From: Anatilimnocola floriformis | Lineage (GTDB): Bacteria; Planctomycetota; Planctomycetia; Pirellulales; Pirellulaceae | Reading direction: 5' to 3' | Assembly: GCF_024256385.1 (NCBI RefSeq) | Contig: NZ_JAMLFW010000001.1 | Span: 2,604,001 to 2,668,000, forward strand | Length of the DNA: 64,000 bases | The notes under the pieces: model-generated | Seen by the model: the letters and a program-made list of their open reading frames with translations, nothing else | Told to the model about the DNA's origin: nothing | The model's database searches: none | Made by a program: the position numbers and the translations under genes | Shown here: positions 1-64,000 of the stretch, in pieces | Layout of the letters: each line of letters begins with the position of its first letter | How positions within the stretch are numbered: position 1 is the stretch's first letter

Positions 1-531
1 AGCTGGCTCGCGGCGCCGTATAGCGCAGGCTTCTTCGTCGGCGGCATTGGCGGGGCGATGCTGGTCGACAACCAGCTCGAGCAGTCGATCGGCGGGACTT
101 TTGGTTTGCGGTTCGGTGTCGACTACGACCATCGCTGGGGACTGGAAAAACGCTTTGGTTTCGCCGAGATGGGTGTGTTCGATGTGCTGGAGCACCAGCG
201 ACAAATCGTCAACCTCGAAATGGGCGACATCGATCTGCTCTTTTATCCTTGGGGCGACACGAGGTGGCGACCCTACATGTCAGGTGGCGCAGGACTGTCA
301 CACTTCAACTACGAAAGCGACTCGGGTCGCCGCATCGACCGGCTCCTGTTCGGGCTACCATTTGGCATGGGTGTTAAATACTTTTGGAGCGAGGGAATCT
401 CCATTCGTGCCGAGCTAATCGACAACCTCATGTTGGGTGCCCACGAGCTGAGCACGATGAACAACATCAGCGTCGCAGCGGGAATTGAGTTTCGCTACAG
501 CGGACTGCATCTAGGACGCGCCAAGGGTTAA
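1..531 (+). CDS. Outer-membrane beta-barrel protein, 3' part
   Basis: The frame is open from the first base of the window to a TAA at 529-531, so only the C-terminal 176 residues are present. The visible part alternates short amphipathic strands with turns, rich in Gly, Tyr and Phe (AGFFVGGIGGAML, GLRFGVDYDHRWG, PYMSGGAGLSHFNY, GMGVKYFWSEGISIRAELID, AAGIEFRYSG). This is the pattern of an OmpA-like or OmpW-like eight-stranded barrel such as the outer-membrane beta-barrel family PF13505. The end in an aromatic-rich final strand agrees. An internal ATG at 58 is unlikely to be the start because barrel-like sequence continues upstream of it. The next gene is convergent. Substrate and partner cannot be told. 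Confidence 0.7.
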   Translation, partial: SWLAAPYSAGFFVGGIGGAMLVDNQLEQSIGGTFGLRFGVDYDHRWGLEKRFGFAEMGVFDVLEHQRQIVNLEMGDIDLLFYPWGDTRWRPYMSGGAGLSHFNYESDSGRRIDRLLFGLPFGMGVKYFWSEGISIRAELIDNLMLGAHELSTMNNISVAAGIEFRYSGLHLGRAKG

Positions 532-725
532 CGCGATGATCGCATCGCAGCGTGGTCAAGCCAAGAGTTCCGGCTAGCAGCCCTCACCGGACAGGCAATC
601 TTGAGCACTATCCCACCGAGAAAGCGAAGTCAGCGATTCCGCTTCGAAAAATTGACGCTCGAAGCAATTGCGAGGTCTGCCGAAAACAGCGGAAGAAGTG
701 CGGACCCGTACTGAGCAAGTCCACA

Positions 726-1262
726 TCACTTGAACGCACGTATCTTTCGAATCCTTTCGAGCACAGCTTGCACTCTTGCTTCTGCCGCAGCCTTGTCACT
801 CCGTTCGCCAGGCCGCTCAAGAATCGAAACTCCGCAAACGCTTTCGTTTCCCGCAGCACGAACATACCCAATCCGCAACAGATAATCGCCGTGGTCCGGT
901 TTTTTTACACGTTCGTCATCGGTAATCGCCTTCAGTCGGTCGTAGCACAACACCAGAACTTTATCACCAACTTGCGGAATGCTATGCGGGGTAATGACTG
1001 AGTCGGCAAACCCGACCTGTATAATAGCCTTCGATGCCGGGTCGAGAGAGCCACTAATCAATCCGGTTGGCTCTAGCTCCATCACTACCCAAGCATTGCC
1101 CTTTGGCCGCATCTTCTTCACTATGCCGGTCAAAACAACTGACTCATCCCAAATCGCCTTATGAAAGGCGTCAGGTGAGTCTATGTCCGCAGGTCCGATG
1201 GCAACTGCGCGCTGTAGAGCGCAACACGTTAGCAGAAACCCCAGAATAACATTTCGACACAT
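726..1262 (-). CDS. Hypothetical secreted protein, 178 residues
   Basis: I chose the ATG at 1262 because the protein then opens with a signal peptide: Met-Cys-Arg followed by a hydrophobic core VILGFLLTCCALQRAVA and a likely cleavage after AVA. Longer versions add basic sequence with no signal-like character. The mature part has an all-beta look (SVVLTGIVKKMRPKGNAWVV, IIQVGFADSVITPHSIPQVG, DKVLVLCYD), suggesting an OB-like or small beta-barrel fold, then an Ala/Arg-rich helix at the C-terminus. I do not recognise the family. It lies downstream of two small minus-strand membrane ORFs and is convergent with the barrel gene. Confidence 0.6.
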   Translation of the reverse strand: MCRNVILGFLLTCCALQRAVAIGPADIDSPDAFHKAIWDESVVLTGIVKKMRPKGNAWVVMELEPTGLISGSLDPASKAIIQVGFADSVITPHSIPQVGDKVLVLCYDRLKAITDDERVKKPDHGDYLLRIGYVRAAGNESVCGVSILERPGERSDKAAAEARVQAVLERIRKIRAFK

Positions 1263-1318
1263 CGACCCTATCTCCTTGTTGATCCAAGAATGGTCCCAAA
1301 CGGAGCCCACTAACTTGA

Positions 1319-1438
1319 TTATTTCAGGCGACCTGCGTTCGGCACGGCAGCGCATAAGTTTAAATGATCTCGTCCCCACGCGACGCAAGTGGCGATGATG
1401 AGGACAATCCAGAAGAGGTCTCGAAGTGAGAGTTTCAT
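1319..1438 (-). CDS. 39-codon membrane ORF, truncated paralogue of upstream gene
   Basis: A short frame starts with ATG at 1438, 14 bases after the stop of the 360-residue gene upstream. Its first ten residues, MKLSLRDLFW, are identical to that gene's N-terminus. They are followed by a similar hydrophobic stretch (IVLIIATCVAW against LTLIVAIGLSW), then about 17 unrelated residues and a TAA. Either it is a small single-span membrane protein or the remnant of a tandem duplication whose soluble domain was lost. The identical N-terminal residues argue that the start is real. Confidence 0.45.
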   Translation of the reverse strand: MKLSLRDLFWIVLIIATCVAWGRDHLNLCAAVPNAGRLK

Positions 1439-1452
1439 GAGCTACGTACCAA

Positions 1453-2535
1453 TTACAGTAAACGCATCGTCCAACTCGAAGCCGCGTTGGACTGCTGCTG
1501 GTCGAGTGTTTGCTTCAGCAGAAAGATATCGATCCCCCAGGCAGCCGTCAGCAACACGATTAGCACCAGGGCCAGCCAATCGCGGACTTTCAATCGTCGC
1601 GCTGAATTTCTGCGGAATGTCTGTTGGACGAAGAGAACGAGTGAGATAAGCAGAGTGATGAGGAAGAGGCTGAGCGGCAGTACGATCAGTTGCCATTTCG
1701 AGGTAAGCGCCAGGTTCTCGACGATGACCGGTATGGGCTTTGACTTCCAGGAGATGCGGCCGACAAGATCGTCTTCATTAGTGATTGCGCGACTCGCGTG
1801 GAAGAGAACGAGCGTGTAGCGGCCTGGCGGCGGCGATTTGACATACTCGCGCGCGTCGAGCAGGACATCGCAAACCCGGCTTTGGTGGTCGAGCAGCATT
1901 TCGCCGCCAATCGGTCCGGCTGTCGGTTTGAAAGCGCCGATGTCCACGCCGGGTACGCGCTGGCCCTGAGCATCGAACAGTTGCACTCGCCAGCAGGCGG
2001 CTGCCGGGATCACGCCCTTCGTTTCCAAGTAGAACGGCTCTCCTTCGGCGTCCACGTTTTTGATGCGGGGCAAGATGACGGGCCCTGCGACCGGCCTCCC
2101 TTTCCGATCTCTGCCGATCGAGGCGACCTCGATCTCAATTGGGTCCGGCATTCCTGCCGACCGGCGCCACGCCGTCAGCATGTGGCGGTTATCCCAAACC
2201 GGCGCCGCGTTGGGCGCAGCGCGATTGCGGCGCGCATGTTTGCGCAAGTGGTCGTACATTTCCTGCAATTCGCCGCTCATCCGCCGCCGAACCATTTCAT
2301 GCTGATAGTAGGGCACGCGGGCAATCAATTCGCTCTCGCGCAGCGTTTCGAGCGCAGCCAGTTCCCGCTGGCGATCATCAATATCTGAGAGCGATGGCTC
2401 AAAGTCCGCCGACTGCAACGCACCAAAGAATTTGCCTGCAAAAGCCGCAACAATTCGCGAATGCTGCAACCGCCACGACAGCCCGATGGCGACGATCAGC
2501 GTCAGCCAGAAGAGATCTCGAAGAGAGAGTTTCAT
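1453..2535 (-). CDS. Planctomycete two-span membrane protein, unknown function
   Basis: The start is ATG 2535, giving MKLSLRDLFWLTLIVAIGL, a membrane-anchor motif often found at the front of planctomycete proteins. The protein has 360 residues. After the first span there is a charged helical region (residues about 35-105, many Glu/Arg) and then a beta-rich extracytoplasmic domain (IEIEVASIGRDRKG, PFYLETKGVIPAAACWRVQL, PPPGRYTLVLFHA). The last part holds two more hydrophobic segments (LIVLPLSLFLITLLISLVLF and RDWLALVLIVLLTAAWGI). The C-terminal RDWLAL...W...WTM pattern reappears alone in the short ORF at 12709-12852. Function is unknown. It is divergent from the 270-residue membrane gene. Confidence 0.75.
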   Translation of the reverse strand: MKLSLRDLFWLTLIVAIGLSWRLQHSRIVAAFAGKFFGALQSADFEPSLSDIDDRQRELAALETLRESELIARVPYYQHEMVRRRMSGELQEMYDHLRKHARRNRAAPNAAPVWDNRHMLTAWRRSAGMPDPIEIEVASIGRDRKGRPVAGPVILPRIKNVDAEGEPFYLETKGVIPAAACWRVQLFDAQGQRVPGVDIGAFKPTAGPIGGEMLLDHQSRVCDVLLDAREYVKSPPPGRYTLVLFHASRAITNEDDLVGRISWKSKPIPVIVENLALTSKWQLIVLPLSLFLITLLISLVLFVQQTFRRNSARRLKVRDWLALVLIVLLTAAWGIDIFLLKQTLDQQQSNAASSWTMRLL

Positions 2536-2676
2536 GGGTGATGTAGCTGGCTCGCAACCGCGCTGGGCATGTCGCTTGTTCACGTCATGGCCAGCTTCGA
2601 GCTGCGGGCAGGTTCGAACGGCATGCAACTTGCCACCGTGCGGCGGGGGTTACGAACCATTCTAGGGAGTCCGCAG

Positions 2677-3489
2677 ATGGCCGGTAAATCGGAATGGCGA
2701 AGTGCAGTGGGTTGGCTCGTGGCTTTTTTGACGACCAACTTGCTGGGGTGCATTGCGATCGCCTTTGGCAAACCGCTGGAGATCGGCATGATGCTGATCA
2801 TCTATCCGCTGCAGGCGTGGCTGGCGGCGCAGGCGTTTCTAGGAGCAGCCTGGCTGGTGTTCGGCCACGGTGTGCTGTGGCAGCGAGTTGCCGCGGTCGC
2901 CGGTTTCACGGCGGTTACGGCTGCGATGATCGCTGCGTTCGACAACGGCGCTGGCGTTCGCTCCCTGATTGTGTATGCGCCGCTGAGCGCGTTTGTGGTG
3001 GGGCTGCTCGTAGGCGGACTGCTGCGACTGGCCGGCATTGAGTTGCGACAGACCACCGACGTCACCACTGTTTCGCCAGCGATTGCGGTCGCCGACCTCG
3101 TACGCTGGCTGGCGATTGTTGGCGGCAGCATTTATCTCAATGAGTTTTTCAATCAGCTGTCGCACCTGCACGGACAGAACGGCTTTCAAAGTCCGGCCTT
3201 GATTACCGGCGGACTAGTCGTCGGCTTTGGGATTTATCTAGGTGCCACTGCGCTCCGGCGGCAGCGCGGCCGGCTGAGTTTTGCGGTCGAGCTGTTTGTG
3301 ATGGCGCCGCTGATTTGTTTCGCGCTGGATCGGCGTCTCGGCATCCTGAGCTTGTTGCCCGCCTGGTTTGCGATTGCAGGGCCGATCTCTCAAGCGCTGC
3401 GTCACAATGTTCGTTACGTCGCTACATTCGGTCGTGCTGCAGCCGCGAATGAAGGCATCGGAAAACTTCAGCCTGCACGTCACGCTTAG
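2677..3489 (+). CDS. Integral membrane protein, unknown function
   Basis: I chose the ATG at 2677 because AGGGAG lies about 7 bases upstream and the sequence then begins as a soluble tip followed at once by a membrane span (VGWLVAFLTTNLLGCIAIAF). The upstream extension to 2569 has no membrane-protein character. The 270-residue protein has about seven hydrophobic segments, including MMLIIYPLQAWLAAQAFLG, VAAVAGFTAVTAAMIAAF, LSAFVVGLLVGGLLRLAGI and LITGGLVVGFGIYLGATAL. No catalytic or transport motif stands out. It is transcribed away from the two-span membrane gene, and its stop lies 12 bases from the convergent DUF1552 gene. Confidence 0.75.
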   Translation: MAGKSEWRSAVGWLVAFLTTNLLGCIAIAFGKPLEIGMMLIIYPLQAWLAAQAFLGAAWLVFGHGVLWQRVAAVAGFTAVTAAMIAAFDNGAGVRSLIVYAPLSAFVVGLLVGGLLRLAGIELRQTTDVTTVSPAIAVADLVRWLAIVGGSIYLNEFFNQLSHLHGQNGFQSPALITGGLVVGFGIYLGATALRRQRGRLSFAVELFVMAPLICFALDRRLGILSLLPAWFAIAGPISQALRHNVRYVATFGRAAAANEGIGKLQPARHA

Positions 3490-3501
3490 AGGCCGCGTAA
3501 T

Positions 3502-4767
3502 TTACACCTCGCTCAGCACGCCGTCGCTGTTGCCGAACTTGTCCGTCTCAAACTGCAGTTGCTGCAGCAGGCGGACGTAGACGTTGGAGAGTTGGTAATT
3601 CTCTTTGCGATTGAAGCCGAGGTGGCCGGCGTGCTGGAAGCCGCCGCCGGCGAGGATGACGGGCAAGTTGTCGACCGTGTGGGCCGAGGCGTTGCCGAGG
3701 CTGCTGGCGTAGACGATCGACGTGCGGTCGAGCAGCGTGCGGTCGTTTTCGGCCGTGCCCTTTAGCTTGGCGAGCAGGCCGCCGAAGAGTTTGATTTCGG
3801 CCTCTTCGATTTTTGCCAGCTCGTTGATCTTGGCTTCGTCCTGGCCGTGGTGCGAGGCATCGTGATGGGCCATCGTCAGCCCTGGCAGATCGTTGAGGGC
3901 TTCGTGCGACCAGACAGAAAAGCTGATGACCCGCGTCGAATCGGTCTGCAGCGCGAGATGGATGAGATCGAACCACTGCTGGGTGCGCGTGAGCATTCGG
4001 CCGCCAGTGATGTAGTCGTCGGTGAACGGCTTGGTCTCGACGACGGGCTTGGCGCGGTCGATCCACGCTTTGTCCTGCGCCAAGCGAGCTTCGGCTTCGC
4101 GAATGGAGGACAGCAGCAGATCGAGGCGATCGCGGTCAGCGGAGTTCAGACTTTGCGACAACGTTTTGGCCTGGTCGCGCACGCCGTCGAGAATGCTTTG
4201 GCCGGCGGCGAGCTTCTTCATTTCCTTGGCAACTTCGGCAGGAGTTCCTTGCACGAAGAGAGCTTTAAACACTTGCGTGGCGCGATCTTCGGCGGGGATT
4301 TTTACACCTTTGGCATTCCACGAAAGTTCACCGCCGCCGAGGGCCAGGCTGGCGAAACGCGTTTCGTTACCAGCGCGGGCGGCTACGAGTTGATCAAGCG
4401 AAATGGTGTTGCGCAGATCGCCGGGGCGAACACCTTCGGGCCGCACGCCGGTGAAGAGCGCCGGATGCGTGCCATGGCCGCCGGGATAACCACGATGCGA
4501 AATGCCAGAGAAAACGGTGAAGTGGTCGCGGTGCTCGTCGATCAGTTTGGTGTAACGCGACGGCGTGTAGTCGCCGCCGGGCTTCTCGGGAAAAAAGAAC
4601 GGCGCGTGAAAACCGAGCGGCCTGCCGATGAGGACGAGTCGTTGCGGCGACATCTTCTCGGCTTTGGTCTCGGCCCGTAAACCGACTGGAAGCATGGCAT
4701 CGAGCAGTGGCAGGCTGATGGAGACACCGGCTGCGCGGAGCAACGTGCGACGAGAGAGGCGGGGCAT
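3502..4767 (-). CDS. DUF1552 family secreted protein
   Basis: This 421-residue protein starts with a Tat-like signal, SRRTLLRAAGVSISLPLLDA, which is the usual opening of DUF1552 proteins. Other family landmarks are GRPLGFHAPFFFPEKPGGDY, HRGYPGGHGTHPALFTG, MTRTQQWFDLIHLALQTDSTR and MAHHDASHHGQDEAKINELA. DUF1552 proteins are abundant in Planctomycetes and Verrucomicrobia, and their biochemical role is not established. In nearly all genomes they follow a DUF1587/DUF1592 cytochrome-type protein, as here. They are presumed to act together outside the cytoplasm. AGGAG is present about nine bases before the ATG. A 167 bp gap filled by an inverted repeat separates it from its partner. Confidence 0.92.
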   Translation of the reverse strand: MPRLSRRTLLRAAGVSISLPLLDAMLPVGLRAETKAEKMSPQRLVLIGRPLGFHAPFFFPEKPGGDYTPSRYTKLIDEHRDHFTVFSGISHRGYPGGHGTHPALFTGVRPEGVRPGDLRNTISLDQLVAARAGNETRFASLALGGGELSWNAKGVKIPAEDRATQVFKALFVQGTPAEVAKEMKKLAAGQSILDGVRDQAKTLSQSLNSADRDRLDLLLSSIREAEARLAQDKAWIDRAKPVVETKPFTDDYITGGRMLTRTQQWFDLIHLALQTDSTRVISFSVWSHEALNDLPGLTMAHHDASHHGQDEAKINELAKIEEAEIKLFGGLLAKLKGTAENDRTLLDRTSIVYASSLGNASAHTVDNLPVILAGGGFQHAGHLGFNRKENYQLSNVYVRLLQQLQFETDKFGNSDGVLSEV

Positions 4768-4779
4768 GGGAGGCTCCTA

Positions 4780-4946
4780 TTGTCGTCGTTCGCTCCCGCG
4801 AACGACCAATAGCGTTGGGGTCGGCTTGAAACGGTCAACTCACGTTAGCGGTCACTTGCCAAACGCCGAATCTCGCTGGACGCTCGTTTCGGCGGGATTA
4901 CTGCTTGTTATGCTCGATCAGTCGTTCGCGGAGCGAACGACGACAA
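4780..4946. repeat. Inverted repeat between the DUF1552 and cytochrome genes
   Basis: The left arm at 4781-4807 (TGTCGTCGTTCGCTC...) and right arm at 4921-4946 (GTCGTTCGCGGAGCGAACGA, then CGACAA) are nearly complementary. Each arm also contains its own small palindrome around GTTCGC/GCGAAC. About 110 bases lie between them with no coding sign. The element fills the whole gap between the two minus-strand genes, so the pair is not tightly overlapped. It could act as an RNA hairpin that stabilises or attenuates the message. Confidence 0.7.
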
Positions 4947-4950
4947 TGGA

Positions 4951-7425
4951 TCACTTATTCAAAAATATCCGGCTTTGCACGAGGGAATGCAACAAACTGC
5001 GGAAGCCGAAATTCGTTTTTCGATTGTCAGCCAAAATCTGATCGACGACTTCACGATCGGCGAACTGCAGATCGGCGCCGGTGCTGTAGACGATCAGTTT
5101 GTGCACGACATTGCGGGCCAGTTGATCTTTATCGGCGAGCAGCAGCTGTTTGTATTCGTCGATGTCGGCGAACTTGCGGCCATCGGGCACTTCGCCGCCG
5201 AGTTCCACCGGCAAACCGACGGCGACCGTGCGGCCGGGATAATTTGCCAGCGGCTTGCGCTTGTTGCCGCGCGGCACGCGGTATTCATCGCGCCAACCGC
5301 CGATCACATCGAACGATTCGAGCGCGAAGCCGGGCGGGTCGATCTGTTTGTGGCAACTGTTACAAGCCGCCGTGTCGCGATGCTTGGCGAGCAACTGACG
5401 AATCGTGGTCGCGCCGCGAATGTCGGGTTCCACGGCAGGAATATCGGGCGGTGGCGGCGCCGGCGGTGTGCCCAGGATTCGCTCGAGCACCCATTTGCCG
5501 CGCATCACCGGCGAAGTCTTCGTACCGTCGGCAGTCACTTTCAGAATGCTGGCCTGCGTCAGGATGCCGCCGCGGTGCGAACCCTCGGGGAGTTGCACTT
5601 TGCGCATTTCATAGCCTGTCACATCGGCGATGCCGTAGTGCTGGGCGAGACGCTCGTTGAGAAACGTCCAGTCAGAGTGCGTAAACTCGGTCACGCTCCG
5701 GTCGTGCTTTAGCAGTTCTTCGAAAAAGAGCTCCGTCTCGCGCGGCATGGCCCAGAAGAGGTGCGAGTCGAACTCGGCATACATTTGCGGATCGGGCGAA
5801 GTGGCGTTGATGTTCCGCAGGTCGAGCCATTGCCCGGCAAAGTGCTTGGTAAAACGTTCGGCGCGCGGATCGTTGAGGAGACGCTCGGTCTGAGCGCGGA
5901 GGACGCCGGGTTTTGCTAGTTCGCCTTTGGCAGCGAGGTCCAGCAATTCGTCGTCCGGCAGCGTCGACCACAGGAAATAAGAGAGCCGAGTCGCGAGGGC
6001 GAAATCATCGAGCTTGCTGCCGTCAGTCGTCGCCGGCGTGAGAAACAAGAAGTGCGGCGAGCAGAGAATCGTCTTGTAAGTCTTGATCATCGCTTCGGCG
6101 AACGACTCGTTCTGATCGAGCGCGGCGTGCGCGATTTTCACGAAGCGGGCGACTTGCTCTTCGGTGGCCGGTCGGCGGAAAGCGCGCGGCAGGAAGTGGC
6201 GAATGAGGCGCTCGGCGTCCGCTTTCGGATTCTCCGGCGCGATGACGTACGGATCGTAAATCCATTGCCCCGGGTCGCGCCCTTCGACCTTCGGCGGACG
6301 CTGACCAGCGGCTTCGGCCTTCACCACCGAGGCAGCCTTCAGCGGCACATCGCCAAAGAGTTGCACGTAACCGGGGAGCGGCCAGGGATCGAGCGGGCCG
6401 GAGACCTCGACCCAATCGAGCACAATGGCCGGGCCGTTGTAATCGGCGAGCGACTGACCTTTGATTTTGGTAGCGAGGCTGCGCACATCGGGGAGCGACC
6501 ACGGCGTGAAGATGATCATCTCGCGGCGGTTCAGTTCCATCTCGGCGTCGAACTCGAGGGGCTTTCCTTCGGTGACGTCGATCACGCGACGAATATCGTC
6601 TTCGCTCCGGCCATACTCTTCGTGACAGTAGAGCATTACCGGGAGAGGCTTATCCGGCGAGTTGATGGCCCGCACTTGGGCACGCACACGATATCGGCCG
6701 TTCTGCGGAACCACTGCGGTGCAAACGGGAAGATGATTGTAAGTGCGGCCATACATGACAAGCGAATCGCCATCGAGTTTGACCACCTTGCCGATCATGT
6801 CGATGAACGAGCGAACTTTCTCGGTGATCTGCCGGCCGGTGCGGCGGTCGTTGATCTTGATCGGCGGCCGAGTGGGAATCACCGCGCGGCAGGCGCGCTC
6901 GGCTGCTTCTTGATAGCGCAGCAAGTGCGCGGCGGAAACATCGAGGACGGAACTCACGTTGTCGAAGCCGGCGGCGCTGTTGTCGTCGGGCAACAGATCG
7001 CGGGTCTTCACCTCGATTCCCAGCAAGTCGCTGAGCGTCGTTTCATACTCCGTGCGATTCAAACGCCGAATCAGCACGCGGCCGTTCTGCTGCTGGGTTG
7101 CCAGCGAAGCTTTGTGCAATTCCGTGCGCAGCCAATTGGTGATTTCGGCACGCTCTTTCGCCGGCGGTTGGGCCGCATCGGCTGGCGGCATTTCGCCAGT
7201 CGAAATGTGATCGAGGACTTTAATCCACCTGGCGGCTGACTCTGATTCGCCAAACTTCAGCGGCAGTTGATCGAGTCGCAAACCGCGCTGAGCTTCACTT
7301 GGGCCGTGGCAGTCGACGCAGTATTTTTTCACGAACGCCGGCAATGGCCCTTCGGCAGTTTGGCCGAGTCTGGCGACGAGCGCCAAGGTGATGAGAAGCA
7401 GATAGCGGCAGGGGGAGCAACGCAT
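4951..7425 (-). CDS. Planctomycete cytochrome, DUF1587/1592/1588/1585 protein
   Basis: I start at ATG 7425, where the protein opens with a signal peptide (RYLLLITLALVARLGQTAEG) and AGGAG lies ten bases upstream. The result is 824 residues. Residues about 33-60 hold a c-type heme motif, KKYCVDCHGP, within the planctomycete cytochrome C domain. Family landmarks follow: the DUF1587 region (RRLNRTEYETTLSDLLGI), a carbohydrate-binding-like beta region, the DUF1592 region (RHFLPRAFRRPATEEQVARF, ATRLSYFLWSTLPDDELLDL) and DUF1588 (RGGILTQASILKVTADGTKT). A second CxxCH (ACNSCHKQIDPPGFALESFD) precedes the DUF1585 C-terminus. It is probably an exported redox or polysaccharide-related protein paired with DUF1552; the substrate is unknown. 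Confidence 0.93.
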   Translation of the reverse strand: MRCSPCRYLLLITLALVARLGQTAEGPLPAFVKKYCVDCHGPSEAQRGLRLDQLPLKFGESESAARWIKVLDHISTGEMPPADAAQPPAKERAEITNWLRTELHKASLATQQQNGRVLIRRLNRTEYETTLSDLLGIEVKTRDLLPDDNSAAGFDNVSSVLDVSAAHLLRYQEAAERACRAVIPTRPPIKINDRRTGRQITEKVRSFIDMIGKVVKLDGDSLVMYGRTYNHLPVCTAVVPQNGRYRVRAQVRAINSPDKPLPVMLYCHEEYGRSEDDIRRVIDVTEGKPLEFDAEMELNRREMIIFTPWSLPDVRSLATKIKGQSLADYNGPAIVLDWVEVSGPLDPWPLPGYVQLFGDVPLKAASVVKAEAAGQRPPKVEGRDPGQWIYDPYVIAPENPKADAERLIRHFLPRAFRRPATEEQVARFVKIAHAALDQNESFAEAMIKTYKTILCSPHFLFLTPATTDGSKLDDFALATRLSYFLWSTLPDDELLDLAAKGELAKPGVLRAQTERLLNDPRAERFTKHFAGQWLDLRNINATSPDPQMYAEFDSHLFWAMPRETELFFEELLKHDRSVTEFTHSDWTFLNERLAQHYGIADVTGYEMRKVQLPEGSHRGGILTQASILKVTADGTKTSPVMRGKWVLERILGTPPAPPPPDIPAVEPDIRGATTIRQLLAKHRDTAACNSCHKQIDPPGFALESFDVIGGWRDEYRVPRGNKRKPLANYPGRTVAVGLPVELGGEVPDGRKFADIDEYKQLLLADKDQLARNVVHKLIVYSTGADLQFADREVVDQILADNRKTNFGFRSLLHSLVQSRIFLNK

Positions 7426-7503
7426 GCGAGAGGAACTCCTGGCGGTTGCTCGATTGTAGTAGGAGTTTGCCGGCGCGATCAAATACAACGTCGATTGATG
7501 TAG

Positions 7504-7569
7504 TAAATTCGCCAGAATTCAGCTGGTGACCGCTCATTGCCACCTCTGAATTCTGGCGAATTCAGCTAC
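7504..7569. repeat. GAATTC-type inverted repeat, copy 1
   Basis: Arms AATTCGCCAGAATTCAG and CTGAATTCTGGCGAATTCAG face each other across about 23 bases. The same arms recur at 18072-18146 and 21389-21460. This copy sits in the 248 bp gap between two divergent genes; the rest of that gap shows no gene. The left arm is slightly degraded at its outer end (TAAATTC instead of CTGAATTC). Three copies of one element, with spacers that differ, indicate a mobile or amplified palindromic repeat rather than a chance terminator. Confidence 0.85.
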
Positions 7570-7673
7570 TTTGGACGCGTGCTTCGCCCGCGTGCTCGGT
7601 GGTTCGCTGGAGGCTACGTTGATACAATCACCTACTTCCAGATTGTCATCTCTCAACAGTTATCAGCACCAAT

Positions 7674-8537
7674 ATGTCCCAAGGTCACGGTCGTCCTCCA
7701 GGCGCGCACGGTCCGCCGCCGAATATTCCTATCAGCCTCGAACCGACGCAGGGTTGGCACTGCACGCATCTGTATTACCGGTTCGACCGTGGCGTGCTCG
7801 CGGGCATGTCGGCCGAGGCACGGGCGCGCGGCCGGGAAGAGTTGACCGCGGCGCTCGATCCGGCTGGGCCGAGTGCTTCGACGCGGCTGCAGACGAGCAT
7901 CGTTAGCGGCCACAAATCCGATTTCGGCTTGATGCTGATGGATCCGAATCCGCTGAAGATCGATTCGGTACAGCAAGGCCTGCTCGCCACTTCGCTGGGG
8001 CCGGCCCTCATCCCGACTTATTCGTTTGTTTCGATCACCGAAATCTCGGAATACGTTTCGACCGTCGAACAGTACGGCCAACGGTTGATCGCCGAAGGGG
8101 ATGCCGAGGGAAGCCCCGTTTATCAAGCCAAGCTGAAGGCCTATGGCGATCGCTTGCCGATGATGAACAAGCAACGGCTGACGCCGGAGTTTCCGCCCTA
8201 CCCGGCAACCTGTTTTTATCCGATGAATAAAAAGCGGAAAGTTGGCGAGAACTGGTTCCTGCTGCCGTTCGCCGAACGCAACCGGCAGATGGCCGAGCAC
8301 GCTCGTAGCGGCATGGAGTTCGCCGGCAAGGTCTCGCAGCTCATCACCGTCGGCCTCGGCCTCGACGATTGGGAGTGGGGCGTCACGCTGTGGGCAAAGA
8401 ACCCGCAGTACCTCACCGAGATCGTCTATCGGATGCGCTTTGATGAAGCGAGCGCCCGGTATGCCGAGTTCGGGCCGTTCTATACCAGCTATGTCGCGAC
8501 GCCGGCGGAGATGCTCGATCACTGTCGCGTGAAGTAG
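7674..8537 (+). CDS. hemQ: Coproheme decarboxylase (HemQ/ChdC), chlorite dismutase fold
   Basis: The 287-residue protein carries the signature of the HemQ branch of the chlorite-dismutase family: CFYPMNKKRKVGENWFLLPF, followed by RNRQMAEHARSGMEFAGKVS, where the His of AEH is the expected proximal heme ligand. Next come GLDDWEWGVTLWAKNP and MRFDEASARYAEFGPF. HemQ converts iron-coproporphyrin III to heme b with peroxide in the coproporphyrin-dependent pathway, in the cytoplasm. The N-terminal tail (residues 1-18) is Gly/Pro-rich and probably disordered. The ATG has no clear Shine-Dalgarno. It is seven bases upstream of a small membrane gene; no other heme genes are in the window. Confidence 0.9.
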   Translation: MSQGHGRPPGAHGPPPNIPISLEPTQGWHCTHLYYRFDRGVLAGMSAEARARGREELTAALDPAGPSASTRLQTSIVSGHKSDFGLMLMDPNPLKIDSVQQGLLATSLGPALIPTYSFVSITEISEYVSTVEQYGQRLIAEGDAEGSPVYQAKLKAYGDRLPMMNKQRLTPEFPPYPATCFYPMNKKRKVGENWFLLPFAERNRQMAEHARSGMEFAGKVSQLITVGLGLDDWEWGVTLWAKNPQYLTEIVYRMRFDEASARYAEFGPFYTSYVATPAEMLDHCRVK

Positions 8538-8544
8538 TTCAGAG

Positions 8545-9042
8545 ATGTCCAATCCCCTCCTCACTCCTGATGATCGCTTTCGCCCCAAACGGGTTGAAGA
8601 CTTGCGCGATAATCCGTTTCAGGAGGGGGAAGCCATTATCGAAGCGTCCGACGCGGCAGCTGCGGCGCGGCAGCAGAACACGTTTGCACCCGGCGCGGCC
8701 GATTCCAGTCGGCCGTTCCTGCCGCGGTACGAAACTACGGTGGAACATCGGGGCGTATTGCTCCTCGCACTCGACGGCGTGAGTTTGCTGGCCGGTTGCT
8801 TGGGTATTTTTGCGTCCTGGTTGGGCTATGTGTTGCCGCTGCTCGGCATCGTGCCGGCTGTGGTGGTGCTCTTCCTGGCCGCCGATGACTTGCGCTCGAT
8901 GCGAACGGGCGCTCGCAATCCGGAGGGGCGAACAATGACGATTTTCGCCCTCCTCTTCGCGGTCATTTTGATAGTGGCGATCTCGGCGATGTGCGGCTTG
9001 TTCGCCTATTGGCGGGTCAAGATTTTGCCGGACTGGATGTAG
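8545..9042 (+). CDS. Small membrane protein, DUF4190-like
   Basis: This 165-residue protein has a soluble N-terminal half rich in Ala and Asp/Glu. It is followed by a hydrophobic hairpin (GVSLLAGCLGIFASWLGYVL and PLLGIVPAVVVLFLAADDLR) and a third span near the C-terminus (IFALLFAVILIVAISAMCGL). The loop DLRSMRTGARNPEGR resembles small DUF4190-type membrane proteins, but this is a weak similarity seen by eye. It follows hemQ by seven bases and is probably co-transcribed. Its last 26 bases overlap the 3' end of the convergent lactonase gene. Confidence 0.75.
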   Translation: MSNPLLTPDDRFRPKRVEDLRDNPFQEGEAIIEASDAAAAARQQNTFAPGAADSSRPFLPRYETTVEHRGVLLLALDGVSLLAGCLGIFASWLGYVLPLLGIVPAVVVLFLAADDLRSMRTGARNPEGRTMTIFALLFAVILIVAISAMCGLFAYWRVKILPDWM

Positions 9043-10294
9043 CCAGATCCAGGAACACGATGCACGAGGGATTGCCGACCGGCACGTACTGGCCGGTGAA
9101 TTTCAAGCTGCCCGTTTTGCGATCGACGCTGAAGACGGCAACGTTGTCGCCGCGTTGATTGCAGCAGTAGAAGAACTCGCCGGTGGGATCGAAGTTGAAA
9201 CTGCGCGGATAGTTGCCGCGCGTCCATTCTTCGCCTTGATACTTCAGCGTGCCGTCGTCCGCGATGGCAAAAATCGCCACGCTGTCGTGCAATCGATTGC
9301 CGGCATACAAAAATCGGCCATCGGCGGAAACCAGAATCTCCGAGCAGAAGTTGCTCCCCACAAAGCCCGGCGGCAACGTCGATAGGGTCTGCCGCGCCGT
9401 GAGTTTGCCAGTCGCGGCTTCATAGTCGAACAGCACGACGGTCGAGCCTTCTTCTTGGATCGAATAAGACCATTTGTCGTTCGGATGAAAATGAAAATGC
9501 CGCGGCCCATCGCCGGGCGGCAACGTCACCACATGAAATTCGCCCGGCGACAACTTGCCGGTTTGCGCGTCGAACTTCCAGACATAGATCTGATCCAACC
9601 CCAGATCGATATGCAGCACAAAGCGGCCGGCTGGATCGGTGCCGATTTGGTGGGCATGCGTCCGATCATGGCCGCTGAAAGCAAAGCTTCCCGGCGGCGC
9701 GTGCTCGGCGCGGGTCGGACCAATCTTGCCGGCGTCACGTTGCACATCGGTGGCTTCTCCCAAGCGGCCGTCGGCGAGGATCGGGAGTACCGCAATCGAA
9801 CCGCCGAAGTAATTGGCCACGAGAAGAAACTTGCCGGTCGGATGAACGCTGACGTACGTCGGCCCCGCGCCACCGGAACGAACGGTATTGAGCAGTTCCA
9901 GTTTGCCGGTCGCGCGATCGATGGCAAACGCGCTGACCGAACCTTCTTTCTCGGCGCCGTGGCGATCGGTTTCGTTCGCCGAATAGAGTCGCGTCCCCGC
10001 GCTGTTCACGGCCAGGCTGCTGGGGCTGACGCCGGACTCGAAAACATCGACCGCCTTCAGCGCGCCAGTCTGCCGATCGACTTGAAACAGATGAATCCCG
10101 CGGCCGTTGCCCGGCGGCAGGTCGACCTGCGTCGGCAACACATCCTTTAGCGGCGAACTGAACGTGCCGATGTAGGCCAGCAGCGGTTTGCTCGCCTCTT
10201 GGGCTGTCAACATATTCGGCAGCAGTTGCGTGGCTCCGGCGACAGCGAGCGAAGTTTGCAGGAACGAGCGACGGGATGCGGAATTTGTTGACAT
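9017..10294 (-). CDS. Tat-exported seven-bladed propeller, lactonase family
   Basis: Starting at ATG 10294 gives 425 residues with a twin-arginine signal, SASRRSFLQTSLAVAGATQL; the longer version adds sequence with no such sense. Repeating blades are visible: LAVNSAGTRLYSANETDRHG, YVSVHPTGKFLLVANYFGGS, PRHFHFHPNDKWSYSIQEEG, ILVSADGRFLYAGNRLHDSV and SFNFDPTGEFFYCCNQRGDN. This matches the lactonase / 6-phosphogluconolactonase (YbhE-type) family. Because it is exported, a cytoplasmic pentose-phosphate role is doubtful and the true substrate is unknown. The 3' end overlaps the convergent membrane gene by 26 bases. A 244 bp gap with no visible gene separates it from the divergent YgiQ gene. Confidence 0.88.
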   Translation of the reverse strand: MSTNSASRRSFLQTSLAVAGATQLLPNMLTAQEASKPLLAYIGTFSSPLKDVLPTQVDLPPGNGRGIHLFQVDRQTGALKAVDVFESGVSPSSLAVNSAGTRLYSANETDRHGAEKEGSVSAFAIDRATGKLELLNTVRSGGAGPTYVSVHPTGKFLLVANYFGGSIAVLPILADGRLGEATDVQRDAGKIGPTRAEHAPPGSFAFSGHDRTHAHQIGTDPAGRFVLHIDLGLDQIYVWKFDAQTGKLSPGEFHVVTLPPGDGPRHFHFHPNDKWSYSIQEEGSTVVLFDYEAATGKLTARQTLSTLPPGFVGSNFCSEILVSADGRFLYAGNRLHDSVAIFAIADDGTLKYQGEEWTRGNYPRSFNFDPTGEFFYCCNQRGDNVAVFSVDRKTGSLKFTGQYVPVGNPSCIVFLDLATSSPAKS

Positions 10295-10538
10295 GGTGAA
10301 CCGAATAGTTGCAAAAGCGAGTTTTCGAGCCATTTGCCGCAGTTGGCGGCACTTTGCGATTTGGACCGGCAGTGTTAGGATGATAAGCACCAGTGCCTTC
10401 CAGAGCGAGTCAGGCCACGGCCGGCCGACGGATTCTGCGTAGGATTTTAGATCGTCTTGATTGATTGCGGTCAGGGTTCAGGGACGCATCGTTTCGTCGA
10501 TGCAGCGAACCAACGACGCGCGGAAACATTGATTTTCC

Positions 10539-12707
10539 ATGTCTGCTGTTTGTCGCCCGTCCCCCGGTGAAATGGGGACGCTGCTCGAATCGCTCGCGCC
10601 TGCCATGTTGCCTCCCGCCACGAGCGGCGGTTTGCTGCAACTCTCTTCGGCCAAGAATCAGCCGCAGAATCCTCCCAAAAAACAACCGCCGCCGTTCTTG
10701 CCGCTGCCCATGACGGCCGAGGAAGCGAAGAAGCGCGGTTGGGACGAAGTCGATGTCGTGATTATCTCCGGCGACGCCTACATCGATCACCCGAGCTTCG
10801 CGACGGCCATTCTCGGCCGCGTGCTCGAAGCGGCCGGCTTTCGCGTCGGCATCGTCAGTCAGCCCGATTGGCGCAAGGTCGATGATTGGCGGCGGTTCGG
10901 TAAGCCGCGGCTGTTCTACGCGATCAGCGCCGGCAACATGGACTCGATGATCAATCACTACACGGCAAACAAAAAGGTCCGCAACGCCGATGCGTATTCG
11001 CCCGGCGGCCGGATCGGTCTGCGGCCCGATCGCGCGACACTTGCTTATTGCCAGCGCGCTCGCGAAGCATTCCCCGGCGTGCCCGTGATCGCGGGCAGTG
11101 TGGAAGCTTCGCTACGGCGACTTGCGCACTACGACTATTGGTCCGACAAGGTCCGCCGCTCGATCATTCTCGACTGCAAAGCCGATCTGCTGGTCTACGG
11201 CATGGGCGAAGAAGCGATTGTCGAAATCGCCCGCGGTCTGGCTGCCGGAAAGACCACGAAAGAAATGCGCGACATGCGCGGCGTGACCTATTGCCTCGGC
11301 GCGAGTGAAACGCCGCCCGAGGATTGCCTCAAGCTGCCGACGTACGAAGAGGTCGCTTCCGACAAACCGAAGTTTGCCGAAGCCACACGGATCATTCACA
11401 ACGAGCAGAATCCTTACAACGGTCGCCGCCTCGTGCAGTATCACGATCGTCAGGCCGTCGTGTGCAATCCGCCGCGGCTACCGATTTCGCAGCGCTCGAT
11501 GGATGTTGTTTACAGCCTGCCTTACACTCGGCGGCCGCATCCATCGTATTCGGAAGCCATCCCCGCGATGGACATGATCAAGGACAGCGTCACGATCATG
11601 CGCGGCTGCTTCGGCGGCTGCACCTTTTGCAGCATTACGACGCACCAAGGCCGCATCATTCAAAGTCGCAGCGGCGAAAGCGTGCAAGCCGAGATCGAAC
11701 GAATGGCTGCCGATCCGCAGTTCAAAGGGACGATCAGCGACATCGGCGGGCCGACGGCGAACATGTATGAAATGAAGTGCACCGAGCCGGAAGTGGAAGC
11801 CGTCTGCCGCCGCCAGTCGTGTGTGCATCCGACGATCTGCAAGTTGCTCGGCACCGACCACGGCCCGCTCGTCGACATGATGAAAAAGGCCCGCGAAACG
11901 CCGGGGATCAAAAAAGTCCTCGTGGCCAGCGGCATTCGGATGGACCTCGCTCGCCGCAGTCCCGAATACATGCGCGACCTCGCGCGGCATCACGTCGGTG
12001 GCCACTTGAAGGTCGCTCCTGAACACGTCGATCCCGGCGTGCTGGGCCTGATGCGCAAGCCGGCGACCGATGACTTTGAAATGTTCTCGGAAGAGTTCAA
12101 CAAGGAATCGAAGAAGGCCGGCAAGAAGCAGTTCATCATTCCGTACTTCATCGCGAGTCATCCCGGCAGCGGCCTCGATGAAATGATTCACCTCGCGGTG
12201 TTCCTAAAACAACAAGGCTACAAACCCGATCAGGTGCAGGACTTCATCCCCGCGCCGTTCGACGTGGCCACGGCCATGTATTACACGGGGATAGATCCCT
12301 TTACGAAGAAGCCAGTGCACATTGCGAAGGCCCTGCGCGATCGCAAGATGCAGCGGGCCCTGCTGCAATTCTTCAAACCCGAAAACTACTTCGAAGTCCG
12401 CGAAGCCCTCCGCCAAGCCGGCCGCATGGACCTCATCGGCGACGGCTGTGATTCTCTAATTCCTTCGAAGCCGCCCAAAGAAGCAATGGCCAAACGCCGC
12501 CAAGACGCCAACGACCGCTTCCCCGGCAACTACGTCCACCAACCCGCCGGCAGCGGCGCTCGCAACGAAGGAACCAAGCCGGGCCGCAAGCAGCCATCGC
12601 CCGCAGCCAAACAAGCACAGCCCAACGCGTCGCGCCCGCTGCGTAAGAAGGACAAGACTTCGCGCTATCAGCCGGGGAAGGGGTATCGGCCGGATATTAA
12701 ACGATAA
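10539..12707 (+). CDS. ygiQ: YgiQ-family radical SAM protein
   Basis: This 722-residue protein matches the YgiQ family throughout. The family N-domain is visible as DVVIISGDAYIDHPSFATAI, SAGNMDSMINHYTANKKVRN and VEASLRRLAHYDYWSDKVRR. The radical SAM cysteines are CFGGCTFC (CxxxCxxC), just before SITTHQGRIIQSRSGESV. The C-terminal domain contains ASGIRMDLARRSPEYMRDLA and HLKVAPEHVDPGVLGLMRKP. A disordered basic tail follows. YgiQ proteins are widespread and their reaction is not established. The first 56 residues are Pro-rich and unlike E. coli YgiQ; an ATG at 10707 (MTAEEAKKRGW) is an alternative start. Confidence 0.92.
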   Translation: MSAVCRPSPGEMGTLLESLAPAMLPPATSGGLLQLSSAKNQPQNPPKKQPPPFLPLPMTAEEAKKRGWDEVDVVIISGDAYIDHPSFATAILGRVLEAAGFRVGIVSQPDWRKVDDWRRFGKPRLFYAISAGNMDSMINHYTANKKVRNADAYSPGGRIGLRPDRATLAYCQRAREAFPGVPVIAGSVEASLRRLAHYDYWSDKVRRSIILDCKADLLVYGMGEEAIVEIARGLAAGKTTKEMRDMRGVTYCLGASETPPEDCLKLPTYEEVASDKPKFAEATRIIHNEQNPYNGRRLVQYHDRQAVVCNPPRLPISQRSMDVVYSLPYTRRPHPSYSEAIPAMDMIKDSVTIMRGCFGGCTFCSITTHQGRIIQSRSGESVQAEIERMAADPQFKGTISDIGGPTANMYEMKCTEPEVEAVCRRQSCVHPTICKLLGTDHGPLVDMMKKARETPGIKKVLVASGIRMDLARRSPEYMRDLARHHVGGHLKVAPEHVDPGVLGLMRKPATDDFEMFSEEFNKESKKAGKKQFIIPYFIASHPGSGLDEMIHLAVFLKQQGYKPDQVQDFIPAPFDVATAMYYTGIDPFTKKPVHIAKALRDRKMQRALLQFFKPENYFEVREALRQAGRMDLIGDGCDSLIPSKPPKEAMAKRRQDANDRFPGNYVHQPAGSGARNEGTKPGRKQPSPAAKQAQPNASRPLRKKDKTSRYQPGKGYRPDIKR

Positions 12708-12708
12708 T

Positions 12709-12852
12709 CTACTCCGCCAGCGACATCGTCCAGTCCGCGTTCGCATCCCCACTAATCGACTCGATCTGGCTTTGAAGGCGATCTACACCCAGCGTCCATC
12801 CGGCCGACAACACAGCGATGATCCCCAAGGCGAGCCAGTCTTTCCGTTGCAC
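12709..12852 (-). CDS. Orphan 47-codon single-span membrane ORF
   Basis: From a possible GTG at 12852 this frame reads VQRKDWLALGIIAVLSAGW, then a charged helix, and ends DWTMSLAE. The pattern closely matches the C-terminal end of the 360-residue protein at 1453-2535 (VRDWLALVLIVLLTAAW ... SSWTMRLL). It may be a small membrane protein or the last exon-like scrap of a decayed paralogue. No upstream ATG in frame is seen before a stop, and no Shine-Dalgarno is clear. Its stop lies two bases from the end of the YgiQ gene. Confidence 0.35.
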   Translation of the reverse strand: MQRKDWLALGIIAVLSAGWTLGVDRLQSQIESISGDANADWTMSLAE

Positions 12853-12880
12853 GCGGTTCGCCGTTGGATTCGATTTTCAG

Positions 12881-13018
12881 CGTAGGCGAGTCACTCCGTG
12901 CCTCGCAACAGGCAAATTGGCGAGTTCAGGCGGTTGTTGATAATGACGAACTTCCGGGATGAACTTCCGCCTCCACTCGCCAAACACGTGTTGCGAGTCA
13001 CGGAGTGACTCGCCTACG
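12881..13018. repeat. Long inverted repeat between ygiQ and mtnC
   Basis: The left arm begins CGTAGGCGAGTCACTCCGTG (12881) and the right arm ends CACGGAGTGACTCGCCTACG (13018). Inside them, CTCGCAACA and TTGGCGAG on the left pair with TGTTGCGAG and CTCGCCAA on the right, so pairing extends about 38 bases with small interruptions. It lies between convergent genes and can serve as a two-way terminator. The TAG stop of mtnC (13014-13016) is inside the right arm. Confidence 0.8.
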
Positions 13019-13742
13019 AGATCTCTTCAAACGACTTAATCGCCGGATGTTTTTGCTCGTTGCTTTGCGGCGCGTTGCCGGGGCGGAGTAAGAGGCCGGT
13101 GCGCAGGCCGGCGGTTTTGGCGGCGTCTAGTTCAGCGGTAATGTCGCTGAGGAATAGGACGTCTGCCGGTGAGCAGCCGATGTCGGCGATGATGTTGGCG
13201 TAGCTTTGGCTTTCGCGCTTCGAGCCGATGGTGGTGTCGTAGTGGCCGGAGAGGAGCGGCAGCAAGTTGCCGGCGATGGTGTGGCCGAAGAAAAGGATCT
13301 GGGCTTGGACGCTGCCGGAGGAATAGATGCGGAGTTCGCGGCCGGCGTCTTTCCATTTGCGCAGGGATGGCGGCACGTCGTCGTAAACGTGGGCGAGGAG
13401 TTCGCCGGATTTAAAGCCGGATTCCCAGACCTGACCTTGCAGGTCTTTGAGGCCGGTGGCCTTGAGGTCGGAATCCATCTGGCGGATGACTTCGGCCGTC
13501 AGGCGTTGCTGGGCTGCGTCGGATTTCAGATCTTCGCAGCCGGTGAGTTCGAGCAGCGTCTTGCCGCCGTCGAGGGCGATTTGCTTGGCTGCGGCGAGGA
13601 CGTTGGGGTCGTTCGCATGGTGATCGAGAAACTCGGCGAGCTCACGGCGGACATAGGGGAACATCTCGTCGTAGACGAAACGGACCGACGAGGTGGTCCC
13701 TTCGATGTCGAGCAAAATCACGCGGCCGGTGAAGTCGATCAC
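13014..13742 (-). CDS. mtnC: Enolase-phosphatase E1, methionine salvage
   Basis: This 242-residue protein is a HAD-superfamily phosphatase of the MtnC family. The N-terminus LLDIEGTTSSVRFVYDEMFP holds the catalytic Asp motif DIEGTT specific to this family. GRELRIYSSGSVQAQILFFG is HAD motif II, and DVLFLSDITAELDAAKTAGL is motif IV. MtnC enolises and dephosphorylates 2,3-diketo-5-methylthiopentyl-1-phosphate to acireductone in the cytoplasm. Length is usual for the family. It is the last of three minus-strand salvage genes, separated from mtnD by a repeat-filled gap. Confidence 0.95.
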   Translation of the reverse strand: MIDFTGRVILLDIEGTTSSVRFVYDEMFPYVRRELAEFLDHHANDPNVLAAAKQIALDGGKTLLELTGCEDLKSDAAQQRLTAEVIRQMDSDLKATGLKDLQGQVWESGFKSGELLAHVYDDVPPSLRKWKDAGRELRIYSSGSVQAQILFFGHTIAGNLLPLLSGHYDTTIGSKRESQSYANIIADIGCSPADVLFLSDITAELDAAKTAGLRTGLLLRPGNAPQSNEQKHPAIKSFEEIS

Positions 13743-13857
13743 GGTGTTACCCCAAGGAAAGGTAGCCCGTAGCGTTAGCGAGGGCGTGATGTTGAGGGCG
13801 AGGGAAATTCGTCGTGAATTCGTATCGAGTTCGGCTAGTGCTTTTTCGGCAGTCTCG

Positions 13858-13990
13858 CTTAGCCACCAGCTTTAGCTGGTGGTGCAAGTTCAAAAAGTCG
13901 CCGGCTTTAGCCATTCCCTTGGCTCGCGAATCAATGGCTAAAGCCGGGAACTCTTGGGATCCAAACCACCAGCTAAAGCTGGTGGCTAAG
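13858..13990. repeat. Nested inverted repeat between mtnD and mtnC
   Basis: The outer arms are each palindromes: CCACCAGCTTTAGCTGGTGG near 13863 and CCACCAGCTAAAGCTGGTGG near 13966. They are flanked by CTTAGC and GCTAAG. An inner pair, GCCGGCTTTAGCCATT and AATGGCTAAAGCCGG, lies between them. The full element therefore folds as nested hairpins. It resembles REP-type extragenic palindromes. The 13757-13790 stretch just before it also carries GGTAGCCCG...GCGAGGG, a half copy of the repeat seen at 63215-63368. Confidence 0.8.
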
Positions 13991-14031
13991 GGAGCAGAAA
14001 TAATCTCTTAGGGATCGATCGATAGAAGAAG

Positions 14032-14610
14032 CTAAATCTTGACCGCACCGCCCATACCAACCGGATTCAAGTACGCCGGGCCCATGCAGAGCGCTTCGTA
14101 GCGAGCATTAACCGGATTATCGACGTACGCCGGGCTCCAGCCGCTCATGTCTTGGAACAGGCGGATGCAGCGAATGTTGCGGTCCTTGCAGAGGTCGAAC
14201 CAGTGCTGCGTGCCCTTCGGCACGTTGATCAGATCGCCCGACTCGACCTGCACGGCGAACACCGGGCCGTTTTCGGGATGGATATGAAACACGCCGCCGC
14301 CTTTGACGGTGAAGCGGACTTCGTCTTCGCTGTGGGTGTGTTCCTTGGCGAACTTCTGCAGCATCGCGTCGAGGTTCGGCGTTTCTGGTTTGACGTTGAT
14401 GACGTCGGCAGTGACGAAACCGCCGCGGGCCTTGAGGCGTTCGACCTCAGGAGCGTAGGCGGTGAGAATCTCGGCGTCGGTGGCGTCGCGATCGATCCGG
14501 CCATCGACATCCCACTTCTCATACCAAATGCCGAACGGCGCGAGGAACTCGCTGATCTGCTGCGGGTCGGTGATTTCGCGGTTCTCGTCCTGAATGCGGA
14601 TGCGGGCCAT
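14032..14610 (-). CDS. mtnD: Acireductone dioxygenase, methionine salvage
   Basis: The 192-residue protein is a cupin with the metal-binding pattern of acireductone dioxygenase. [20 protein letters not shown] supplies two His and the Glu, and [20 protein letters not shown] supplies the third His. [19 protein letters not shown] is also typical. It cleaves acireductone with O2 to formate and 4-methylthio-2-oxobutanoate (Fe form), or off-pathway with Ni. The ATG at 14610 was chosen over a TTG six bases upstream. It lies 39 bases after mtnB, so the two are co-transcribed. Confidence 0.95.
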
Positions 14611-14649
14611 TTTCAAATCGCCTATGTGAGGAGGAAGTATTTCGTTGGT

Positions 14650-15300
14650 TTAGCCGAGCATGCGTCGTCGATAGGTGCACTCGAGCAGGAACTCAATAAT
14701 CTCGATGTGCCGCCGGGCTTCGGCCAGATCGACACCCCAAGTGTACAGTCCGTGCTTCCGAATTAAATAGCCATGCGTGAGCGGTTTCGTGGGATCATTC
14801 AGCCGTTGGCGAACCTTCGCGGCCAGCTGTGAAATGTCCTGGGTGTTTTCGAAAATCTCCATCCGCCAGGTGTGCTCGTGCGTGGTCACGCCGGCGAGTC
14901 CCTTCAGCATTTCGTAGCCGCTGATCTCGACATAGCCCTGCTCGAAAAACAGGTCGGAGAGAATCGTCGAGTAAACCGAGTGCGTGTGCAAAATCGCGCC
15001 GACGCCCGGTTGCTCGGCGGCGACCGTGTGCAGCAGCGTCTCGGCCGAGGATTTTGGCTGACCGGGTGAGGTCGGCTTGCCTTGGTCATCGACAACGACG
15101 AAATCGCTGCGAGTCAGATGACCTTTATCTTTGCCGCTGGCGGTGAGGAGTAATTGCAGCGGATTGCGGTTCACCACCACGCTGTAGTTGCTGCTGGTCC
15201 CTAGCGAAAAACCGCGCTGCCACAGCCAATGGCCGGTTTCGCACAGGGCATCGATCTGCGACGTGTAAGGGGCGAGGGGCGAGGCGACGTCGGTTGTCAT
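14650..15300 (-). CDS. mtnB: Methylthioribulose-1-phosphate dehydratase
   Basis: From ATG 15300 the protein has 216 residues and belongs to the class II aldolase/adducin fold. GFSLGTSSNYSVVVNRNPLQ and LLTASGKDKGHLTRSDFVVV match MtnB. The zinc ligands are in GAILHTHSVYSTILSD (HTH) and in the later LIRKHGLYTWGVDLAEARRH. MtnB dehydrates 5-methylthioribulose-1-phosphate to the diketo compound used by MtnC. It heads the mtnB-mtnD-mtnC set. No mtnA, mtnK or mtnP is visible here, so the first steps must be encoded elsewhere. Confidence 0.94.
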   Translation of the reverse strand: MTTDVASPLAPYTSQIDALCETGHWLWQRGFSLGTSSNYSVVVNRNPLQLLLTASGKDKGHLTRSDFVVVDDQGKPTSPGQPKSSAETLLHTVAAEQPGVGAILHTHSVYSTILSDLFFEQGYVEISGYEMLKGLAGVTTHEHTWRMEIFENTQDISQLAAKVRQRLNDPTKPLTHGYLIRKHGLYTWGVDLAEARRHIEIIEFLLECTYRRRMLG

Positions 15301-15767
15301 GGCAAAAATCGAAAGGCGCCGAAGAGGAAAGTCGCATCGTAGCAAATCGCCCCGCTTCGGCACATCCGCTAGCAAACCTATAACCTTATAACAGGTTATG
15401 AAGTTGTTGAATGATTCCTAAGGCAAGCAGTGGCAACATGTTACCGCTGGTTTGTCTCATAACCCTATAACCTTTTATAACACGGCGGACTCCCGGCACG
15501 GAATAACTGCTTTCTACCACATTGCGACTGATTTCAATCACGTATTCACTCGGCGGAAAATTTCTCTGACCGGCAATCTCACCTTAATTTCGCCATTTTC
15601 AATCGCAAAGTCAGCTAGAATTGCCGAAATTACCAGTTCAAGCCACCGAAAACTTCCATATTCGGTGATAATCCGTCAATAGAATGCTTGCTTTCTGTCA
15701 CAGCATCCGACAAGATAGAGTGATCGGCAGTCTAGGCAGACTTTGACAGGCATCCGAAGGGAACGCA
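15301..15767. promoter_or_regulatory. Divergent control region of mtnB and the BMC operon
   Basis: This 467 bp gap has no gene-like frame and is much more AT-rich than its surroundings. It contains two clusters of ATAACC: 15375-15399 and 15458-15482. The second cluster has three ATAAC units in a row, CATAACCCTATAACC and TTTTATAAC. The section from about 15480 to 15740 has A/T runs typical of promoters but no single convincing -35/-10 pair. AAGGGA near 15756 precedes the GTG start of the DeoR gene. Confidence 0.55.
15380..15399. promoter_or_regulatory. Candidate operator palindrome ATAACCT-6-AGGTTAT
   Basis: The 20 bases ATAACCTTATAACAGGTTAT form a perfect 7 bp inverted repeat around a 6 bp spacer. 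Related ATAACC units recur about 80 bases further on. This is the sort of site a homodimeric repressor such as the adjacent DeoR-family protein could bind. It lies 80 bases upstream of mtnB and about 370 bases upstream of the DeoR gene, so it could also belong to mtnB. The link to either regulator is inference. Confidence 0.45.
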
Positions 15768-16577
15768 GTGATTAAGCAGGCGGTGGCGGACGAACGGCGA
15801 GGCCGATTGTCGGAGTTGATCCGACAACGCGGGTTCGCGTCGTTGCCCGAGCTCGTCACTCAGCTGGCCGTCTCCGAATCAACGGTCCGTCGCGACCTAG
15901 ATTATCTGGAAGAGTCGGGCGTTGCGCGACGAACGCATGGCGGTGTCTTTTACACCGGCCCTTCGCCGAAGCTGGCCCACTTCGATCATGGCCAGTCGTC
16001 GAACTGGGACAAGAAGCGGCGGATTGCGAACGCAGCTGCCCGCCTGATTGAAGACAACGATACGGTTCTGCTCGACGGTGGCAGCACGACTTATGAGCTC
16101 GCGCAGCTCCTCGTCGGTCGTCCGTTGCAGGTCGTGACCAACTCCCTTCCGGTGGCCAATTTGTTCAGCTCGAGCGATCTCACGAAACTCGTTCTCATCG
16201 GCGGCAAGGTCGATAGCCGGGCTGGCGTTACGATCGGGCCCTACGCAAATCAAATGCTCGAGACGCTGAATGTGCGTCGCGCCGTGCTGAGCGTGGCCGG
16301 CATCAATGAGCGAGGCGCTTACAACAGCGAATCGCTGCTCGTCGAAACCGAACGGGTGATGATGTCGCGTGCCGAGGAAGTGATTGTCGTCGCCGACAGC
16401 ACGAAGTTCGGCCGCACGAGCCTTGCCTTGATGTGCCCTCTGGCCGAGATCGACACGCTCGTCAGCGATCACGAGCTGTCGCCGGAATGGATCAAACGCC
16501 TGCAAGATGCCGGCGTGCAGGTCCGCCTCGCGGCTGAAGCGGGCGACTCCGAAATTCAAACTACAACCCATAGCTAA
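15768..16577 (+). CDS. DeoR-family transcription regulator of the BMC operon
   Basis: The start is a GTG at 15768 with AAGGGA about six bases upstream. The 269-residue protein has the DeoR N-terminal winged HTH ([20 protein letters not shown], then [19 protein letters not shown] and [11 protein letters not shown]). The C-terminal DeoRC sugar-phosphate-binding domain follows ([68 protein letters not shown]). DeoR repressors usually sense a phosphorylated sugar. Position as first gene of the BMC set, 19 bases before pduL, suggests it senses a deoxy-sugar phosphate and autoregulates the operon. Confidence 0.92.
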
Positions 16578-16596
16578 CCACCATCGAGTTTTTGAA

Positions 16597-17310
16597 ATGG
16601 CATCCTCTCCCGCACTCGACCGCAGCGTCGTCGAACAAATCGTTCGCCAGATTGTGCTTGGCAATGCTGCCGCGCCGGCGAACAAGCCAACCGAAAGCGG
16701 CGACAAGCCTGCCGAGCTGATGGTTAGCATTTCGGCCCGTCACTGCCACTTGAGCGATGCCGATGTCGAGACCCTCTTCGGACCGGGCGCCAAACTGACG
16801 CCGGAAAAAGATCTCTACCAAGATGGTTTCTTTGCGGCCGCCGAAACGGTGATGATCGTGGGCCCCCGCAAGCGGATGCTGCCGAATGTGCGCGTCCTCG
16901 GCCCGACGCGGCCTTACAGCCAGGTCGAGCTCGCCTTTACCGACAGCATTTCGCTGGGCATCGACGCGCCGGTTCGCCACAGCGGCAATATCAAGGGCAC
17001 GCCCGGTTGCGTCCTTGTCGGCCCCAAGGGGGTTGTCGAATTGCAGGAAGGCGTGATTCGCGCTGCTCGCCACGTTCACATGAGCAACAAAGACGCCGAA
17101 CGCTACGGCGTGAAGAACGGCGACTTCATGAAGCTGCGAATCGAATCGCCGCAATGCACCGTGGTGTTCGAAGACCTGCTCGTGCGGGCCGATGCCACCA
17201 GCAAGCTCGAAGTGCACATCGACACCGATGAAGGGAACGCCTGCTTCCTCGACGGCGCCACGAAGGTGGAACTGCAGAAGCAAGAAGGCGACTGCAAGTG
17301 CAAACACTAG
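16597..17310 (+). CDS. pduL: PduL-type phosphotransacylase of the BMC
   Basis: The 237-residue protein carries the PduL zinc motifs [19 protein letters not shown] and [19 protein letters not shown]. These lie in the two beta-barrel halves characteristic of this family. Residues 5-23 ([19 protein letters not shown]) form an amphipathic helix typical of an encapsulation peptide, joined by an Ala/Pro linker, so the enzyme should sit inside the shell. It exchanges CoA for phosphate on an acyl group, here probably lactyl-CoA or propionyl-CoA. The C-terminus ends in an unusual Cys/Lys tail, EGDCKCKH. The ATG at 16597 is 19 bases after the regulator. Confidence 0.94.
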
Positions 17311-17311
17311 T

Positions 17312-17398
17312 CGTAGGATAGGCTTCCAGCCTGTCTTACAGCGTTTAATTACTGATTTGTTTCTGGTTTTTACGGACAGGCTAGCAGCCTATCCTACG
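17312..17398. repeat. Inverted repeat between pduL and the first BMC-H gene
   Basis: Left arm CGTAGGATAGGCTTCCAGCC (17312) with TGTC, and right arm GACAGGCTAGCAGCCTATCC (17375) with TACG, pair over 24 bases with two mismatches. The loop is about 39 bases. The right arm ends directly beside GGGAG, the Shine-Dalgarno of the BMC-H gene that starts at 17409. The stem could therefore influence both mRNA ends and ribosome access. Confidence 0.8.
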
Positions 17399-17408
17399 GG
17401 AGATTGCA

Positions 17409-17711
17409 ATGGCTAAGAATCTGGAAGCGCTCGGCATGATCGAGACGAAGGGCTTCATCGCCCTGCTCGAAGCGACCGATGCGATGTTGAAAGCCGCCAA
17501 CGTGACGTTGGTTGGTTGGGACAAGGTTGGTAGCGGTCTGGTTTCGGCTTTCGTCGTCGGCGATGTCGCCGCAGTGAAGAGCGCGACCGATGCGGGCGCT
17601 GCTGCCGCTGGCCGCGTGGGCGAAGTCGTCAGCGTACACGTCATTCCGCGTCCGCACGAAGACCTCAGCATCGTGCTGCCGCCGAGCATCAAGTACGCCA
17701 CCAAGGCCTAG
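17409..17711 (+). CDS. BMC-H shell protein 1
   Basis: This 100-residue protein is a single BMC domain (PF00936): [60 protein letters not shown] and [14 protein letters not shown]. The pore loop KVGSG is of the usual KxGSG kind. BMC-H proteins form the flat hexamers of the shell facets. It has about 12 extra residues after the domain compared with the second BMC-H. GGGAG lies just before the ATG, next to the hairpin upstream. Confidence 0.96.
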
Positions 17712-17723
17712 TTGAAATCATCA

Positions 17724-17746
17724 GCCGCCGGGCGCTAGCCCCCGGC
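17724..17746. repeat. Short GC-rich hairpin between the two BMC-H genes
   Basis: GCCGCCGGGCGCTAGC followed by CCCCGGC folds as an imperfect palindrome around GCGCTAGC. It occupies the front of the 77 bp gap between the two shell genes. It could be part of an mRNA-processing or stability signal; there is no T-tract, so it is not a standard terminator. Confidence 0.6.
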
Positions 17747-17788
17747 TTTCCTCGCAAATCTAATAACAATTCACAGGTAATAGTTCAG

Positions 17789-18055
17789 ATGAACACAGCA
17801 ATTGGTTTGATTGAAACGAAGGGCCTGATCGGCCTGGTCGAAGCGACCGACGCGATGGCGAAAGCCGCCAACGTGCAAATCGTCAAGCGGATCGGCATCG
17901 GTGGCGCTTATGTCACCACGATCGTTCAAGGCGATGTCGGCAGCGTGCGCGCTGCAGTCGAAGCGGGCGCTCAAGCCGCTCAGCAAGTCGGCGAACTCGT
18001 CGGCAGCCACATCATTCCTCGCCCCGCCGAAGGTTTGATCGAAGCGTTCGTTTAA
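17789..18055 (+). CDS. BMC-H shell protein 2
   Basis: This 88-residue protein is a minimal BMC domain: AIGLIETKGLIGLVEATDAM, KAANVQIVKRIGIGGAYVTT, GDVGSVRAAVEAGAQAAQQV and GSHIIPRPAEGLIEAF. Its pore loop reads GIGGAY, unlike KVGSG in the neighbouring paralogue, so the two hexamers probably pass different metabolites. Planctomycete-type BMC loci typically carry exactly two BMC-H genes, which fits. It is framed by palindromic repeats on both sides. Confidence 0.96.
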   Translation: MNTAIGLIETKGLIGLVEATDAMAKAANVQIVKRIGIGGAYVTTIVQGDVGSVRAAVEAGAQAAQQVGELVGSHIIPRPAEGLIEAFV

Positions 18056-18071
18056 AGCGTCTTGCGCATCC

Positions 18072-18146
18072 TGTAACTGAATTCGCCAGAATTCAGACGG
18101 ATGCGCAGTACGACGTCGCTCACTGAATTCTGTCGAATTCAGCTAC
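18072..18146. repeat. GAATTC-type inverted repeat, copy 2
   Basis: The left arm CTGAATTCGCCAGAATTCAG (18077-18096) and right arm CTGAATTCTGTCGAATTCAG (18123-18142) flank a 26-base spacer, with GTA and CTAC-like ends. It is the same element as copies 1 and 3. Here it separates the second BMC-H gene from the kinase gene in the 115 bp gap. Confidence 0.88.
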
Positions 18147-18170
18147 TGGTCAAGGATGAAGGACTAAACG

Positions 18171-19358
18171 ATGAAAATCCTAGTCGCCAATCTCGGCTCG
18201 ACGAGCTTCAAGTATCGGCTATACGACATGGCCGACGAACGGCAGCTCGCGCGCGGTGGGGTCGAACGCATCGGTTCGGCTGAAAGCCCGTGCTTTGTCG
18301 AGATTGCAGGCAAGAAGCAGGAACTGAAGGTTCCCGTTCCGGATCACGCCGTCGCGGTGCGTCAGTGCCTCGCGCAGCTCACCGATCCGCAGAACGGTTG
18401 CCTGCAGAGCGAACAGGAAGTGGCTGCCATCGGTTTCAAAGCCGTGCATGGTGGTCGCGTAAGTGGCGTGCAGCGGATCACTCCCGATGTGCTCGCCGCC
18501 ATGGAAGAGATGAACCTGCTCGCTCCGGCGCACAATCCTCCTTACATTCGCGCGATGCGACTGCTGGGGGAAAAGCTGCCGCAGATTCCGCTGGTGGCTG
18601 CGTTTGAAACGGGTTTTCACAACACGATTGCCGACAAGCTTCGCTACTATCCCGCGCCGCATGAATGGGCCGAGAAGTGGCAGATCAAACGCTGGGGTTT
18701 TCACGGCGCGAGTCATCGCTACATCGCCCAGCGGACGAGCCAACTGTTGGAACGATACGATCTGCGGATCATTTCGTGCCATCTCGGCGGCTCGAACAGT
18801 CTGTGTGCGATTCGGGGTCAACAAAGCATCTCGACCACGATGGGCATGAGTCCGCAAACCGGTTTGCCGCAGAACAACCGTGTCGGCGATTTCGATCCGT
18901 TTGCGATTCCACTCATCATGGAGCGCGAAGGAAAGAGCCTGCAGGAAGTTCTGAATACACTCGCCGAAAAAAGCGGCTTGCTCGGACTCAGCGGCATTAG
19001 TGGTGACGTGCGCGATCTCGATGAAGCCGCCGCCAATGGCAACGGCCGGGCTCGGCTGGCGCTCGATGTGTTCATCGCCGAAATTCGGCGGCACCTCGGC
19101 GGCATGCTGGTGGAACTCGGTGGCGCCGACGCGATCGTGTTCACCGGCGGCATCGGCGAAAACGGCGTGAACATTCGCGCGGGAGTTTGCGAAAACCTGC
19201 AAGGCCTCGGCATCGAACTCGATGCAGGGCTCAACAGCTCAAAGGGCAACTCCGAGCGCTGCGTGAGCAAGGCCGGCAGCCCAACGCAGATCTGGATCAT
19301 TCCGACGAACGAGGAACTGATCGTGGCCCGTCAAACCAAACATGCAATTGAAGGGTAG
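18171..19358 (+). CDS. Acetate-kinase-family enzyme of the BMC operon
   Basis: This 395-residue protein is of acetate-kinase length and fold: ILVANLGSTSFKYRLYDM, GFKAVHGGRVSGVQRITPDV, AFETGFHNTIADKLRYYP and RWGFHGASHRYIAQRTSQLL. The C-terminal GADAIVFTGGIGENGVNIRA also fits. It would make ATP from the acyl-phosphate released by PduL. Several active-site motifs differ from ordinary acetate kinases: HLGGSNSLCAI instead of the usual HLGNGASxxAI, and LPQNNRVGDFDP instead of MGTRSGDxDP. This points to a different acyl phosphate, for example lactyl- or propionyl-phosphate. AAGGA precedes the ATG. The next gene follows after eight bases. Confidence 0.9.
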   Translation: MKILVANLGSTSFKYRLYDMADERQLARGGVERIGSAESPCFVEIAGKKQELKVPVPDHAVAVRQCLAQLTDPQNGCLQSEQEVAAIGFKAVHGGRVSGVQRITPDVLAAMEEMNLLAPAHNPPYIRAMRLLGEKLPQIPLVAAFETGFHNTIADKLRYYPAPHEWAEKWQIKRWGFHGASHRYIAQRTSQLLERYDLRIISCHLGGSNSLCAIRGQQSISTTMGMSPQTGLPQNNRVGDFDPFAIPLIMEREGKSLQEVLNTLAEKSGLLGLSGISGDVRDLDEAAANGNGRARLALDVFIAEIRRHLGGMLVELGGADAIVFTGGIGENGVNIRAGVCENLQGLGIELDAGLNSSKGNSERCVSKAGSPTQIWIIPTNEELIVARQTKHAIEG

Positions 19359-19366
19359 CGCACCAC

Positions 19367-19675
19367 ATGTTCGTCGCCAAAGTCACCGGCAGTCTGGTTT
19401 CGACGCAAAAAGTCGATTCGATGAAGGGCTTTAAACTCTTGATCGTCGAACCCTATCGCATCGAAGCCAAGGATCGGAAGTCGATCGTCACGACAGGCCG
19501 GACGTTTGTCGCGGTCGATACGCTCGGCGCGGGGATCGGCGATTTTGTGATCCTCACGCAAGGCTCTTCGGCGCGATTGACACCCGAAACCAAGACGCTC
19601 CCCATCGACGCCGTCGTCGTGGGCATCGTCGACAAAGTGCAAGTGGATGAGGGAACGGTCTACTCGCGGGATTAA
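19367..19675 (+). CDS. BMC-P (EutN/CcmL) vertex protein 1
   Basis: This 102-residue protein is an EutN/CcmL domain (PF03319), which forms the pentamers that cap shell vertices. Diagnostic segments are MFVAKVTGSLVSTQKVDSMK, FKLLIVEPYRIE, VAVDTLGAGIGDFVILTQGS and IDAVVVGIVDKVQVDEGTVY. The GAGxGDxV turn is the family hallmark. It lies eight bases after the kinase gene and is the first of three BMC-P genes in this operon. Confidence 0.95.
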   Translation: MFVAKVTGSLVSTQKVDSMKGFKLLIVEPYRIEAKDRKSIVTTGRTFVAVDTLGAGIGDFVILTQGSSARLTPETKTLPIDAVVVGIVDKVQVDEGTVYSRD

Positions 19676-19696
19676 GGACCAAACAACTTACAGACC

Positions 19697-19899
19697 CCAC
19701 CGAGCTTGCTCGGTGGTGAAATGATTATGCACCAGTTCAACCACCTCGCGAAGCCAGCCCCCACCGACCTTGTGTCGGTGGAGCAAATGATTTTCGCGGC
19801 GGTTCAATCATCCGCTCCACCGACCAAGGCCGGCGGGGGCGAGACGAGTAGCGATCAGGACTAGTGCAGAATCAGGGCTCCACCGAGCAATCTCGGTGG
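19697..19899. repeat. Four CCACCGA hairpins in one gap
   Basis: The 263 bp gap between the first BMC-P gene and the aldehyde dehydrogenase holds four related small hairpins. They are CCACCGAGCTTGCTCGGTGG at 19697, CCACCGAC...GTCGGTGG at 19761, CCACCGACCAAGGCCGGCGG near 19818 and CCACCGAG...CTCGGTGG at 19880. The outer copies pair as CGAG, the inner ones as CGAC. Nothing else gene-like is visible in the gap. The set could also fold as a larger structure, since copies 2 and 3 face each other. Confidence 0.8.
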
Positions 19900-19938
19900 G
19901 GGCCAGAGAACAAGAAACTCCAACTAACGATTAACCAT

Positions 19939-21384
19939 ATGCAAATCAACGAAGCTCTCATCCGCAGTGTCGTCGCTCAGGTCCTCTCCGAAGTGGCCCG
20001 GGGTGGCGCACACGTCAGCAGCGGTCCCAAGTTCGCCGGCCGGCATGGCATCTTCACTTGCGTGAACGAAGCCGTCGCTGCTGCTCGCGATGCGTTCGAG
20101 CAATTGAGCGAGCGGACCATGGAAGACCGCAAGCGGATCATCAGCCATATTCGCCGCATCTCGATCGACAACTGCGTCGAGCTCGGCACGATGGAAATGA
20201 ACGAGACCAAGGTTGGCCGTCTCAATCACAAGATCGAAAAGCTGAAGACCCTCGGCGAAAAAACGCCGGGCGTGGAATTCATGCGAAGCGAAGTATTCAG
20301 CGGCGACCACGGCTTGGCCGTGATCGAACACGCGCCATTCGGCGTGATCGGCGCGATCACTCCGGTTACGCACTCGCTGCCGACCATCACCGGCAACGCA
20401 GTGAGCATGATCGCTTCGGGCAACTCGGTCGTGGTGAATCCGCACCCGAGCGGCAAGAAGGTGGCTGCCGAAGGTGTGCGTCGTTTCAACGAAGCCATCT
20501 ACAAAGACCTCGGCATCGACAACCTGATTTGCGTGATCACCGAACCGACGCTGGAAACGGCCAATCAACTGTTCGGTCATCGCAATGTCAATCTGATCTG
20601 CGTCACCGGCGGCCCTGCTGTCGGTCGCGCAGCGCTTCGCAGCGGCAAGCGGGCCGTGGTCGCTGGCCCAGGCAATCCGCCGGTCGTCGTCGACGAAACG
20701 GCGGACCTCGACAACGCCGCCCGCTGCATCATTCAAGGTGCGGCTTACGACAACAACCTGCTCTGCATCGCCGAGAAGGAAGTGTTTGTCGTCTCAAGCG
20801 TCTTCGACAAGATGATGGACGCCATGGATCGCGCCGGCGCGACGCGGCTGAATGCTCGCGAAGTCGACGAGTTCACCAAGAAGGCGATTGTTCAAGTCGG
20901 CGAAGGGGAACACAAGCACGACGCCCCTTCGAAGGAATTCCTCGGCCAGGATGCCAAAGTCCTCGCCCGTGCGATCGGCAAATCGATTCCGGAAAAGAGC
21001 GACCTGCTGTTCGGCGAAGCCGACGAAAGCAATCCGTTTGTTCCGGTCGAACAGATGATGCCCTTCGTGCCGTTCGTCCGCGTGAAGAATGTCGACGAAG
21101 CCATCCAAAAGGCTCAGCACTACGAACACGGTTTCCGGCACACGAGCATCATTCACAGCCAGAACGTAAAGAACATGACGAAGATGGGCCGCATCCTCGA
21201 CACGACGCTGTTCGTGAAGAACGGCCCGTGCATGGCCGCCCTCGGTCTCGGCGGCGAAGGCTACTTGTCGTTCTCGATCGCTGGCCCGACCGGCGAAGGT
21301 GTGACGACGCCGTTGACCTTCACCCGCGAACGCCGCTGCTCGCTCATCGAAGATCTGTGCGTCCTCGGCAAACCCAAGTCGTAA
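19939..21384 (+). CDS. CoA-acylating aldehyde dehydrogenase of the BMC
   Basis: I start at the ATG at 19939, so the 481-residue protein opens with QINEALIRSVVAQVLSEVAR, an amphipathic encapsulation-type helix. Residues 30 on are of the EutE/PduP family: VIEHAPFGVIGAITPVTHSL, GNSVVVNPHPSGKKVAAEGV, LICVTGGPAVGRAALRSGKR and AGPGNPPVVVDETADLDNAA. The expected catalytic Cys is residue 276 in DNNLLCIAEKEVFV. It converts an aldehyde, CoA and NAD+ to acyl-CoA; with the aldolase here the likely aldehyde is lactaldehyde. It lies after the four-hairpin gap and before another palindrome. Confidence 0.95.
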   Translation: MQINEALIRSVVAQVLSEVARGGAHVSSGPKFAGRHGIFTCVNEAVAAARDAFEQLSERTMEDRKRIISHIRRISIDNCVELGTMEMNETKVGRLNHKIEKLKTLGEKTPGVEFMRSEVFSGDHGLAVIEHAPFGVIGAITPVTHSLPTITGNAVSMIASGNSVVVNPHPSGKKVAAEGVRRFNEAIYKDLGIDNLICVITEPTLETANQLFGHRNVNLICVTGGPAVGRAALRSGKRAVVAGPGNPPVVVDETADLDNAARCIIQGAAYDNNLLCIAEKEVFVVSSVFDKMMDAMDRAGATRLNAREVDEFTKKAIVQVGEGEHKHDAPSKEFLGQDAKVLARAIGKSIPEKSDLLFGEADESNPFVPVEQMMPFVPFVRVKNVDEAIQKAQHYEHGFRHTSIIHSQNVKNMTKMGRILDTTLFVKNGPCMAALGLGGEGYLSFSIAGPTGEGVTTPLTFTRERRCSLIEDLCVLGKPKS

Positions 21385-21388
21385 ATCT

Positions 21389-21460
21389 GTAGCTGAATTC
21401 GCCAGAATTCAGACTCCTGATTTTTTCGAAACCCCTCTGAATTCTGGCGAATTCAGCTAC
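21389..21460. repeat. GAATTC-type inverted repeat, copy 3
   Basis: GTAGCTGAATTCGCCAGAAT starts the left arm at 21389; the right arm ends GAATTCTGGCGAATTCAGCT then AC at 21460. The arms are perfectly complementary over 24 bases, the best of the three copies. The spacer of 24 bases includes a run of Ts. It fills the 89 bp gap between the aldehyde dehydrogenase and the second BMC-P gene. Confidence 0.9.
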
Positions 21461-21473
21461 TCAAAAGACAACC

Positions 21474-21734
21474 ATGCAACTCGGCCTCGTCATCGGCACC
21501 GCCATCGCTACCGCGCGGCATCCGTCCTTCAAAGGACAAAAGATGCTCGTCGTGCAGCCGTTGATGGCCGATGGCAAAACTCCCGACGCCGATCCGGTGA
21601 TTGCCGCCGATGTCGTGGGCGCCGGCCGAGGCGAACTGGTGATGATCACGAGCGACGGCAAGTACGTTCGCGAAATTACCGGCGACGAATCGACCCCCAT
21701 CCGCTACTCGATCGTCGGCATTGCAGACAACTAA
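21474..21734 (+). CDS. BMC-P (EutN/CcmL) vertex protein 2
   Basis: This 86-residue EutN/CcmL protein shows QLGLVIGTAIATARHPSFKG, KMLVVQPLMADG, DVVGAGRGELVMITSDGKYV and YSIVGIADN. It is the shortest and most canonical of the three BMC-P proteins. It starts 13 bases after the third GAATTC repeat and is followed after six bases by the small unknown gene, so this group (BMC-P, unknown, BMC-P, aldolase) is tightly packed. Confidence 0.95.
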   Translation: MQLGLVIGTAIATARHPSFKGQKMLVVQPLMADGKTPDADPVIAADVVGAGRGELVMITSDGKYVREITGDESTPIRYSIVGIADN

Positions 21735-21740
21735 CAAACC

Positions 21741-22037
21741 ATGAACCTGACTCCCGCTGATATCGATCGAATTGTCGCCGAAGTGGTGCGCCGCGTGCGC
21801 GCCCTCGTCGCGACTTCGACACCAGCGCCGATTCAGCAAACCGAATCCACCAGCAGTTTGAACTTGAACGACAAAGTCATCACGCTCGCGACGATCAAGG
21901 GCCGGCTCCAGGGAATCACCACGGTGGTTGTCTCGGAGCGGGCCATCGTCACGCACGCGGTGAGGGACGAACTGCGCGACAAGAAGATCAGCTGGCAACG
22001 CGTTGCGTCCAACACGGCCACCAAGGCGAGGAGCTAA
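21741..22037 (+). CDS. Small BMC-operon protein with encapsulation-like helix
   Basis: This 98-residue protein sits between two BMC-P genes with gaps of six and three bases, so it is surely part of the operon. Residues 4-23 (TPADIDRIVAEVVRRVRALV) form an amphipathic helix like the targeting helices of PduL, the aldehyde dehydrogenase and the aldolase. A Thr/Ser/Pro linker follows, then LNDKVITLATIKGRLQGITT and VVVSERAIVTHAVRDELRDK. The last part recalls the 'IITPxAxExAxxxGI' stretch I remember from EutQ-like BMC proteins. No catalytic motif is visible. It may be a scaffold or cargo adaptor rather than an enzyme. Confidence 0.88.
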   Translation: MNLTPADIDRIVAEVVRRVRALVATSTPAPIQQTESTSSLNLNDKVITLATIKGRLQGITTVVVSERAIVTHAVRDELRDKKISWQRVASNTATKARS

Positions 22038-22040
22038 CCA

Positions 22041-22337
22041 ATGCGAATCGCCAAAGTGCTCGGCACGGTCACGATGAACAGTCAGCATCCCACGATGCAA
22101 GGCGCACGGCTGCGGCTCATCGTGCCGCTGTCGCTCGCCGAACTGCGCGATGGCGTGGCTCCGCAAGCCGACGAAATTGTCGCTTGGGACGACCTCGGCG
22201 CCGGCATCGGCGATCTGGTCGCCATCAGCGAAGGGGCCGAAGCGGCTCAGCCGTTCCGACCCAATTACAAACCAATCGACGTTTACATTTCCGCCATTCT
22301 CGATCAACTCGACCTCGATCAAAACCTCCTTCGTTAA
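22041..22337 (+). CDS. BMC-P (EutN/CcmL) vertex protein 3
   Basis: This 98-residue EutN/CcmL protein shows MRIAKVLGTVTMNSQHPTMQ, RLRLIVPLSLAELRDGVAPQ, EIVAWDDLGAGIGDLVAISE and VYISAILDQLDLD. It has an insertion after the second strand (SLAELRDGVAPQAD) compared with BMC-P 2. Three distinct BMC-P genes with no BMC-T gene is the composition known for planctomycete BMCs. It begins three bases after the small unknown gene. Confidence 0.95.
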   Translation: MRIAKVLGTVTMNSQHPTMQGARLRLIVPLSLAELRDGVAPQADEIVAWDDLGAGIGDLVAISEGAEAAQPFRPNYKPIDVYISAILDQLDLDQNLLR

Positions 22338-22349
22338 AGGCATCAACCC

Positions 22350-23231
22350 ATGGTCAATCATCACAAAATCAAGCAGGACATCTGCGAGATCGGCCGCCGC
22401 TTGTACAACAAGGGCTTCGCCGCCGCCAACGACGGCAACATCACGGTGCGCGTCGGCGAGAACGAAGTTCTCTGCACCCCTACGATGCACAGCAAGGGCT
22501 TTCTCAAGCCCGACGATATCAGCCTCGTCGACATGACCGGCAAGCAACTGAGCGGCCGCAAAAAGCGTTCGAGCGAAGCGTTGCTGCACCTCGAAATCTA
22601 TAAGCAACGGCCCGACGTGAAGAGCGTCGTGCACTGCCACCCGCCGCACGCCACGGCCTTCGCGATCGCTCGCGAACCGATTCCGCAGTGCGTGCTCCCC
22701 GAAGTCGAAGTGTTCCTCGGCGATGTTCCGATCACCACCTACGAAACTCCCGGCGGCCAAGCCTTTGCCGATACGGTGCTGCCGTTCGTGAGCAAGACAA
22801 ACATCATCATCCTCGCCAACCACGGCACGGTGAGCTACGGCACGGATGTGGAACAAGCTTATTGGTGGACGGAAATTCTCGACGCGTATTGCCGCATGCT
22901 GATGCTCGCCAAGAGCCTCGGCAAAGTGAACTACTTCGATGAGAAGAAGGAACGCGAACTGCTCGACCTGAAGCAGAAATGGGGCTGGGCCGATCCGCGC
23001 AACACCGAGGAATACAAGAACTGTGACGTGTGCGCGAACGACATCTTCCGCGACAGCTGGAAGCAATCGGGCGTGGAACGGCGTGCGTTCGACGCTCCCC
23101 CCGCCATGGGCCCTGCCGTGGCTGCCGCGGTGAAAAAAGAAGTCGCCGCCGCGCCCGCCGGCGGTGATCAAGAAGCGCTGATCAAGATGATCACCGAACG
23201 AGTGATGGAAGCTTTGGCAACGCAGAAGTAA
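22350..23231 (+). CDS. Class II sugar-phosphate aldolase of the BMC
   Basis: The 293-residue protein is a class II aldolase/adducin family member: KQDICEIGRRLYNKGFAAAN, DGNITVRVGENEVLCTPTMH, KRSSEALLHLEIYKQRPDVK (Glu of SSE expected catalytic), SVVHCHPPHATAFAIA (two Zn His) and IIILANHGTVSYGTDVEQAY (third Zn His). Beyond the usual fold (about 215 residues) it has an Ala/Pro-rich linker and a C-terminal amphipathic helix, DQEALIKMITERVMEALATQ, a probable encapsulation peptide. It should split fuculose- or rhamnulose-1-phosphate into DHAP and lactaldehyde inside the shell. A CxxC (NCDVC) lies near residue 225. Confidence 0.93.
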   Translation: MVNHHKIKQDICEIGRRLYNKGFAAANDGNITVRVGENEVLCTPTMHSKGFLKPDDISLVDMTGKQLSGRKKRSSEALLHLEIYKQRPDVKSVVHCHPPHATAFAIAREPIPQCVLPEVEVFLGDVPITTYETPGGQAFADTVLPFVSKTNIIILANHGTVSYGTDVEQAYWWTEILDAYCRMLMLAKSLGKVNYFDEKKERELLDLKQKWGWADPRNTEEYKNCDVCANDIFRDSWKQSGVERRAFDAPPAMGPAVAAAVKKEVAAAPAGGDQEALIKMITERVMEALATQK

Positions 23232-23333
23232 GAACGCAGAATGCAGAATGAGGCAGGCAAATGCCTTTCGTTCTGCATTCTGACTTCTACGTTCTGCATT
23301 CAATCTGCAATCTGACATCTGCAATCTGCAATA
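23232..23333. repeat. GCAGAAT / CTGCAATCTG repeat-filled spacer
   Basis: The 111 bp gap between the aldolase and dehydrogenase genes is almost wholly repetitive. AACGCAGAATGCAGAATGA near 23233 faces TTCTGCATTC twice further on, forming an inverted repeat. Then CAATCTGCAATCTGACATCT and GCAATCTGCAATA follow as direct repeats. The same CTGCAATCTG words occur in the gap at 31887-31970. Confidence 0.75.
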
Positions 23334-23342
23334 AGTGATCCC

Positions 23343-24290
23343 ATGAAAGTCAGCATCATCGGCGGCGGCGGTTTGGTCGGTTCCAGCGCAGGCTTTGCCC
23401 TGCAATGCGGCGGCGTGGTGAGCGAGATCGCGCTCCTCGACGTCAACGCCGACTTGGCCAGCGGCCAGGCACTCGACATGCTCCACGGCGCTCCGAGCGT
23501 GGCCGATCAGGTCATCACCTCGGGCGGTTACGAGCACATTCCGAGCTCCGACATCATCTGCATCACGGCTGGTTTGCGGCGCAAGCCCGATGAAAGCCGG
23601 CTCGATCTCATCAATCGCAACACCGACCTCTTCCTCGGCATTCTCGGCGAAGTGACGAAGGCCGGCGTGAAGAAAGACGCGATCGTCCTCGTCGTGTCGA
23701 ACCCCGTCGACATTCTCACCTACGTCGCCGCCGATCGCCTCGGTCTGCCACTGAGCCAGGTCATCGGCCTCGGCACGCAGCTCGATACGATCCGCTTCCG
23801 CAGCCTCATCGCTCAGCAAGTGAAAGCCGCGCCGACGCAAGTTCAGGCCCTCATCCTCGGCGAACACGGCGACAGCATGGTGCCGATTTGGTCGAGCGCT
23901 TGCATCGCCAATCTGCCGCTCGAAAAATTCCCGGGCTGGAATACCAAGCTCGCCGATGAACTCTTCACGCGGACCAAAGGTTCGGGCGCAGAAGTCATCA
24001 AGAAGAAGACCGGCGCTGGTTTTGCCGTCGGCATTGCGATTCGCGACGTGATTCACTCGATCGTTCTCGATCAACGCCGCATCCTGCCGGTGAGCAGCGT
24101 GCAAGAAGGTTGCTACGACATTCGCGACGTCGCACTGAGCGTGCCGACCGTCGTCGGCCGCAAGGGCGTGGTCGCTCGCCACCAGATCGAACTCTGGCCG
24201 AAGGAAGTTCAGCTCCTCCGCAAGAGCGGCCTCGTGCTGCGGCAAACGCTGGAACAAGTCCTCAGCCGCATCGGCCGCGGGAAGAAGTAA
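23343..24290 (+). CDS. Malate/lactate dehydrogenase family, last BMC-operon gene
   Basis: This 315-residue protein has the LDH/MDH fold: KVSIIGGGGLVGSSAGFALQ (NAD site), IALLDVNADLASGQALDMLH, LVVSNPVDILTYVAADRLGL, GLGTQLDTIRFRSLIA (Asp and Arg of the active site) and ILGEHGDSMVPIWS (catalytic His). The substrate loop reads TAGLRRKPDESRLDL: Arg at the position usually numbered 102, which specifies malate/oxaloacetate, whereas lactate enzymes have Gln. It has no obvious targeting helix. In the operon it may recycle NADH made by the aldehyde dehydrogenase. Its 3' end overlaps the convergent hydrolase gene by 29 bases. Confidence 0.92.
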   Translation: MKVSIIGGGGLVGSSAGFALQCGGVVSEIALLDVNADLASGQALDMLHGAPSVADQVITSGGYEHIPSSDIICITAGLRRKPDESRLDLINRNTDLFLGILGEVTKAGVKKDAIVLVVSNPVDILTYVAADRLGLPLSQVIGLGTQLDTIRFRSLIAQQVKAAPTQVQALILGEHGDSMVPIWSSACIANLPLEKFPGWNTKLADELFTRTKGSGAEVIKKKTGAGFAVGIAIRDVIHSIVLDQRRILPVSSVQEGCYDIRDVALSVPTVVGRKGVVARHQIELWPKEVQLLRKSGLVLRQTLEQVLSRIGRGKK

Positions 24291-24930
24291 GCACTTGTTG
24301 CAAATACTCATTCACGCTTTCCGCGTGAGTGAGTGTCAATAAATGCCCGGCCTCGGGAATTACGCAATCAGCTCCGGAGATCACCGCCGGGAATGTTGAG
24401 TCTAAAGCCCCGTGGATTTGGTGAAGCTGGCAATTTGGAAACTCTGGTTGCCATTTCAGCAACACTTGAAGAGCCCAAATGCGAAAGCTTTGATCACGCG
24501 GCGAAAGTTGGTGAAAATTCTTGACTGCTGAAGTTTCGATCGATGTCAGGAAATGTGCAGAGCGTGCAAGCTGAACGATAGATCTGCTGGACGCTAAAGC
24601 AGACACCGGCCGCAGTAAGCGAAGCATGGCCGGCAACGCTTCAATGCTACGGCAACTAGCAATGAGCACGCAGGCCTTCGCTTGCAGGTGCTTCGCGACT
24701 TCGAGCGAGACAATCCCACCGAAGGATGCGCCGCCAATAATACAAGGCACGCCCGGATCGATCTTCGCCGCCAATCGCTGCGCGTAGTGGGTTAGCGGCT
24801 CTTCATCGCTCAGCGGCTGCTCCCACTTCGGCACGTCGAGGTCTGGAAACGCTTTCAGCTGCGGCGCGAAGACGCGCGGATCACCGTTCATACCGGGCAA
24901 GAGAATCAGCGGCAGGTCTGTTTCGCTCAT
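24262..24930 (-). CDS. Alpha/beta hydrolase
   Basis: The 222-residue protein is a small alpha/beta hydrolase. LPLILLPGMNGDPRVFAPQL is the oxyanion region. VPCIIGGASFGGIVSLEVAK holds the nucleophile Ser in GASFGG. HQIHGALDSTFP supplies the acid and IPEAGHLLTL the His. The lid region (residues about 95-150) is Leu/Arg-rich. The substrate is unknown. Its 3' end overlaps the BMC-operon dehydrogenase by 29 bases, and it is divergent from the CoA-disulfide reductase gene. Confidence 0.85.
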   Translation of the reverse strand: MSETDLPLILLPGMNGDPRVFAPQLKAFPDLDVPKWEQPLSDEEPLTHYAQRLAAKIDPGVPCIIGGASFGGIVSLEVAKHLQAKACVLIASCRSIEALPAMLRLLRPVSALASSRSIVQLARSAHFLTSIETSAVKNFHQLSPRDQSFRIWALQVLLKWQPEFPNCQLHQIHGALDSTFPAVISGADCVIPEAGHLLTLTHAESVNEYLQQVLTSSRGRCG

Positions 24931-25020
24931 TCCCGTATCTTATTCGACCTTGTTGTCCTCGCCGACAAGGCCAGCGTTTCCGACGTGCAATTGCCATCGT
25001 CTTGGCACCGCCGTTCGCGA

Positions 25021-25040
25021 TATAGTGAAGATTCACTGTA
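25021..25040. promoter_or_regulatory. Candidate operator before the CoA-disulfide reductase gene
   Basis: TATAGTGAAGATTCACTGTA is a 20-base near-perfect palindrome (one mismatch per arm pair), 20 bases upstream of the ATG at 25060. It contains a TATAGT that could be a -10 element, so bound repressor would block transcription. Symmetry and size fit a dimeric winged-helix repressor of the ArsR type, which often controls sulfide/persulfide genes. That identity is inference. Confidence 0.45.
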
Positions 25041-25059
25041 GCGAAAAACGGAGTGTGTC

Positions 25060-26703
25060 ATGAAATTGCTGATCGTAGGAGGCGTGGCCGGAGGAGCGTC
25101 GGCGGCTACGCGAGCGAGGCGGATGAGCGAAGAAGCGCAGATCATCCTCTTCGAGCGCGGCCCGGATGTGTCGTTCGCCAATTGCGGGCTCCCTTATCAC
25201 ATCGGCAATACGATCGCCGATCGCAACAAGCTGCTCGTCACCACGCCGGCCAAGTTGCGGGCCCGGTTCAATCTTGATGTGCGGACGCAATCGTCTGTCG
25301 AAGCCATCGATCGCGCGCGAAAAACGATTCGCGTTCGCGAACTAGCCACCGGCCGCGAATACGAAGAGAGTTACGACAAGCTGATCCTCGCGCCCGGCGC
25401 TGCGCCACTCAAGCCGCCATTGCCGGGGATCGATCTGCCGGGCATTCACACGCTTCGCAACTTGCAGGACATGGATCACATCAAAGCGATTGTCGATCAA
25501 GGGGCCAAGCAAGCGATTGTCATCGGCGCGGGGTTCATCGGCCTCGAGATGGTCGAGAATCTAGTGCATCGCGGCGTGCAGACCACCGTTGTTGAACTGC
25601 AGGATCAGCTCCTGCCGCCTCTCGATCGCGAAATGACCACGCCCATCGCGCAAGAGTTGAAAGCGAAGGGCGTGACGCTGTTGCTTAGCGACTCGGCGGA
25701 GAGTTTTACCGCCGTCGACGGCGGTGTGCGAGTGCAATTGAAATCGGGCAAGGAACTCACCGCACCGCTGGTGATTATGGGCATTGGTGTGCGGCCCGAA
25801 AACAAGCTCGCCGTTGAAGCAGGATTGGACGTCGGGCCGCGCGGCGGCATTCGGGTGAACGATCAACTGCAAACGAACGATCCGGACATTTACGCGGTCG
25901 GCGATGCGATCGAAGTGCAAGACGTTGTTTCGCACCAGCCGACGCAAGTGCCGCTGGCCGGTCCGGCGAATCGGCAGGGACGACTTGCCGCCGATCACAT
26001 CTTCGGCCGGCCGGTGAAATTTCGCGGCACGCAAGGCACCGCCATCGTCGGTTGCTTCGGCAAGGTCGCTGCCCTGACCGGCGCTTCCGAGAAAACGCTG
26101 CGTCGCAGCGGCCAGCCGTTTCGCATGGTTTATGTCCATCCCGCGCAGCACGCTGGCTACTATCCGGGTGCGCAAGGGATGGCGATCAAGCTGCTCTTCG
26201 AGCCCGAGCAAGGCAAGATCCTCGGCGCGCAAGCGGTCGGCGGCGAGGGTGTCGACAAGCGTATCGACGTGATCGCCGTGGCGATTCAAGCAGGACTGAC
26301 GGTCTTCGATCTCGAAGAAGTCGAGCTCTGTTACTCACCGCAGTTCGGCTCGGCGAAAGATCCTGTCAACATGGTGGGCTTCGTGGCGGCCAATTGGCTC
26401 CGCGGCGACCATCCGCAAATCGACGTTGCCGCGCTCTACGCCATGCCGGAAGAACAACGGCCGCTGCTGCTCGACGTTCGCACTCCCGAAGAATTCGCAG
26501 CTGGAAAGTTTCCAGGCGCGATCAACATTCCTGTCGATGACTTGCGATCGCGCTTAAGTGAGTTGCCCCGCGATCGGGAGATCGCCGCTTACTGCCAGGT
26601 CGGCCAGCGCGGCTACATCGCCACGCGAATCCTGCAGCAAGCCGGTTTTCAAGTGAAGAACGTCAGCGGCGGTTACAAAACGTATATGCTGTGGCATCCA
26701 TAG
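25060..26703 (+). CDS. CoA-disulfide reductase with C-terminal rhodanese domain
   Basis: The 547-residue protein has two parts. Residues 1-445 are an FAD/NAD(P)-dependent disulfide reductase: LLIVGGVAGGASAATRARRM (FAD site), FANCGLPYHIG with the single redox Cys at residue 42 typical of CoA-disulfide reductases, AIVIGAGFIGLEMVENLVHR (NAD site) and DIYAVGDAIEV. Residues about 455-547 are a rhodanese domain: RPLLLDVRTPEEFAAGKFPG and IAAYCQVGQRGYIATRIL with the active Cys. CoADR-rhodanese fusions reduce CoA disulfide, CoA persulfide or polysulfide. A role in sulfane-sulfur handling is likely. A candidate operator lies just upstream. Confidence 0.94.
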   Translation: MKLLIVGGVAGGASAATRARRMSEEAQIILFERGPDVSFANCGLPYHIGNTIADRNKLLVTTPAKLRARFNLDVRTQSSVEAIDRARKTIRVRELATGREYEESYDKLILAPGAAPLKPPLPGIDLPGIHTLRNLQDMDHIKAIVDQGAKQAIVIGAGFIGLEMVENLVHRGVQTTVVELQDQLLPPLDREMTTPIAQELKAKGVTLLLSDSAESFTAVDGGVRVQLKSGKELTAPLVIMGIGVRPENKLAVEAGLDVGPRGGIRVNDQLQTNDPDIYAVGDAIEVQDVVSHQPTQVPLAGPANRQGRLAADHIFGRPVKFRGTQGTAIVGCFGKVAALTGASEKTLRRSGQPFRMVYVHPAQHAGYYPGAQGMAIKLLFEPEQGKILGAQAVGGEGVDKRIDVIAVAIQAGLTVFDLEEVELCYSPQFGSAKDPVNMVGFVAANWLRGDHPQIDVAALYAMPEEQRPLLLDVRTPEEFAAGKFPGAINIPVDDLRSRLSELPRDREIAAYCQVGQRGYIATRILQQAGFQVKNVSGGYKTYMLWHP

Positions 26704-26800
26704 TCGTCTTTCGCTCCGCGAAAGCACGCGTCTTTGAATGGTGGAATGCCGCGCGCCGCAACGAGTGAAAGACGCGTCCTTTCGCGGAGCGAAAGGCGAC
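26703..26800. repeat. Inverted repeat between convergent genes
   Basis: The left arm GTCGTCTTTCGCTCCGCGAA (26703) continues AGCACGCGTCTTT. The right arm begins AAAGACGCGTCCTTTCGCGG (26768) and ends GCGAAAGGCGAC. They pair over about 33 bases, with a 32-base loop; each arm is itself partly palindromic. It fills the gap between the CoA-disulfide reductase and the convergent HTH gene and can work as a two-way terminator. Confidence 0.85.
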
Positions 26801-26806
26801 AGTAGC

Positions 26807-27982
26807 CTACATCTCTTCGTCACCGGCCACCTGCATCCGCCGCTCGATCACGTCGGGCGCGAGGCGGATGATTTCGCTCTCCGCGGCCAAGTCGGTGAGA
26901 AGCGATTTCGCATCGCTGTCTTGCTGATTCTGCAGCTTGAACTTCACCACGAACGCGCCGATCTGAATGCCGTGGCCGGAATAGACTGGCGGCCAGAATT
27001 CTTCGCCGCGGCGGGAAAGCATTCGCGCGAGCAACCGCGTGGCCCGGCCCGAATAACCGCCGAGCATCATCTCGAGCCGGCCCTGCGACTCGCGATGGAT
27101 ATAGAAGACCATCGCCGCGTCTTTTTTGTTGGCTTCCCACGGGCAGACATCCCAAGTGCCGTCGGACGTTTCGTAGTAAATGCCCGGGACGTTGGCCTTC
27201 TCCGATTTCGACAGATCGTTGCCGCCGCAGCACGAGGGCGTTTGCGGATCATGGCTGCGATAACGAATAAAGATGGGGCAGTTACGCTTGCTGGCCACGG
27301 GAAGCGAATCTTGCGACTCGAACGGAGTCGCGCCGAAGGCTTCGGCGAGGAGAATCTCCACGACCGGGTTGCTCTTGTTGCTGCCGAGGCAGATCAGCGC
27401 TTTGTCGCCAGCCGCCGAACAAAAGCCGTCGTACACGCTCCGCGCGAGCTCGACATAATCCGCAAACGAAGACTGCCCCGGGCTAAAGACGAGCGATTGA
27501 TGCAACTGCTCGGGATGCGGATCATCGGCGGGCACTGCCGCGGGAGCGTTCGGATCGGCGAGCCGCTTGAAGCGGGCCGTGCCGCCGAGCGACGTTACGC
27601 CGTTGAGCAGTTCGCCGAGCAGCACCGAGTCGCTCGCCACGACCCAGGCATCGTCGAGCGTGTCGCCCGGTTCGCCGCGACGCACACCCAGGCACAGTTC
27701 TAACCGCCGCCGCCGGGCGAGCAGTTCCCAGAAGTGCTCGGGCTCCACCGCGAACAACCGGCCGGGCAGTTCCTCCGCCGTGGCAAAACCCTTTTCGATC
27801 AGGTAATCGCACAGCTTCGACAGGGCGTCGAGCGGAATGTATTTGACTTCGTTTTTCAGGAACGCCGCGACCTGATGGCGGTCGAGCGTCGTGTAATCGC
27901 AAATGGCTTTGATGGTGCCTGGACGCTTGCGCGGATCGGGCACGTGCCCCACGACTTCCGCGAGCCGAAACGAATAACGCAT
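26807..27982 (-). CDS. HTH protein with large unknown domain
   Basis: The 391-residue protein starts with a Cro/C1-type helix-turn-helix at residues about 20-65 (TIKAICDYTTLDRHQVAAFL, VKYIPLDALSKLCDYLIEKG). The rest, residues 75-391, I do not recognise. It contains DDAWVVASDSVLLGELLNGV, AAGDKALICLGSNKSNPVVE and RNCPIFIRYRSHDPQTPSCC, with a Cys pair, then DVCPWEANKKDAAMVFYIHR. The middle looks like an alternating alpha/beta fold that could bind a ligand. It may be a transcription regulator with its own sensing domain. It is convergent with the reductase gene and not obviously in an operon. Confidence 0.75.
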   Translation of the reverse strand: MRYSFRLAEVVGHVPDPRKRPGTIKAICDYTTLDRHQVAAFLKNEVKYIPLDALSKLCDYLIEKGFATAEELPGRLFAVEPEHFWELLARRRRLELCLGVRRGEPGDTLDDAWVVASDSVLLGELLNGVTSLGGTARFKRLADPNAPAAVPADDPHPEQLHQSLVFSPGQSSFADYVELARSVYDGFCSAAGDKALICLGSNKSNPVVEILLAEAFGATPFESQDSLPVASKRNCPIFIRYRSHDPQTPSCCGGNDLSKSEKANVPGIYYETSDGTWDVCPWEANKKDAAMVFYIHRESQGRLEMMLGGYSGRATRLLARMLSRRGEEFWPPVYSGHGIQIGAFVVKFKLQNQQDSDAKSLLTDLAAESEIIRLAPDVIERRMQVAGDEEM

Positions 27983-27997
27983 CGCCTGTTACCTATC

Positions 27998-28043
27998 GCC
28001 GTTAGCGGCAGGATGACCGCCGCAGAAGCAGGCCGCTAGCGGC
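27998..28043. repeat. Two GCCG-TAGCGGC hairpins
   Basis: GCCGTTAGCGGC (27998) and GCCGCTAGCGGC (28032) are short palindromes spaced by 22 bases, in the 216 bp gap between the HTH gene and the LRR gene. The rest of the gap shows no frame worth calling. They look like decayed copies of a palindromic extragenic repeat. Confidence 0.5.
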
Positions 28044-28198
28044 TGTTTCGCGGCATCTTCACTGCCTTAATCGCCCGAATTGACCACGCGAAGGGAGTTG
28101 CTGTTCCCCACCGCTGGTTTCGATTTTAGCCGCTTAGGCAAGATTAGCAACCATTAAGCCGCGAGAAGGGTGGTTGCGGAACACTTATTTGCGTCTAG

Positions 28199-29398
28199 CT
28201 AGTTTGGCTCGTCCGGAGATGGTTGCGGCGCAGGAAGTTCATAACTGCCAGCAACGTCGCTGCCGCTAATGGTGCAGTGCGGCAGATCGGATTGTAGTCG
28301 AACCGCAGCCGCTTTCGAGATGGCTTTCGAGTTGAGGTAAAGCGAGCGCAAGTTGCGCAGAGAGCTCAGGTGCGTTAGCGCCTCTTCGGTAATTCCGTTC
28401 GTCGAGATGGACAGGTTGCGCAATTCGGTGAGCTTCGCCAGCGGAGCCAGGTCCGAGTTCGTGAGCGGCGAATTTCTGCCGCCAAGATCGAGCCTGCGTA
28501 GCGATCTCATCTTTGCAATCTGCGGCAAGCTTTGCGAGCCGACCGCGGTGCCGAAGACGGTTAACTCGGCCAGCTGCGATTCCGCCAGGTTTTCGAATCC
28601 CGAATCAGTGAGCGGCGTATGGCTGAGGTCCAGCGTGCGCAACTCTTTCATGTCACCAATATGCTCTAGCGCTGCGCTGGTCGTAGACGTGCCAACCAAA
28701 CTGAGCGTGCGCAGATTCTTCAACGGCTTGAGTTCACCAATTGCACGATCGTCGATCGTTTTGCTGGCGGAGACGTACAAACGTTGCAGGTGCTCGAGCT
28801 CGGCCACTCGTCGCAGGCCTTGTGATGTCAGATTGGTACCGTCGAGCATCAGCGTCTTAAGTTGATGAAGCAACGCCAAACTCTCCAATGCCTCATCGTC
28901 GACTTCATTCCCCGTCAAGCTGAGCGTGTTGAGATGCTGTAGTCGTTGCAAAAGTTCAAAGCGAGCGCGGTTCAGGCGAAAATGTTGCAGGTCTAGCGAC
29001 TCCAGTTTCCGGTTGCGCACCAACTGCTCGAGACAATCATCAGGCGGTTGCTTCAGTAAGAGCCCCTTCAGCTGCGGCAAGTTTATGAAGAGCTCGAAGT
29101 CACCGGGTTTGCTGTCTTTGAGCCACACAGTATCGATGTGGGCAAAGGCATCCTCGCCAAACAACATTCTGCCCGCGACTCGGGACAGCGGCTGCCCAGG
29201 CGAGTTTTTTTGGTTGGGAGCAGGCAACTTGGGATCGTAGGCGACATATCCGCCGCGCGATTGAAACTGAGTAGCAATCGCGCGCTGACGTCGAAGCCGG
29301 TCCCATTCCCTGCCGTACCAACCGAGAAATAATCCCAGCACCAGCATCGCCAGCAGCAGCATGCGCAGGCTGAAACGGAATCGCAGTTGGCGGTTCAT
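28199..29398 (-). CDS. Membrane-anchored leucine-rich-repeat protein
   Basis: From ATG 29398 the protein has 399 residues. Residues 1-30 are an anchor, RFSLRMLLLAMLVLGLFLGW, of the kind found on many planctomycete proteins. Residues about 110-375 are leucine-rich repeats of 22-25 residues: LESLDLQHFRLNRARFELLQ, HLNTLSLTGNEVDDEALESL, LKTLMLDGTNLTSQGLRRVA, LRTLDLSHTPLTDSGFENLA and LRNLSISTNGITEEALTHLS. The surface they form is for protein binding. It lies 66 bases after the DUF58 gene and could be the last member of that long cluster, but the link is only by position. Confidence 0.85.
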   Translation of the reverse strand: MNRQLRFRFSLRMLLLAMLVLGLFLGWYGREWDRLRRQRAIATQFQSRGGYVAYDPKLPAPNQKNSPGQPLSRVAGRMLFGEDAFAHIDTVWLKDSKPGDFELFINLPQLKGLLLKQPPDDCLEQLVRNRKLESLDLQHFRLNRARFELLQRLQHLNTLSLTGNEVDDEALESLALLHQLKTLMLDGTNLTSQGLRRVAELEHLQRLYVSASKTIDDRAIGELKPLKNLRTLSLVGTSTTSAALEHIGDMKELRTLDLSHTPLTDSGFENLAESQLAELTVFGTAVGSQSLPQIAKMRSLRRLDLGGRNSPLTNSDLAPLAKLTELRNLSISTNGITEEALTHLSSLRNLRSLYLNSKAISKAAAVRLQSDLPHCTISGSDVAGSYELPAPQPSPDEPN

Positions 29399-29464
29399 GC
29401 CGGCTGGCCTCGCAGGGAAGTGGCAGATCCGACCAATGTACTGTTGCGCGGCCAAACAGTGAAC

Positions 29465-30376
29465 TTACCGTCCGCGGTTCAGCATGCTGCGCTGATTGAG
29501 ATAGTCGATAAATAGCTCGCTCATCGGTCGGCGAGTATCGACGAGGATCCGTTCGCAGCCGTTGCGCTGGGCGATTTCCTGAAACTCGTCGTTGAATCGC
29601 TGCAGGGCGGCGAGGTAACCGCGGCGGAGATCTTCGGTCTGCGCGAGCAACTCATCGGCTACTTCCAAACCGACGAACTTGACCATGCCGTCGAGATCGA
29701 AGGTGATCTCTTCGTGATGCAGCACTTGAAAGAGGACGACTTCGTGCCGGTTGTAGCGCAGCCGCTGCAGCACCGACTCGAGCTCTTTTAGATCCGTGCC
29801 GAAGAAGTCGCTGAAGACCATCACGATTTCGCGGCGGCCCATGCGGCGGGCCACTTCGTTCAGACACTCCGCGATCGAAGTTTTTTCCTTCGGCTCGATC
29901 AGGTCGAGATGCTGCGTCATCCGCACCACCTGGTCCATCGAATTGCTCGCCGGCACGACGCCGCGCACTTGCTCGTCGAACGTGGCCAGCGAAACCTTAT
30001 CGCTCTGGCGCACGATCGAATAACCGAGCATGGTGGCCATCTGACCGGCGTACAGCAATTTTTGCTCGCGGCCTTCGCCGTAACGCATCGAGGCGCTGAC
30101 GTCGAGAACCAGATGGCAGACGAAGTTGGTCTCGAGCTCGTACTGCTTGATGAACAGTTTTTCGCGGGTGAAATACACGCGCCAGTCGATGTGCTTGGGG
30201 TCGTCGCCGGGTGTGTATTCGCGATGGCCCGCGAACTCGACCGCAAACCCGTTCAGCGGCGACTTGTGCGCGCCGGCGAGGTTGCCAATCACGAGGCCCC
30301 GCGGCTCCAAATGCCGGTCGGCAACGTGGGCGAGGACTTCGGGATCGAGATAGCGATGGAGAACGGTGTTGGACAT
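29465..30376 (-). CDS. DUF58 protein of the MoxR cluster
   Basis: The 303-residue protein is a DUF58 family member with its typical signature, GHREYTPGDDPKHIDWRVYF, and a VWA-like domain, LVLDVSASMRYGEGREQKLL (MIDAS DxSxS). MVFSDFFGTDLKELESVLQR is also typical. It has no membrane span. DUF58 proteins are partnered by a MoxR AAA+ ATPase, as here; their joint role is usually considered to be chaperone-like maturation of another complex. One small gene (139 residues) lies between the two. Confidence 0.93.
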   Translation of the reverse strand: MSNTVLHRYLDPEVLAHVADRHLEPRGLVIGNLAGAHKSPLNGFAVEFAGHREYTPGDDPKHIDWRVYFTREKLFIKQYELETNFVCHLVLDVSASMRYGEGREQKLLYAGQMATMLGYSIVRQSDKVSLATFDEQVRGVVPASNSMDQVVRMTQHLDLIEPKEKTSIAECLNEVARRMGRREIVMVFSDFFGTDLKELESVLQRLRYNRHEVVLFQVLHHEEITFDLDGMVKFVGLEVADELLAQTEDLRRGYLAALQRFNDEFQEIAQRNGCERILVDTRRPMSELFIDYLNQRSMLNRGR

Positions 30377-30391
30377 CGGCGGAGGACTAGC

Positions 30392-30811
30392 TTAGCGAAT
30401 GGACCGTGATTCCGGCGAGAAATAGAGCTTCCATGCCGGATGCAAACGTTGAAACTCGGTGGCGGCAATTGTGGATACTTGGGTGTTAGTCAAATTGATA
30501 GAACACGGCCTGCGAGCACTGTCGAACAACTCCAGGTCTGCGTCACTGAATTGCCTCGCATCGCCGGATGGACGGTAAGTCCGAATTACACCCATGGCGC
30601 AACCCAACATCGGTTGTTTAGGCGCCGCGACGAATTCGACATGACTATTGTTTGAATACACAATGACCCATCCGCCTTTGTTGGCAATCTCTCGGTAAGC
30701 TCGATCTTCCGCGCCAAGGGCTCGACGATAGTTCCCGTACGTTGCCGCGAAAACGCACACTACAGCGACGAGAACAATCAACGAGATCAGGCGGAAGCGA
30801 AAGCGGACCAT
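30392..30811 (-). CDS. Small membrane-anchored protein between MoxR and DUF58
   Basis: The 139-residue protein begins RFRFRLISLIVLVAVVCVFA, an anchor of the planctomycete type, then a charged linker and a small domain (NKGGWVIVYSNNSHVEFVAA, IRTYRPSGDARQFSDADLEL, VSTIAATEFQRLHPAWKLYF). I do not recognise the domain; a few residues resemble the 'second-half' of LRR-type planctomycete proteins but this is not firm. It is 22 bases from the MoxR gene and 15 from DUF58, so it belongs to that transcription unit. Confidence 0.7.
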   Translation of the reverse strand: MVRFRFRLISLIVLVAVVCVFAATYGNYRRALGAEDRAYREIANKGGWVIVYSNNSHVEFVAAPKQPMLGCAMGVIRTYRPSGDARQFSDADLELFDSARRPCSINLTNTQVSTIAATEFQRLHPAWKLYFSPESRSIR

Positions 30812-30833
30812 GGGTCACCTCGCAATCAATTCA

Positions 30834-31859
30834 TTAGGCCGCGGGCTTTTCGTACTTGCGATCGGCAGGGATCGCTTGCAGCAGCATGTCAACCAGCTTT
30901 TCGCTGTTCAGACCGTTGGCCTGAGCCGCGTAATTGCCGGCGATACGATGCCGCATGGCGGGCTTCAAAATGGCTTGCACGTCCTGCACGGTGGCGTGGT
31001 AGCGGCCGTAGAGAATGGCGCGGGCCTTGGCACAAGTGACAAGCGTGAGCACACCGCGGGGACCAGCGCCCCAGTTGATCCACTTGTTGACGAACTCCGG
31101 CGCTTCCGTGGTGCCGGGGCGAGTCGCCCGCACGAGCGCCCAGCAGTAACCGAGCACCTGATCGCTGACCGGCACGCGCATGACGAGCTTTTGAAACTCG
31201 ATGATCTCTTCGCCGCTGAGGACGGCATTGATGTCGCCCATCTGGCCGCTGGTGACGCGGCGGGCGACTTCCCATTCCTCGGCAGGGCTGGGATAGTCGA
31301 CCTTGATGTGGAGCAGAAAGCGGTCGAGTTGAGCTTCGGGCAGCGGGTAGGTACCTTCTTGCTCGAGCGGGTTCTGCGTGGCGAGTACGAAGAACGGCGC
31401 CGGTAGGCCGTGGATTTTGCCGCCCGCCGAGACCTGGCGTTCTTGCATGGCTTCGAGCATGGCCGCCTGCGTCTTCGGCGGCGTGCGGTTGATTTCGTCC
31501 GCCAGCAGCATGTTCGTGAACAGCGGCCCGGCGAGGAATTTATAAGACCGCTGATGGGTTTCCGGATCTTCCTGAATCACCTCGGTGCCGGTGATATCGC
31601 TGGGCATCAAGTCGGGCGTGAATTGAATCCGCTTGAACGACAAGTGCAGCGACTTGGCGAGCGAGCTGATGAGCAACGTCTTGGCGAGACCGGGCACACC
31701 TTCGAGCAGCGCGTGACCGCGGGCAAACATCGCCACCAACACCTGCTCGATGACGTCGCTCTGACCGACGATCACTTTCGAAAGTTCGTCGCGCAGACGG
31801 TTGTAGGCTTTTTCGCACCGCTGGACGGCGGCGACGTCGTTCTTCTCTTGCTCACTCAT
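30834..31859 (-). CDS. MoxR-family AAA+ ATPase
   Basis: The ATG at 31859 gives 341 residues. AAA+ motifs are clear: Walker A region HALLEGVPGLAKTLLISSLA, Walker B LLADEINRTPPKTQAAMLEA, and FVLATQNPLEQEGTYPLPEA with the sensor region. QLDRFLLHIKVDYPSPAEEW is also typical. MoxR ATPases work with VWA proteins to mature or remodel complexes. It lies between the coiled-coil gene and DUF58, consistent with a MoxR-DUF58-VWA system acting at the cytoplasmic side. Confidence 0.95.
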   Translation of the reverse strand: MSEQEKNDVAAVQRCEKAYNRLRDELSKVIVGQSDVIEQVLVAMFARGHALLEGVPGLAKTLLISSLAKSLHLSFKRIQFTPDLMPSDITGTEVIQEDPETHQRSYKFLAGPLFTNMLLADEINRTPPKTQAAMLEAMQERQVSAGGKIHGLPAPFFVLATQNPLEQEGTYPLPEAQLDRFLLHIKVDYPSPAEEWEVARRVTSGQMGDINAVLSGEEIIEFQKLVMRVPVSDQVLGYCWALVRATRPGTTEAPEFVNKWINWGAGPRGVLTLVTCAKARAILYGRYHATVQDVQAILKPAMRHRIAGNYAAQANGLNSEKLVDMLLQAIPADRKYEKPAA

Positions 31860-31886
31860 CGGATTCACTCAACTGGAGGGTTTTCT

Positions 31887-31970
31887 ATTGCAGATGTCAG
31901 ATCTCAGATTGCAGATTGAATACAAGACAATTTTCTCAATCTGCAATCTGCCATATACGATCTGCAATCA
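31887..31970. repeat. CTGCAATCTG inverted repeat
   Basis: CAGATTGCAGATTGA near 31904 pairs with TCAATCTGCAATCTG near 31936. ATTGCAGATGTCAGATCTCA at the left and GATCTGCAATCAATC at the right extend the symmetry. The words match those of the repeat at 23232-23333. It fills the gap between the coiled-coil gene and MoxR; the last bases overlap the 3' end of the coiled-coil gene, where its stop codon lies. Confidence 0.75.
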
Positions 31971-34900
31971 ATCGACACTTTCAAAATAACGGCGAAGGCG
32001 TTCTTCGTAGCCGCGCGGGGCCTTGCCGCGGGCTTTGGCTTGGATGGCGTTTTGCAGGGAGGGCGGGAGCTTGGCGAACCAAGGTTCCTTCGCAAACTTC
32101 TGGGCCTTGGCGTCGGAGTCTTGATCGGCTTTTTCGCCGCGGCTGTCGCCTTGCTCGGTCGCTTCGTTTTTCAGCTCGCCTTTTTCCATGTCTGGGTTGT
32201 TCTTGGCGTCGCCACCCATGGGTGAACCACCCTTGGTCGCTTGTTCGCCGGGTTGGCCGGGCATCGGCTGACCCTCGCCAGGTTGACCCGGCATGGGTTG
32301 TCCCTGACCGGGCATCGGCGGGCCCTGGCCTGGCATGGGTTGCCCTTGGCCTGGCATGGGTTGCCCTTGGCCTGGTTGTCCCGGCATGGGCTGGCCTTGG
32401 CCTGGTTGGCCAGGCATCGGTTGCCCCTGCCCCGGTTCGCCCATGGCGAGTTGATTGAGAATTGCTTCGGCAGCCGCTTGCAGTGCGGCTTCGGCCTGGG
32501 CGACTGCATCGGCGCCGGCGATTTGCTGGGCAGTTGCTTCCGCGGAATTGGGTACGAGGCCGGTGCCGAGATCGGAAGGTTTGACCGCGGCGGCCTGACC
32601 CATTGGTTGACCAGCGGGTTTGCCCATGGGCTTACCGGCGGCAGCTTGACCCATTGGTTTGCCGGTCGCAGGTTGTCCCATCGGCGTCTGGCCGGGTTGA
32701 GCTTCGCCAGGCTGGCCCATCGGTTGGCCGGCTGCTTCGCCCATGGCGACTTCAGCGCCAGCCATCGGTTCGGCCAAACGCGAGGCGGCTTCGAGACCTT
32801 CGCGGACTCCTTCGTTGGCGACTTCGTCCTGACCGGAGATTTCGGCAGCGCCGACGCCGGTGGCCTTTTGCGCTTCGGCAAAGTCTTGCGTGGCTCGCTG
32901 GAGAGCTTCGGCAGCGGCGAGCTTCTTGGCAGACGGTTGCTTGCCCATCGGCTTACCGGCTTGACCCATTGGTTTGCCAGCCTCACCCATCGGCTTGCCT
33001 GCTTCTCCTGCCATGGGTTTGCCGGCTTGACCCATTGGTTCACCGGTTTCGCCGGCCATGGGCGCATCGCCTTGGGCGAGTTGCTTGGCTGCTTCGCCGA
33101 TGGCGTCGCGGGCGGCCTGTTGATCTTTGGCGAGTTCGGCGATGGCTTCGGCGAGGTCCCGATCGCGACGGAGTTGTTGTTCGCGAGCTGCGAGATTGGC
33201 GGCGGCGCGATCGAGACGTTGTTGAACTTCCTTGCGAGCTTCGGCGGCTTTGGCTGGATCGGGTTTGCCCGCGTCAGGCTTACCAGCTTCACCGGCCATG
33301 GGTTTGCCAGCTTCACCCGCTTCGGCGGCAGCTTGCTTGGCGGCCTTGGCTGCTTGTTGCAGAGCAGCTTGAGCGCCCGGATCCACTTCGCCGGCCTTGT
33401 CGGCGAGTTCGCCGGCGGCCTTCCCTTCTTCGGCCAGACCTTCGGCTTCTTTCTTGCCGAGTTCCTTCAAAGCTTCGCCGATCTTTTCACCGGCTTTGGC
33501 GAGAGCTTCGCCAGTCTTCTTTTGAGCTTCGGCAGCACCTTCGGTGTTGCCCTTGTCGAGTTGTTCTTTGGCGGCCTGGGCTTCGGTGGCTGCCTTGGCG
33601 GCGGCTTTGCCGGCTTCTTGAGCGGCCTTCGCGGCAGGATCGCCCATGTCGCCGCCGGCTTCGGCAGCGGCTTTGTCGGCGAGAGCTTCGGCTGCTTCGG
33701 CTTTTTCGCCGGCTGCTTTTTGAGCCATGGCATCGGGCTTGCCAGCCGGTTGTGCTTCAGCGGCGGCCGCTTGCATTTCGGCAGCGGCGGCTGCTTTGGC
33801 AATGGCTTCGCGAGCTTGTTCGCGGGCTGCTTCGGCCTTAGCAGGATCGCCGCCGAGAGTTTCCTTGGCGGCGGTGGCGGCGGCCTTGGCTGCTTCTTTC
33901 AAGGCTTCGGCGACGTCGCCCTTGGCCGACTTCGCGGCTTCGGCGGCTTTTTCGGCGGCCTCTTGTTGTTCACCGGCGGCTTCGAGCGGTGTGTTGGCCT
34001 TGCCCTGGGCGAGATCGTTCGCTGCCTTGTCGGCCTGGTTTTGTTCCTTCTTTACTTCCGCGACTTTTTCGGCCTGAGTCTTCGCTTCGGCGGCGGCAGC
34101 TTTGCCTTCGGCCTTGGCTTGCTCAGTTTGAGCGGCGCGAATTTGATCTTCGGCCTTCTGCAGATTGGCGATGGCTTCGGCCTTCGACGGCATTGGTTTG
34201 GCTGCCGCTTGTTCAACGGCTTCACGGGCCGCTTCGGCCTTATCGAGTTGTTCGCCAGCGATCTGTGCGAGCTTCTCGGCTGCCTCTCCTGCTTCCTTGC
34301 GAAGTTCAGCGGCGGCTTGCGTCAATTTCTCGGCAGCTTTGTCGGCCGCCTTCGCAGCGTCCTTGGCCGCTTGCTTTGCTTCGGGCTTGGCGGGCTGACC
34401 GGCCATTGGTTTGGCTTCGGCGATTTTCTTGGTCGCTTCTTCGACGGGCTTCTTCGCTTCCGCGACTTGCTTCGAGGCTTCGGGCGCGGTGTTCTTTACA
34501 CCTTCGGCGATTTTCTCGGCGACCTGTTTGACATCGGCTTGCTTGGCGGCGAGCGCTTCGGCTTTTTCTGGCACGAGCCCCTCTGGCTTTTCCGCGGCGG
34601 CCGCGGCTTCTTTGGCGACTTCTTTTTCGGCGGCAGCGGCTCGTTCGAGCGCCTCGGCAGCGCGGGCCAGTTCGCCGACCTTGACGGCTTGCTCTTGACG
34701 CATGGCGTCGGCCAATTGCTGATCGACTTCGGCCTTGGCTTGCGCGATGGCATCCTTGGCGGCTTCGGCAGCTTCTTTGCGAGCGGCGGCCTTCTCGGGG
34801 GTGACGTCCTTATCGGCAACGGCGGCAGCGACGACGGCCTCTTCGGCGGACTTCACCTTGTTTTCGATGGCGGCGTTGAGTTCGGTTTTGTCGTCGGCTT

Positions 34901-36206
34901 TCTTCAGAGTATCGAAGACCTTCGCTTCTTTCTGCTGCGCTTCGGCCGGAGCTTGTTCGGCTTGCTTGGTGGCTTCGGCTTGTTCCTTCATCGCCTTGCC
35001 GAGCTCTTTGCTTAGGTCAGAGAGTTCCTTGACCTTTTCTGCAAGTTGGTCGGCGCTTTTGCCGGCCTGCTCCAGATCGGCGCCTTGCTCGATTTGCTTT
35101 TCGATCTGGGCGAGATCGCCGATGACCTGGTTTTGCTTTTCGAGAGCATCGGCTTTGTCGGTTTCGAACAGTTCGCGACGAGCTTCGAGAGCCGCGGCCT
35201 TGGCATCGTCGAGCAGCGGCTCGGTCGTGGGGAAGGCACTCTGCAAGGCTTGGGCGAGTTTGCCGATTTCCTTGTGCAGCTCGGTTTGTTTTTCGGAGAG
35301 CTTGTCGGCTTCCTTTTCATCGAGCGGCGACTTCTTGGTTTCGTCGCGCAGCTGCTCCTGCTTCTTCATCATCTCGCGGACCATCTTCAGGGCCGCTTCG
35401 CGGTCGCTGTCGATCAAGCCTTGCGTTTCTTCGAGCTTTTCGAGCAGAGAACGGAGGCCGCGAATGACCGCCATTTGTGCTTTGCTCGCGCCAGTGAACT
35501 CGGCCTTGGCGAGTTGTTGGCTTGCCGACTTCAGTTCTTGGTCGACTTGCGCCGCGCGGAGGATTCGCAAGCCACCTTCGGCCCCCGCTGCCACCTGGCC
35601 GCCCCAAGTCTTTACGTCTTCGAGCGAGACAACGAGTTGATAGAACAGTCGTTGCACGTCGGATTGATCTTCGATGGCGCCGAGGGCGAGCGTATCGCGC
35701 TGCGTGGGCGTTTGGGCCGGCAGCGAGACCGTTAGTGTTTGCGTCTTAGTCTGCATGTTGATCAGCTCGCGAACCTGGGCCGAGAGCTTGGCAACTTGCA
35801 TGCGGCGGAAGAGCTTTTGCCGCTCGGCCATCAATTGCACGACGACTTCGCGGATGCGGCCGCGGGCTTTGTTGAAATTTTCGAGTCGCTCTTGCTGGGT
35901 ACCGGATTGGGCTTTCACCAGCAGGGCCACGATCTCTTCCATGTCGCCGGCAGTCAGGACGCCGATATTGCCCTTCATGGCAACGATGTCTTTGTAGATC
36001 GGCAGGCCCTTGAGGCCGTTTTCTTCGAGCTGACGGATTTGAATATCGAGCACACCGGACACGAGCTCACTGGCCAGGGCGCGGGCCTTCTCTTGCGCCT
36101 GCTGCTTCTTCTTGAACGAGTCTCCTTCGGCGCCGCTGGCGACGTTGACGATGAGCAGCGCTGCCGCCGCCAGGCCGACAACCAATTTCCCTGTAGTCAT
36201 TGTCAT
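31968..36206 (-). CDS. Secreted Ala/Lys/Glu coiled-coil protein, 1412 residues
   Basis: The protein starts with a signal peptide (KLVVGLAAAALLIVNVASG). Residues about 30-330 are a conserved helical region (DIQIRQLEENGLKGLPIYKD, RGRIREVVVQLMAERQKLFR). Residues 330-1040 are almost only Ala, Lys, Glu and Gln and must form very long coiled coils. Residues 1045-1210 carry GKPMGQAGKP-type repeats. Residues 1255-1315 carry seven MPGQ units. The last 35 residues are again conserved-looking (PPSLQNAIQAKARGKAPRGY). It starts by a 4 bp overlap with the DUF4175-like gene. It is probably a structural partner of the VWA proteins; no enzyme motif is seen. Confidence 0.88.
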   Translation of the reverse strand: MTMTTGKLVVGLAAAALLIVNVASGAEGDSFKKKQQAQEKARALASELVSGVLDIQIRQLEENGLKGLPIYKDIVAMKGNIGVLTAGDMEEIVALLVKAQSGTQQERLENFNKARGRIREVVVQLMAERQKLFRRMQVAKLSAQVRELINMQTKTQTLTVSLPAQTPTQRDTLALGAIEDQSDVQRLFYQLVVSLEDVKTWGGQVAAGAEGGLRILRAAQVDQELKSASQQLAKAEFTGASKAQMAVIRGLRSLLEKLEETQGLIDSDREAALKMVREMMKKQEQLRDETKKSPLDEKEADKLSEKQTELHKEIGKLAQALQSAFPTTEPLLDDAKAAALEARRELFETDKADALEKQNQVIGDLAQIEKQIEQGADLEQAGKSADQLAEKVKELSDLSKELGKAMKEQAEATKQAEQAPAEAQQKEAKVFDTLKKADDKTELNAAIENKVKSAEEAVVAAAVADKDVTPEKAAARKEAAEAAKDAIAQAKAEVDQQLADAMRQEQAVKVGELARAAEALERAAAAEKEVAKEAAAAAEKPEGLVPEKAEALAAKQADVKQVAEKIAEGVKNTAPEASKQVAEAKKPVEEATKKIAEAKPMAGQPAKPEAKQAAKDAAKAADKAAEKLTQAAAELRKEAGEAAEKLAQIAGEQLDKAEAAREAVEQAAAKPMPSKAEAIANLQKAEDQIRAAQTEQAKAEGKAAAAEAKTQAEKVAEVKKEQNQADKAANDLAQGKANTPLEAAGEQQEAAEKAAEAAKSAKGDVAEALKEAAKAAATAAKETLGGDPAKAEAAREQAREAIAKAAAAAEMQAAAAEAQPAGKPDAMAQKAAGEKAEAAEALADKAAAEAGGDMGDPAAKAAQEAGKAAAKAATEAQAAKEQLDKGNTEGAAEAQKKTGEALAKAGEKIGEALKELGKKEAEGLAEEGKAAGELADKAGEVDPGAQAALQQAAKAAKQAAAEAGEAGKPMAGEAGKPDAGKPDPAKAAEARKEVQQRLDRAAANLAAREQQLRRDRDLAEAIAELAKDQQAARDAIGEAAKQLAQGDAPMAGETGEPMGQAGKPMAGEAGKPMGEAGKPMGQAGKPMGKQPSAKKLAAAEALQRATQDFAEAQKATGVGAAEISGQDEVANEGVREGLEAASRLAEPMAGAEVAMGEAAGQPMGQPGEAQPGQTPMGQPATGKPMGQAAAGKPMGKPAGQPMGQAAAVKPSDLGTGLVPNSAEATAQQIAGADAVAQAEAALQAAAEAILNQLAMGEPGQGQPMPGQPGQGQPMPGQPGQGQPMPGQGQPMPGQGPPMPGQGQPMPGQPGEGQPMPGQPGEQATKGGSPMGGDAKNNPDMEKGELKNEATEQGDSRGEKADQDSDAKAQKFAKEPWFAKLPPSLQNAIQAKARGKAPRGYEERLRRYFESVD

Positions 36207-38215
36207 GGAGATTCTCCAATCCCAAGTTGACGTTTGATAATGTCCGAGAGCTGCTTTTCCGAGCGATCATCGGCCGCAGAGATGGCCGCCAGCACACCAC
36301 TTTCGTCCGACACTTCCAGTACCACCGGATCAGACTGATAGCGTTCGCCGGTCGGCTTGCCGGCCTCATTCTCGCCCCTGTAATCGCAAACTTCCAGCGT
36401 AATCCGCAGCCGATCACCCTTGGTCAATTGCAGAGGCGACAGGCTCAACGCAAAGGTCTTATCCAGCGGCAAGTCGCTGCCGACCAGCGGATCGTGTTTC
36501 ATCGGAATCACGAATTCCTGCTTCTCAAGTGCTTTCCCCGCAGCGCCGGTGGTTCCCGAGGCAGCGCTCTCTTCCGGAGTGGCCGCGGCGACCGGTTGAT
36601 CGGAGTGGCGTTCCACTTCGGCGATGAGCTTGATCGACGACAGGCCGTAGTCATCGGCTGCGCGATAATGAATGACCGGTTCGGCGGAAGGGAGCACCAC
36701 TTTATGAACGACATCGATCGAGGCGCCCGGCGGTCGATCGGTCTTGATGCGCACCGCGCCGCGGATGGGCACCTCGAGGCTCAAGCCGTCGCTATCGACG
36801 ACTTGCACCTCATAGCGAAACTCATCGCGAATGTTCGTCAGCGGCGTGTTGCCTTGCTGATCGACCAGGGCCCACTTGCTGCCATCGGCGTTAATCTTCG
36901 ACAGGTCGAATCGCTCGGTCTGATCACGGCGGCGGAGATTGACCCAGGCCGATTCCAATTGCTTGCCGTTGGTGCAAGTGATGGCGAAATCAAGCGCCGA
37001 GCCTTGCAGCAGATCGACTTGCCGCTGACCTGGTTCGGCCGAAGGCGACTTGCCGGCGTAGACGGGATACTTGGGCGTGAGCAGAGGCTCGACCGCTGGG
37101 AGCGGAATCATGCTGATCGTGGCCGTTTCGGTCCAGGCGTTGCCGATCGTGAGCGAATAGCGGACGCTCTCCAGCAAGCGCGGCAATTGAGCGGTGAGGA
37201 GCGATTTCTGCTCGTTGATCGGCGCGGCCGAGGTCAACTGCGTCGAGATCTGATCGGCGACAGACTGCAGGCTCGAGCGGGGAGCTTCCTTCGACAGCAG
37301 GGCCGCGGTCTCTGGCGAGTCAAAGGCAAGCAGTGTGCGCACCTGATCGCGCCACGGCACGGAGATATCGATCTGTTCGTCCTTCGCGGCAGCTTGAAGC
37401 ATTTCGGCAGCGCGGCGAAGACGATTCTTGCGATCTTCGGGCGTTGCGGCGACCAATTCCAGTTTGGTGCGCGTGCGAGTCGGACCGATCGCGATCAACG
37501 AAACGGTGCGAGACTCTGGCACCTGGCCACGGATCAGCGCGGCGAACTCCAGCGGGCGAGCCTGAGCGGCCGTGATGCTGAGGGGTTGGCTGTAGTGCAA
37601 CTGTTCCTCGAGCACCGTCTTTTGATTGACGATAACCCGTTCGATGGTCGGATCGGTGGGATAGTGCATCGAGCCGAGAAACAGTCGGTTCACAAATCGT
37701 CCCGCGTGCAGCGGATAGATGATCGCGGCGACTATTAATAGCATTACGGTCACGCCAAGGATGGTTCCTCGGCGAATCATCTGAGCGCGGGAGAAGCCTT
37801 CGAAAACATTCAACTGCGAGCCGACGTTGGCGACATAGTCGATGACCGCGCCGCGGAGTTGGTGCGAGCCCCAATCTTCGGAGCCGGGCTTTTCGAACTG
37901 CAGCGCGGCGATCAAATCGCTATCGAGTTTTTGTTGACGTTCGACCAACAACGCCATGTCTTCGACGGTTTCGCGAACTTGCAGCAGCGGCCAGGTAAAG
38001 CGAATACCAGCCCACGCGACGACGCCCAGGGCGATGACGATGACGACGACCCGTTGTGGCGGCGGCAATTCGAATAGCAGATCGAGAACTAGTATGCCGA
38101 CGAGCGCCCAGAGCGCGGCGATGACGAGCGCCGCGACAGCCACCGCGGCGCGCACCAGCCAGCGCGCCTGTTGGAGGGCGGTGAGTTGAGCGCGAAGTGT
38201 CGACAAACGGGTCAT
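36203..38215 (-). CDS. DUF4175-like membrane protein
   Basis: The 670-residue protein has two spans near the N-terminus (LVRAAVAVAALVIAALWALV and VVVIVIALGVVAWAGIRFTW), then a cytoplasmic or periplasmic helical part with VERQQKLDSDLIAALQFEK, a third span (GTILGVTVMLLIVAAIIYPL), and a long beta-rich domain. This arrangement resembles DUF4175-type proteins of MoxR/VWA clusters, a match made by eye. Its stop overlaps the start of the coiled-coil gene by 4 bases (ATGA), so the two are translationally coupled. It starts 10 bases after the upstream VWA gene. Confidence 0.8.
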   Translation of the reverse strand: MTRLSTLRAQLTALQQARWLVRAAVAVAALVIAALWALVGILVLDLLFELPPPQRVVVIVIALGVVAWAGIRFTWPLLQVRETVEDMALLVERQQKLDSDLIAALQFEKPGSEDWGSHQLRGAVIDYVANVGSQLNVFEGFSRAQMIRRGTILGVTVMLLIVAAIIYPLHAGRFVNRLFLGSMHYPTDPTIERVIVNQKTVLEEQLHYSQPLSITAAQARPLEFAALIRGQVPESRTVSLIAIGPTRTRTKLELVAATPEDRKNRLRRAAEMLQAAAKDEQIDISVPWRDQVRTLLAFDSPETAALLSKEAPRSSLQSVADQISTQLTSAAPINEQKSLLTAQLPRLLESVRYSLTIGNAWTETATISMIPLPAVEPLLTPKYPVYAGKSPSAEPGQRQVDLLQGSALDFAITCTNGKQLESAWVNLRRRDQTERFDLSKINADGSKWALVDQQGNTPLTNIRDEFRYEVQVVDSDGLSLEVPIRGAVRIKTDRPPGASIDVVHKVVLPSAEPVIHYRAADDYGLSSIKLIAEVERHSDQPVAAATPEESAASGTTGAAGKALEKQEFVIPMKHDPLVGSDLPLDKTFALSLSPLQLTKGDRLRITLEVCDYRGENEAGKPTGERYQSDPVVLEVSDESGVLAAISAADDRSEKQLSDIIKRQLGIGESP

Positions 38216-38225
38216 GTCAGTGCGA

Positions 38226-40712
38226 TTACGAAAGTTTGATCATCTTGCGGAAGAACCATTCACCCAGCATCAAGCCCACGACGAGCGTGAACCATAAGGG
38301 CGTGGACCAAAGAGCGCGGTTGCGAGTCAGTTTCTCGACGCGCGGCTCGACCTGCAGATCGTTCGCCAGGTTGTGAACGGTCGTCAGGTCGTACGCTTTG
38401 CCGCCGGAGGTTTCGGCGATTTGATTCTGCAGTTTTTCATTCCGCACGCCGCTGCGTCGCTCGGCGGAAAGCGACGTGACTTCGAAGCGTTGCTCCGAAT
38501 ACTTGCTGGTGACCGGATCCTTCACGCGGAGCACGTATTCACCGACCGCGAGGACAGGAATGCGGGCTTCGAACACACCTTTGCGAAGCATGGGAACACG
38601 AATGGGCCGCAAGTCGCCGCCACCTAGACCGGGAATGACGAGTTCGGCTTCGAGCGTGCGTTCGGTGAACGTCTCTTCATCGAGCGGCTCGAAGTTGGCA
38701 TCGTAGGCTTCGACCGTGAGCGTGACTTTGTCTTCCACACGATACTGCGGTTGATCGACGCGAGCTACAAACCGTTTGTCGCTGCCGAGGGCGTGACTCA
38801 TGCCGAGCGAATAGATGAGCTGCGACCAGAACTGGCGGTAGAACTTTTCGCCATACTTGCGTCGCAAACGCCAGGTCTCATTGAAGCTGAGCATCACGAC
38901 CTTGCCTTTGCCAAACTCGCGAATGGTGATCAGCGGTTGCGGCGTTTTGCCGTCGCGGCATTTGTCGGTGGGATGCTCGGCCAGGACCTGCGCCTGATCG
39001 TGTAGCGCGGCAACCGGCTGGTACCAGGGCAACTTACCCATGTTGTCCCAGACTTTAGCGTTGTCGAGTTCGTTGGCACTCAGCTGCATGAAAGGATGCT
39101 GCGCGGCGTAGGGAGTCAATCGCAAGCGAAACTCCGGATACTCCGGCGCGTCGCGCATTTCGGCTTGCGGATCGACGATCACCGGCAACAAATCGGCGAG
39201 CGGAGTTTGTTGCAATTCCTTGGGACCAAACCGCGGGCCGCAGATCACCACCAAGCCGCCGCCGAGCTTGCCGACGAATTCTTTGGTCATTTCGCAGAAG
39301 CGGTCCTTGAGTTCGCCGCGGGGCATGTCGTCGAGAAACAGCACGTCGTTGGCAAAGAACTCGCTTCGCTTCGGCGTAATGGTCGGCAGGAAGAGCACGT
39401 TCGATTCACGGACGCGAGGATCCGACGAAGCCAGGAACGTACGAAAGCCATCCATGCCGACCAGCTTGTCACGATGGAAGACTTCTTTGATGAACCGCCA
39501 TTCCCAGGTCGGCTCGTGAGCGACATACATCAGGCGGAGATAATCGTCGATGATGTTGACTTCGCGAACCGCGTGGTTGTTTTGATCGACGATTTCTCCT
39601 TCGAGTTTGTCGACGGTTGCTGCGAACTGAAAACTGCCAGACTCTTCGGGCGTGAAGTCGATTTCGGCGGTCGTCACGTTCCCTTCGAGCGTGACCGTCC
39701 GCTGACCGATTTGAAACTCAGGGCTGGTGAGCGAATCGCCGCCGATCTTTCGACCAGTGACGCGGACCGTGACGCTTTGGCCCTGCAGGCCACTCTGCCG
39801 CAACTTGGCGACAACCTTGCTGCGCTCGGCCTTCTTCATCTTGGGATCGATTTGTAAATCGACCGCGAGATCGATCGCTTCCGTTGAACCGACACCTACG
39901 GCATAGACCGGCGCACCCAGTTTGGCGATCGGCGAGTTACCGGCCAAACCAATCGGCGATGAACCGCTGTTGTGAGCAAAGTCGCTGACGAAGACGACAC
40001 CGGCGAGTCGACCGGAGCCGAACTGCTGACTCGTCTCTTGCAGCACCGCACCGAGGGCGGTGACCTGACCGGTGTGCGTGAGTTGGTCGGCCAGATCGGA
40101 GGTGGAAAGCTTTTGATCGAGTCGATGACTGCCGTCGCTAAGCTTGCGCAATTGGCTGGTCGTATTGCCGTCGAAAAGGAAGGCTTCGATCTCGATGTCT
40201 TTCGCCTGCAGCTTTTGCAGTGTGTTGTCGTCGGCTTTCTTCAGCCAGGCCTGCACGTAGTCGAGCCGCGTTGGTTGCAGATTAGCGGCAACCGGCGTTT
40301 CATTGATCTTCGCTGGCGTGTCCGTTTTCAATCCTGTAGCCGAGACAAGCGCGGCGCGCTGCGCTTCCGGAAGTTGATCGGCAATGGCCATGCTGTCGGT
40401 GCCGTCGAAAACGACATACAGCTGCGGCTTGTGCAGGCGGGTGACATGCGCTCGGAGAATTGGATCGGCCAGCGTGATGAGAAGCAGCGCGAGCAGCAAG
40501 CCGCGACAAATGGCCAGGCCCCAGCGTGAGAGACCTTTGGGGCCGGGTTGAAACCGCAGATAGAAAACGATGGCCAGCACGAACAACGCGACCGCGGCGA
40601 GGAAGACCCAGAACGGTCCTTCCTGAGCCCAGGGCGCAGCGAGTTCCGGCGCGATCTCATCGATCGAGGTCACTCCCTCCAAGCCCACGAGCCATCCCCA
40701 CCAACGAATCAT
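38226..40712 (-). CDS. VWA / glutamine-amidotransferase-like membrane protein
   Basis: From ATG 40712 (GGAGAAGG nearby) the protein has 828 residues. Spans are PFWVFLAAVALFVLAIVFYL, GLAICRGLLLALLLITLADP and, near the end, WSTPLWFTLVVGLMLGEWFF. A VWA-like domain follows the second span with a degenerate MIDAS (VVFDGTDSMAIADQ instead of DxSxS). Residues about 450-640 look like the amidotransferase-like fold used by such proteins (VLFLDDMPRGELKDRFCEMT, GGGLVVICGPRFGPKEL), but no catalytic Cys-His pair is clear. Its start overlaps the upstream VWA gene by 4 bases. Confidence 0.85.
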   Translation of the reverse strand: MIRWWGWLVGLEGVTSIDEIAPELAAPWAQEGPFWVFLAAVALFVLAIVFYLRFQPGPKGLSRWGLAICRGLLLALLLITLADPILRAHVTRLHKPQLYVVFDGTDSMAIADQLPEAQRAALVSATGLKTDTPAKINETPVAANLQPTRLDYVQAWLKKADDNTLQKLQAKDIEIEAFLFDGNTTSQLRKLSDGSHRLDQKLSTSDLADQLTHTGQVTALGAVLQETSQQFGSGRLAGVVFVSDFAHNSGSSPIGLAGNSPIAKLGAPVYAVGVGSTEAIDLAVDLQIDPKMKKAERSKVVAKLRQSGLQGQSVTVRVTGRKIGGDSLTSPEFQIGQRTVTLEGNVTTAEIDFTPEESGSFQFAATVDKLEGEIVDQNNHAVREVNIIDDYLRLMYVAHEPTWEWRFIKEVFHRDKLVGMDGFRTFLASSDPRVRESNVLFLPTITPKRSEFFANDVLFLDDMPRGELKDRFCEMTKEFVGKLGGGLVVICGPRFGPKELQQTPLADLLPVIVDPQAEMRDAPEYPEFRLRLTPYAAQHPFMQLSANELDNAKVWDNMGKLPWYQPVAALHDQAQVLAEHPTDKCRDGKTPQPLITIREFGKGKVVMLSFNETWRLRRKYGEKFYRQFWSQLIYSLGMSHALGSDKRFVARVDQPQYRVEDKVTLTVEAYDANFEPLDEETFTERTLEAELVIPGLGGGDLRPIRVPMLRKGVFEARIPVLAVGEYVLRVKDPVTSKYSEQRFEVTSLSAERRSGVRNEKLQNQIAETSGGKAYDLTTVHNLANDLQVEPRVEKLTRNRALWSTPLWFTLVVGLMLGEWFFRKMIKLS

Positions 40713-43339
40713 GCTGCAACCTTCTCCGTTCCTGCTGGCGAAGAACGGAGCGCCGGCCAGGCCAGCACCACCATTTCGAGCAGCAGCAAAATCAATGCGG
40801 CTAACGCCAGATACCACCAACTTGCCTGACCGCGAATCGCGGCGCCGGCGAGGCTGATGTCTTCGCTGGCTTCGACCCAACGCAGCGTCGTGCCAGCGGT
40901 TTTTTCTTCGAACTCGGCCCGCGTGAGGGGGAGTAATTCTGATTCCGACGCGGCGCCGTTGACGACGACCGGCACTTCCCAAACAGGCTTGTCTGCGAGC
41001 TTCTCATCGACCTTCGCGACCGCTGTCAGATTGTTCGCATTCGGATCGTGCCGCACACCGGCCACCCGATACACGCCTCGCTGATACAAGCCGTGCAACG
41101 TCACGCCCTGGCGATCGCCGCCGATAAAGCCGATGTCGAGAGGTTCCGGATCGAGCTGCTGCGGCCGCGTGACCGAAACAGTCAGGTCGTGCTGATGGGC
41201 GGGCACTGGCAGCGTGAGTTGCTCGACGGGCTCGTAGTTTCGTTGCGGCAACGTCGAACGCGTCATGGTCCGCAGCAATCGATCGAACATCAAAATCGCG
41301 TTCGTCTTGGGCAGCGTGTTCCACGAAGACAGCAAGCCAGTGGCGACGAACAACACTTCGCCCTGTCCTTGCTTGCGAGCAATCAGAAATGGCGTTTGGG
41401 CGCGATCATCAAAGCGGGCCAGGATGCTGGGCAGTTGTTGCTGCACGAGGAGTTCAATTTGCGAAGTGCGAGCGGCTTCAGCCTCTGCGGACGTGGCCGA
41501 TTTTGCGGCAGCCTTCGCGTCGGGAGCATTTCCTTTGTCATCGGACCAGGTCAACCAATGCGGCGCGAGCACGGCGAGGCTGGCTTCGTCCTTGCGGATC
41601 TGTTCCTGATCGGCAGCGCTGATCTCGCCGGTCGTTTGCTTGGCTGTGAGTGTCTCGCGGCGCTTAGCGATTTCCTCGCGGAGCTTCAGTTCTTCCGTCA
41701 GTCGTTCGCGAGCCGCATTTCGGAGCGCTTCGCGCGTTTCGGCGGTGATATCGGTCGCCACGGCTTTGAAGAAGTAAGGCTCTTCGTACAGATCTTGCAA
41801 TTCCTGCGAACCGGTCGAGGGCAATTCGAAGAGGGCATTGCCGTTCATGCTGGCAAACGACAGCGAGAATGGTTTCGTGTTCGCGCCGGCGACTTCCGGC
41901 ACTTCGCCGACGTTTTCTTTGAGAGGCAGCGGTAAGATGCCGTCGCCCTCGCGCCAGGCAAGTTCCTGCCAGCGGGCCGGATCAAAATCAGCGCCGGCAG
42001 CGATGACCAGGCGGCCCCCCTGACGGACATAATCGCGCAAGAGCGAGACAGTCTCTTCCGACTGCGGTTCTTTCAAACCGGCGAGGACAACCAGCCGTGC
42101 GTCTTGCAGCACTTCCTGGTCGAGTTCGCCCTGCGTGATGTGGCGAATCTTGACAAGTTGCCGCGGAGCATCGGTGCGCGAAGTTTTCGGTGCGAGGAGT
42201 TTTCGCAGATGGCGAGTCTCGCCCAGGTGATTGCGAGCCGCGTCTTCACCAGAACCATACTGATCGACAAAGACGACCGGCAGGCCGGCGACAACCGGCA
42301 GCGCGAGATAACGGACATTGTCGGCCGCCAGCGAATCGTCGCTGATGATCTCCGCCTTCAGCGGAACGAAGATCGGATGATCGGGCTCGGGGACATCGGT
42401 GAGTGTATTGAAGACGTATTCGAACTCGACTTGCTTGCTGCTCGCGCCGGCTTCGAGCGAAATGGCCCGCTCGCCGATGACGGTGTCGCCGTAGGAGAGC
42501 TTGACTTGCATGTCGGACCGCTCGCTGCCGCCACCTTGGTGCTGCAGCTTGACGATGATCGTCGTCGGCGTTTCGATGTCCGCGAGACCATCGGCCACTT
42601 CGATATCGGCGACCCAGCTGTTTTCCCAGGCGGCTGAGGCGCCGGCGGGAGCAACGGCCACGAGTTGCCAGTCCTGCAACTTCTTCAGCACTTCGGCATC
42701 GGCGTCGCGCCAGTTGGTGGCTTGTTGATCGCTGAAGACCACGACGCGCTTCGAAAGTTCAGCGCCGTTCTCAATCGCACGCTGCATCAGATTCACGGCC
42801 TGCGCGAGACTCGTGCTGCGGTCGACGAGTTCGATCTTGCCGATGGCGTCGAGCGCGCCGTCTTTGGTGTCGTACGGATCAAAGCTCGTGCCATCGCGCG
42901 AGCCGCAGGCCGGCAGCACGGTGATCTTGCTGCCGCTTGGCAACTGATCGATCAGGCGGCGGGCGCGATCCTTGGCTTTGTCGAGCAGCGTGCCGTCGAG
43001 CGCTTCGTAGCCCATGCTCAAGCTGTTGTCGATCACGACAATGGCGTGCAATGGCTGGCGTTCATCGACGGCTTGATTGCAGCCGCGAGTGAAAAACGGT
43101 TGAGCAAGCGCGAGACCGAAGAGGAGCACCGCGAGCGTGCGCATCGCGAGCAGCACCATGTCGCGCAGATGCAGGATGCGGCGGTTCCGCTGCATGGCTT
43201 CCTTGAGGAAGTCCATCGCGGCCCACTGCACCGTACGATAGCGCCGGCGGTTGAGCAGATGAATGATGATCGGGCCGCAGGCGCAGGCCACGGCTGCAAA
43301 GGCGAACGACCAGACTGCGAATGACGGAAACCACCACAT
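40709..43339 (-). CDS. BatA/VWA-type membrane protein
   Basis: The 876-residue protein begins with the N-terminal double-span domain of aerotolerance-type BatA proteins: FAAVACACGPIIIHLLNRRR, RTVQWAAMDFLKEAMQRNRR and RDMVLLAMRTLAVLLFGLAL. A VWA domain follows with an intact MIDAS (VVIDNSLSMGYEALD). The large rest is beta-rich with a helical insert around residues 590-690, and the C-terminus has a span (YLALAALILLLLEMVVLAWP). The start ATG 43339 lies one base after the cyclase-fold gene. The family is associated with MoxR and DUF58 proteins, both present downstream. Confidence 0.92.
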   Translation of the reverse strand: MWWFPSFAVWSFAFAAVACACGPIIIHLLNRRRYRTVQWAAMDFLKEAMQRNRRILHLRDMVLLAMRTLAVLLFGLALAQPFFTRGCNQAVDERQPLHAIVVIDNSLSMGYEALDGTLLDKAKDRARRLIDQLPSGSKITVLPACGSRDGTSFDPYDTKDGALDAIGKIELVDRSTSLAQAVNLMQRAIENGAELSKRVVVFSDQQATNWRDADAEVLKKLQDWQLVAVAPAGASAAWENSWVADIEVADGLADIETPTTIIVKLQHQGGGSERSDMQVKLSYGDTVIGERAISLEAGASSKQVEFEYVFNTLTDVPEPDHPIFVPLKAEIISDDSLAADNVRYLALPVVAGLPVVFVDQYGSGEDAARNHLGETRHLRKLLAPKTSRTDAPRQLVKIRHITQGELDQEVLQDARLVVLAGLKEPQSEETVSLLRDYVRQGGRLVIAAGADFDPARWQELAWREGDGILPLPLKENVGEVPEVAGANTKPFSLSFASMNGNALFELPSTGSQELQDLYEEPYFFKAVATDITAETREALRNAARERLTEELKLREEIAKRRETLTAKQTTGEISAADQEQIRKDEASLAVLAPHWLTWSDDKGNAPDAKAAAKSATSAEAEAARTSQIELLVQQQLPSILARFDDRAQTPFLIARKQGQGEVLFVATGLLSSWNTLPKTNAILMFDRLLRTMTRSTLPQRNYEPVEQLTLPVPAHQHDLTVSVTRPQQLDPEPLDIGFIGGDRQGVTLHGLYQRGVYRVAGVRHDPNANNLTAVAKVDEKLADKPVWEVPVVVNGAASESELLPLTRAEFEEKTAGTTLRWVEASEDISLAGAAIRGQASWWYLALAALILLLLEMVVLAWPALRSSPAGTEKVAA

Positions 43340-43340
43340 G

Positions 43341-44516
43341 CTACTTCCCCGCCTTCGCTTTCTGGCGGAAGCTTTCGATCTTCCCTTCTTGCAGGATGGG
43401 GAGATAACGATTGGGAATCGCGAGAATAAAGCAAGCGACGCTCGTCGCGTAGAGCTGCCCCTCGCGGCCGCCGACGTGACCATGCGTCTTCGCGCCCTGA
43501 TCGTGCCAACAGCCGTTGTTCGCCGAAGTCTTGTCTTCTTGAACCTGCGCCGCGACGAGATAATCGCGCAGCCGCGGATAACAATCCTGCCACGGTTCGC
43601 CGTTCACTTGATAGAGAGCCTGGCCGACGTAATACAGCGTGTAAGCATCGAAGGGCATGTTTCCTTTGCGCTCGGTCGCCTTTGGCAGTTCTTTCACCGC
43701 GGCCGAGATCACTTCCATATTCTTGCCGATCCGCCAGTCTTCGTATTCGCCGAACTCCTGCATGCAAACGACGCCGGCCGCGGCCATCGCAATCGTGCCG
43801 CCACCACCGCCACGGCTGTAAGTGAACTGCCCCGGCAACTTCATTTGCTCGGCTTCCGACAAACGGCGGTCACCCTTGCAGGCGTAGTGATCGCGGACGC
43901 TCTTGATGGCGAGCTGAATCACTTCCGGCGGCACTTCGAGACCGCTATCGACGGCCGAACGGAGCGCCTTGGCCTGCATCACGGCGAGGCTCAGATCGTG
44001 ACCATTCTTTTGTTGATGGGCTTTGTAATCCCAGCCGCCATCCTCGCACTGCACATTGGCAATCAGCTTCAAAGCGCCGTCGAGAACGCGATTTAATCGG
44101 CGGTCGCGATTGGCCGTCATCCCGTGTGCCTGGCCGAGGACGAACGTCGCCAGGCCGTGGTTGTACATGTCGCGCTGGCCATCGCTGATGTTGAGCAGGC
44201 CCGAGGGCTTGGCTCGGCTGACGACGAACTCGAGCGCCTTGTCTACTTCGCGGCCATATTTGCCCCGGCCTGGAGCATGCCCGGCCGAAAGAAACGCCAG
44301 AGCACCCATGCCGACCAAGCCTAGGTCGTTCGAGCCCCAGTTTCCTTCGTTCCCCTGATTTCGAGCGAGCCAATCGAGGCCGCGATCGAGCGACAGTTCG
44401 CTTTCGGGGGTGATTTCGTCGAAATCGAGCCGCAAGGACTGAGCTTGGGCCGGCGGCTGTGTCGGTACAACCAACACGGCGACGAGCAAACCAAAGATCA
44501 GCGAGCGCTGCAACAT
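43341..44516 (-). CDS. Secreted terpene-cyclase-fold (squalene-cyclase-like) protein
   Basis: From ATG 44516 the 391-residue protein has a signal peptide (QRSLIFGLLVAVLVVPTQPP). QW-type repeats of the squalene-hopene cyclase / prenyltransferase alpha-alpha barrel follow: GLDWLARNQGNEGNWGSNDL, LIANVQCEDGGWDYKAHQQK and IAMAAAGVVCMQEFG. The DxDD motif of true cyclases is absent, with GHDLSLAVMQAKAL at the matching place. It is therefore likely a non-enzymatic fold, perhaps a binding platform. It is the first gene of the VWA/MoxR cluster by position. Confidence 0.88.
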   Translation of the reverse strand: MLQRSLIFGLLVAVLVVPTQPPAQAQSLRLDFDEITPESELSLDRGLDWLARNQGNEGNWGSNDLGLVGMGALAFLSAGHAPGRGKYGREVDKALEFVVSRAKPSGLLNISDGQRDMYNHGLATFVLGQAHGMTANRDRRLNRVLDGALKLIANVQCEDGGWDYKAHQQKNGHDLSLAVMQAKALRSAVDSGLEVPPEVIQLAIKSVRDHYACKGDRRLSEAEQMKLPGQFTYSRGGGGGTIAMAAAGVVCMQEFGEYEDWRIGKNMEVISAAVKELPKATERKGNMPFDAYTLYYVGQALYQVNGEPWQDCYPRLRDYLVAAQVQEDKTSANNGCWHDQGAKTHGHVGGREGQLYATSVACFILAIPNRYLPILQEGKIESFRQKAKAGK

Positions 44517-44688
44517 CGTTGCCTTTCGGTTGGTTGAGGGTGTGTGGGAGGGAAGGCGGGTAGGAAAACAGGCGAGAACAGCCATTTTCCTTGGCCGGTC
44601 AGTACATTGCTATGGCCGAATAGCGAAAAACGTTACAGATGTGTCGAAATTAACGACAGAAAGTCGGCTTCGCCCAGACTTCGTTCCA

Positions 44689-44707
44689 GACGGACCAATG
44701 GTCCGTC
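44689..44707. repeat. Perfect 9 bp hairpin at the end of the giant partner gene
   Basis: GACGGACCAATGGTCCGTC has 9 bp arms and a single-base centre, immediately after the TAG of the 1400-residue gene. It lacks a T-tract on the minus strand, so it is not a standard terminator. It may protect the 3' end of the message. The remaining 170 bases up to the next gene show nothing. Confidence 0.6.
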
Positions 44708-47700
44708 CTATTGAATGGGGCCGCTTGGCACCAGTTCGACGACATCCCGATTGGGATCGTGCTGTCCGCGACCAAAGAAGGTGAAGACACGGTCCTTGTA
44801 AGGCACCAACACGCCAAGCCGCGGCGCCAAATCTTGTAATGCGGTCAGCCGCGTTGCCGACCGCTCTGCGCCAGTCGCTGGATCCAGCCAAGTGAGTTGG
44901 ATGGTCCATTCTCGCTTGTCAGGCTGCGAAACTTTGCGAGCACAGAGAATCGACTGCTGATCGACAAGCGCATGCGGCTGCATGTCGGCTATTGGCGTGA
45001 ACCATTTCCGTTTGCCGGTTGCAGCGTCGAGCGCTTGCACGCCAGACTCCGTTCGCAGGACGACATTCACTTGCGCAACTCCCCAACAACCCAAGACATC
45101 GGGGATCAGTGTTTCCCATTTTTCAAATCCAGTGGCTGGATCGATGCAAGCCACACTGCGCGTCCCCGGCTGCGCGATGATCAGATCATTGCCTGCCACA
45201 ATCGGCCGCTGAAAAGACTGCAGCACCCAGCGCGGATCCTCTTCGCTCGGCAACGTGACTTGCTTCCGCACCCACGCCACCTGGCCGCGAGCATCGAGCC
45301 CGAGCGTGATGCCACCGAGGGCAACTACCAGACGGTGATCGAGCGGCAGCACCTCGCAGCACGCGCGACTTCCCCAGGTGTTTCGCAGGCGGATTAGGTC
45401 GCGCTGCACTTGCAGTTCGCCGGTTGCGGGATCGAGCACATTCCAGCGAAGTTGGCCTTCTTGATTCTCTTGCAAGGCGACGCTGAGCGCGACGATTTGG
45501 CCGTGCAGATAAACCGGATCGGAGGCAAAGAACTCGCGCTCGCCCCGCTCTGAAGACCAAAGCAAATCGCCGTTCGATTTATTCCAGCAGGAAATTTGCG
45601 GATTGCGCCCGTACAACTGTCGCGCGAGAACTTGATCGCGCAGAACGAGGGGCCGCATGGCGATGAGCGCAAAATCCTGAGCCTTCTGCATCGTTCCGGA
45701 TGGCGTTTTACTTTGCCACATTCGTTGGCCGTTGGTCAGATTGTAGGCAGCCAGTTGAAAACGATTCGTGACCAGCAGCGTGTCTCCTTCGACCGTTGCC
45801 GATAGTTGCATGTCGGGCCAAGCCACTGAATTCTGATTCGTCTTGCGGCCCACTTCTTCCTGCGGACGGTCGCCAACCGGGCCATCGAGGCGGCTACGGT
45901 TGTTGGCCGCAAACGCCGCTGGCTGCGGCACGGCCAGCGAACTTCCGGGAATGATATGAACCGCCGGACTGACGGCGGCACTCGTGCCGCGGCCGCGCAT
46001 TTCCGCAACTAGCGCTTCGAACTGCTGCGGATCGAGCTTCAAATTGTTGAATTGCACTACGCTCGTCGCTGGCGAACCCACATCGCGGCCGAGCATCGCC
46101 GCGGCGAGGCGAATGCGCGGTGCGAGATCACCGGTCAGCAACGGATGTCGTTCGATGGCCAGTTGATAATGGGCCAAGGCTTCTTCAAACCAACCGTTCG
46201 ACAGCGCGCGATCGCCGAGCCAGCGCGAAGCTTCGGCCGACTCCGAAGTAGCGCCGAATTGCACCGTGGCGAGTTCCACCGCCGCCGCATCCGCCGCCGC
46301 CACGGCCTGGCCGATGCGCAGCTTTGCGAGCGGACCATAGCGTTGACCGAGCGCGTCTTTGAGTTGCGGATAGTCACGCAATAGCAACTGCACGGCAACT
46401 GGCAGCGACGTGAGGAGTTGCCGATCTTTCACATAGGGTGAAACGCCGGGCGCTGCTTCTGGATCGACGCAGGTGATCAATCGCGCCGCATCTTCCCAGG
46501 CCTCGCTGTCGAGCACCGACTGCAGTTCGCTGGTCAGGTTGTACGTTTCCTTGCTGACTTCTTCGACGAGGAGCGGCCGCCAGGTTTCTTTGATCACGAC
46601 CGGACCCGTCGCCGCCCGCGTGGCGGTTTCGCGGCGAGCGTGCGCCTCGGCCCAGGCGATCAGCGGAATCGTTTCCTCCAGATGATAGAACCGCAACTGC
46701 TCACAGAGTTCCAAAAGTTCGCGAGGTTGCTGCGCGTAGGCACGCTGCATGAGCTCGGTGCGGATCAAACCCTCGAGCAGCTGCAGTGGCGGACCATAAT
46801 TGCGATTCGCCGTGTGAATCGGCGTGCTGACGTACGTGCGGCGAATCGTCGACCACGGCGGCAGGTTGCGATCTTGGAAAGCTTGCTGGCCGACATTGAC
46901 CAGACGTTTTTCCAAGCCGATCTTCATCGACTGGCCGTCCTTCAGATCGCTGACCAGCACAAACGCATCGCCATGGATTTTGAGCTGCTCGTCGACGGGC
47001 AACTGCCGTGTGTATGGATCGTCGAGCAACAACTCCAGCACTGGATGCGACAGCTCTTTCGTCGCGCCAGCAGCGAGCGTCTTGATTGCGCAAGCCCGTC
47101 GCCATTCGTCGGCGTTCACTTCACCCGGCTTGCCTTTGCTGACCGCTTCCTGCCATTCAGCGAAGGCCGCCGCCGGCAGTGACAAGGCCTGATCGATAAG
47201 TTCCGCTTTCGCGAGGTTCGTCAGCGCAGACAGCTCACGGATTTCCAATCGCACGAGCGTGGCCTCCGTTTTCGGTCGTTTGCCCACGAGGAACAGGCCG
47301 AGCGAATCGATCTTCGGCCGCATCCCTTCGCGCATGTAATCGGGCTGAGCCCAATTGCGGCCGTCCGACGACATCCAGCAGCGGAACGTTCCGCAACCGA
47401 ACTGCAACTGAAGCCAACAATTTTCGGCACTAATGCAAGGTTCTACGGCTTCGTTGTGAGGCCCGAAATCCATTTCGTGATCGTTATCGACGCCGCGCGA
47501 ACGCGCAATCAACCGGCCGTCGCGGCGGTTCTTGAAAAACCGCAGGCACTCATCAGGTTTTCCTTCCTCGCGCCCCAAATACACAGCGACGCCAGGCGTG
47601 ACGTTCTTCAGCTGAAAGATAACTTGCTGCAACCCTTGCTTCGGCAGCGGCGTCCAGCACCAGGCATATTTCTCGGCGTTGTCGTTGCGAAACGTCAGTG

Positions 47701-48910
47701 AGCCGTCGTCGTTCTTGATCGGCGGCGCAACTTCCGGAACGGAAGATTTCCAAGGGAGATCGGCGGGGCGATCGGTTTCGAAGGTCAGTTTCCGCGGCGG
47801 ATCGCTCTGCGGAGCATCCTTCGCGCGGACGAACTGCAAACCATAAAAAGTTGCCCGGCCATCGAAATAAACATCATCGGGCGGCCCGGACAAAGGCGCG
47901 CTCACGAGCACGATGTCGCCGCGACTGAGCACCACCTGGCCATCAGCATAGCGCAGATCGAGCGGACCTCCCTGCCGGATCTCGGTGCGGTAGTTTCGAT
48001 AATCGTCCGTCGCCGTAATCGCCAGCGTGTCAGGCCGGGCGGTTTTGGGTTTGCGCGTCGTGGTGTACGCCGCCCAGCAGCATTGATTGTCTTGGTGATA
48101 GACGAGCGTCACTCCTTCGTTCTTATGAAAGAAGTGAATCTGCAGTTTGTTGTAATTCTCGAGCGACAATCGCAACAGCGAATCGTTAAGCCAAGGCGAT
48201 TTCAGCCGGGCGATTCCTTCCAGCGCGCCGCAGCGGCCAAACTGGGTGTCGACTTCGTGAAAGCGATGGTTTTGTCCCGCGGCGCCTTCGAACCATTGCT
48301 GCAGCGCATCGCGACGAACCACTTCTTTGGTCAGATCGAAGGTTTGATAGGCAATCTCGGCAAACGGCTGCGGCTCGAGCTTCGATTCCGCAACTGCCTG
48401 CCACGGCAGCGGCACGGGGCCGGGCTTGGGAATCTTGTTGGTTCCCGGCAGTTTATTGTCGGTCGCTTGTTCGGGCTTCACCGCCACATTCGGCCCGATT
48501 TCGGTCGGCTCTTCAGGCTTAGGTTCCTCGATTTCTGGCTTTTCCTCTTTCTTCTTATCGCCGTTTTTTTCCTCTTTTTGCTGGGCAATTTCCGGAGTGC
48601 TGAACGCGTTGAACGCGAGCACGCCGACGACCGCGATGGCCGGCACAACAATCATCAGGGCGATGGCGAGCAGGCTGAGCCCACCGCGCTTGGTTTGCTG
48701 GGCGCGGGCCTTGGCGGCAATCTCGGCGGCCGAGACTTTCAGCCGGGCGAGCGCACTTTGCAAATAACTTTCGAAATGCACTTGGCCGGCGAGCGCATCG
48801 CGCAGCGCCGGCGACTCGGCGAGCCGTTTGCGGAGGAGTTCGATTTCCTCCAGCGACAGCTCCTCCGGCATTTTTTCGTCAAGCAGTTGCAGCAATTCCT
48901 GATCAGTCAT
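44708..48910 (-). CDS. Giant membrane partner of an ECF sigma factor, PQQ-like propeller
   Basis: The 1400-residue protein begins with a cytoplasmic helical head (TDQELLQLLDEKMPEELSLE, LRKRLAESPALRDALAGQV), which resembles the head of planctomycete ECF-associated proteins. A span lies at residues 78-100 (LSLLAIALMIVVPAIAVVGV), then a Lys/Glu/Pro-rich linker (108-150). Two concanavalin-like beta domains follow, with PGVAVYLGREEGKPDECLRF, then a helical region about 560-1000. From about residue 1027 there are PQQ-like propeller blades, such as QLAAYNLTNGQRMWQSKTPS, SCWNKSNGDLLWSSERGERE and GVQALDAATGKRKWF. It may sense or be the anti-sigma factor. It begins 31 bases after the sigma gene. Confidence 0.85.
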   Translation of the reverse strand: MTDQELLQLLDEKMPEELSLEEIELLRKRLAESPALRDALAGQVHFESYLQSALARLKVSAAEIAAKARAQQTKRGGLSLLAIALMIVVPAIAVVGVLAFNAFSTPEIAQQKEEKNGDKKKEEKPEIEEPKPEEPTEIGPNVAVKPEQATDNKLPGTNKIPKPGPVPLPWQAVAESKLEPQPFAEIAYQTFDLTKEVVRRDALQQWFEGAAGQNHRFHEVDTQFGRCGALEGIARLKSPWLNDSLLRLSLENYNKLQIHFFHKNEGVTLVYHQDNQCCWAAYTTTRKPKTARPDTLAITATDDYRNYRTEIRQGGPLDLRYADGQVVLSRGDIVLVSAPLSGPPDDVYFDGRATFYGLQFVRAKDAPQSDPPRKLTFETDRPADLPWKSSVPEVAPPIKNDDGSLTFRNDNAEKYAWCWTPLPKQGLQQVIFQLKNVTPGVAVYLGREEGKPDECLRFFKNRRDGRLIARSRGVDNDHEMDFGPHNEAVEPCISAENCWLQLQFGCGTFRCWMSSDGRNWAQPDYMREGMRPKIDSLGLFLVGKRPKTEATLVRLEIRELSALTNLAKAELIDQALSLPAAAFAEWQEAVSKGKPGEVNADEWRRACAIKTLAAGATKELSHPVLELLLDDPYTRQLPVDEQLKIHGDAFVLVSDLKDGQSMKIGLEKRLVNVGQQAFQDRNLPPWSTIRRTYVSTPIHTANRNYGPPLQLLEGLIRTELMQRAYAQQPRELLELCEQLRFYHLEETIPLIAWAEAHARRETATRAATGPVVIKETWRPLLVEEVSKETYNLTSELQSVLDSEAWEDAARLITCVDPEAAPGVSPYVKDRQLLTSLPVAVQLLLRDYPQLKDALGQRYGPLAKLRIGQAVAAADAAAVELATVQFGATSESAEASRWLGDRALSNGWFEEALAHYQLAIERHPLLTGDLAPRIRLAAAMLGRDVGSPATSVVQFNNLKLDPQQFEALVAEMRGRGTSAAVSPAVHIIPGSSLAVPQPAAFAANNRSRLDGPVGDRPQEEVGRKTNQNSVAWPDMQLSATVEGDTLLVTNRFQLAAYNLTNGQRMWQSKTPSGTMQKAQDFALIAMRPLVLRDQVLARQLYGRNPQISCWNKSNGDLLWSSERGEREFFASDPVYLHGQIVALSVALQENQEGQLRWNVLDPATGELQVQRDLIRLRNTWGSRACCEVLPLDHRLVVALGGITLGLDARGQVAWVRKQVTLPSEEDPRWVLQSFQRPIVAGNDLIIAQPGTRSVACIDPATGFEKWETLIPDVLGCWGVAQVNVVLRTESGVQALDAATGKRKWFTPIADMQPHALVDQQSILCARKVSQPDKREWTIQLTWLDPATGAERSATRLTALQDLAPRLGVLVPYKDRVFTFFGRGQHDPNRDVVELVPSGPIQ

Positions 48911-48941
48911 TCGGCCCGTCTTTCAGCGAGTCATTGAACAT

Positions 48942-49616
48942 TTAACTCGGCTCGCTCATCGTTAGTCGACTTTCCAAACACTGCTTCAGCGCCAACCGAG
49001 CCCGGTGCACCAGCAGTCGCACTGCTCCTTCGCTGCGGCGAAGCAGACCAGCGATCTCCGTCATCCGCATCTGCGCCCGGTACCGCAGATCGATCGCTTG
49101 CTTCGCACTCGGCCCTAGCGCCTCCAGGCAATGCGGCAGTGTTTGCAACACATCGCCCGCCGGGGCATGGCGATCCTGCACGAGCTGATCGAGTTCCAGA
49201 CACAGCTCGGTCCAAGCCACTTCTTTTCGTCGGCTGATTCGCTTCACATGCTCGCGAAGTAAGTTCCGCGCGATGCCGATTAGCCAAGGACCGACTTGCG
49301 TTGCCCGCGACAGTTTCTCGCGCCCCTGATAACAGCGGAGAAACGTCTCCTGCGTAAGATCTTCCGCATCGGTCGAATCAAATAGCCGGGCTCGCAAATA
49401 GCCGTAAATCGTTTGCTGATAAAACTCAACCAGCGCCGTGAACGCCTTTTGATCACCCCGCTGAGCGGCCAGGACCAGGCCCTGATGTGGTTCCGCCGTT
49501 GCGGCGTTGAGGGCCGACTGATTCACCGCCAGGCTGGTTTCTTCCTCGGGAAGCGCAGTCTCAGCCGCGAGCGCCACGGCGTCGATGCTTTGCGCGGGTC
49601 GAGGGGCCGAATCCAT
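48942..49616 (-). CDS. ECF-type RNA polymerase sigma factor
   Basis: The 224-residue protein is a sigma-70-family ECF factor. Region 2 is seen in AFTALVEFYQQTIYGYLRAR, FDSTDAEDLTQETFLRCYQG and VGPWLIGIARNLLREHVKRI. Region 4 is seen in LPHCLEALGPSAKQAIDLRY, MTEIAGLLRRSEGAVRLLVH and RARLALKQCLESRL. An N-terminal extension of about 40 residues is Ala/Glu-rich. The downstream gene 31 bases on encodes its probable membrane partner. No -35/-10 target sequence could be assigned. Confidence 0.93.
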   Translation of the reverse strand: MDSAPRPAQSIDAVALAAETALPEEETSLAVNQSALNAATAEPHQGLVLAAQRGDQKAFTALVEFYQQTIYGYLRARLFDSTDAEDLTQETFLRCYQGREKLSRATQVGPWLIGIARNLLREHVKRISRRKEVAWTELCLELDQLVQDRHAPAGDVLQTLPHCLEALGPSAKQAIDLRYRAQMRMTEIAGLLRRSEGAVRLLVHRARLALKQCLESRLTMSEPS

Positions 49617-49753
49617 AGCGTGGTCAGGCAGCGAAGAGGTGGGAGGAATTGGGCAGGCGGGAATTCTTCATCATAGTCGCGAACCCCGCCGATCCGCAAT
49701 CAAGTGGTTCGCAACGACAGCACTGTTACAATATGGGTGACCGCGAATGTTTG

Positions 49754-50626
49754 ATGAAGAAAGGGTACGTCTTGAACGCTGTGGAAATCGGATCGGAAAT
49801 ATCAGCTCGCACGCTCGCCCAGCGCGACGCGCTCCTCGCGTATCTACAGCCGCTGGCGAGCGCCGCCGTCGCATTTTCGGGGGGCGTCGATTCGGCTGTT
49901 GTCGCGCAGGCTGCGTTTCTCGCACTGGGCGAACGAGCCGTGGCCGTTACCGGCGTGAGCGCTAGCCTCGCTTCCGGCGAACTGGAACAAGCCCGCGCGA
50001 TCGCCCAGCAGATCGGCATCCGTCATCAGATCGTTTCGACCGATGAACTAACGCGAGCCGGATATGTGCAGAACTCTCCCGACCGCTGCTACCACTGCAA
50101 AACCGAGCTCTACACCAAACTGACCGAGATCGCTCCCAGCTTGGGAGTCGAAGTGTTGCTGAACGGCGCCAACACCGACGACCTGGGCGACTATCGCCCA
50201 GGCATGCGGGCCGCGAGTGAGTTTCGCGTGCTGAGTCCGCTCGCCGATTGCGGCCTGAACAAAGCCGACGTCCGTGAGCTCGCGAGATTGTGGAATCTCC
50301 CCTGTGCCGACAAACCGGCCACGCCTTGCCTATCGAGTCGCATCGCTTACGGCGAACAAGTCACTCCCGAACGCCTGGCCCGCATCGATCAAGCCGAAGT
50401 CTTTTTGAAAGAGCTAGGCCTCGGCGAGATTCGTGTTCGCTTGCATGCTGGTGAATTGGCCCGCATCGAAGTCCCCGTCGCCATCCTGCCACGACTCACC
50501 GAGCCTGCACTTCGCGAGCAAATCGCCGAGCGGTTTCGGTCTCTCGGCTTTCGTTTTGTTACGCTCGACCTGCAGGGCTTTCGCTCGGGAAGTCTCAATT
50601 CGCTGTTGAGTATTTCGAAGTCTTAA
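49754..50626 (+). CDS. larE: LarE-type sulfur transferase for the nickel-pincer cofactor
   Basis: The 290-residue protein has the PP-loop SAAVAFSGGVDSAVVAQAA of LarE, then VSASLASGELEQARAIAQQI, ELYTKL and LLNGANTDDLGDYRPGMRAA. CLSSRIAYGEQVTPERLARI contains the Cys expected to give up or bind sulfur. It also carries CYHC (SPDRCYHCKTELY); that pair plus the later Cys is the set seen in iron-sulfur LarE proteins. LarE adds sulfur to the NPN cofactor precursor. The exact start is uncertain (ATG 49754, or TTG 49772 after GAAAGGG). No larB or larC is seen. It overlaps the next gene by 4 bases at the 3' ends. Confidence 0.9.
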   Translation: MKKGYVLNAVEIGSEISARTLAQRDALLAYLQPLASAAVAFSGGVDSAVVAQAAFLALGERAVAVTGVSASLASGELEQARAIAQQIGIRHQIVSTDELTRAGYVQNSPDRCYHCKTELYTKLTEIAPSLGVEVLLNGANTDDLGDYRPGMRAASEFRVLSPLADCGLNKADVRELARLWNLPCADKPATPCLSSRIAYGEQVTPERLARIDQAEVFLKELGLGEIRVRLHAGELARIEVPVAILPRLTEPALREQIAERFRSLGFRFVTLDLQGFRSGSLNSLLSISKS

Positions 50627-51444
50627 GCCCGCAGTCCCGCACTTTGCATCAGCCGATCGGTCGCTTGATAGGCTTCGGCGACCCACTCGGTAATCTTCTC
50701 CGGCTCGGGTGAATACTCGAGCTCGATGCTGATCGCCCCGTCGATACCGAGTGCTTTGATCTCGCGCAGATAGGGCTCGAACGGCACGACGCCGCGACCC
50801 GGCGGCAGGTCGCCATGCTTCACGCCATCGCAATCGCTGATGTGCACGTGGATCGCTTTCCCTTTTAGTCGCCGCAATTCTTCCGGCGCGACCTTGGCGA
50901 GAACCAGGTGCGAGATATCGATATTGGCTTGCACGGCGGGATGATTGCAGTCGTCGATAAACCGCACCATGTTGTCGACATTATTCAGCAGCGACAAATG
51001 AAACGGCTCGAGCTCGAGTGCGATCTGCAATCCGAGCCTGGCTGCGTAATCGCCTAGCTCGCGGCAACAAGCGATGCCCGTCTTCCACTGCTCGGCCGGC
51101 GGAATGACTTCCTGATTCCAGATGTATTCGCCAAGGACCAGCAGCACGTTGCGGGCTTCGTATTCATAGGCGAGCTCGAGATACTTTTTCACTCGCTCGA
51201 CATGAAAGCGCTGCACGCTCGGATTGAAATCGATCAGCCCGACCGCGACGCAGGCGATCGATACAATCGGCAACTGCAGTCGATCGCATTCGCGCTTGAT
51301 CAGCCGCCGCTCGCGAATCTCAAGATCAAGCGGATCGGCAAAAATGTCGACCGTGTCGAAGCCGAGTTCCTTGGTCTTTTGCAGTCCATATTCCGTCGGC
51401 TGATTGGCCTGCACCCACGCCGAGTTGATCAAACCAAGTTTCAT
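50623..51444 (-). CDS. Sugar-phosphate isomerase/epimerase-type TIM barrel
   Basis: The 273-residue protein is a xylose-isomerase-like TIM barrel (AP endonuclease 2 family). Landmarks are GLQKTKELGFDTVDIFADPL, RNVLLVLGEYIWNQEVIPPA, QIALELEPFHLSLLNNVDNM (metal-binding Glu), HPAVQANIDISHLVLAKVA, GKAIHVHISDCDGVKHGDLP (His-Asp) and GIDGAISIELEYSP. Such proteins isomerise or epimerise keto sugars or inositol-like compounds; the exact substrate cannot be read. It is convergent with larE, overlapping by 4 bases. Confidence 0.9.
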   Translation of the reverse strand: MKLGLINSAWVQANQPTEYGLQKTKELGFDTVDIFADPLDLEIRERRLIKRECDRLQLPIVSIACVAVGLIDFNPSVQRFHVERVKKYLELAYEYEARNVLLVLGEYIWNQEVIPPAEQWKTGIACCRELGDYAARLGLQIALELEPFHLSLLNNVDNMVRFIDDCNHPAVQANIDISHLVLAKVAPEELRRLKGKAIHVHISDCDGVKHGDLPPGRGVVPFEPYLREIKALGIDGAISIELEYSPEPEKITEWVAEAYQATDRLMQSAGLRA

Positions 51445-51463
51445 GTTCCGCCTGCACCGCTTA

Positions 51464-51493
51464 CATGGTCGAGGAATCTAAAGCTCGACCATG
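51464..51493. repeat. Hairpin after the giant surface-protein gene
   Basis: CATGGTCGAG and CTCGACCATG pair perfectly across a 10-base loop, between the stop of the 2565-residue gene and the start of the TIM-barrel gene on the same strand. It could terminate or stabilise the giant mRNA. No T-run follows. Confidence 0.6.
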
Positions 51494-51517
51494 ATAGCAA
51501 TGTTCGCGGCCATGGTC

Positions 51518-54500
51518 TTAGCTATTCGGCGGGATCCGTTGATCTGCTCCCATGCCCACCGCATTAAAGTCCGTCGGGGCGAGGCCTGAGTCGACGACGT
51601 CGGCGGCTTCCCAGCAGAAGTCGTCGTCGCCGAGGCCGCCGAAGAGGTCGTCGTTGGCGCCGTCGTGGGTGATCGGCGCCAGGCCGGTGCTGTTGCTGCC
51701 CGTGCTGCCCCACAGGACCAGCAGCGTGAGCAGGGCGTCGTCGTTGTCGCTGCCGTTGGTGTAGGTCGCGGGGCTGAACGTCGTGGTGTTCGCGACGCTC
51801 GTCCAAGTGCTGGACTCGTTCAGCACGCTGCCGCTGATCAGCAGGTCGTTGCCCACGCCGCCATCGAGCAGATCGGCTCCCGTGCCGCCAAAGATCACAT
51901 CGTTGCCGGCTTCGCCGTAGAGTCTGTCGTTGCCAGTGCCGCCGCTGAGCAAGTCGTTGCCGCCAGCGCCGCTCAGCGTGTCATTGCCATCGCCGCCGTA
52001 CAGACGATCGTCGCCGTCGCTACCGTCGAGAATGTCATTTCCCGCGCCGCCGTTGGCGTAATCATTGCCGCCGCCAGCCGAGATCTGGTCGTTGCCGCCG
52101 CCGCCATAGAAGACATCGTTGCCACCGAGACCGCTGAGAATGTCGTCGCCGCCGGTCGCGCTATTTTGCGGCGTGGGATCGCCGCTGGTCGGGCTGTTGT
52201 CGCCCCAGATCACGTTGTCGCCGCCGCTGCCGTTGATGCGGTCGTTGCCGTCGCCGCCCACCAGCCAGTCGTTGTTCATCGCGCCGCTGAGCACATCATC
52301 GCCACCCTCGCCGTAGAACTCGGCGGGGATCGTGAGATTGCTTTGCGTGATATTATCATTCTGCGCGCCACCATAAATAATAGTCTTATTACTGGCGCTA
52401 TAATTGCCGCTTCCCGCCGTGATCCGCAACCGAACCTGGTTCGGATTGAGAGTCGTGGAGTTCTTCGTCAACTGCACGATGTCGGAACCGGGAGTTGTGC
52501 GGGCAAACAGATCTCCCATCTGCACGTTGGTCAGCTTCCCTTGGTCGACGACATTGATATCTTCAATCTGCGTCCACGTCAAAGGTTGAATGCCAGTCGC
52601 TACTACGGTTCCAGGCGAGAAGGTCGAAACAATCACCGAGTTGGCATTCGGCAGGGCGCTGATATCAATATTATTACGATCGCCCGTCTCATCGCCGAGC
52701 GGCGCGGCGAGTCCCGTCGGTTGACCGCCGTCGATGGCGATCGCCGTGCTGGTGCTCGGACGAATCGAACGCACCGTGCTCGCCACGGCGAGGCCGACGT
52801 TCGTCGCACCGGTGCCGCTGATGCCCGGCGGTTGTTCGCCGAAGGTATCGTTGCCGTCGCCGGCGTGCGGATTTCCCGGCGAATCGCCGTACAAATTGAT
52901 GTTCGTCACACCACTGGCCGTCGCATTCGGCGTGAACAGTCCGGTCCCGCCAATTTGATCCGAAGTGAACAGCAGGAACTGATCGCTGCCGGTCCAGCCG
53001 CTGAGATTAACGGTATTGAGATCGTGCGCCGGCATCGTGTTCACAAACCGACCGTCGATCGAATCATTAAAGGTCGTGCCGGTATAATCTAATACGTCGA
53101 TATTACGAAAGACGACGTCACTACTAACCGTGCTGGTAATGCCATCAATGAAATAGTCCGCCGAGACGCCGGCATTCACCGCACCGATCACTACCGTATC
53201 ACCATTGAGAGTATCGCCGGTATCTATGATCGTCAGCGTATCGGTGTTTCCTAGCAGATTGCCATCGCTGCCATCAACAACCACCGGCCCTTGAATATTA
53301 TCAACGGTGTTCGTGCCATCATACAACTGAAACGAATCACTGCCGGCATTGCCTTGTAAGAGTGCGCTCACGCTGGCGGGTAACGAGCGCAGACGAATGG
53401 TATCGGCCGAGCTGTCGCCGCCAGGAAGTGTTAGTAGATCATTGGTATTGCCGGCCACCACTTGCAGGCTGGTGAGCGTGGCATTGTCGACGCTCACGAC
53501 ATCGATCAGTTCCGCGCCACCGCCGCCGACAACCACCGCGCTGGCGAAACCGCCGAAGGTCGTGGTCGCCACGCCGCCGTCGGCGACAAGTTGCGTCGTC
53601 GGGCCGATGTCAGTCAGCGTGATGTTGCTCGTCGCTGCCGTGCCGGTTGCGTCGACGAGCAGCGTGCCACCACCGCCATTGAGATTGAGTGGCTCGATGT
53701 TCGCGACCGAAATCAACAACGTCGGTGCGCCGATCGTGGGGAAAGTTCCCGGCGCGGCGAGCACGTTCCCGCTGTTACCAGCATCGCTCGTATCGCTGAA
53801 GTAAACCGTGTTCTGCGCGGTGAGATAGTTGATCGTGAGCGAATCGGTGCCGCCTACGCCGCCGTCGAAGTGAATCGAAACATCGTTGGCATCCCAAGGC
53901 GTTTGCACACCGCGGAGCGTTTCGAGCACGAGATCGGCACTGCTATTCAGATGCGAACCAGCACTCACACCACCGCCGATGCCGCTGTTGTTGACGGCAG
54001 GAGCGCCGCTGTTGAACCGCGGCAAGCCACCCGCCGTTTCGGTGATCATCAACGCATCGTTGTCGGTCGAACCGATGATCGTCAGCGATTCGATGTTGGC
54101 ATCAGCGCCGCTGAAAACCGGCAAGCTGTTGACCAGCAACTGCAGCGTATCGCCGGCATTGTTGAGCCGAGCGTCGATGGTATCGGCGACGCCGTTTTGA
54201 TAGCCCGAGAACTTCATATCGAGCACCAGATGAAACGCCGAGCCCGGCGGATCGCTGCTGACATCTTCGATATCGTTGTAGGTGAGCGACGCGGCTTGCG
54301 TGCCAAAGCTGAACGAGCCGTTGCGATCGCCCGGGCCGAGCGTGAGCGTCGGCACGCCGAGGCCAGCCGTATCGACAATCAGTTGATCGCCGGCAGGAAA
54401 CACACCACTCGTCGGCGCGAAACCAAAGATCCGAATCGGCGTGAGCACATCGCCGACATCTTGATCGGGCCGTACGTTGAACGAGTTGCCGGGCGAACCC

Positions 54501-57500
54501 GCACCGACATCGGCCGAGCCGTTGAAGACCGCCAGCGGCGCATCGACATCGGCATCCCACACCAGCGAACCACCAACCCCCGGATCGGCATCGCCCGCAT
54601 CAATATTGATCGTCACGGTCCCCGCGGCCACTAGCACCGCCGTCGCCGGCACCGTCGCATTATCACCGGCCGACAACGTGATCACGCCACCAGCATTCAA
54701 CGTCACCCCCGCGCTCACCGCGATGTTCTGCCCCGTCGTCGCCGCATCGGTCGCCGTCAGCAACACATCGCTACCAACGCCACTCGCCGTCGCATTCTCC
54801 GTGACGCTGATGCCGCCAGCCGTCGTGATCACCAGATCATTGCCACCCGACAAACCAACGACGGCGGACAACCCACCAATCGTGAGATTGCCGGTGTTAT
54901 TCACAAACACGCCGCCGGTGCCGCCCACCGCTTCAAGCGCCGAAATGGTCGCTTCGAGCGGATCGGCACTACTCCCCAGACCAGTCGTCGCCGTAAGCAC
55001 GATGCCCGTGCCGGTGATATTCATCGCCGCCGCATTGTTATCGCTAATCGCGCCAGCAACTGCATTGATCCGGCCATTCGCCGTCGTCACATTGCCCACC
55101 GCTACATTGCCAGTGTTCACCGTCAACGCATTCCCACCGAGCGCGAGCGTACTCGTCGCCGCCCCCGTGAACGCCGACACCGTCTCATCACTGAGCAACT
55201 GCAACGTCGCGCCATTGGCCACACTCACCGCCCCAGCACCATCGGCAATCGCATTCCCCCCCTGCACCTGCAACGTTCCAGCGCTGACCGCCGTCGTGCC
55301 GGTGTAGGAATTAGTCCCAGACAACAACAACGTACCGGGCCCGTTCTTGGTGAGATTGCCAACACCCGAAAGCACACCGCTCAATGTTTTCGTGGCTGCC
55401 GCCGTTGTTACATCAATCACACCGCCACCAGCGTTGATCGTGAAAGGCTTGGCGTAAGTAATCGCACCAGCGCCGTCCAATTGCAACGTTCCGGTCGTCG
55501 ACGCAGTTCCCAAGCTGCCATTTCCAGTCGCAATGATGGCAGCGTTCGTCGCCAGTACTCCATCCTGGATGTTCAGAGCGCCTGTGCTATTGAGGGGCAC
55601 TCCCGTCACGGTCACCGTACCCGCTGTCGATTTGACGATGGAACCCGCCCCATTGATTGCGGTTGTGCCGGAGAGGGCGACCACGCTACCCGATTGCCAT
55701 TGGCTCGTGCTGACGAGCGTGACCTTCACGCCGTCGAGTTGCAGCGTGCCGCCCATGAGATGCACGCCGCCGAACTGCTCGCCGACTTCAAATTTGGCGA
55801 CGCCGCCCGTGTTGATCGTGATGAAGGTCGCATCGGGCAAGTTCGGATTGCCAGCGCCACCCGCGCCAAACTCGAATCGGCCGCCATTGTTCACCACGAT
55901 GCTGACGGCGTTGAAGTTGTGCGTGCCGGACGGATTTTCGACGCGGAATGTGCCGCCGTTGATCGTCGTCGTGCCGGTGTAAGTGCTGTTGCTGCGATGC
56001 ACGATCGTGCCGCTGGTGACGACGATGGCACCCGTGCCGGTGAGCACATTGTCGACGTTGTAGGTGTTCGAGCGGTTGAACTCCAACGTCGTCGAGGCCG
56101 CGATCGCGACGTTCCCCGAGCCGAGCGTTCCCGTCGTTCCGCCGTTGCCAATCGTCAAGCGGCCGGCGCTCAGCGTCGTCGCGGCGTAGGTATTGGTGCC
56201 GGTCAGCGTGAGCGAACCAGCGCCCGCTTTCGTCAGACCGCCAGCGCCGATGATGTTGCCGTCGAGTTGACTGGCGGTGCCGGTGTTCGTGATCGAGAGA
56301 CCGGTGCCGGTTGAAATCGTTGCCGCTGCCGCGGAGTTGATATTCACGGTCGTGACGTTGAGCGCGCCGGCCACCGTCGTCGCGCCGTTGAAGTTCACTA
56401 CGTCGGTGCCAGTGCCCGTATTGATCGTGAGATTGGTGTTCGCGTGAGCATTGCCCGCCGAGGCGACCGTGACGGTATCGTTGCCGTTCACCGTGGTCGT
56501 GTTGATGACCAAGTTGGTGTTATTCCAAAACGCCGCCGATTCGATGGCCACGGCATTGCTGGTGCCAGAAACGCGAAGGGCTTGATTCGTGCCGCCGGAA
56601 AGGAAGTCGACGCCGCTTTGCACGGTCAGCACATCGTCGGCGCCAGGCAGCGTCAACGTTGCTGTGGCCATGCCGGCGATATCGACCGGAGTTAGCGCCA
56701 CGAAGTTAATAGTACCGACGGAGGTTACCACGGTGCCATCGCCGGTGGTCGTCGCGCTCGGCGTGTACGTCGCCGTTTCGGTACCGCTGCCGATCACAGC
56801 CAAGCCATCGGCGCCAGCGCCGCCGTCGTATTCAATGCCGCCGGCGGGAATCGAATCGCCAGCGAGATTTACCGTCAACGCGTCAGTACCATCCATCAAG
56901 TTGACGAAGATTTTTCCCGTCACGCTGGCAAAGGGTACTTCGATCGTGTTGGCATTAATTTGGATCGCACCCACGCCAGCCGTCAGCGGCTGCAACGAGT
57001 CGTTGACTCGAATGTTCGCCCCAACGCGTGAGATGGTGACATTATTATTCGCGCTCCCCAGAGTGTCTTGAATCAACAGATTGCCGAGGCCGTCGACGCC
57101 GACTTCGGGCTTAGGAATGAAGATGAACGAGACGACGCCCTCGGTGGCCAGCGGATCTTCCAGCGTGGAGCCGGGGACGTCACGCGTTTGAATTTCCCAG
57201 CCAGTTCCGTTGGCCTGGTAGCTGACGATATTGTCAACGTTGTTCGTCTCGCCACCTTCCGGCGAGATGATCAAGATGCCGGTCGAGGGCGTTTCGCCAG
57301 GAATGGTGAGTTGATAAGTGCCGACTCCAGTCTTCGCGACACTCGTCGTACCCGAACGAGTGGCGGCCGTGATCGAGCCGTTGCCCAGGATGCGGCCGGA
57401 TACATAGCGAGGATCGCCAGCGGGGATGTAAACGAAAGAAGCGGGATCGGCTTCTGTGCCGGCGCCGTTGGTGCCGTTGTCACGCGAGAGAATCGTCCAC

Positions 57501-59215
57501 GTACCATCGGCGTTGGGACGCGACAGCGAGTAATTGTCTTCGTTGTTGGGTTGCGTCACGAGCAGCACGCCGCTCGATTGCGAGTTAATGCCCATCGAGG
57601 TGAGATTGACGGTGGTCAAACCGCCGCCGGCATCGATCACGTGTGTTCCCACGGCCAAACCCGGCGAAGAACTCACGAGCGTGTCGTTCACCGCGCCATT
57701 GGCATCGGCCGCATTCTTAAACACCGCGCCAATCCAATTATTGGCGTAGTCGAAATAGGCTCCCGAAAAATTCACGTTCCATTCGCCGCCGGCCGGGGCA
57801 TCGGAGATCGGCACGAAGTAATCACCGGCAGCAACTTCCGTCGCAGGCGTGGCGTAAATCGTCCCCAGCGTATCGCCGAAGGCGTTGTTGTTGCGGCCGT
57901 TCTCCGAGATGCTCGTCATCAGCACACCGCCGGCGACGTTCGTGCCGATCGGTTTCGTCTGCACGTTGAAGTCGCCGCGATTCGAGCCGGCGAAAACCAC
58001 GAAATCGCCCGTCGCCTGCGAGACCGTGGCATCGACCGAAGTGACTGCGTTGCCGGTGTCGTTTTGCACAACGGCGACATCGGCCGCTGAAATAACTCCC
58101 TTCGGCGGCAGCGGTGCAGCCAGCGGCAGGAACGCAAACGAAGCCAGCGGTATGGCGCCAATGTCTTGCAAACCAGCGCTCGGCAAGTCGCGCGTTTGAA
58201 TGATCCAGCCGTTACCGCTGGCTTGATACGTCACGATATTGTCGACATTGCCGCCGGTGCCGCCCTCAGGCGACATCAGCAACACACCCGAGGTCGGACT
58301 TTGACCGGCGATATCGAGACGATATTGTCCGCCGCCGATTTCACGCAGCGTGTAACCGCCGCTGTTCAGCAAACCTTGTCCGTCGCCATTGAACTTTCCA
58401 GACACCACTCCTGTACTGCGCGGAATAAACACAAACGAAACGGAATCGGCTTCGTACGCGGCTGCATCGGCGCCGTTGTCGTGGTCATAGATGGTCCAGG
58501 TCCCGTCAAGGTTCGCTTGCACGAGCGCAAAATTGTCTTCATCCTTTGCGCTCGATACCAGCAACACGCCATCCGTTTGCGAGTTGATTCCGAGGCTCGT
58601 CAAGTTGACCGTATATTGTCCGCCGCCGGCATCGACAAAGTGCGTGCCGAGAGCCAGGCCGGGGCTGCCGATCAGCGAAGTGATTACGCCGCCGTTCGTG
58701 CTGTTGAGGGCCGTGCCGCCGATCCAACCATTCGCGAAGGGAAAGTATCCCGCTGCCACGTTGGTGTTGTATTCCGCGCCGGTCGTGGCCAGCGGACCTG
58801 CCTCCGACACAGAGATCGACAGGCCAGCAGCGAGACTCGTCGTGGCGCTGGTGGCATAGCGCAAGCCCCCAACTTCGCCGTTGTCGCGACCATTTTCGCG
58901 AATGCTCGAAATCAACACACCGCCGGCTAGGTCATCGGCTGCGCTGCTGCCGATCTGCACGTTGTAATCGCCGCGGGTCGAGCCTGCGCGAATGGCAAAG
59001 TCGGCAGTGGCCTGCGCGAGCGATAGCGTTACCGAGGCTGCCGTATCGGCCGTGTCGTTTTGCACGACGGTGATGTTCGCCGCTGAGTAAGGGAGCGTGG
59101 CCATCAGATTGCGTGGTTCGAGCGTCTCGAAAAACGCCCGCCGCCGCTGGTTCTCGAGATTCCTGTTTTGCTTCGGGCGGTGCGCAGTGGTAGCCATGAT
59201 TTTGGGACGATTCAT
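51518..59215 (-). CDS. Giant LEPR-type surface protein with RTX repeats, 2565 residues
   Basis: I start at ATG 59215; an ATG at 59197 or 59341 is possible. Residues 1-40 end in [15 protein letters not shown], the LEPR-XLL motif of giant planctomycete proteins. Residues about 47-378 and 379-705 are two copies of a module, each holding the pattern GVLL...DN...W.I..RD...SF.F.P twice. From about 960 to 1320 there are autotransporter-associated strand repeats ([40 protein letters not shown]). A long beta-rich region follows. At about 2290-2460 there are calcium-binding RTX nonapeptides ([35 protein letters not shown]). It is probably exported and surface-bound; no type I secretion genes are adjacent. 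Confidence 0.92.
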
Positions 59216-59388
59216 ATCGGTGTGAATGCTCGAGCAGGGAACGAGCCGCGCTCCGCCAATCGTTTCATCCGCAGGAGAGAGTTGGATGAAAAGGAGCGCG
59301 AAATTGGGAGGGCATCGTGCCCTTTTTTGAATTGCCTTCATGGTACTAGCCGTTGAATCTGCCACAATCCTTATGGCGTTAAGCTTCC

Positions 59389-59469
59389 ATGAAGATTCCA
59401 CGTAGGCCGCGTCAGATTGTCGCGGCGCTGCTCGGCTTGCTTGTCGCGATCGCCTGCATCGCTTGTTAG
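59389..59469 (+). CDS. Possible 26-residue membrane microprotein
   Basis: A short frame ATG 59389 to TAG 59469 reads MKIPRRPRQ followed by a hydrophobic stretch ([17 protein letters not shown]). This is a signal- or span-like sequence with a basic start. It lies in the 296 bp divergent gap before the sulfatase genes, where otherwise no gene is seen. No Shine-Dalgarno is evident. Chance is a real alternative at this length. Confidence 0.3.
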
Positions 59470-59511
59470 ACTCGACGCCTCGCTCCCTCTTTTCCCGTGG
59501 AGTTTTCCTCG

Positions 59512-60855
59512 ATGCGATTCTTACTGCTGTTGATTGGCTGCCTCGCGGTTTCGCTGAACTGCACGGCGTCGGCTGCCGACCGGCCGCCGAATGTCGTCCT
59601 CATTTTCATCGACGATATGGGCTACGCCGACATCGGGCCGTTCGGCAATACCGAGGTAAAGACACCGCACCTCGATAAGTTCGCCACGCAGGGGATGAAG
59701 TTCACTAGCTTCTATGCCACACCAGTTTGTTCGATGTCGCGGGCCTGCCTGATGACGGGCTGCTACAACGCGCGGGTCTCGATCCCCGGCGTCCTGTTTC
59801 CCGAGAGCAAGATCGGACTCCATCCCGACGAAGTCACGCTCGCCGAAATCGCCAAGCAAAAGGGATACGCCACGACCATCATTGGCAAATGGCATCTGGG
59901 TTTTCAGCCGGAGTTTTTGCCGACGCGGCAAGGCTTTGATTCGTACTTCGGCATTCCTTATAGCAACGACATGGGAACCAAACCGGCCCGGCCGAACTTT
60001 CCGCCGCTGCCGCTCATGCGGAATGAAGAGACGATCGAGAAGGAGCCCGATCAATCGCAACTCACTCGGCGCTACACCGAGGAAGCGATCAAGTTCATCC
60101 GCGCGAATCATGACAAGCCGTTCTTCTTGTATCTGCCTCATAGCATGATCCACTTCCCGCTCGCCGCGTCGGCCGATTTCAAAGGGAAGAGCAAAGCGGG
60201 CTTCATTGGCGACACGATCGAAGAGATCGATTGGTCCGTGGGCGAAATCACGAAGACTCTCGCCGAACTCAAGCTCGACGAAAACACGCTGGTGATCTTT
60301 ACTTCCGACAACGGGCCCGCGGGGCGAGCCGCGCCGCCGTTTCGCGGCAACAAAGGGACGGTGTTCGAGGGCGGCGTGCGCGAGCCGTGCATCATGCGTT
60401 GGACCGGCAAGATTCCCGCCGGCACGACCTGCAATCGCATCGCGGGAAATATCGACGTACTCCCCACGATGACGAAGTTGATCGGCGCAGAGCCGCCGAA
60501 AGATCGCCAGCTCGATGGCCGAGACATCAGCTCGCTGCTGCTAGATCCGCAAGCACCCGCCGTGCGCGAGTCGCATCTGTACTTCAACGCCGCGATGAAC
60601 CTCGTCGCCATTCGCAACGGCGACTGGAAACTCTTCCTCAACGGCCTGCCTGTAGCCGCGAACGCCAAGCAAGAAGCGAAAAAGAAGAACGCCGATACGA
60701 CGCCCGTTCTCTTCAATCTGACAAACGACATCGCGGAGAAGACCAACGTCGCCGAGGCCAATCCCGAAGTCGTGAAGCGGCTGCAAGAGATCGCCGAAAA
60801 AATGCACGCCGAAATCCAAACCAACAAGCGTCCCGCCGGAAAGGCCAAAGAATAA
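59512..60855 (+). CDS. Secreted sulfatase 1, atypical CxMxR active site
   Basis: From ATG 59512 the 447-residue protein has a signal peptide ([20 protein letters not shown]). The alkaline-phosphatase-like sulfatase fold follows: [20 protein letters not shown] (metal Asp pair), [20 protein letters not shown] (active site), [28 protein letters not shown] and [20 protein letters not shown]. The usual modification motif is C-x-P/A-x-R, but here Met occupies the Pro/Ala place. It would remove sulfate from a sugar or aryl ester outside the cytoplasm. Its stop overlaps the ATG of the next sulfatase by one base. Confidence 0.92.
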
Positions 60856-62192
60856 TGAAGCTGGCTCCACTCTTCTGCTTCCTGATCCTCGCGCTCAGCG
60901 CCACGGCATTTGCCGCGGAGTCGCGGCCTCACATCGTGCTCGTTCTGGCCGACGATCTGGGCCTCGGCGATCTCAGTTGCTACGGCGGTGAGGTCGTGAA
61001 GACGCCGCACCTCGATCAACTCGCGAAGGAAGGGACGCGCTTCACGAAGTATTATTCCCCCGCACCGATCTGCTCGCCCGCTCGCTGCGGTCTCATCACC
61101 GGGCAGTTTCCCGCGCAGTGGAATATCACCAGTTTTCTGCAGGACAAAAAGGGCAACCGCGGCTGCGAACAAGCCGATTTTCTCGATGCCAAAGCGCCTT
61201 CGCTGCCGCGCATCCTCAAGTCGGCCGGTTACGCCACGGCCCACTTCGGCAAGTGGCATCTCGGCGGCGGTCGCGACGTGACCGAAGCGCCGAAGTTCGC
61301 CGCCTATGGTTACGACGAATCGGCCGGCACTTGGGAAAGTCCTGAACCACATCCCGACATCACAGCCACCAACTGGATCTGGTCCGATCAAGACAAAGTC
61401 AAACGTTGGGACCGTTCGGCCTTCTTCGTCGATCGCACGCTGCAGTTCATCAAGGACCATGCTGACCAGCCTTGCTTCGTCAACGTCTGGCTCGATGATC
61501 CCCACACGCCGTGGATCCCCGAGGACAAAAAGAAGGAAGATCAAAAGCCGCAGTCGCTAGACAACCTCCGCAAAGTCATGACCGAAGTCGACAAGCAAGT
61601 CGGCCGCCTCGCGAAAGAGTTGCCGCCGAATACGCTCCTCATCTTTATCTCCGACAACGGTCCCCTCCCTACTTTTCAAGGCAAACGCGCCACCGGTCAT
61701 CGGGGCAGCAAGCTCAGCCTGTATGAAGGTGGCATCAACTTGCCCTTCATCGCACGCTGGCCTGGCAAGGTCCCCGCTGAACAAGTGAACGACACCGCGC
61801 TCGTCGCCGGCGTCGACTTCCTGCCAACTTTCGCCAGCATCGCCGGAGCCAAACTCCCTGCCGATTATGTTCCCGATGGCGAAGATCTAACTCCAGCGCT
61901 CCTTGGCAAAACGTTCGAGCGTTCGAAACCGATCTATTGGGAATATGGCCGCAACGAAACCGTCTTCAAGTATCCTGGAATCGCCGCGGATCGCAGTCCG
62001 CAACTCGCGCTGCGCGAAGGGGACTGGAAAGTGCTCGTCAACAGCGACAGCTCTGGCCTCGAACTCTTCAATATCGCCAGCGATGCTCGCGAAACCAAAA
62101 ACGTCGCCAACGAGAACGCCGTCCTTGCCGCCAAGATGCGCGACAAGCTCCTCGCCTGGAAACGCTCGCTGCCGAAACTAGCCGATCGCTAG
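60855..62192 (+). CDS. Secreted sulfatase 2, canonical active site
   Basis: The 445-residue protein starts at ATG 60855, sharing one base with the TAA before it (TAATG). It has a signal peptide (KLAPLFCFLILALSATAFAA). The sulfatase motifs are HIVLVLADDLGLGDLSCYGG, APICSPARCGLITGQFPAQW (canonical CxPxR), AHFGKWHLGGGRDV, CFVNVWLDDPHTPWIPED and LLIFISDNGPLPTFQGKRAT. It is coupled to sulfatase 1, so the two probably act on the same sulfated polymer at different positions. Its end is convergent with the unknown 247-residue gene. Confidence 0.95.
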   Translation: MKLAPLFCFLILALSATAFAAESRPHIVLVLADDLGLGDLSCYGGEVVKTPHLDQLAKEGTRFTKYYSPAPICSPARCGLITGQFPAQWNITSFLQDKKGNRGCEQADFLDAKAPSLPRILKSAGYATAHFGKWHLGGGRDVTEAPKFAAYGYDESAGTWESPEPHPDITATNWIWSDQDKVKRWDRSAFFVDRTLQFIKDHADQPCFVNVWLDDPHTPWIPEDKKKEDQKPQSLDNLRKVMTEVDKQVGRLAKELPPNTLLIFISDNGPLPTFQGKRATGHRGSKLSLYEGGINLPFIARWPGKVPAEQVNDTALVAGVDFLPTFASIAGAKLPADYVPDGEDLTPALLGKTFERSKPIYWEYGRNETVFKYPGIAADRSPQLALREGDWKVLVNSDSSGLELFNIASDARETKNVANENAVLAAKMRDKLLAWKRSLPKLADR

Positions 62193-62195
62193 TCG

Positions 62196-62939
62196 CTAAC
62201 CACTCAAAAATTCAGCCCGCGCACGCTCTCGCCGGGCCGCGGTTGAGTTGGGTTGCTTGTGAGGCTGAACAGTCGCGTGAACAGCGGGTTGAACAGTGCG
62301 CCGCGCATCCTTCGCAGCCTCTTGCGAAGCCAAGTGCGACTCCATGCAAGACCTCATTTCCAGAGCAGTTGCGGCAAATTCCTGAGCCTCGACCGAATGC
62401 GCGAGCGGCGACTCAGCCGACTTGGTTGAACAGTCCTCTTTCGGTGGGTTCGCCGCCAGTTCAGCCGTGTTGTCGCGGACGATCTCTTCCATCAGCGGGT
62501 CGTGCAGCGACTGCGCAGAAAGCTTGATCAACATCTGCGCCAATTTGCCCGCGGCCTGCACCCAGCGTTGATCGCCCGCGCTCGTGCGAGTGGTCGTGAC
62601 CGGCTTGTCGTTGCCCACTCGTCGCGTGACAGTCACATCATTCATCGAACGCCGATGGGCCTGGATCGCCAGGTTGAACAGCCAGGTCAACCGCTCGACG
62701 GCCACCTGCTCGCTGAGATATTTTCGCCGGCGAGCTGCAACTGGGTCTTCATCGATCGGCGCCGCAGCGAGCAGGCGTTTGGTGACTCGGTCAACCGCCT
62801 GCTGGATTTCGAAATAGTTCGTTTCGAGCATGTCGGCAACGACCTCGACCGACTTCATTTTGACCCGCACCAGGTAAAAGATGTCGAGATCGTGCAATTC
62901 CTTGGTGGTGCTTTCGGAAATACATTGCTGCGCAACCAT
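62196..62939 (-). CDS. Hypothetical cytoplasmic protein, 247 residues
   Basis: The ATG at 62939 is chosen because upstream sequence consists of repeat DNA and low-quality residues. The protein is helical: LHDLDIFYLVRVKMKSVEVV, ADMLETNYFEIQQAVDRVTK, RRKYLSEQVAVERLTWLFNL, NDVTVTRRVGNDKPVTTTRT and RWVQAAGKLAQMLIKLSAQ. The last 90 residues are disordered, rich in Glu, Ala and Gln. I do not recognise a family. It has no signal peptide or span. It is convergent with sulfatase 2, three bases away. Confidence 0.7.
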   Translation of the reverse strand: MVAQQCISESTTKELHDLDIFYLVRVKMKSVEVVADMLETNYFEIQQAVDRVTKRLLAAAPIDEDPVAARRRKYLSEQVAVERLTWLFNLAIQAHRRSMNDVTVTRRVGNDKPVTTTRTSAGDQRWVQAAGKLAQMLIKLSAQSLHDPLMEEIVRDNTAELAANPPKEDCSTKSAESPLAHSVEAQEFAATALEMRSCMESHLASQEAAKDARRTVQPAVHATVQPHKQPNSTAARRERARAEFLSG

Positions 62940-63025
62940 GGCCTGACTCCGCAATAAGTAGAGAATGATCCTCAACCTATTGGACAACGGCTGCTGACAA
63001 CTTAGGTCCGCGAATTTTCCCGGAT

Positions 63026-63189
63026 GTAGCCGTTCACGCCAGCGACGCTGGCGCGGCAAGCGACGGGAGGGCGAGGCTCCCGCCGAGCCGCCGAGGTGGA
63101 ATTGCGAAGGCCGTTGGCGACTGCTTTCGACCGGCGCGGCTCGGCGGGAGCCTCGCCCTCCCGAAATCAGCACCAGCGTGAACAGCTAC
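63026..63189. repeat. Large GC-rich inverted repeat upstream of the unknown gene
   Basis: Inner arms CGGGAGGGCGAGGCTCCCGC (63064) with CGAGCCG and CGGCTCGGCGGGAGCCTCGC (63138) with CCTCCCG pair over about 28 bases. Outer parts GTAGCCGTTCACGC (63026) and GCGTGAACAGCTAC (63176) also match. The whole lies in the 432 bp gap 62940-63371, where no gene is visible. Promoter elements of the 247-residue gene should be in its left part, but none is clear. Confidence 0.82.
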
Positions 63190-63214
63190 TCCGAATGCCG
63201 AAGCGTAAGCGAGG

Positions 63215-63368
63215 TAAAAGGTAGCCCGACGCGTGAGCGAGGGATTGGGCAACTGGAGTCAGCCACACTACCAACGTGCGGCAGCACCACCGTTTTTGTG
63301 CTCTCGCACGTTGCCACACCACGTGTCCTCGCGCCCAAACCCTCGCTCACGCGTCGGGCTGCCTTTTC
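63215..63368. repeat. GGTAGCCCGACGCGTGAGCGAGGG inverted repeat
   Basis: The left arm AAAAGGTAGCCCGACGCGTG (63216) with AGCGAGGGATTGGGC and the right arm GCCCAAACCCTCGCTCACGC (63333) with GTCGGGCTGCCTTTT pair over about 34 bases with small changes. The spacer is about 85 bases. It ends three bases before the stop of the transporter gene. A half copy, GGTAGCCCGTAGCG...GCGAGGG, is present near 13762. Confidence 0.82.
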
Positions 63369-63371
63369 AGT

Positions 63372-64000
63372 TCACACTGCGAGCTTCTTTTTCTCTTCAC
63401 CCGACTTCTCTCCTTCGCCTCCCAGCAGCGCCGCCAAACCCTGCAGCGAGTCAAACTGATCGCAGGTGATCTTGAGCATGGCCAGCAGCGGCGCTGCCAT
63501 CAGGCCGCCAGCGATTCCCCACAGCCAACCCCAGAAGAGAATCGACAAGATGATCGCCAGCGGCGAAAGTTGCAGCGAACGGCTAAGCACGAGCGGCGTG
63601 ATGAGATAACTCTCGAGCGAGGTGAGGACGGCGAACATGCTCGCGATGGCCAGGCCATACCAGAGTGACTCGTGAGTCACCGCGCCGACGAGGAAGAGCA
63701 CGCCCATGCAAATGAACGCGCCGACGTGCGGCACGTAATTCAGCGTCGTGACGAGCACGCCCCATAGAATCGGATTGGGAACATTCATCAGCCACAGCAG
63801 AATGCTGGTCGCCAAACCCAGGCAGCAGTTGATGATGGTCACGGTGAATAGATAACGCGAAATGCCGTTCTCGATGTTCTTCAGTAATTGCACGATGCTC
63901 CGTTTTTCCGAAAACGTCTCGCGACTCTCGACGGCTTGGTTGAGGAGTTGCGAATTGAACGCGAGTAGAAAGAACGCCAGTACGAACACGATGACGGCCG
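63372..64000 (-). CDS. AI-2E family transporter, C-terminal part
   Basis: The frame runs from the right edge to a TGA at 63372, giving about 209 residues of the C-terminal half. It matches the AI-2E exporter/permease family: hydrophobic AFFLLAFNSQLLNQ, then KNIENGISRYLFTVTIINCC, LGLATSILLWLMNVPNPILW, ILWGVLVTTLNYVPHVGAFI (the conserved loop with Pro), SLESYLITPLVLSRSLQLSP and ILFWGWLWGIAGGLMAAPLL. The tail is charged (GEKSGEEKKK). The family exports small molecules or ions; AI-2 itself is only one proposed substrate. The 5' part lies outside the window. Confidence 0.92.
   Translation of the reverse strand, partial: AVIVFVLAFFLLAFNSQLLNQAVESRETFSEKRSIVQLLKNIENGISRYLFTVTIINCCLGLATSILLWLMNVPNPILWGVLVTTLNYVPHVGAFICMGVLFLVGAVTHESLWYGLAIASMFAVLTSLESYLITPLVLSRSLQLSPLAIILSILFWGWLWGIAGGLMAAPLLAMLKITCDQFDSLQGLAALLGGEGEKSGEEKKKLAV

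Follow-up and report, generated by a model that had tools for sequence, protein, structure and literature searches.

A 98-residue planctomycete protein is a probable minimal shell-cargo linker of a PVM-type metabolosome

We identify in the window (the whole stretch of Anatilimnocola floriformis DNA that was analysed, 64,000 nucleotides) a gene for a protein of 98 residues, at 21741..22037 on the forward strand (ATG to TAA), that by analogy with EutQ probably serves a PVM-type metabolosome as a minimal shell-cargo linker. The protein consists of three parts: a predicted amphipathic helix of the encapsulation-peptide (EP) type (residues 4-24, 21750..21812), a Thr/Ser/Pro/Gln linker (residues 25-40, 21813..21860) and a domain of the EutQ-N/PduM-C type (residues 41-88, 21861..22004), all encoded on the forward strand.

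The gene and its PVM-type locus

The gene lies in a complete PVM-type (fucose/rhamnose-type) BMC locus, whose members were assigned with Pfam and follow one another on the forward strand. PduL phosphotransacylase (16507..17310, likely start about 16597; PF06130, E 1e-72) comes first, followed by two BMC-H shell proteins (17409..17711 and 17789..18055; PF00936, E 2.2e-27 and 4.4e-26), an acetate kinase family protein (18171..19358; PF00871, E 4.8e-107), a BMC-P vertex protein (19367..19675; PF03319, E 7.4e-29) and a CoA-acylating aldehyde dehydrogenase (AldDH, 19864..21384; PF00171; NF011927, E 2.7e-186). The 98-residue ORF is then flanked by the second and third BMC-P genes (21474..21734, E 2.8e-24, and 22041..22337, E 7.9e-20), ahead of the class II aldolase, the signature enzyme of the PVM type (22350..23231; PF00596, E 4.3e-49). 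A lactate/malate dehydrogenase-like protein, recognized by reading its sequence, is encoded next (23343..24290, forward strand) and adjoins the aldolase in most compared regions. The job of PVM loci is the degradation of fucose and rhamnose via lactaldehyde (PMC4207490; PMC8857213).

The earlier note, made from the sequence of the window, had placed the ORF between two vertex-protein genes at a distance of a few bases; both neighbours indeed match PF03319, and the gaps are 6 bp upstream and 3 bp downstream. We reject a chance ORF at 21741-22037, since homologs occur in 47/60 relatives in a single-protein search and in 240/297 Planctomycetia genomes in a profile search, usually at the same position of the locus. 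Among 19 regions compared, the position is the same in 18; in the remaining one the gene stands on the other side of the BMC-P gene. An antisense ORF of 952 aa that covers the gene (21453-24311) is disregarded as a mechanical by-product of high GC.

The PVM locus of this genome has no BMC-T. A stand-alone BMC-T of 211 aa is found elsewhere in the genome, outside the window and far from the PVM locus (L240:7242-7877); no other BMC genes are among the ORFs listed around it, and it is possibly a satellite shell part.

An N-terminal helix of the encapsulation-peptide type

The AlphaFold2 model of the 98-residue protein consists of a helix at residues 5-24, a disordered linker (pLDDT 54-62) whose length varies in the alignment, and a compact domain at about 39-93. 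The helix at 4-23 and the Thr/Ser/Pro linker that had been read from the letters alone are thus reproduced, the helix with a shift of one residue. The hydrophobic moment of the helix is 0.74, a value reached by 1% of shuffles; it is weak evidence for an EP, because it is significant for this protein only and not for the peptides of known type in the same locus.

An EP profile was also derived, for which homologs from other genomes were the sole source of helices. Among 543 ORFs of the window, it ranks the 98-residue protein first (5.9e-8), the N-terminus of AldDH second (0.08) and that of PduL fourth, in agreement with the targeting helix proposed in the earlier note. In the whole genome, the same protein is again first (8.3e-6) and AldDH second. 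Applied to foreign BMC loci, the profile matches the N-termini of PduM, PduB and EutC; the targeting signals of PduM and PduB have been shown experimentally (PMC12108088), and the N-terminal 20 residues of EutC bind EutQ (PMC12487888). As for the enzymes of the window locus, the N-terminus of AldDH is EP-like by this profile if translation starts at ATG 19939 (MQINEALIRSVVAQVLSEV), that of PduL is so by a weak match, and the C-terminus of the aldolase (QEALIKMITERVMEALATQK) is EP-like by pattern only, its hydrophobic moment being not significant. Judged from sequence and model, the protein has the predicted terminal amphipathic helix and flexible linker that characterize EPs, like the cargo of its own locus.

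Enzyme identity is rejected in view of the absence of any Pfam or NCBIfam enzyme match, the length of 98 aa and the lack of a significant match for the predicted fold, in line with the earlier suggestion that there is no enzyme fold; shell-protein identity is rejected since neither PF00936 nor PF03319 matches. In fact, the protein has no Pfam match at all, the EutQ cupin (PF06249) included. Of the NCBIfam models, TIGR02536 aligns with it through its last 43 positions only, at 12.4 bits against a cut-off of 152.6 bits. The PduM models (PF15953, NF011957 and TIGR04493) give no match above their curated cut-offs, and the best homologs among the matches listed reach 18.7 bits against the PduM cut-off of 179 bits. 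No sequence relatives were found in the PDB, either for the protein or for the profile of its domain, and the search for viral relatives of the protein found none. The best VIA matches of its model are to the N-terminal domain of Cas1, with Z up to 6.8 over 56 residues, which is weak and below the trusted level.

A small domain shared with EutQ, EutT and PduM

The C-terminal domain of about 45 residues, delimited with a motif alignment of 43 sequences, is absent from Pfam. It contains the stretch SERAIVTHAVRDELRDK (residues 65-81), and the earlier note had likened a short motif of this protein to EutQ-like BMC proteins. The resemblance is confirmed: in hhalign, the planctomycete domain aligns with EutQ-N (about residues 4-45) at 95.0% probability and E 3.8e-8. 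It also aligns with EutT-N (96.7%, E 3e-10), PduM-C (92.8%, E 4e-7), TIGR02536-C (96.0%, E 5e-9) and flavoprotein-C (98.1%, E 1e-13). As a control, 201 tiles were taken from 46 families encoded in the same loci; scores above 18 are confined to the true domain tiles (60.9, 52.4 and 36.4), and the best of the others is 17.3. A scan of 29 homologs against the library of 18,950 NCBIfam models points the same way, the most frequently matched models being TIGR02536 (14 members) and PduM (11 members).

To follow the domain outside planctomycetes, 80 diverse BMC loci, mostly from Firmicutes, were sampled with a BMC-H probe, a hand-typed consensus. In these loci the planctomycete domain profile matches the C-terminus of proteins of the TIGR02536/flavoprotein type and of PduM, the N-terminus of EutT and EutQ, and in addition a PduL fusion and small stand-alone proteins. 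Iterated, the search collects 58 proteins in 43/83 loci, with E-values for the E. coli proteins of 4.6e-9 (PduM), 2.3e-9 (EutQ) and 2.8e-10 (EutT) that are circular in part; the profile-profile comparison does not depend on this iteration. A single-step HMM search against the ORFs of three E. coli stretches gives a borderline value for EutT (E 0.016) and none of significance for EutQ (E 1.8) or PduM (E 2.2). The relation is therefore easily missed, which is the reason for the use of profile-profile comparison and iteration. In the reciprocal direction, a profile of non-planctomycete sequences only has the present family as its top match in 8/8 planctomycete genomes; in the genome of the window, the 98-residue protein is its only match (E 0.019). 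Altogether, these sequence comparisons identify the domain as homologous to the H1/H2-type region of EutQ.

The domain is found in several further contexts. A EutQ homolog of locus L138 carries it at residues 19-60 and a helix matched by the EP profile at 81-100, that is, the two parts of the 98-residue protein in the opposite order. A PduL phosphotransacylase of a Clostridiales locus has the domain fused at its C-terminus (residues 296-337; L103:5193-6215), and a EutT-PduL fusion of 473 aa has it at the N-terminus (L133:13030-14448). Small ORFs of 94-131 aa that are mostly domain occur in four foreign BMC loci (L124:15571-15900, L132:9620-9976, L129:12482-12874 and L138:14066-14347); these are candidates for further minimal forms, with no targeting helix detected in them.

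Comparison with known linkers

The N-terminal region of Salmonella EutQ (residues 1-99) is a shell-cargo linker according to genetics, imaging, calorimetry and NMR (PMC12487888; 2025). Within it, H1/H2 are required for shell attachment (deletion 9-41) and residues 62-99 (H3/H4) bind the EPs of EutC and EutE, while the cupin that forms the enzymatic C-terminus is dispensable for BMC assembly (PMC12487888). EutQ 1-99 and the 98-residue protein have in common the small domain (about 4-45 in EutQ, corresponding to H1/H2), a linker with an amphipathic helix, and a body that can be dispensed with. The order of the parts is reversed, however: domain, linker, helices and body in EutQ, against helix, linker and domain in the 98-residue protein. 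EutQ further differs in its cupin body, through which it dimerises, and in binding at the EutM/EutL interface, whereas the window locus is devoid of BMC-T.

PduM, arranged as helix, body and domain, resembles the 98-residue protein in its N-terminal targeting helix (MQRIVDEVVFRLK in E. coli PduM, DRIVAEVVRRVRA in the 98-residue protein) and its C-terminal domain; with about 163 aa, it differs by a middle region that the shorter protein lacks. Residues 1-23 of PduM are a functional core-targeting signal, sufficient for a reporter, and without this signal a weak association with the microcompartment remains (PMC12108088). Loss of PduM partly separates core from shell (PMC12108088, PMC9132943). 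BMC proteins of the TIGR02536/flavoprotein type (PF02441) also carry the domain at the C-terminus, in L112, L117, L108 and L081 together with an N-terminal EP helix, and differ in their flavoprotein-type body, of which the 98-residue protein has none.

Because EutQ and PduM share these parts and EutQ H1/H2 attaches to the shell, we propose that the 98-residue protein bridges core and shell. Its N-terminal helix would pack with the EPs of PduL, AldDH and the aldolase and thereby become part of the enzyme core, its C-terminal domain of about 45 residues would dock on the shell from inside, and the flexible linker would let one molecule reach both. The scaffold or adaptor role that the earlier note had put forward as one explanation is now the best one, since the matching region of EutQ bridges shell and cargo experimentally (PMC12487888); the contacts of the 98-residue protein itself with shell and core are those expected by analogy with EutQ.

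An alternative is that the protein organizes the core only, its domain binding cargo or other carriers of the domain, so that it would condense the core without touching the shell. This would suit the presence of the domain on lumen enzymes as well (EutT and the PduL fusion), and the behaviour of PduM in a pduB mutant: when PduB 1-37 is missing, PduM is with the cargo and not with shell aggregates (PMC9132943), for which reason the domain need not bind the shell in every carrier. We nevertheless consider this reading unlikely, as EutQ without H3/H4 stayed with the shell (PMC12487888), which places shell binding in H1/H2, the region homologous to the domain.

The same set of carriers might also be taken to mean that the domain is an enzyme-binding tag instead of a shell dock, the protein acting on an encapsulated enzyme as regulator or chaperone: the bodies that the domain accompanies (EutT, the EutQ cupin, PduL and those of flavoprotein type) have no activity in common. 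Yet no client enzyme is common to the loci concerned either, and EutQ still assembles the BMC after removal of its enzymatic C-terminus (PMC12487888), so that we regard such a role as very improbable.

A short form that lacks an RpiB-like domain

Most homologs are longer than the window protein. With 200-270 aa, these planctomycete orthologs share with it the position in the locus, the N-terminal helix, the linker and the small domain, and differ from it by a C-terminal domain of about 130 aa, which could not be seen from the window alone. This extra domain is RpiB-like: PF02502 matches it at 7.8e-7 in one member and below threshold in nine more, and RpiB structures are recovered with the AlphaFold2 model of one long homolog (pLDDT 89.8), both by Foldseek (E 1e-6) and by VIA (Z 17-19). 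The column of the catalytic Cys of RpiB is occupied by T, S or A in 36/36 long relatives, and none of the 36 has a His at the catalytic His positions checked. Isomerase activity of the long relatives is therefore unlikely, and we reject an RpiB enzyme on account of the Cys column. The RpiB fold (PF02502) is absent from the 98-residue protein.

In the short forms, to which the window protein, that of the congener and some from several further genera belong, the chain stops 2-11 residues beyond the small domain. Family f1 contains them alongside long forms, and family f7 has them as well. On taxonomic grounds, this suggests that the RpiB-like domain was lost at least twice; parsimony on the gene tree counts 5 changes (4-5 in bootstrap replicates), of which well-supported branches force only 1, so the tree alone demands no more than one loss. 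We take the 98-residue protein to be a shortened form of the longer protein, whose catalytically degenerate RpiB-like domain would be dispensable for bridging, as the cupin is in EutQ.

The loss could alternatively mark a decaying remnant, a gene on its way out whose helix is an ordinary encapsulation signal. Evolution is indeed fast: the identity to the congener is 61%, compared with 90-96% for the neighbours, a nearly invariant Pro of the domain (VTP) is replaced by His (VTH) in the window protein (21945-21956) and kept in the congener, and the whole gene is missing from some lineages. The differences from the congener are nonetheless distributed over the codon positions as 0.36/0.16/0.54, and dN/dS is about 0.29 against about 0.06 for neighbouring genes, which indicates purifying selection, weaker than on the neighbours. 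Moreover, the short form is common to one genus and, separately, to another family, with the same end just after the domain, and no trace of the lost domain lies between stop and next gene; with a distance of 3 bp, no remnant is possible in the window. On balance, decay appears improbable.

Restriction to BMC genomes

Strong matches of the domain in whole genomes are found almost only in BMC genes. In 30 foreign whole genomes, 30 of the loci matched by the domain profile were fetched, and in 27 of them a marker of the shell or of a BMC enzyme is at most 1.5 kb from the match. The other three comprise two weak matches (E 0.3 and 0.46) and one (E 0.0014) from a genome that has its BMC-P genes elsewhere. 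In the sample of the phylum, some homologs are not close to shell genes, and those of their genomes that were checked encode BMC-P elsewhere. In two genomes (L216 in G075 and L218 in G078), the homolog is kept while three BMC-P genes are scattered, with no shell gene within about 9 kb. PF03319 co-occurs with the family in 34/34 checked carrier genomes, compared with 8/20 genomes without a profile match (Fisher p 3.7e-7); the other 12/20 have no BMC-P.

In G044 and G040, two BMC-P genes abut without the gene between them, G040 being negative in the single-protein search only. The gene is thus not always needed, as some lineages with a full BMC-P set are without it; absence calls are imperfect, since four genomes negative in the single-protein search carry divergent homologs.

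A possible general docking module

The distribution of the domain raises the possibility, which we advance tentatively, that it is a general shell-docking module of metabolosomes, placed on whichever protein serves as linker. The carriers would be EutQ in Gram-negative Eut loci, TIGR02536 proteins, EutT or stand-alone proteins in Gram-positive Eut loci (where EutQ has no such domain), PduM in Pdu loci, flavoproteins in other types and the present family in PVM loci. The window protein would then be a natural minimal linker, reduced to one core-binding helix and one shell-binding domain.

Shell-cargo linkers as such are already known. What is new is the spread of the domain over BMC proteins thought unrelated, its location on a neighbouring protein in 6/7 sampled loci where EutQ is short and domain-less, and, for PVM loci, a carrier of their own, which has RpiB-like relatives and occurs in the window in a naturally minimal form. 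We found no earlier description in the main texts of the open-access papers searched; an earlier mention, for example in the first PVM description (Erbilgin 2014), is possible. According to one study, no homology beyond Pdu BMCs is known for PduM (PMC12108088), and another took the missing N-terminal helices of Gram-positive EutQ to point to assembly by different mechanisms (PMC12487888). Should the shared domain dock on shells, a single answer would cover both, the same module on another carrier. The attachment of the enzyme core to the shell is a central question of BMC assembly, and for the construction and loading of synthetic shells, no part would be simpler than a natural linker of 98 residues.

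Other features of the window

An intergenic palindromic repeat, TAGCTGAATTCGCCAGAATTC, is present between AldDH and BMC-P (21389-21461) and between the second BMC-H and acetate kinase (18074-18145), with a single arm at 7548-7568 (5 matches against 0 expected). The copy between AldDH and BMC-P forms a near-perfect hairpin in prediction (-43 kcal/mol, z -11.7), and the core of the repeat recurs at the AldDH/BMC-P junction of the congener; it may be a REP-like element or an mRNA stabiliser within the BMC operon. Beside the BMC locus, on the reverse strand, lies a trio of methionine-salvage-like genes (13014-15375), read as an enolase-phosphatase, an acireductone dioxygenase and an MtnB-like dehydratase. 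Further along, an ORF of 1412 aa (31968-36206, reverse strand) is extremely rich in Ala, Glu, Lys and Gln and ends in a tail of Gly-Gln-Pro-Met repeats.

Follow-up and report, generated by a model that had tools for sequence, protein, structure and literature searches.

A single-span protein of 1,400 residues as the predicted anti-sigma partner of an ECF sigma factor in Anatilimnocola floriformis

The window analysed here, a stretch of 64,000 nucleotides from Anatilimnocola floriformis, contains an ECF sigma factor gene followed by a gene for a 1,400-aa membrane protein; very probably, this protein keeps the sigma factor at the membrane through its short inner head, and its large outer part probably conveys the conditions that prevail outside the cytoplasm. 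We place high confidence in the reading of the protein as a single-span anti-sigma factor, with a head that would sequester the sigma factor and an outer part that would monitor something outside the cytoplasm, a reading derived from sequence comparisons and structural models. The two genes and the parts of the protein are as follows.

48942-49616, minus strand: ECF sigma factor gene, 224 aa, with region 2 at residues 62-129 and region 4 at 159-210
48911-48941, minus strand: gap of 31 bp between the sigma and anti-sigma genes
44708-48910, minus strand: membrane protein of 1,400 aa, proposed anti-sigma factor and sensor
48686-48910, minus strand: proposed cytoplasmic anti-sigma head, residues 1-75, from alignments and the model of a relative (four helices in the modelled ortholog)
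48617-48673, minus strand: single membrane span, about residues 80-98
47822-48355, minus strand: outer all-beta domain 1, about residues 186-363, without family (AlphaFold)
47228-47800, minus strand: outer all-beta domain 2, about residues 371-561, of a family distantly like DUF1349 (AlphaFold)
45986-47230, minus strand: helical domain, about residues 561-975 (AlphaFold; weak TPR match at 892-923)
44756-45925, minus strand: BamB-like beta-propeller, about residues 996-1385 (AlphaFold, PQQ_2/BamB)

The product of the first gene is a short protein in which both conserved regions exceed the curated Pfam cut-offs, Sigma70_r2 with E 7.8e-14 (51.7 bits against a cut-off of 24) and Sigma70_r4_2 with E 1.3e-7 (31.6 bits against 25.7), and it is thus an ECF sigma factor. 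Among the NCBIfam models listed, the top score was that of TIGR02989, the model of a Rhodopirellula/Verrucomicrobium sigma subfamily, whose cut-off the protein misses (108.2 vs 124.55 bits). The first-pass annotation of this DNA had described an ECF sigma factor gene followed by a large open reading frame, and both are present as listed, on the minus strand. In most orthologs the two genes overlap, commonly by 8 nt.

The head is charged, and the 15 residues preceding the span have a net charge of +4 and the 15 following it of -1, so that the head is predicted to be cytoplasmic; across 60 orthologs the span starts at a median residue of 82, and in 52 of them its inner flank carries more positive charge than its outer one. 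The short cytoplasmic head and single span of the earlier description are therefore borne out as predictions, with residues 1-75 placed inside by flank charge and the span near residue 80. The outer part was modelled confidently over residues 186-1385 (AlphaFold, alignment of 64 sequences; pLDDT 89.1, pTM 0.88). Its propeller matches PQQ_2/BamB at residues 1101-1303 (Pfam, E 4.1e-18) and BamB in structure (Foldseek E 3.5e-13; Z 25.7, 3.4 Å over 332 residues), whereas the threshold of the BamB equivalog TIGR03300 is missed (28.5 vs 285.2 bits). The PQQ-like propeller noted previously is thus correct as a fold, and the label is no evidence of PQQ binding.

Lectin-like outer domains had also been proposed, and here the outcome is divided: of 26 family members, three show weak matches of beta domain 2 to DUF1349, a member of the concanavalin-A-like group, the best with E 4.8e-5, though the copy of the source genome itself shows none, while family matches to beta domain 1 gave nothing convincing. 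Compared with each other, the two beta domains reach a probability of 3%, which leaves common descent unsupported, and their comparison with the LamG domains of two FecR-type partners gave at most 1.3%, with a LamG profile made from two sequences only. The list from the structure search with the whole outer model was filled by propeller matches, so that it barely probed the beta and helical domains; the helical domain is a portion of the outer part that the earlier description had missed. The size of the protein, previously called unusual for an anti-sigma sensor, is so in general, but its own family typically has open frames of 1,400-1,740 aa, and large outer sensors on anti-sigma factors are known, such as RsgI of Clostridium thermocellum (PMC12203970).

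The partnership of head and sigma factor is seen in their inheritance. Of 196 genomes of the order, 71 have matches to the protein, partial propeller matches counted, and in 24 of the first 30 loci a head is encoded with a sigma factor directly upstream on the same strand, the overlap being most often 8 nt. Five of the other six (L003, L014, L015, L029, L030) have neither head nor sigma factor, and the sixth, L027, begins inside the head at a contig edge, with the first half of the head and the sigma factor on another contig (L047). Among 20 further regions, ten carry head, sigma factor and outer part (L043 and L045 repeat earlier loci), five are headless copies without sigma factor (L031, L035, L039, L042, L044), and two, L046 (192 aa) and L048 (180 aa), are head-only partners that have a sigma factor and lack the outer part; one is the L047 just described, and head-like proteins without an adjoining sigma factor are found in L049 and L050, both in genome G090. 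The latter domains (L049:1573-3321 and L050:2593-6594) are carried one by a 556-aa protein and one by a HEAT-repeat protein.

The survey was extended to 397 genomes of the class, in which a head profile (A2) and a profile of the sigma clade (A6, built from sigma factors adjoining heads) were run separately, the best eight sigma candidates of each genome being scored. With cut-offs of E<=1e-11 for the head and E<=1e-45 for the sigma factor (next sigma 5e-33), which were placed in gaps of the scores once these were known, an intact head is found in 56 of the 397 genomes and the sigma clade in the identical 56. In 55 of the 56 pairs the two are adjacent on one strand, with profile matches 7 to 491 bp apart; the exception, G413, has an intact head and its sigma factor on a different contig, at the edge. 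Exceptions of another kind are G090, with its two head-like proteins that lack an adjoining sigma factor, and G047, which has an additional sigma factor of the clade without adjoining head. The additional sigma gene of G047 (L135:2830-3804, minus strand) lies beside a decarboxylase-like gene, and a similar open reading frame adjoins the head-like protein in L049, which looks like the separation of a duplicated pair.

A second search, in which every sigma candidate of 27 chosen genomes was scored, agrees with the larger survey. The clade is absent from all ten of the genomes with headless copies that were examined (G129, G126, G185, G189, G089, G084, G108, G193, G017, G118) and from all four with degenerate heads (G327, G369, G484, G472), although other sigma candidates are plentiful there; it is also absent from four genomes without a match to the protein (G053, G113, G117, G125) and from G034, whose head state was outside the comparison, and it is present in seven genomes with intact heads (G000, G172, G083, G047, G009, G041, G349) and in G413. 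A tree of 64 outer parts has five changes of head state, a number that the supported branches alone already force; the sigma factor follows the head in 5/5 independent pairs (sign test p = 0.0625, the floor for five pairs). The long homologs L115-L118 carry degenerate heads in genomes without the sigma factor, and these may be what is left of anti-sigma heads that have decayed.

The 1,400-aa protein is thus encoded directly with a sigma gene and co-inherited with it, while the outer part can exist without either head or sigma factor. An inert cytoplasmic leader, adjacent to the sigma gene merely through a shared operon, is hardly credible as an account of the head: head and sigma factor appear and disappear jointly, whereas the outer protein persists, often with the operon, and head-only partners exist. 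The suggestion made earlier, of a head able to hold the sigma factor, is supported by the 56/56 co-occurrence, the co-absence in 14 genomes and the five independent changes, and further by the gene overlap, the similarity to heads of FecR partners and the confident model of a relative.

This model was obtained from locus L034, where the sigma stop codon is followed by 20 in-frame codons and then by the head, so that reading through gives a sigma-linker-head chain of 285 residues; the alignment used (A5) has five read-through rows, 34 sigma-only rows and 44 head-only rows. The sigma factor and head of the source genome are 44% and 45% identical to those of L034. The fused chain was predicted with pLDDT 90.3 and pTM 0.86, with low confidence only in the linker and tail; the pTM suggests, short of proof and for the cognate pair alone, a defined mutual arrangement of sigma factor and head, whose packing the 20-residue linker may bias. 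The modelled head consists of four helices (202-216, 224-234, 238-258 and 265-277 of the fused chain), as expected for the four-helix cytoplasmic domain of roughly 70-100 residues of class I anti-sigma factors. Structure searches with the fused model gave rows that all belong to the sigma part, the first of them sigma factors from anti-sigma complexes, with no anti-sigma chain matching the head, and the predicted arrangement of sigma2 and sigma4 differs from that of sigmaE-RseA (16.5 Å over 155 residues).

Co-inheritance and the predicted complex bear on the partnership of head and sigma factor, not on its sign, and some FecR proteins also act positively; the head might then be a membrane tether or positive co-factor, which binds the sigma factor and activates or localises it. 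We consider this improbable, as cytoplasmic heads that are small and helical and whose genes directly accompany those of ECF sigma factors are inhibitors as a rule (PMC7406223, PMC8999054).

The head itself has no credible match in Pfam, including any anti-sigma family, and none by sequence among solved anti-sigma domains, and its alignments contain neither a conserved Cys nor a zinc-binding Cys/His motif. In its own genome the first head profile found no second intact head and one weak match (E 0.04). More widely, the weaker matches of profile A2 in the 397 genomes (E from 1e-6 to 0.01) lie in 55 places, including two degenerate heads of the long family; from the other 53, 19 were fetched by head score alone (18 loci), and an ECF sigma factor lies directly upstream in 19/19. 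In a scan of eight such proteins FecR matched six, once below the cut-off; two of these six also match Laminin_G_3, and the remaining two gave no family match. The heads of the fetched open reading frames were found by the profile with E 9e-8 to 3e-4. The closest known relatives of the head, by sequence, are therefore FecR partners, and the upstream sigma factors together with the FecR matches indicate that the head is part of a wider anti-sigma-like module, even though the FecR domain itself (PF04773) was not found by Pfam in the 1,400-aa protein. In the source genome (8.9 Mb) there are 55 Sigma70_r2 matches and only two FecR matches, both 0.8-0.9 kb downstream of a sigma match, so most ECF partners in this genome remain unassigned.

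Upstream of the sigma gene lies a short element that is conserved in relatives.

49670-49699, minus strand: promoter-like TTG-N3-N18-TAnnAT

It occurs in 28 of 58 upstream regions of the sigma clade, where shuffling predicts 0.5 (none of the 100 shuffles exceeded 2), and other spacings from 14 to 23 are found in at most 6 regions. None of 13 loci with headless or degenerate-head copies has it (Fisher p = 0.001, an optimistic value because the sequences are related), and this absence may partly reflect lineage. The element resembles a housekeeping promoter and could be a conserved one of that type, or else the promoter on which the sigma factor itself acts, and autoregulation is therefore only a suggestion; it is too short for regulon prediction in the 8.9-Mb genome. 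It lies at the 5′ side of a divergent open reading frame (49649-50626, plus strand), which we take to resemble the ATP-dependent sulfur transferase LarE. Beyond, at 51518-59401 on the minus strand, an open reading frame of 2,627 aa has autotransporter-like repeats and, near its C-terminus, glycine/aspartate-rich repeats, as judged by eye, and looks like a secreted or surface protein.

Downstream, the gene for the 1,400-aa protein is followed by an operon with the following genes.

43341-44585, minus strand: 414-aa protein with a weak squalene-hopene-cyclase-like (toroid) match, the next operon gene
40709-43483, minus strand: BatA/VWA membrane protein
38226-40982, minus strand: 918-aa protein without Pfam family
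36203-38215, minus strand: 670-aa protein without Pfam family
31968-36206, minus strand: 1,412-aa protein without Pfam family
30834-31868, minus strand: MoxR AAA+ ATPase
29465-30376, minus strand: DUF58 protein

The MoxR protein also has a match, weaker than that to AAA_3, to bpMoxR, the model for MoxR-vWA-beta-propeller ternary systems (E 2.6e-12). In 9 of 14 regions of relatives the outer protein is followed by this operon with its gene order kept, within the length of each stretch; six of the nine are headed (L121, L122, L123, L125, L131, L132) and three headless. The latter extend to DUF58 (L127), to the homolog of the 1,412-aa protein, where the stretch read stops (L134), and to the homolog of the 918-aa protein, where the contig stops (L126). 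G126 carries the headless outer protein as a tandem pair, which opens the operon (L014:439-5990, also L134:733-8426). The operon behind headless copies implies that the outer part probably has a role of its own, independent of the sigma factor. In the remaining five regions, four headed (L124, L128, L129, L130) and one headless (L133), the operon is not beside the gene, and the link is therefore not obligatory.

These observations bear on what the outer part does. It could be an envelope assembly factor or a subunit of an envelope machine, the head providing feedback on the operon with no outside ligand, an alternative that competes with ligand sensing and not with the anti-sigma role. Its leading position in the operon of the three headless genomes and a propeller closest to BamB are in its favour, whereas the five regions in which gene and operon are apart weigh against it, and it is a serious possibility, if not the one towards which we lean. 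More tentatively still, the protein may be a subunit of a MoxR/BatA/DUF58 machine, in which a propeller subunit would hold the sigma factor and free it according to load; if so, the operon would control its own dose, and lineages that dropped the sigma factor would have kept the machine and lost the head.

Under the preferred reading, that of a sensing anti-sigma factor, the cytoplasmic four-helix head (residues 1-75) would sequester at the membrane the ECF sigma factor encoded just upstream, and the outer part would monitor something outside the cytoplasm and decide its release. What it monitors may be the condition of the envelope machinery (BatA/VWA, MoxR, DUF58) that its own operon encodes, or a client of this machinery. 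The earlier idea that it senses a polymer or protein is a guess; since the propeller is BamB-like and the operon encodes MoxR and BatA, a protein or the state of envelope assembly is at least as likely a signal as a polymer. Propeller and operon suggest that the envelope machine's state is sensed, and the beta domains make a polysaccharide possible. The signal would lead to release through cleavage in the span or through a conformational change; M50 protease matches are present in five open frames of the genome, so regulated proteolysis is possible. The freed sigma factor would transcribe its targets, probably including its own operon.

Among known systems, the nearest are the FecR-domain proteins encoded after ECF sigma factors in the same class, with or without Laminin_G_3, which share with the 1,400-aa protein an N-terminal head recognisable by profile, an outer part and the sigma gene directly upstream. 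Unlike them, the 1,400-aa protein has no FecR domain, is about two to three times longer, and has an outer part of beta domains, helices and a BamB-like propeller, while its sigma factor belongs to a separate clade, set off by a gap in scores. No paper on the pair was found in the literature searched, whose reach did not extend to the main planctomycete and ECF classification papers.

RsgI, the anti-sigmaI factor of Clostridium thermocellum, has a short cytoplasmic anti-sigma domain, one span and a variable outer sensor (PMC12203970), and the same succession of short inner domain, span and outer sensor offers an analogy for the mechanism proposed here. However, RsgI acts on a different sigma family in a Gram-positive organism, with other head and sensor domains, and no RsgI N-terminal domain is among the Pfam matches listed for the 1,400-aa protein or its head; moreover, substrates and proteolysis have been studied for RsgI, whereas the 1,400-aa protein is known from sequence and models. 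With class I anti-sigma domains, such as RseA, RsiW, RskA and ChrR (PMC7406223), the head shares its predicted cytoplasmic location, four predicted helices and pairing with an ECF sigma factor. It differs in having no sequence match to the solved domains and no conserved Cys; the zinc-binding Cys/His motif, absent here, is present in some class I groups only, and the modelled arrangement of sigma2 and sigma4 is not that of sigmaE-RseA. Finally, BamB has the same propeller fold but is a separate lipoprotein of the BAM complex, while here the propeller is the last domain of a protein that spans the membrane and has an inner head. The single-span anti-sigma factor is a known kind, of which the present protein is a well-supported variant with an unusual outer architecture and operon; the family represents a sharply bounded anti-sigma module that occurs naturally in headless and head-only forms and is directly testable, and it hints at a route from an envelope machine to transcription.
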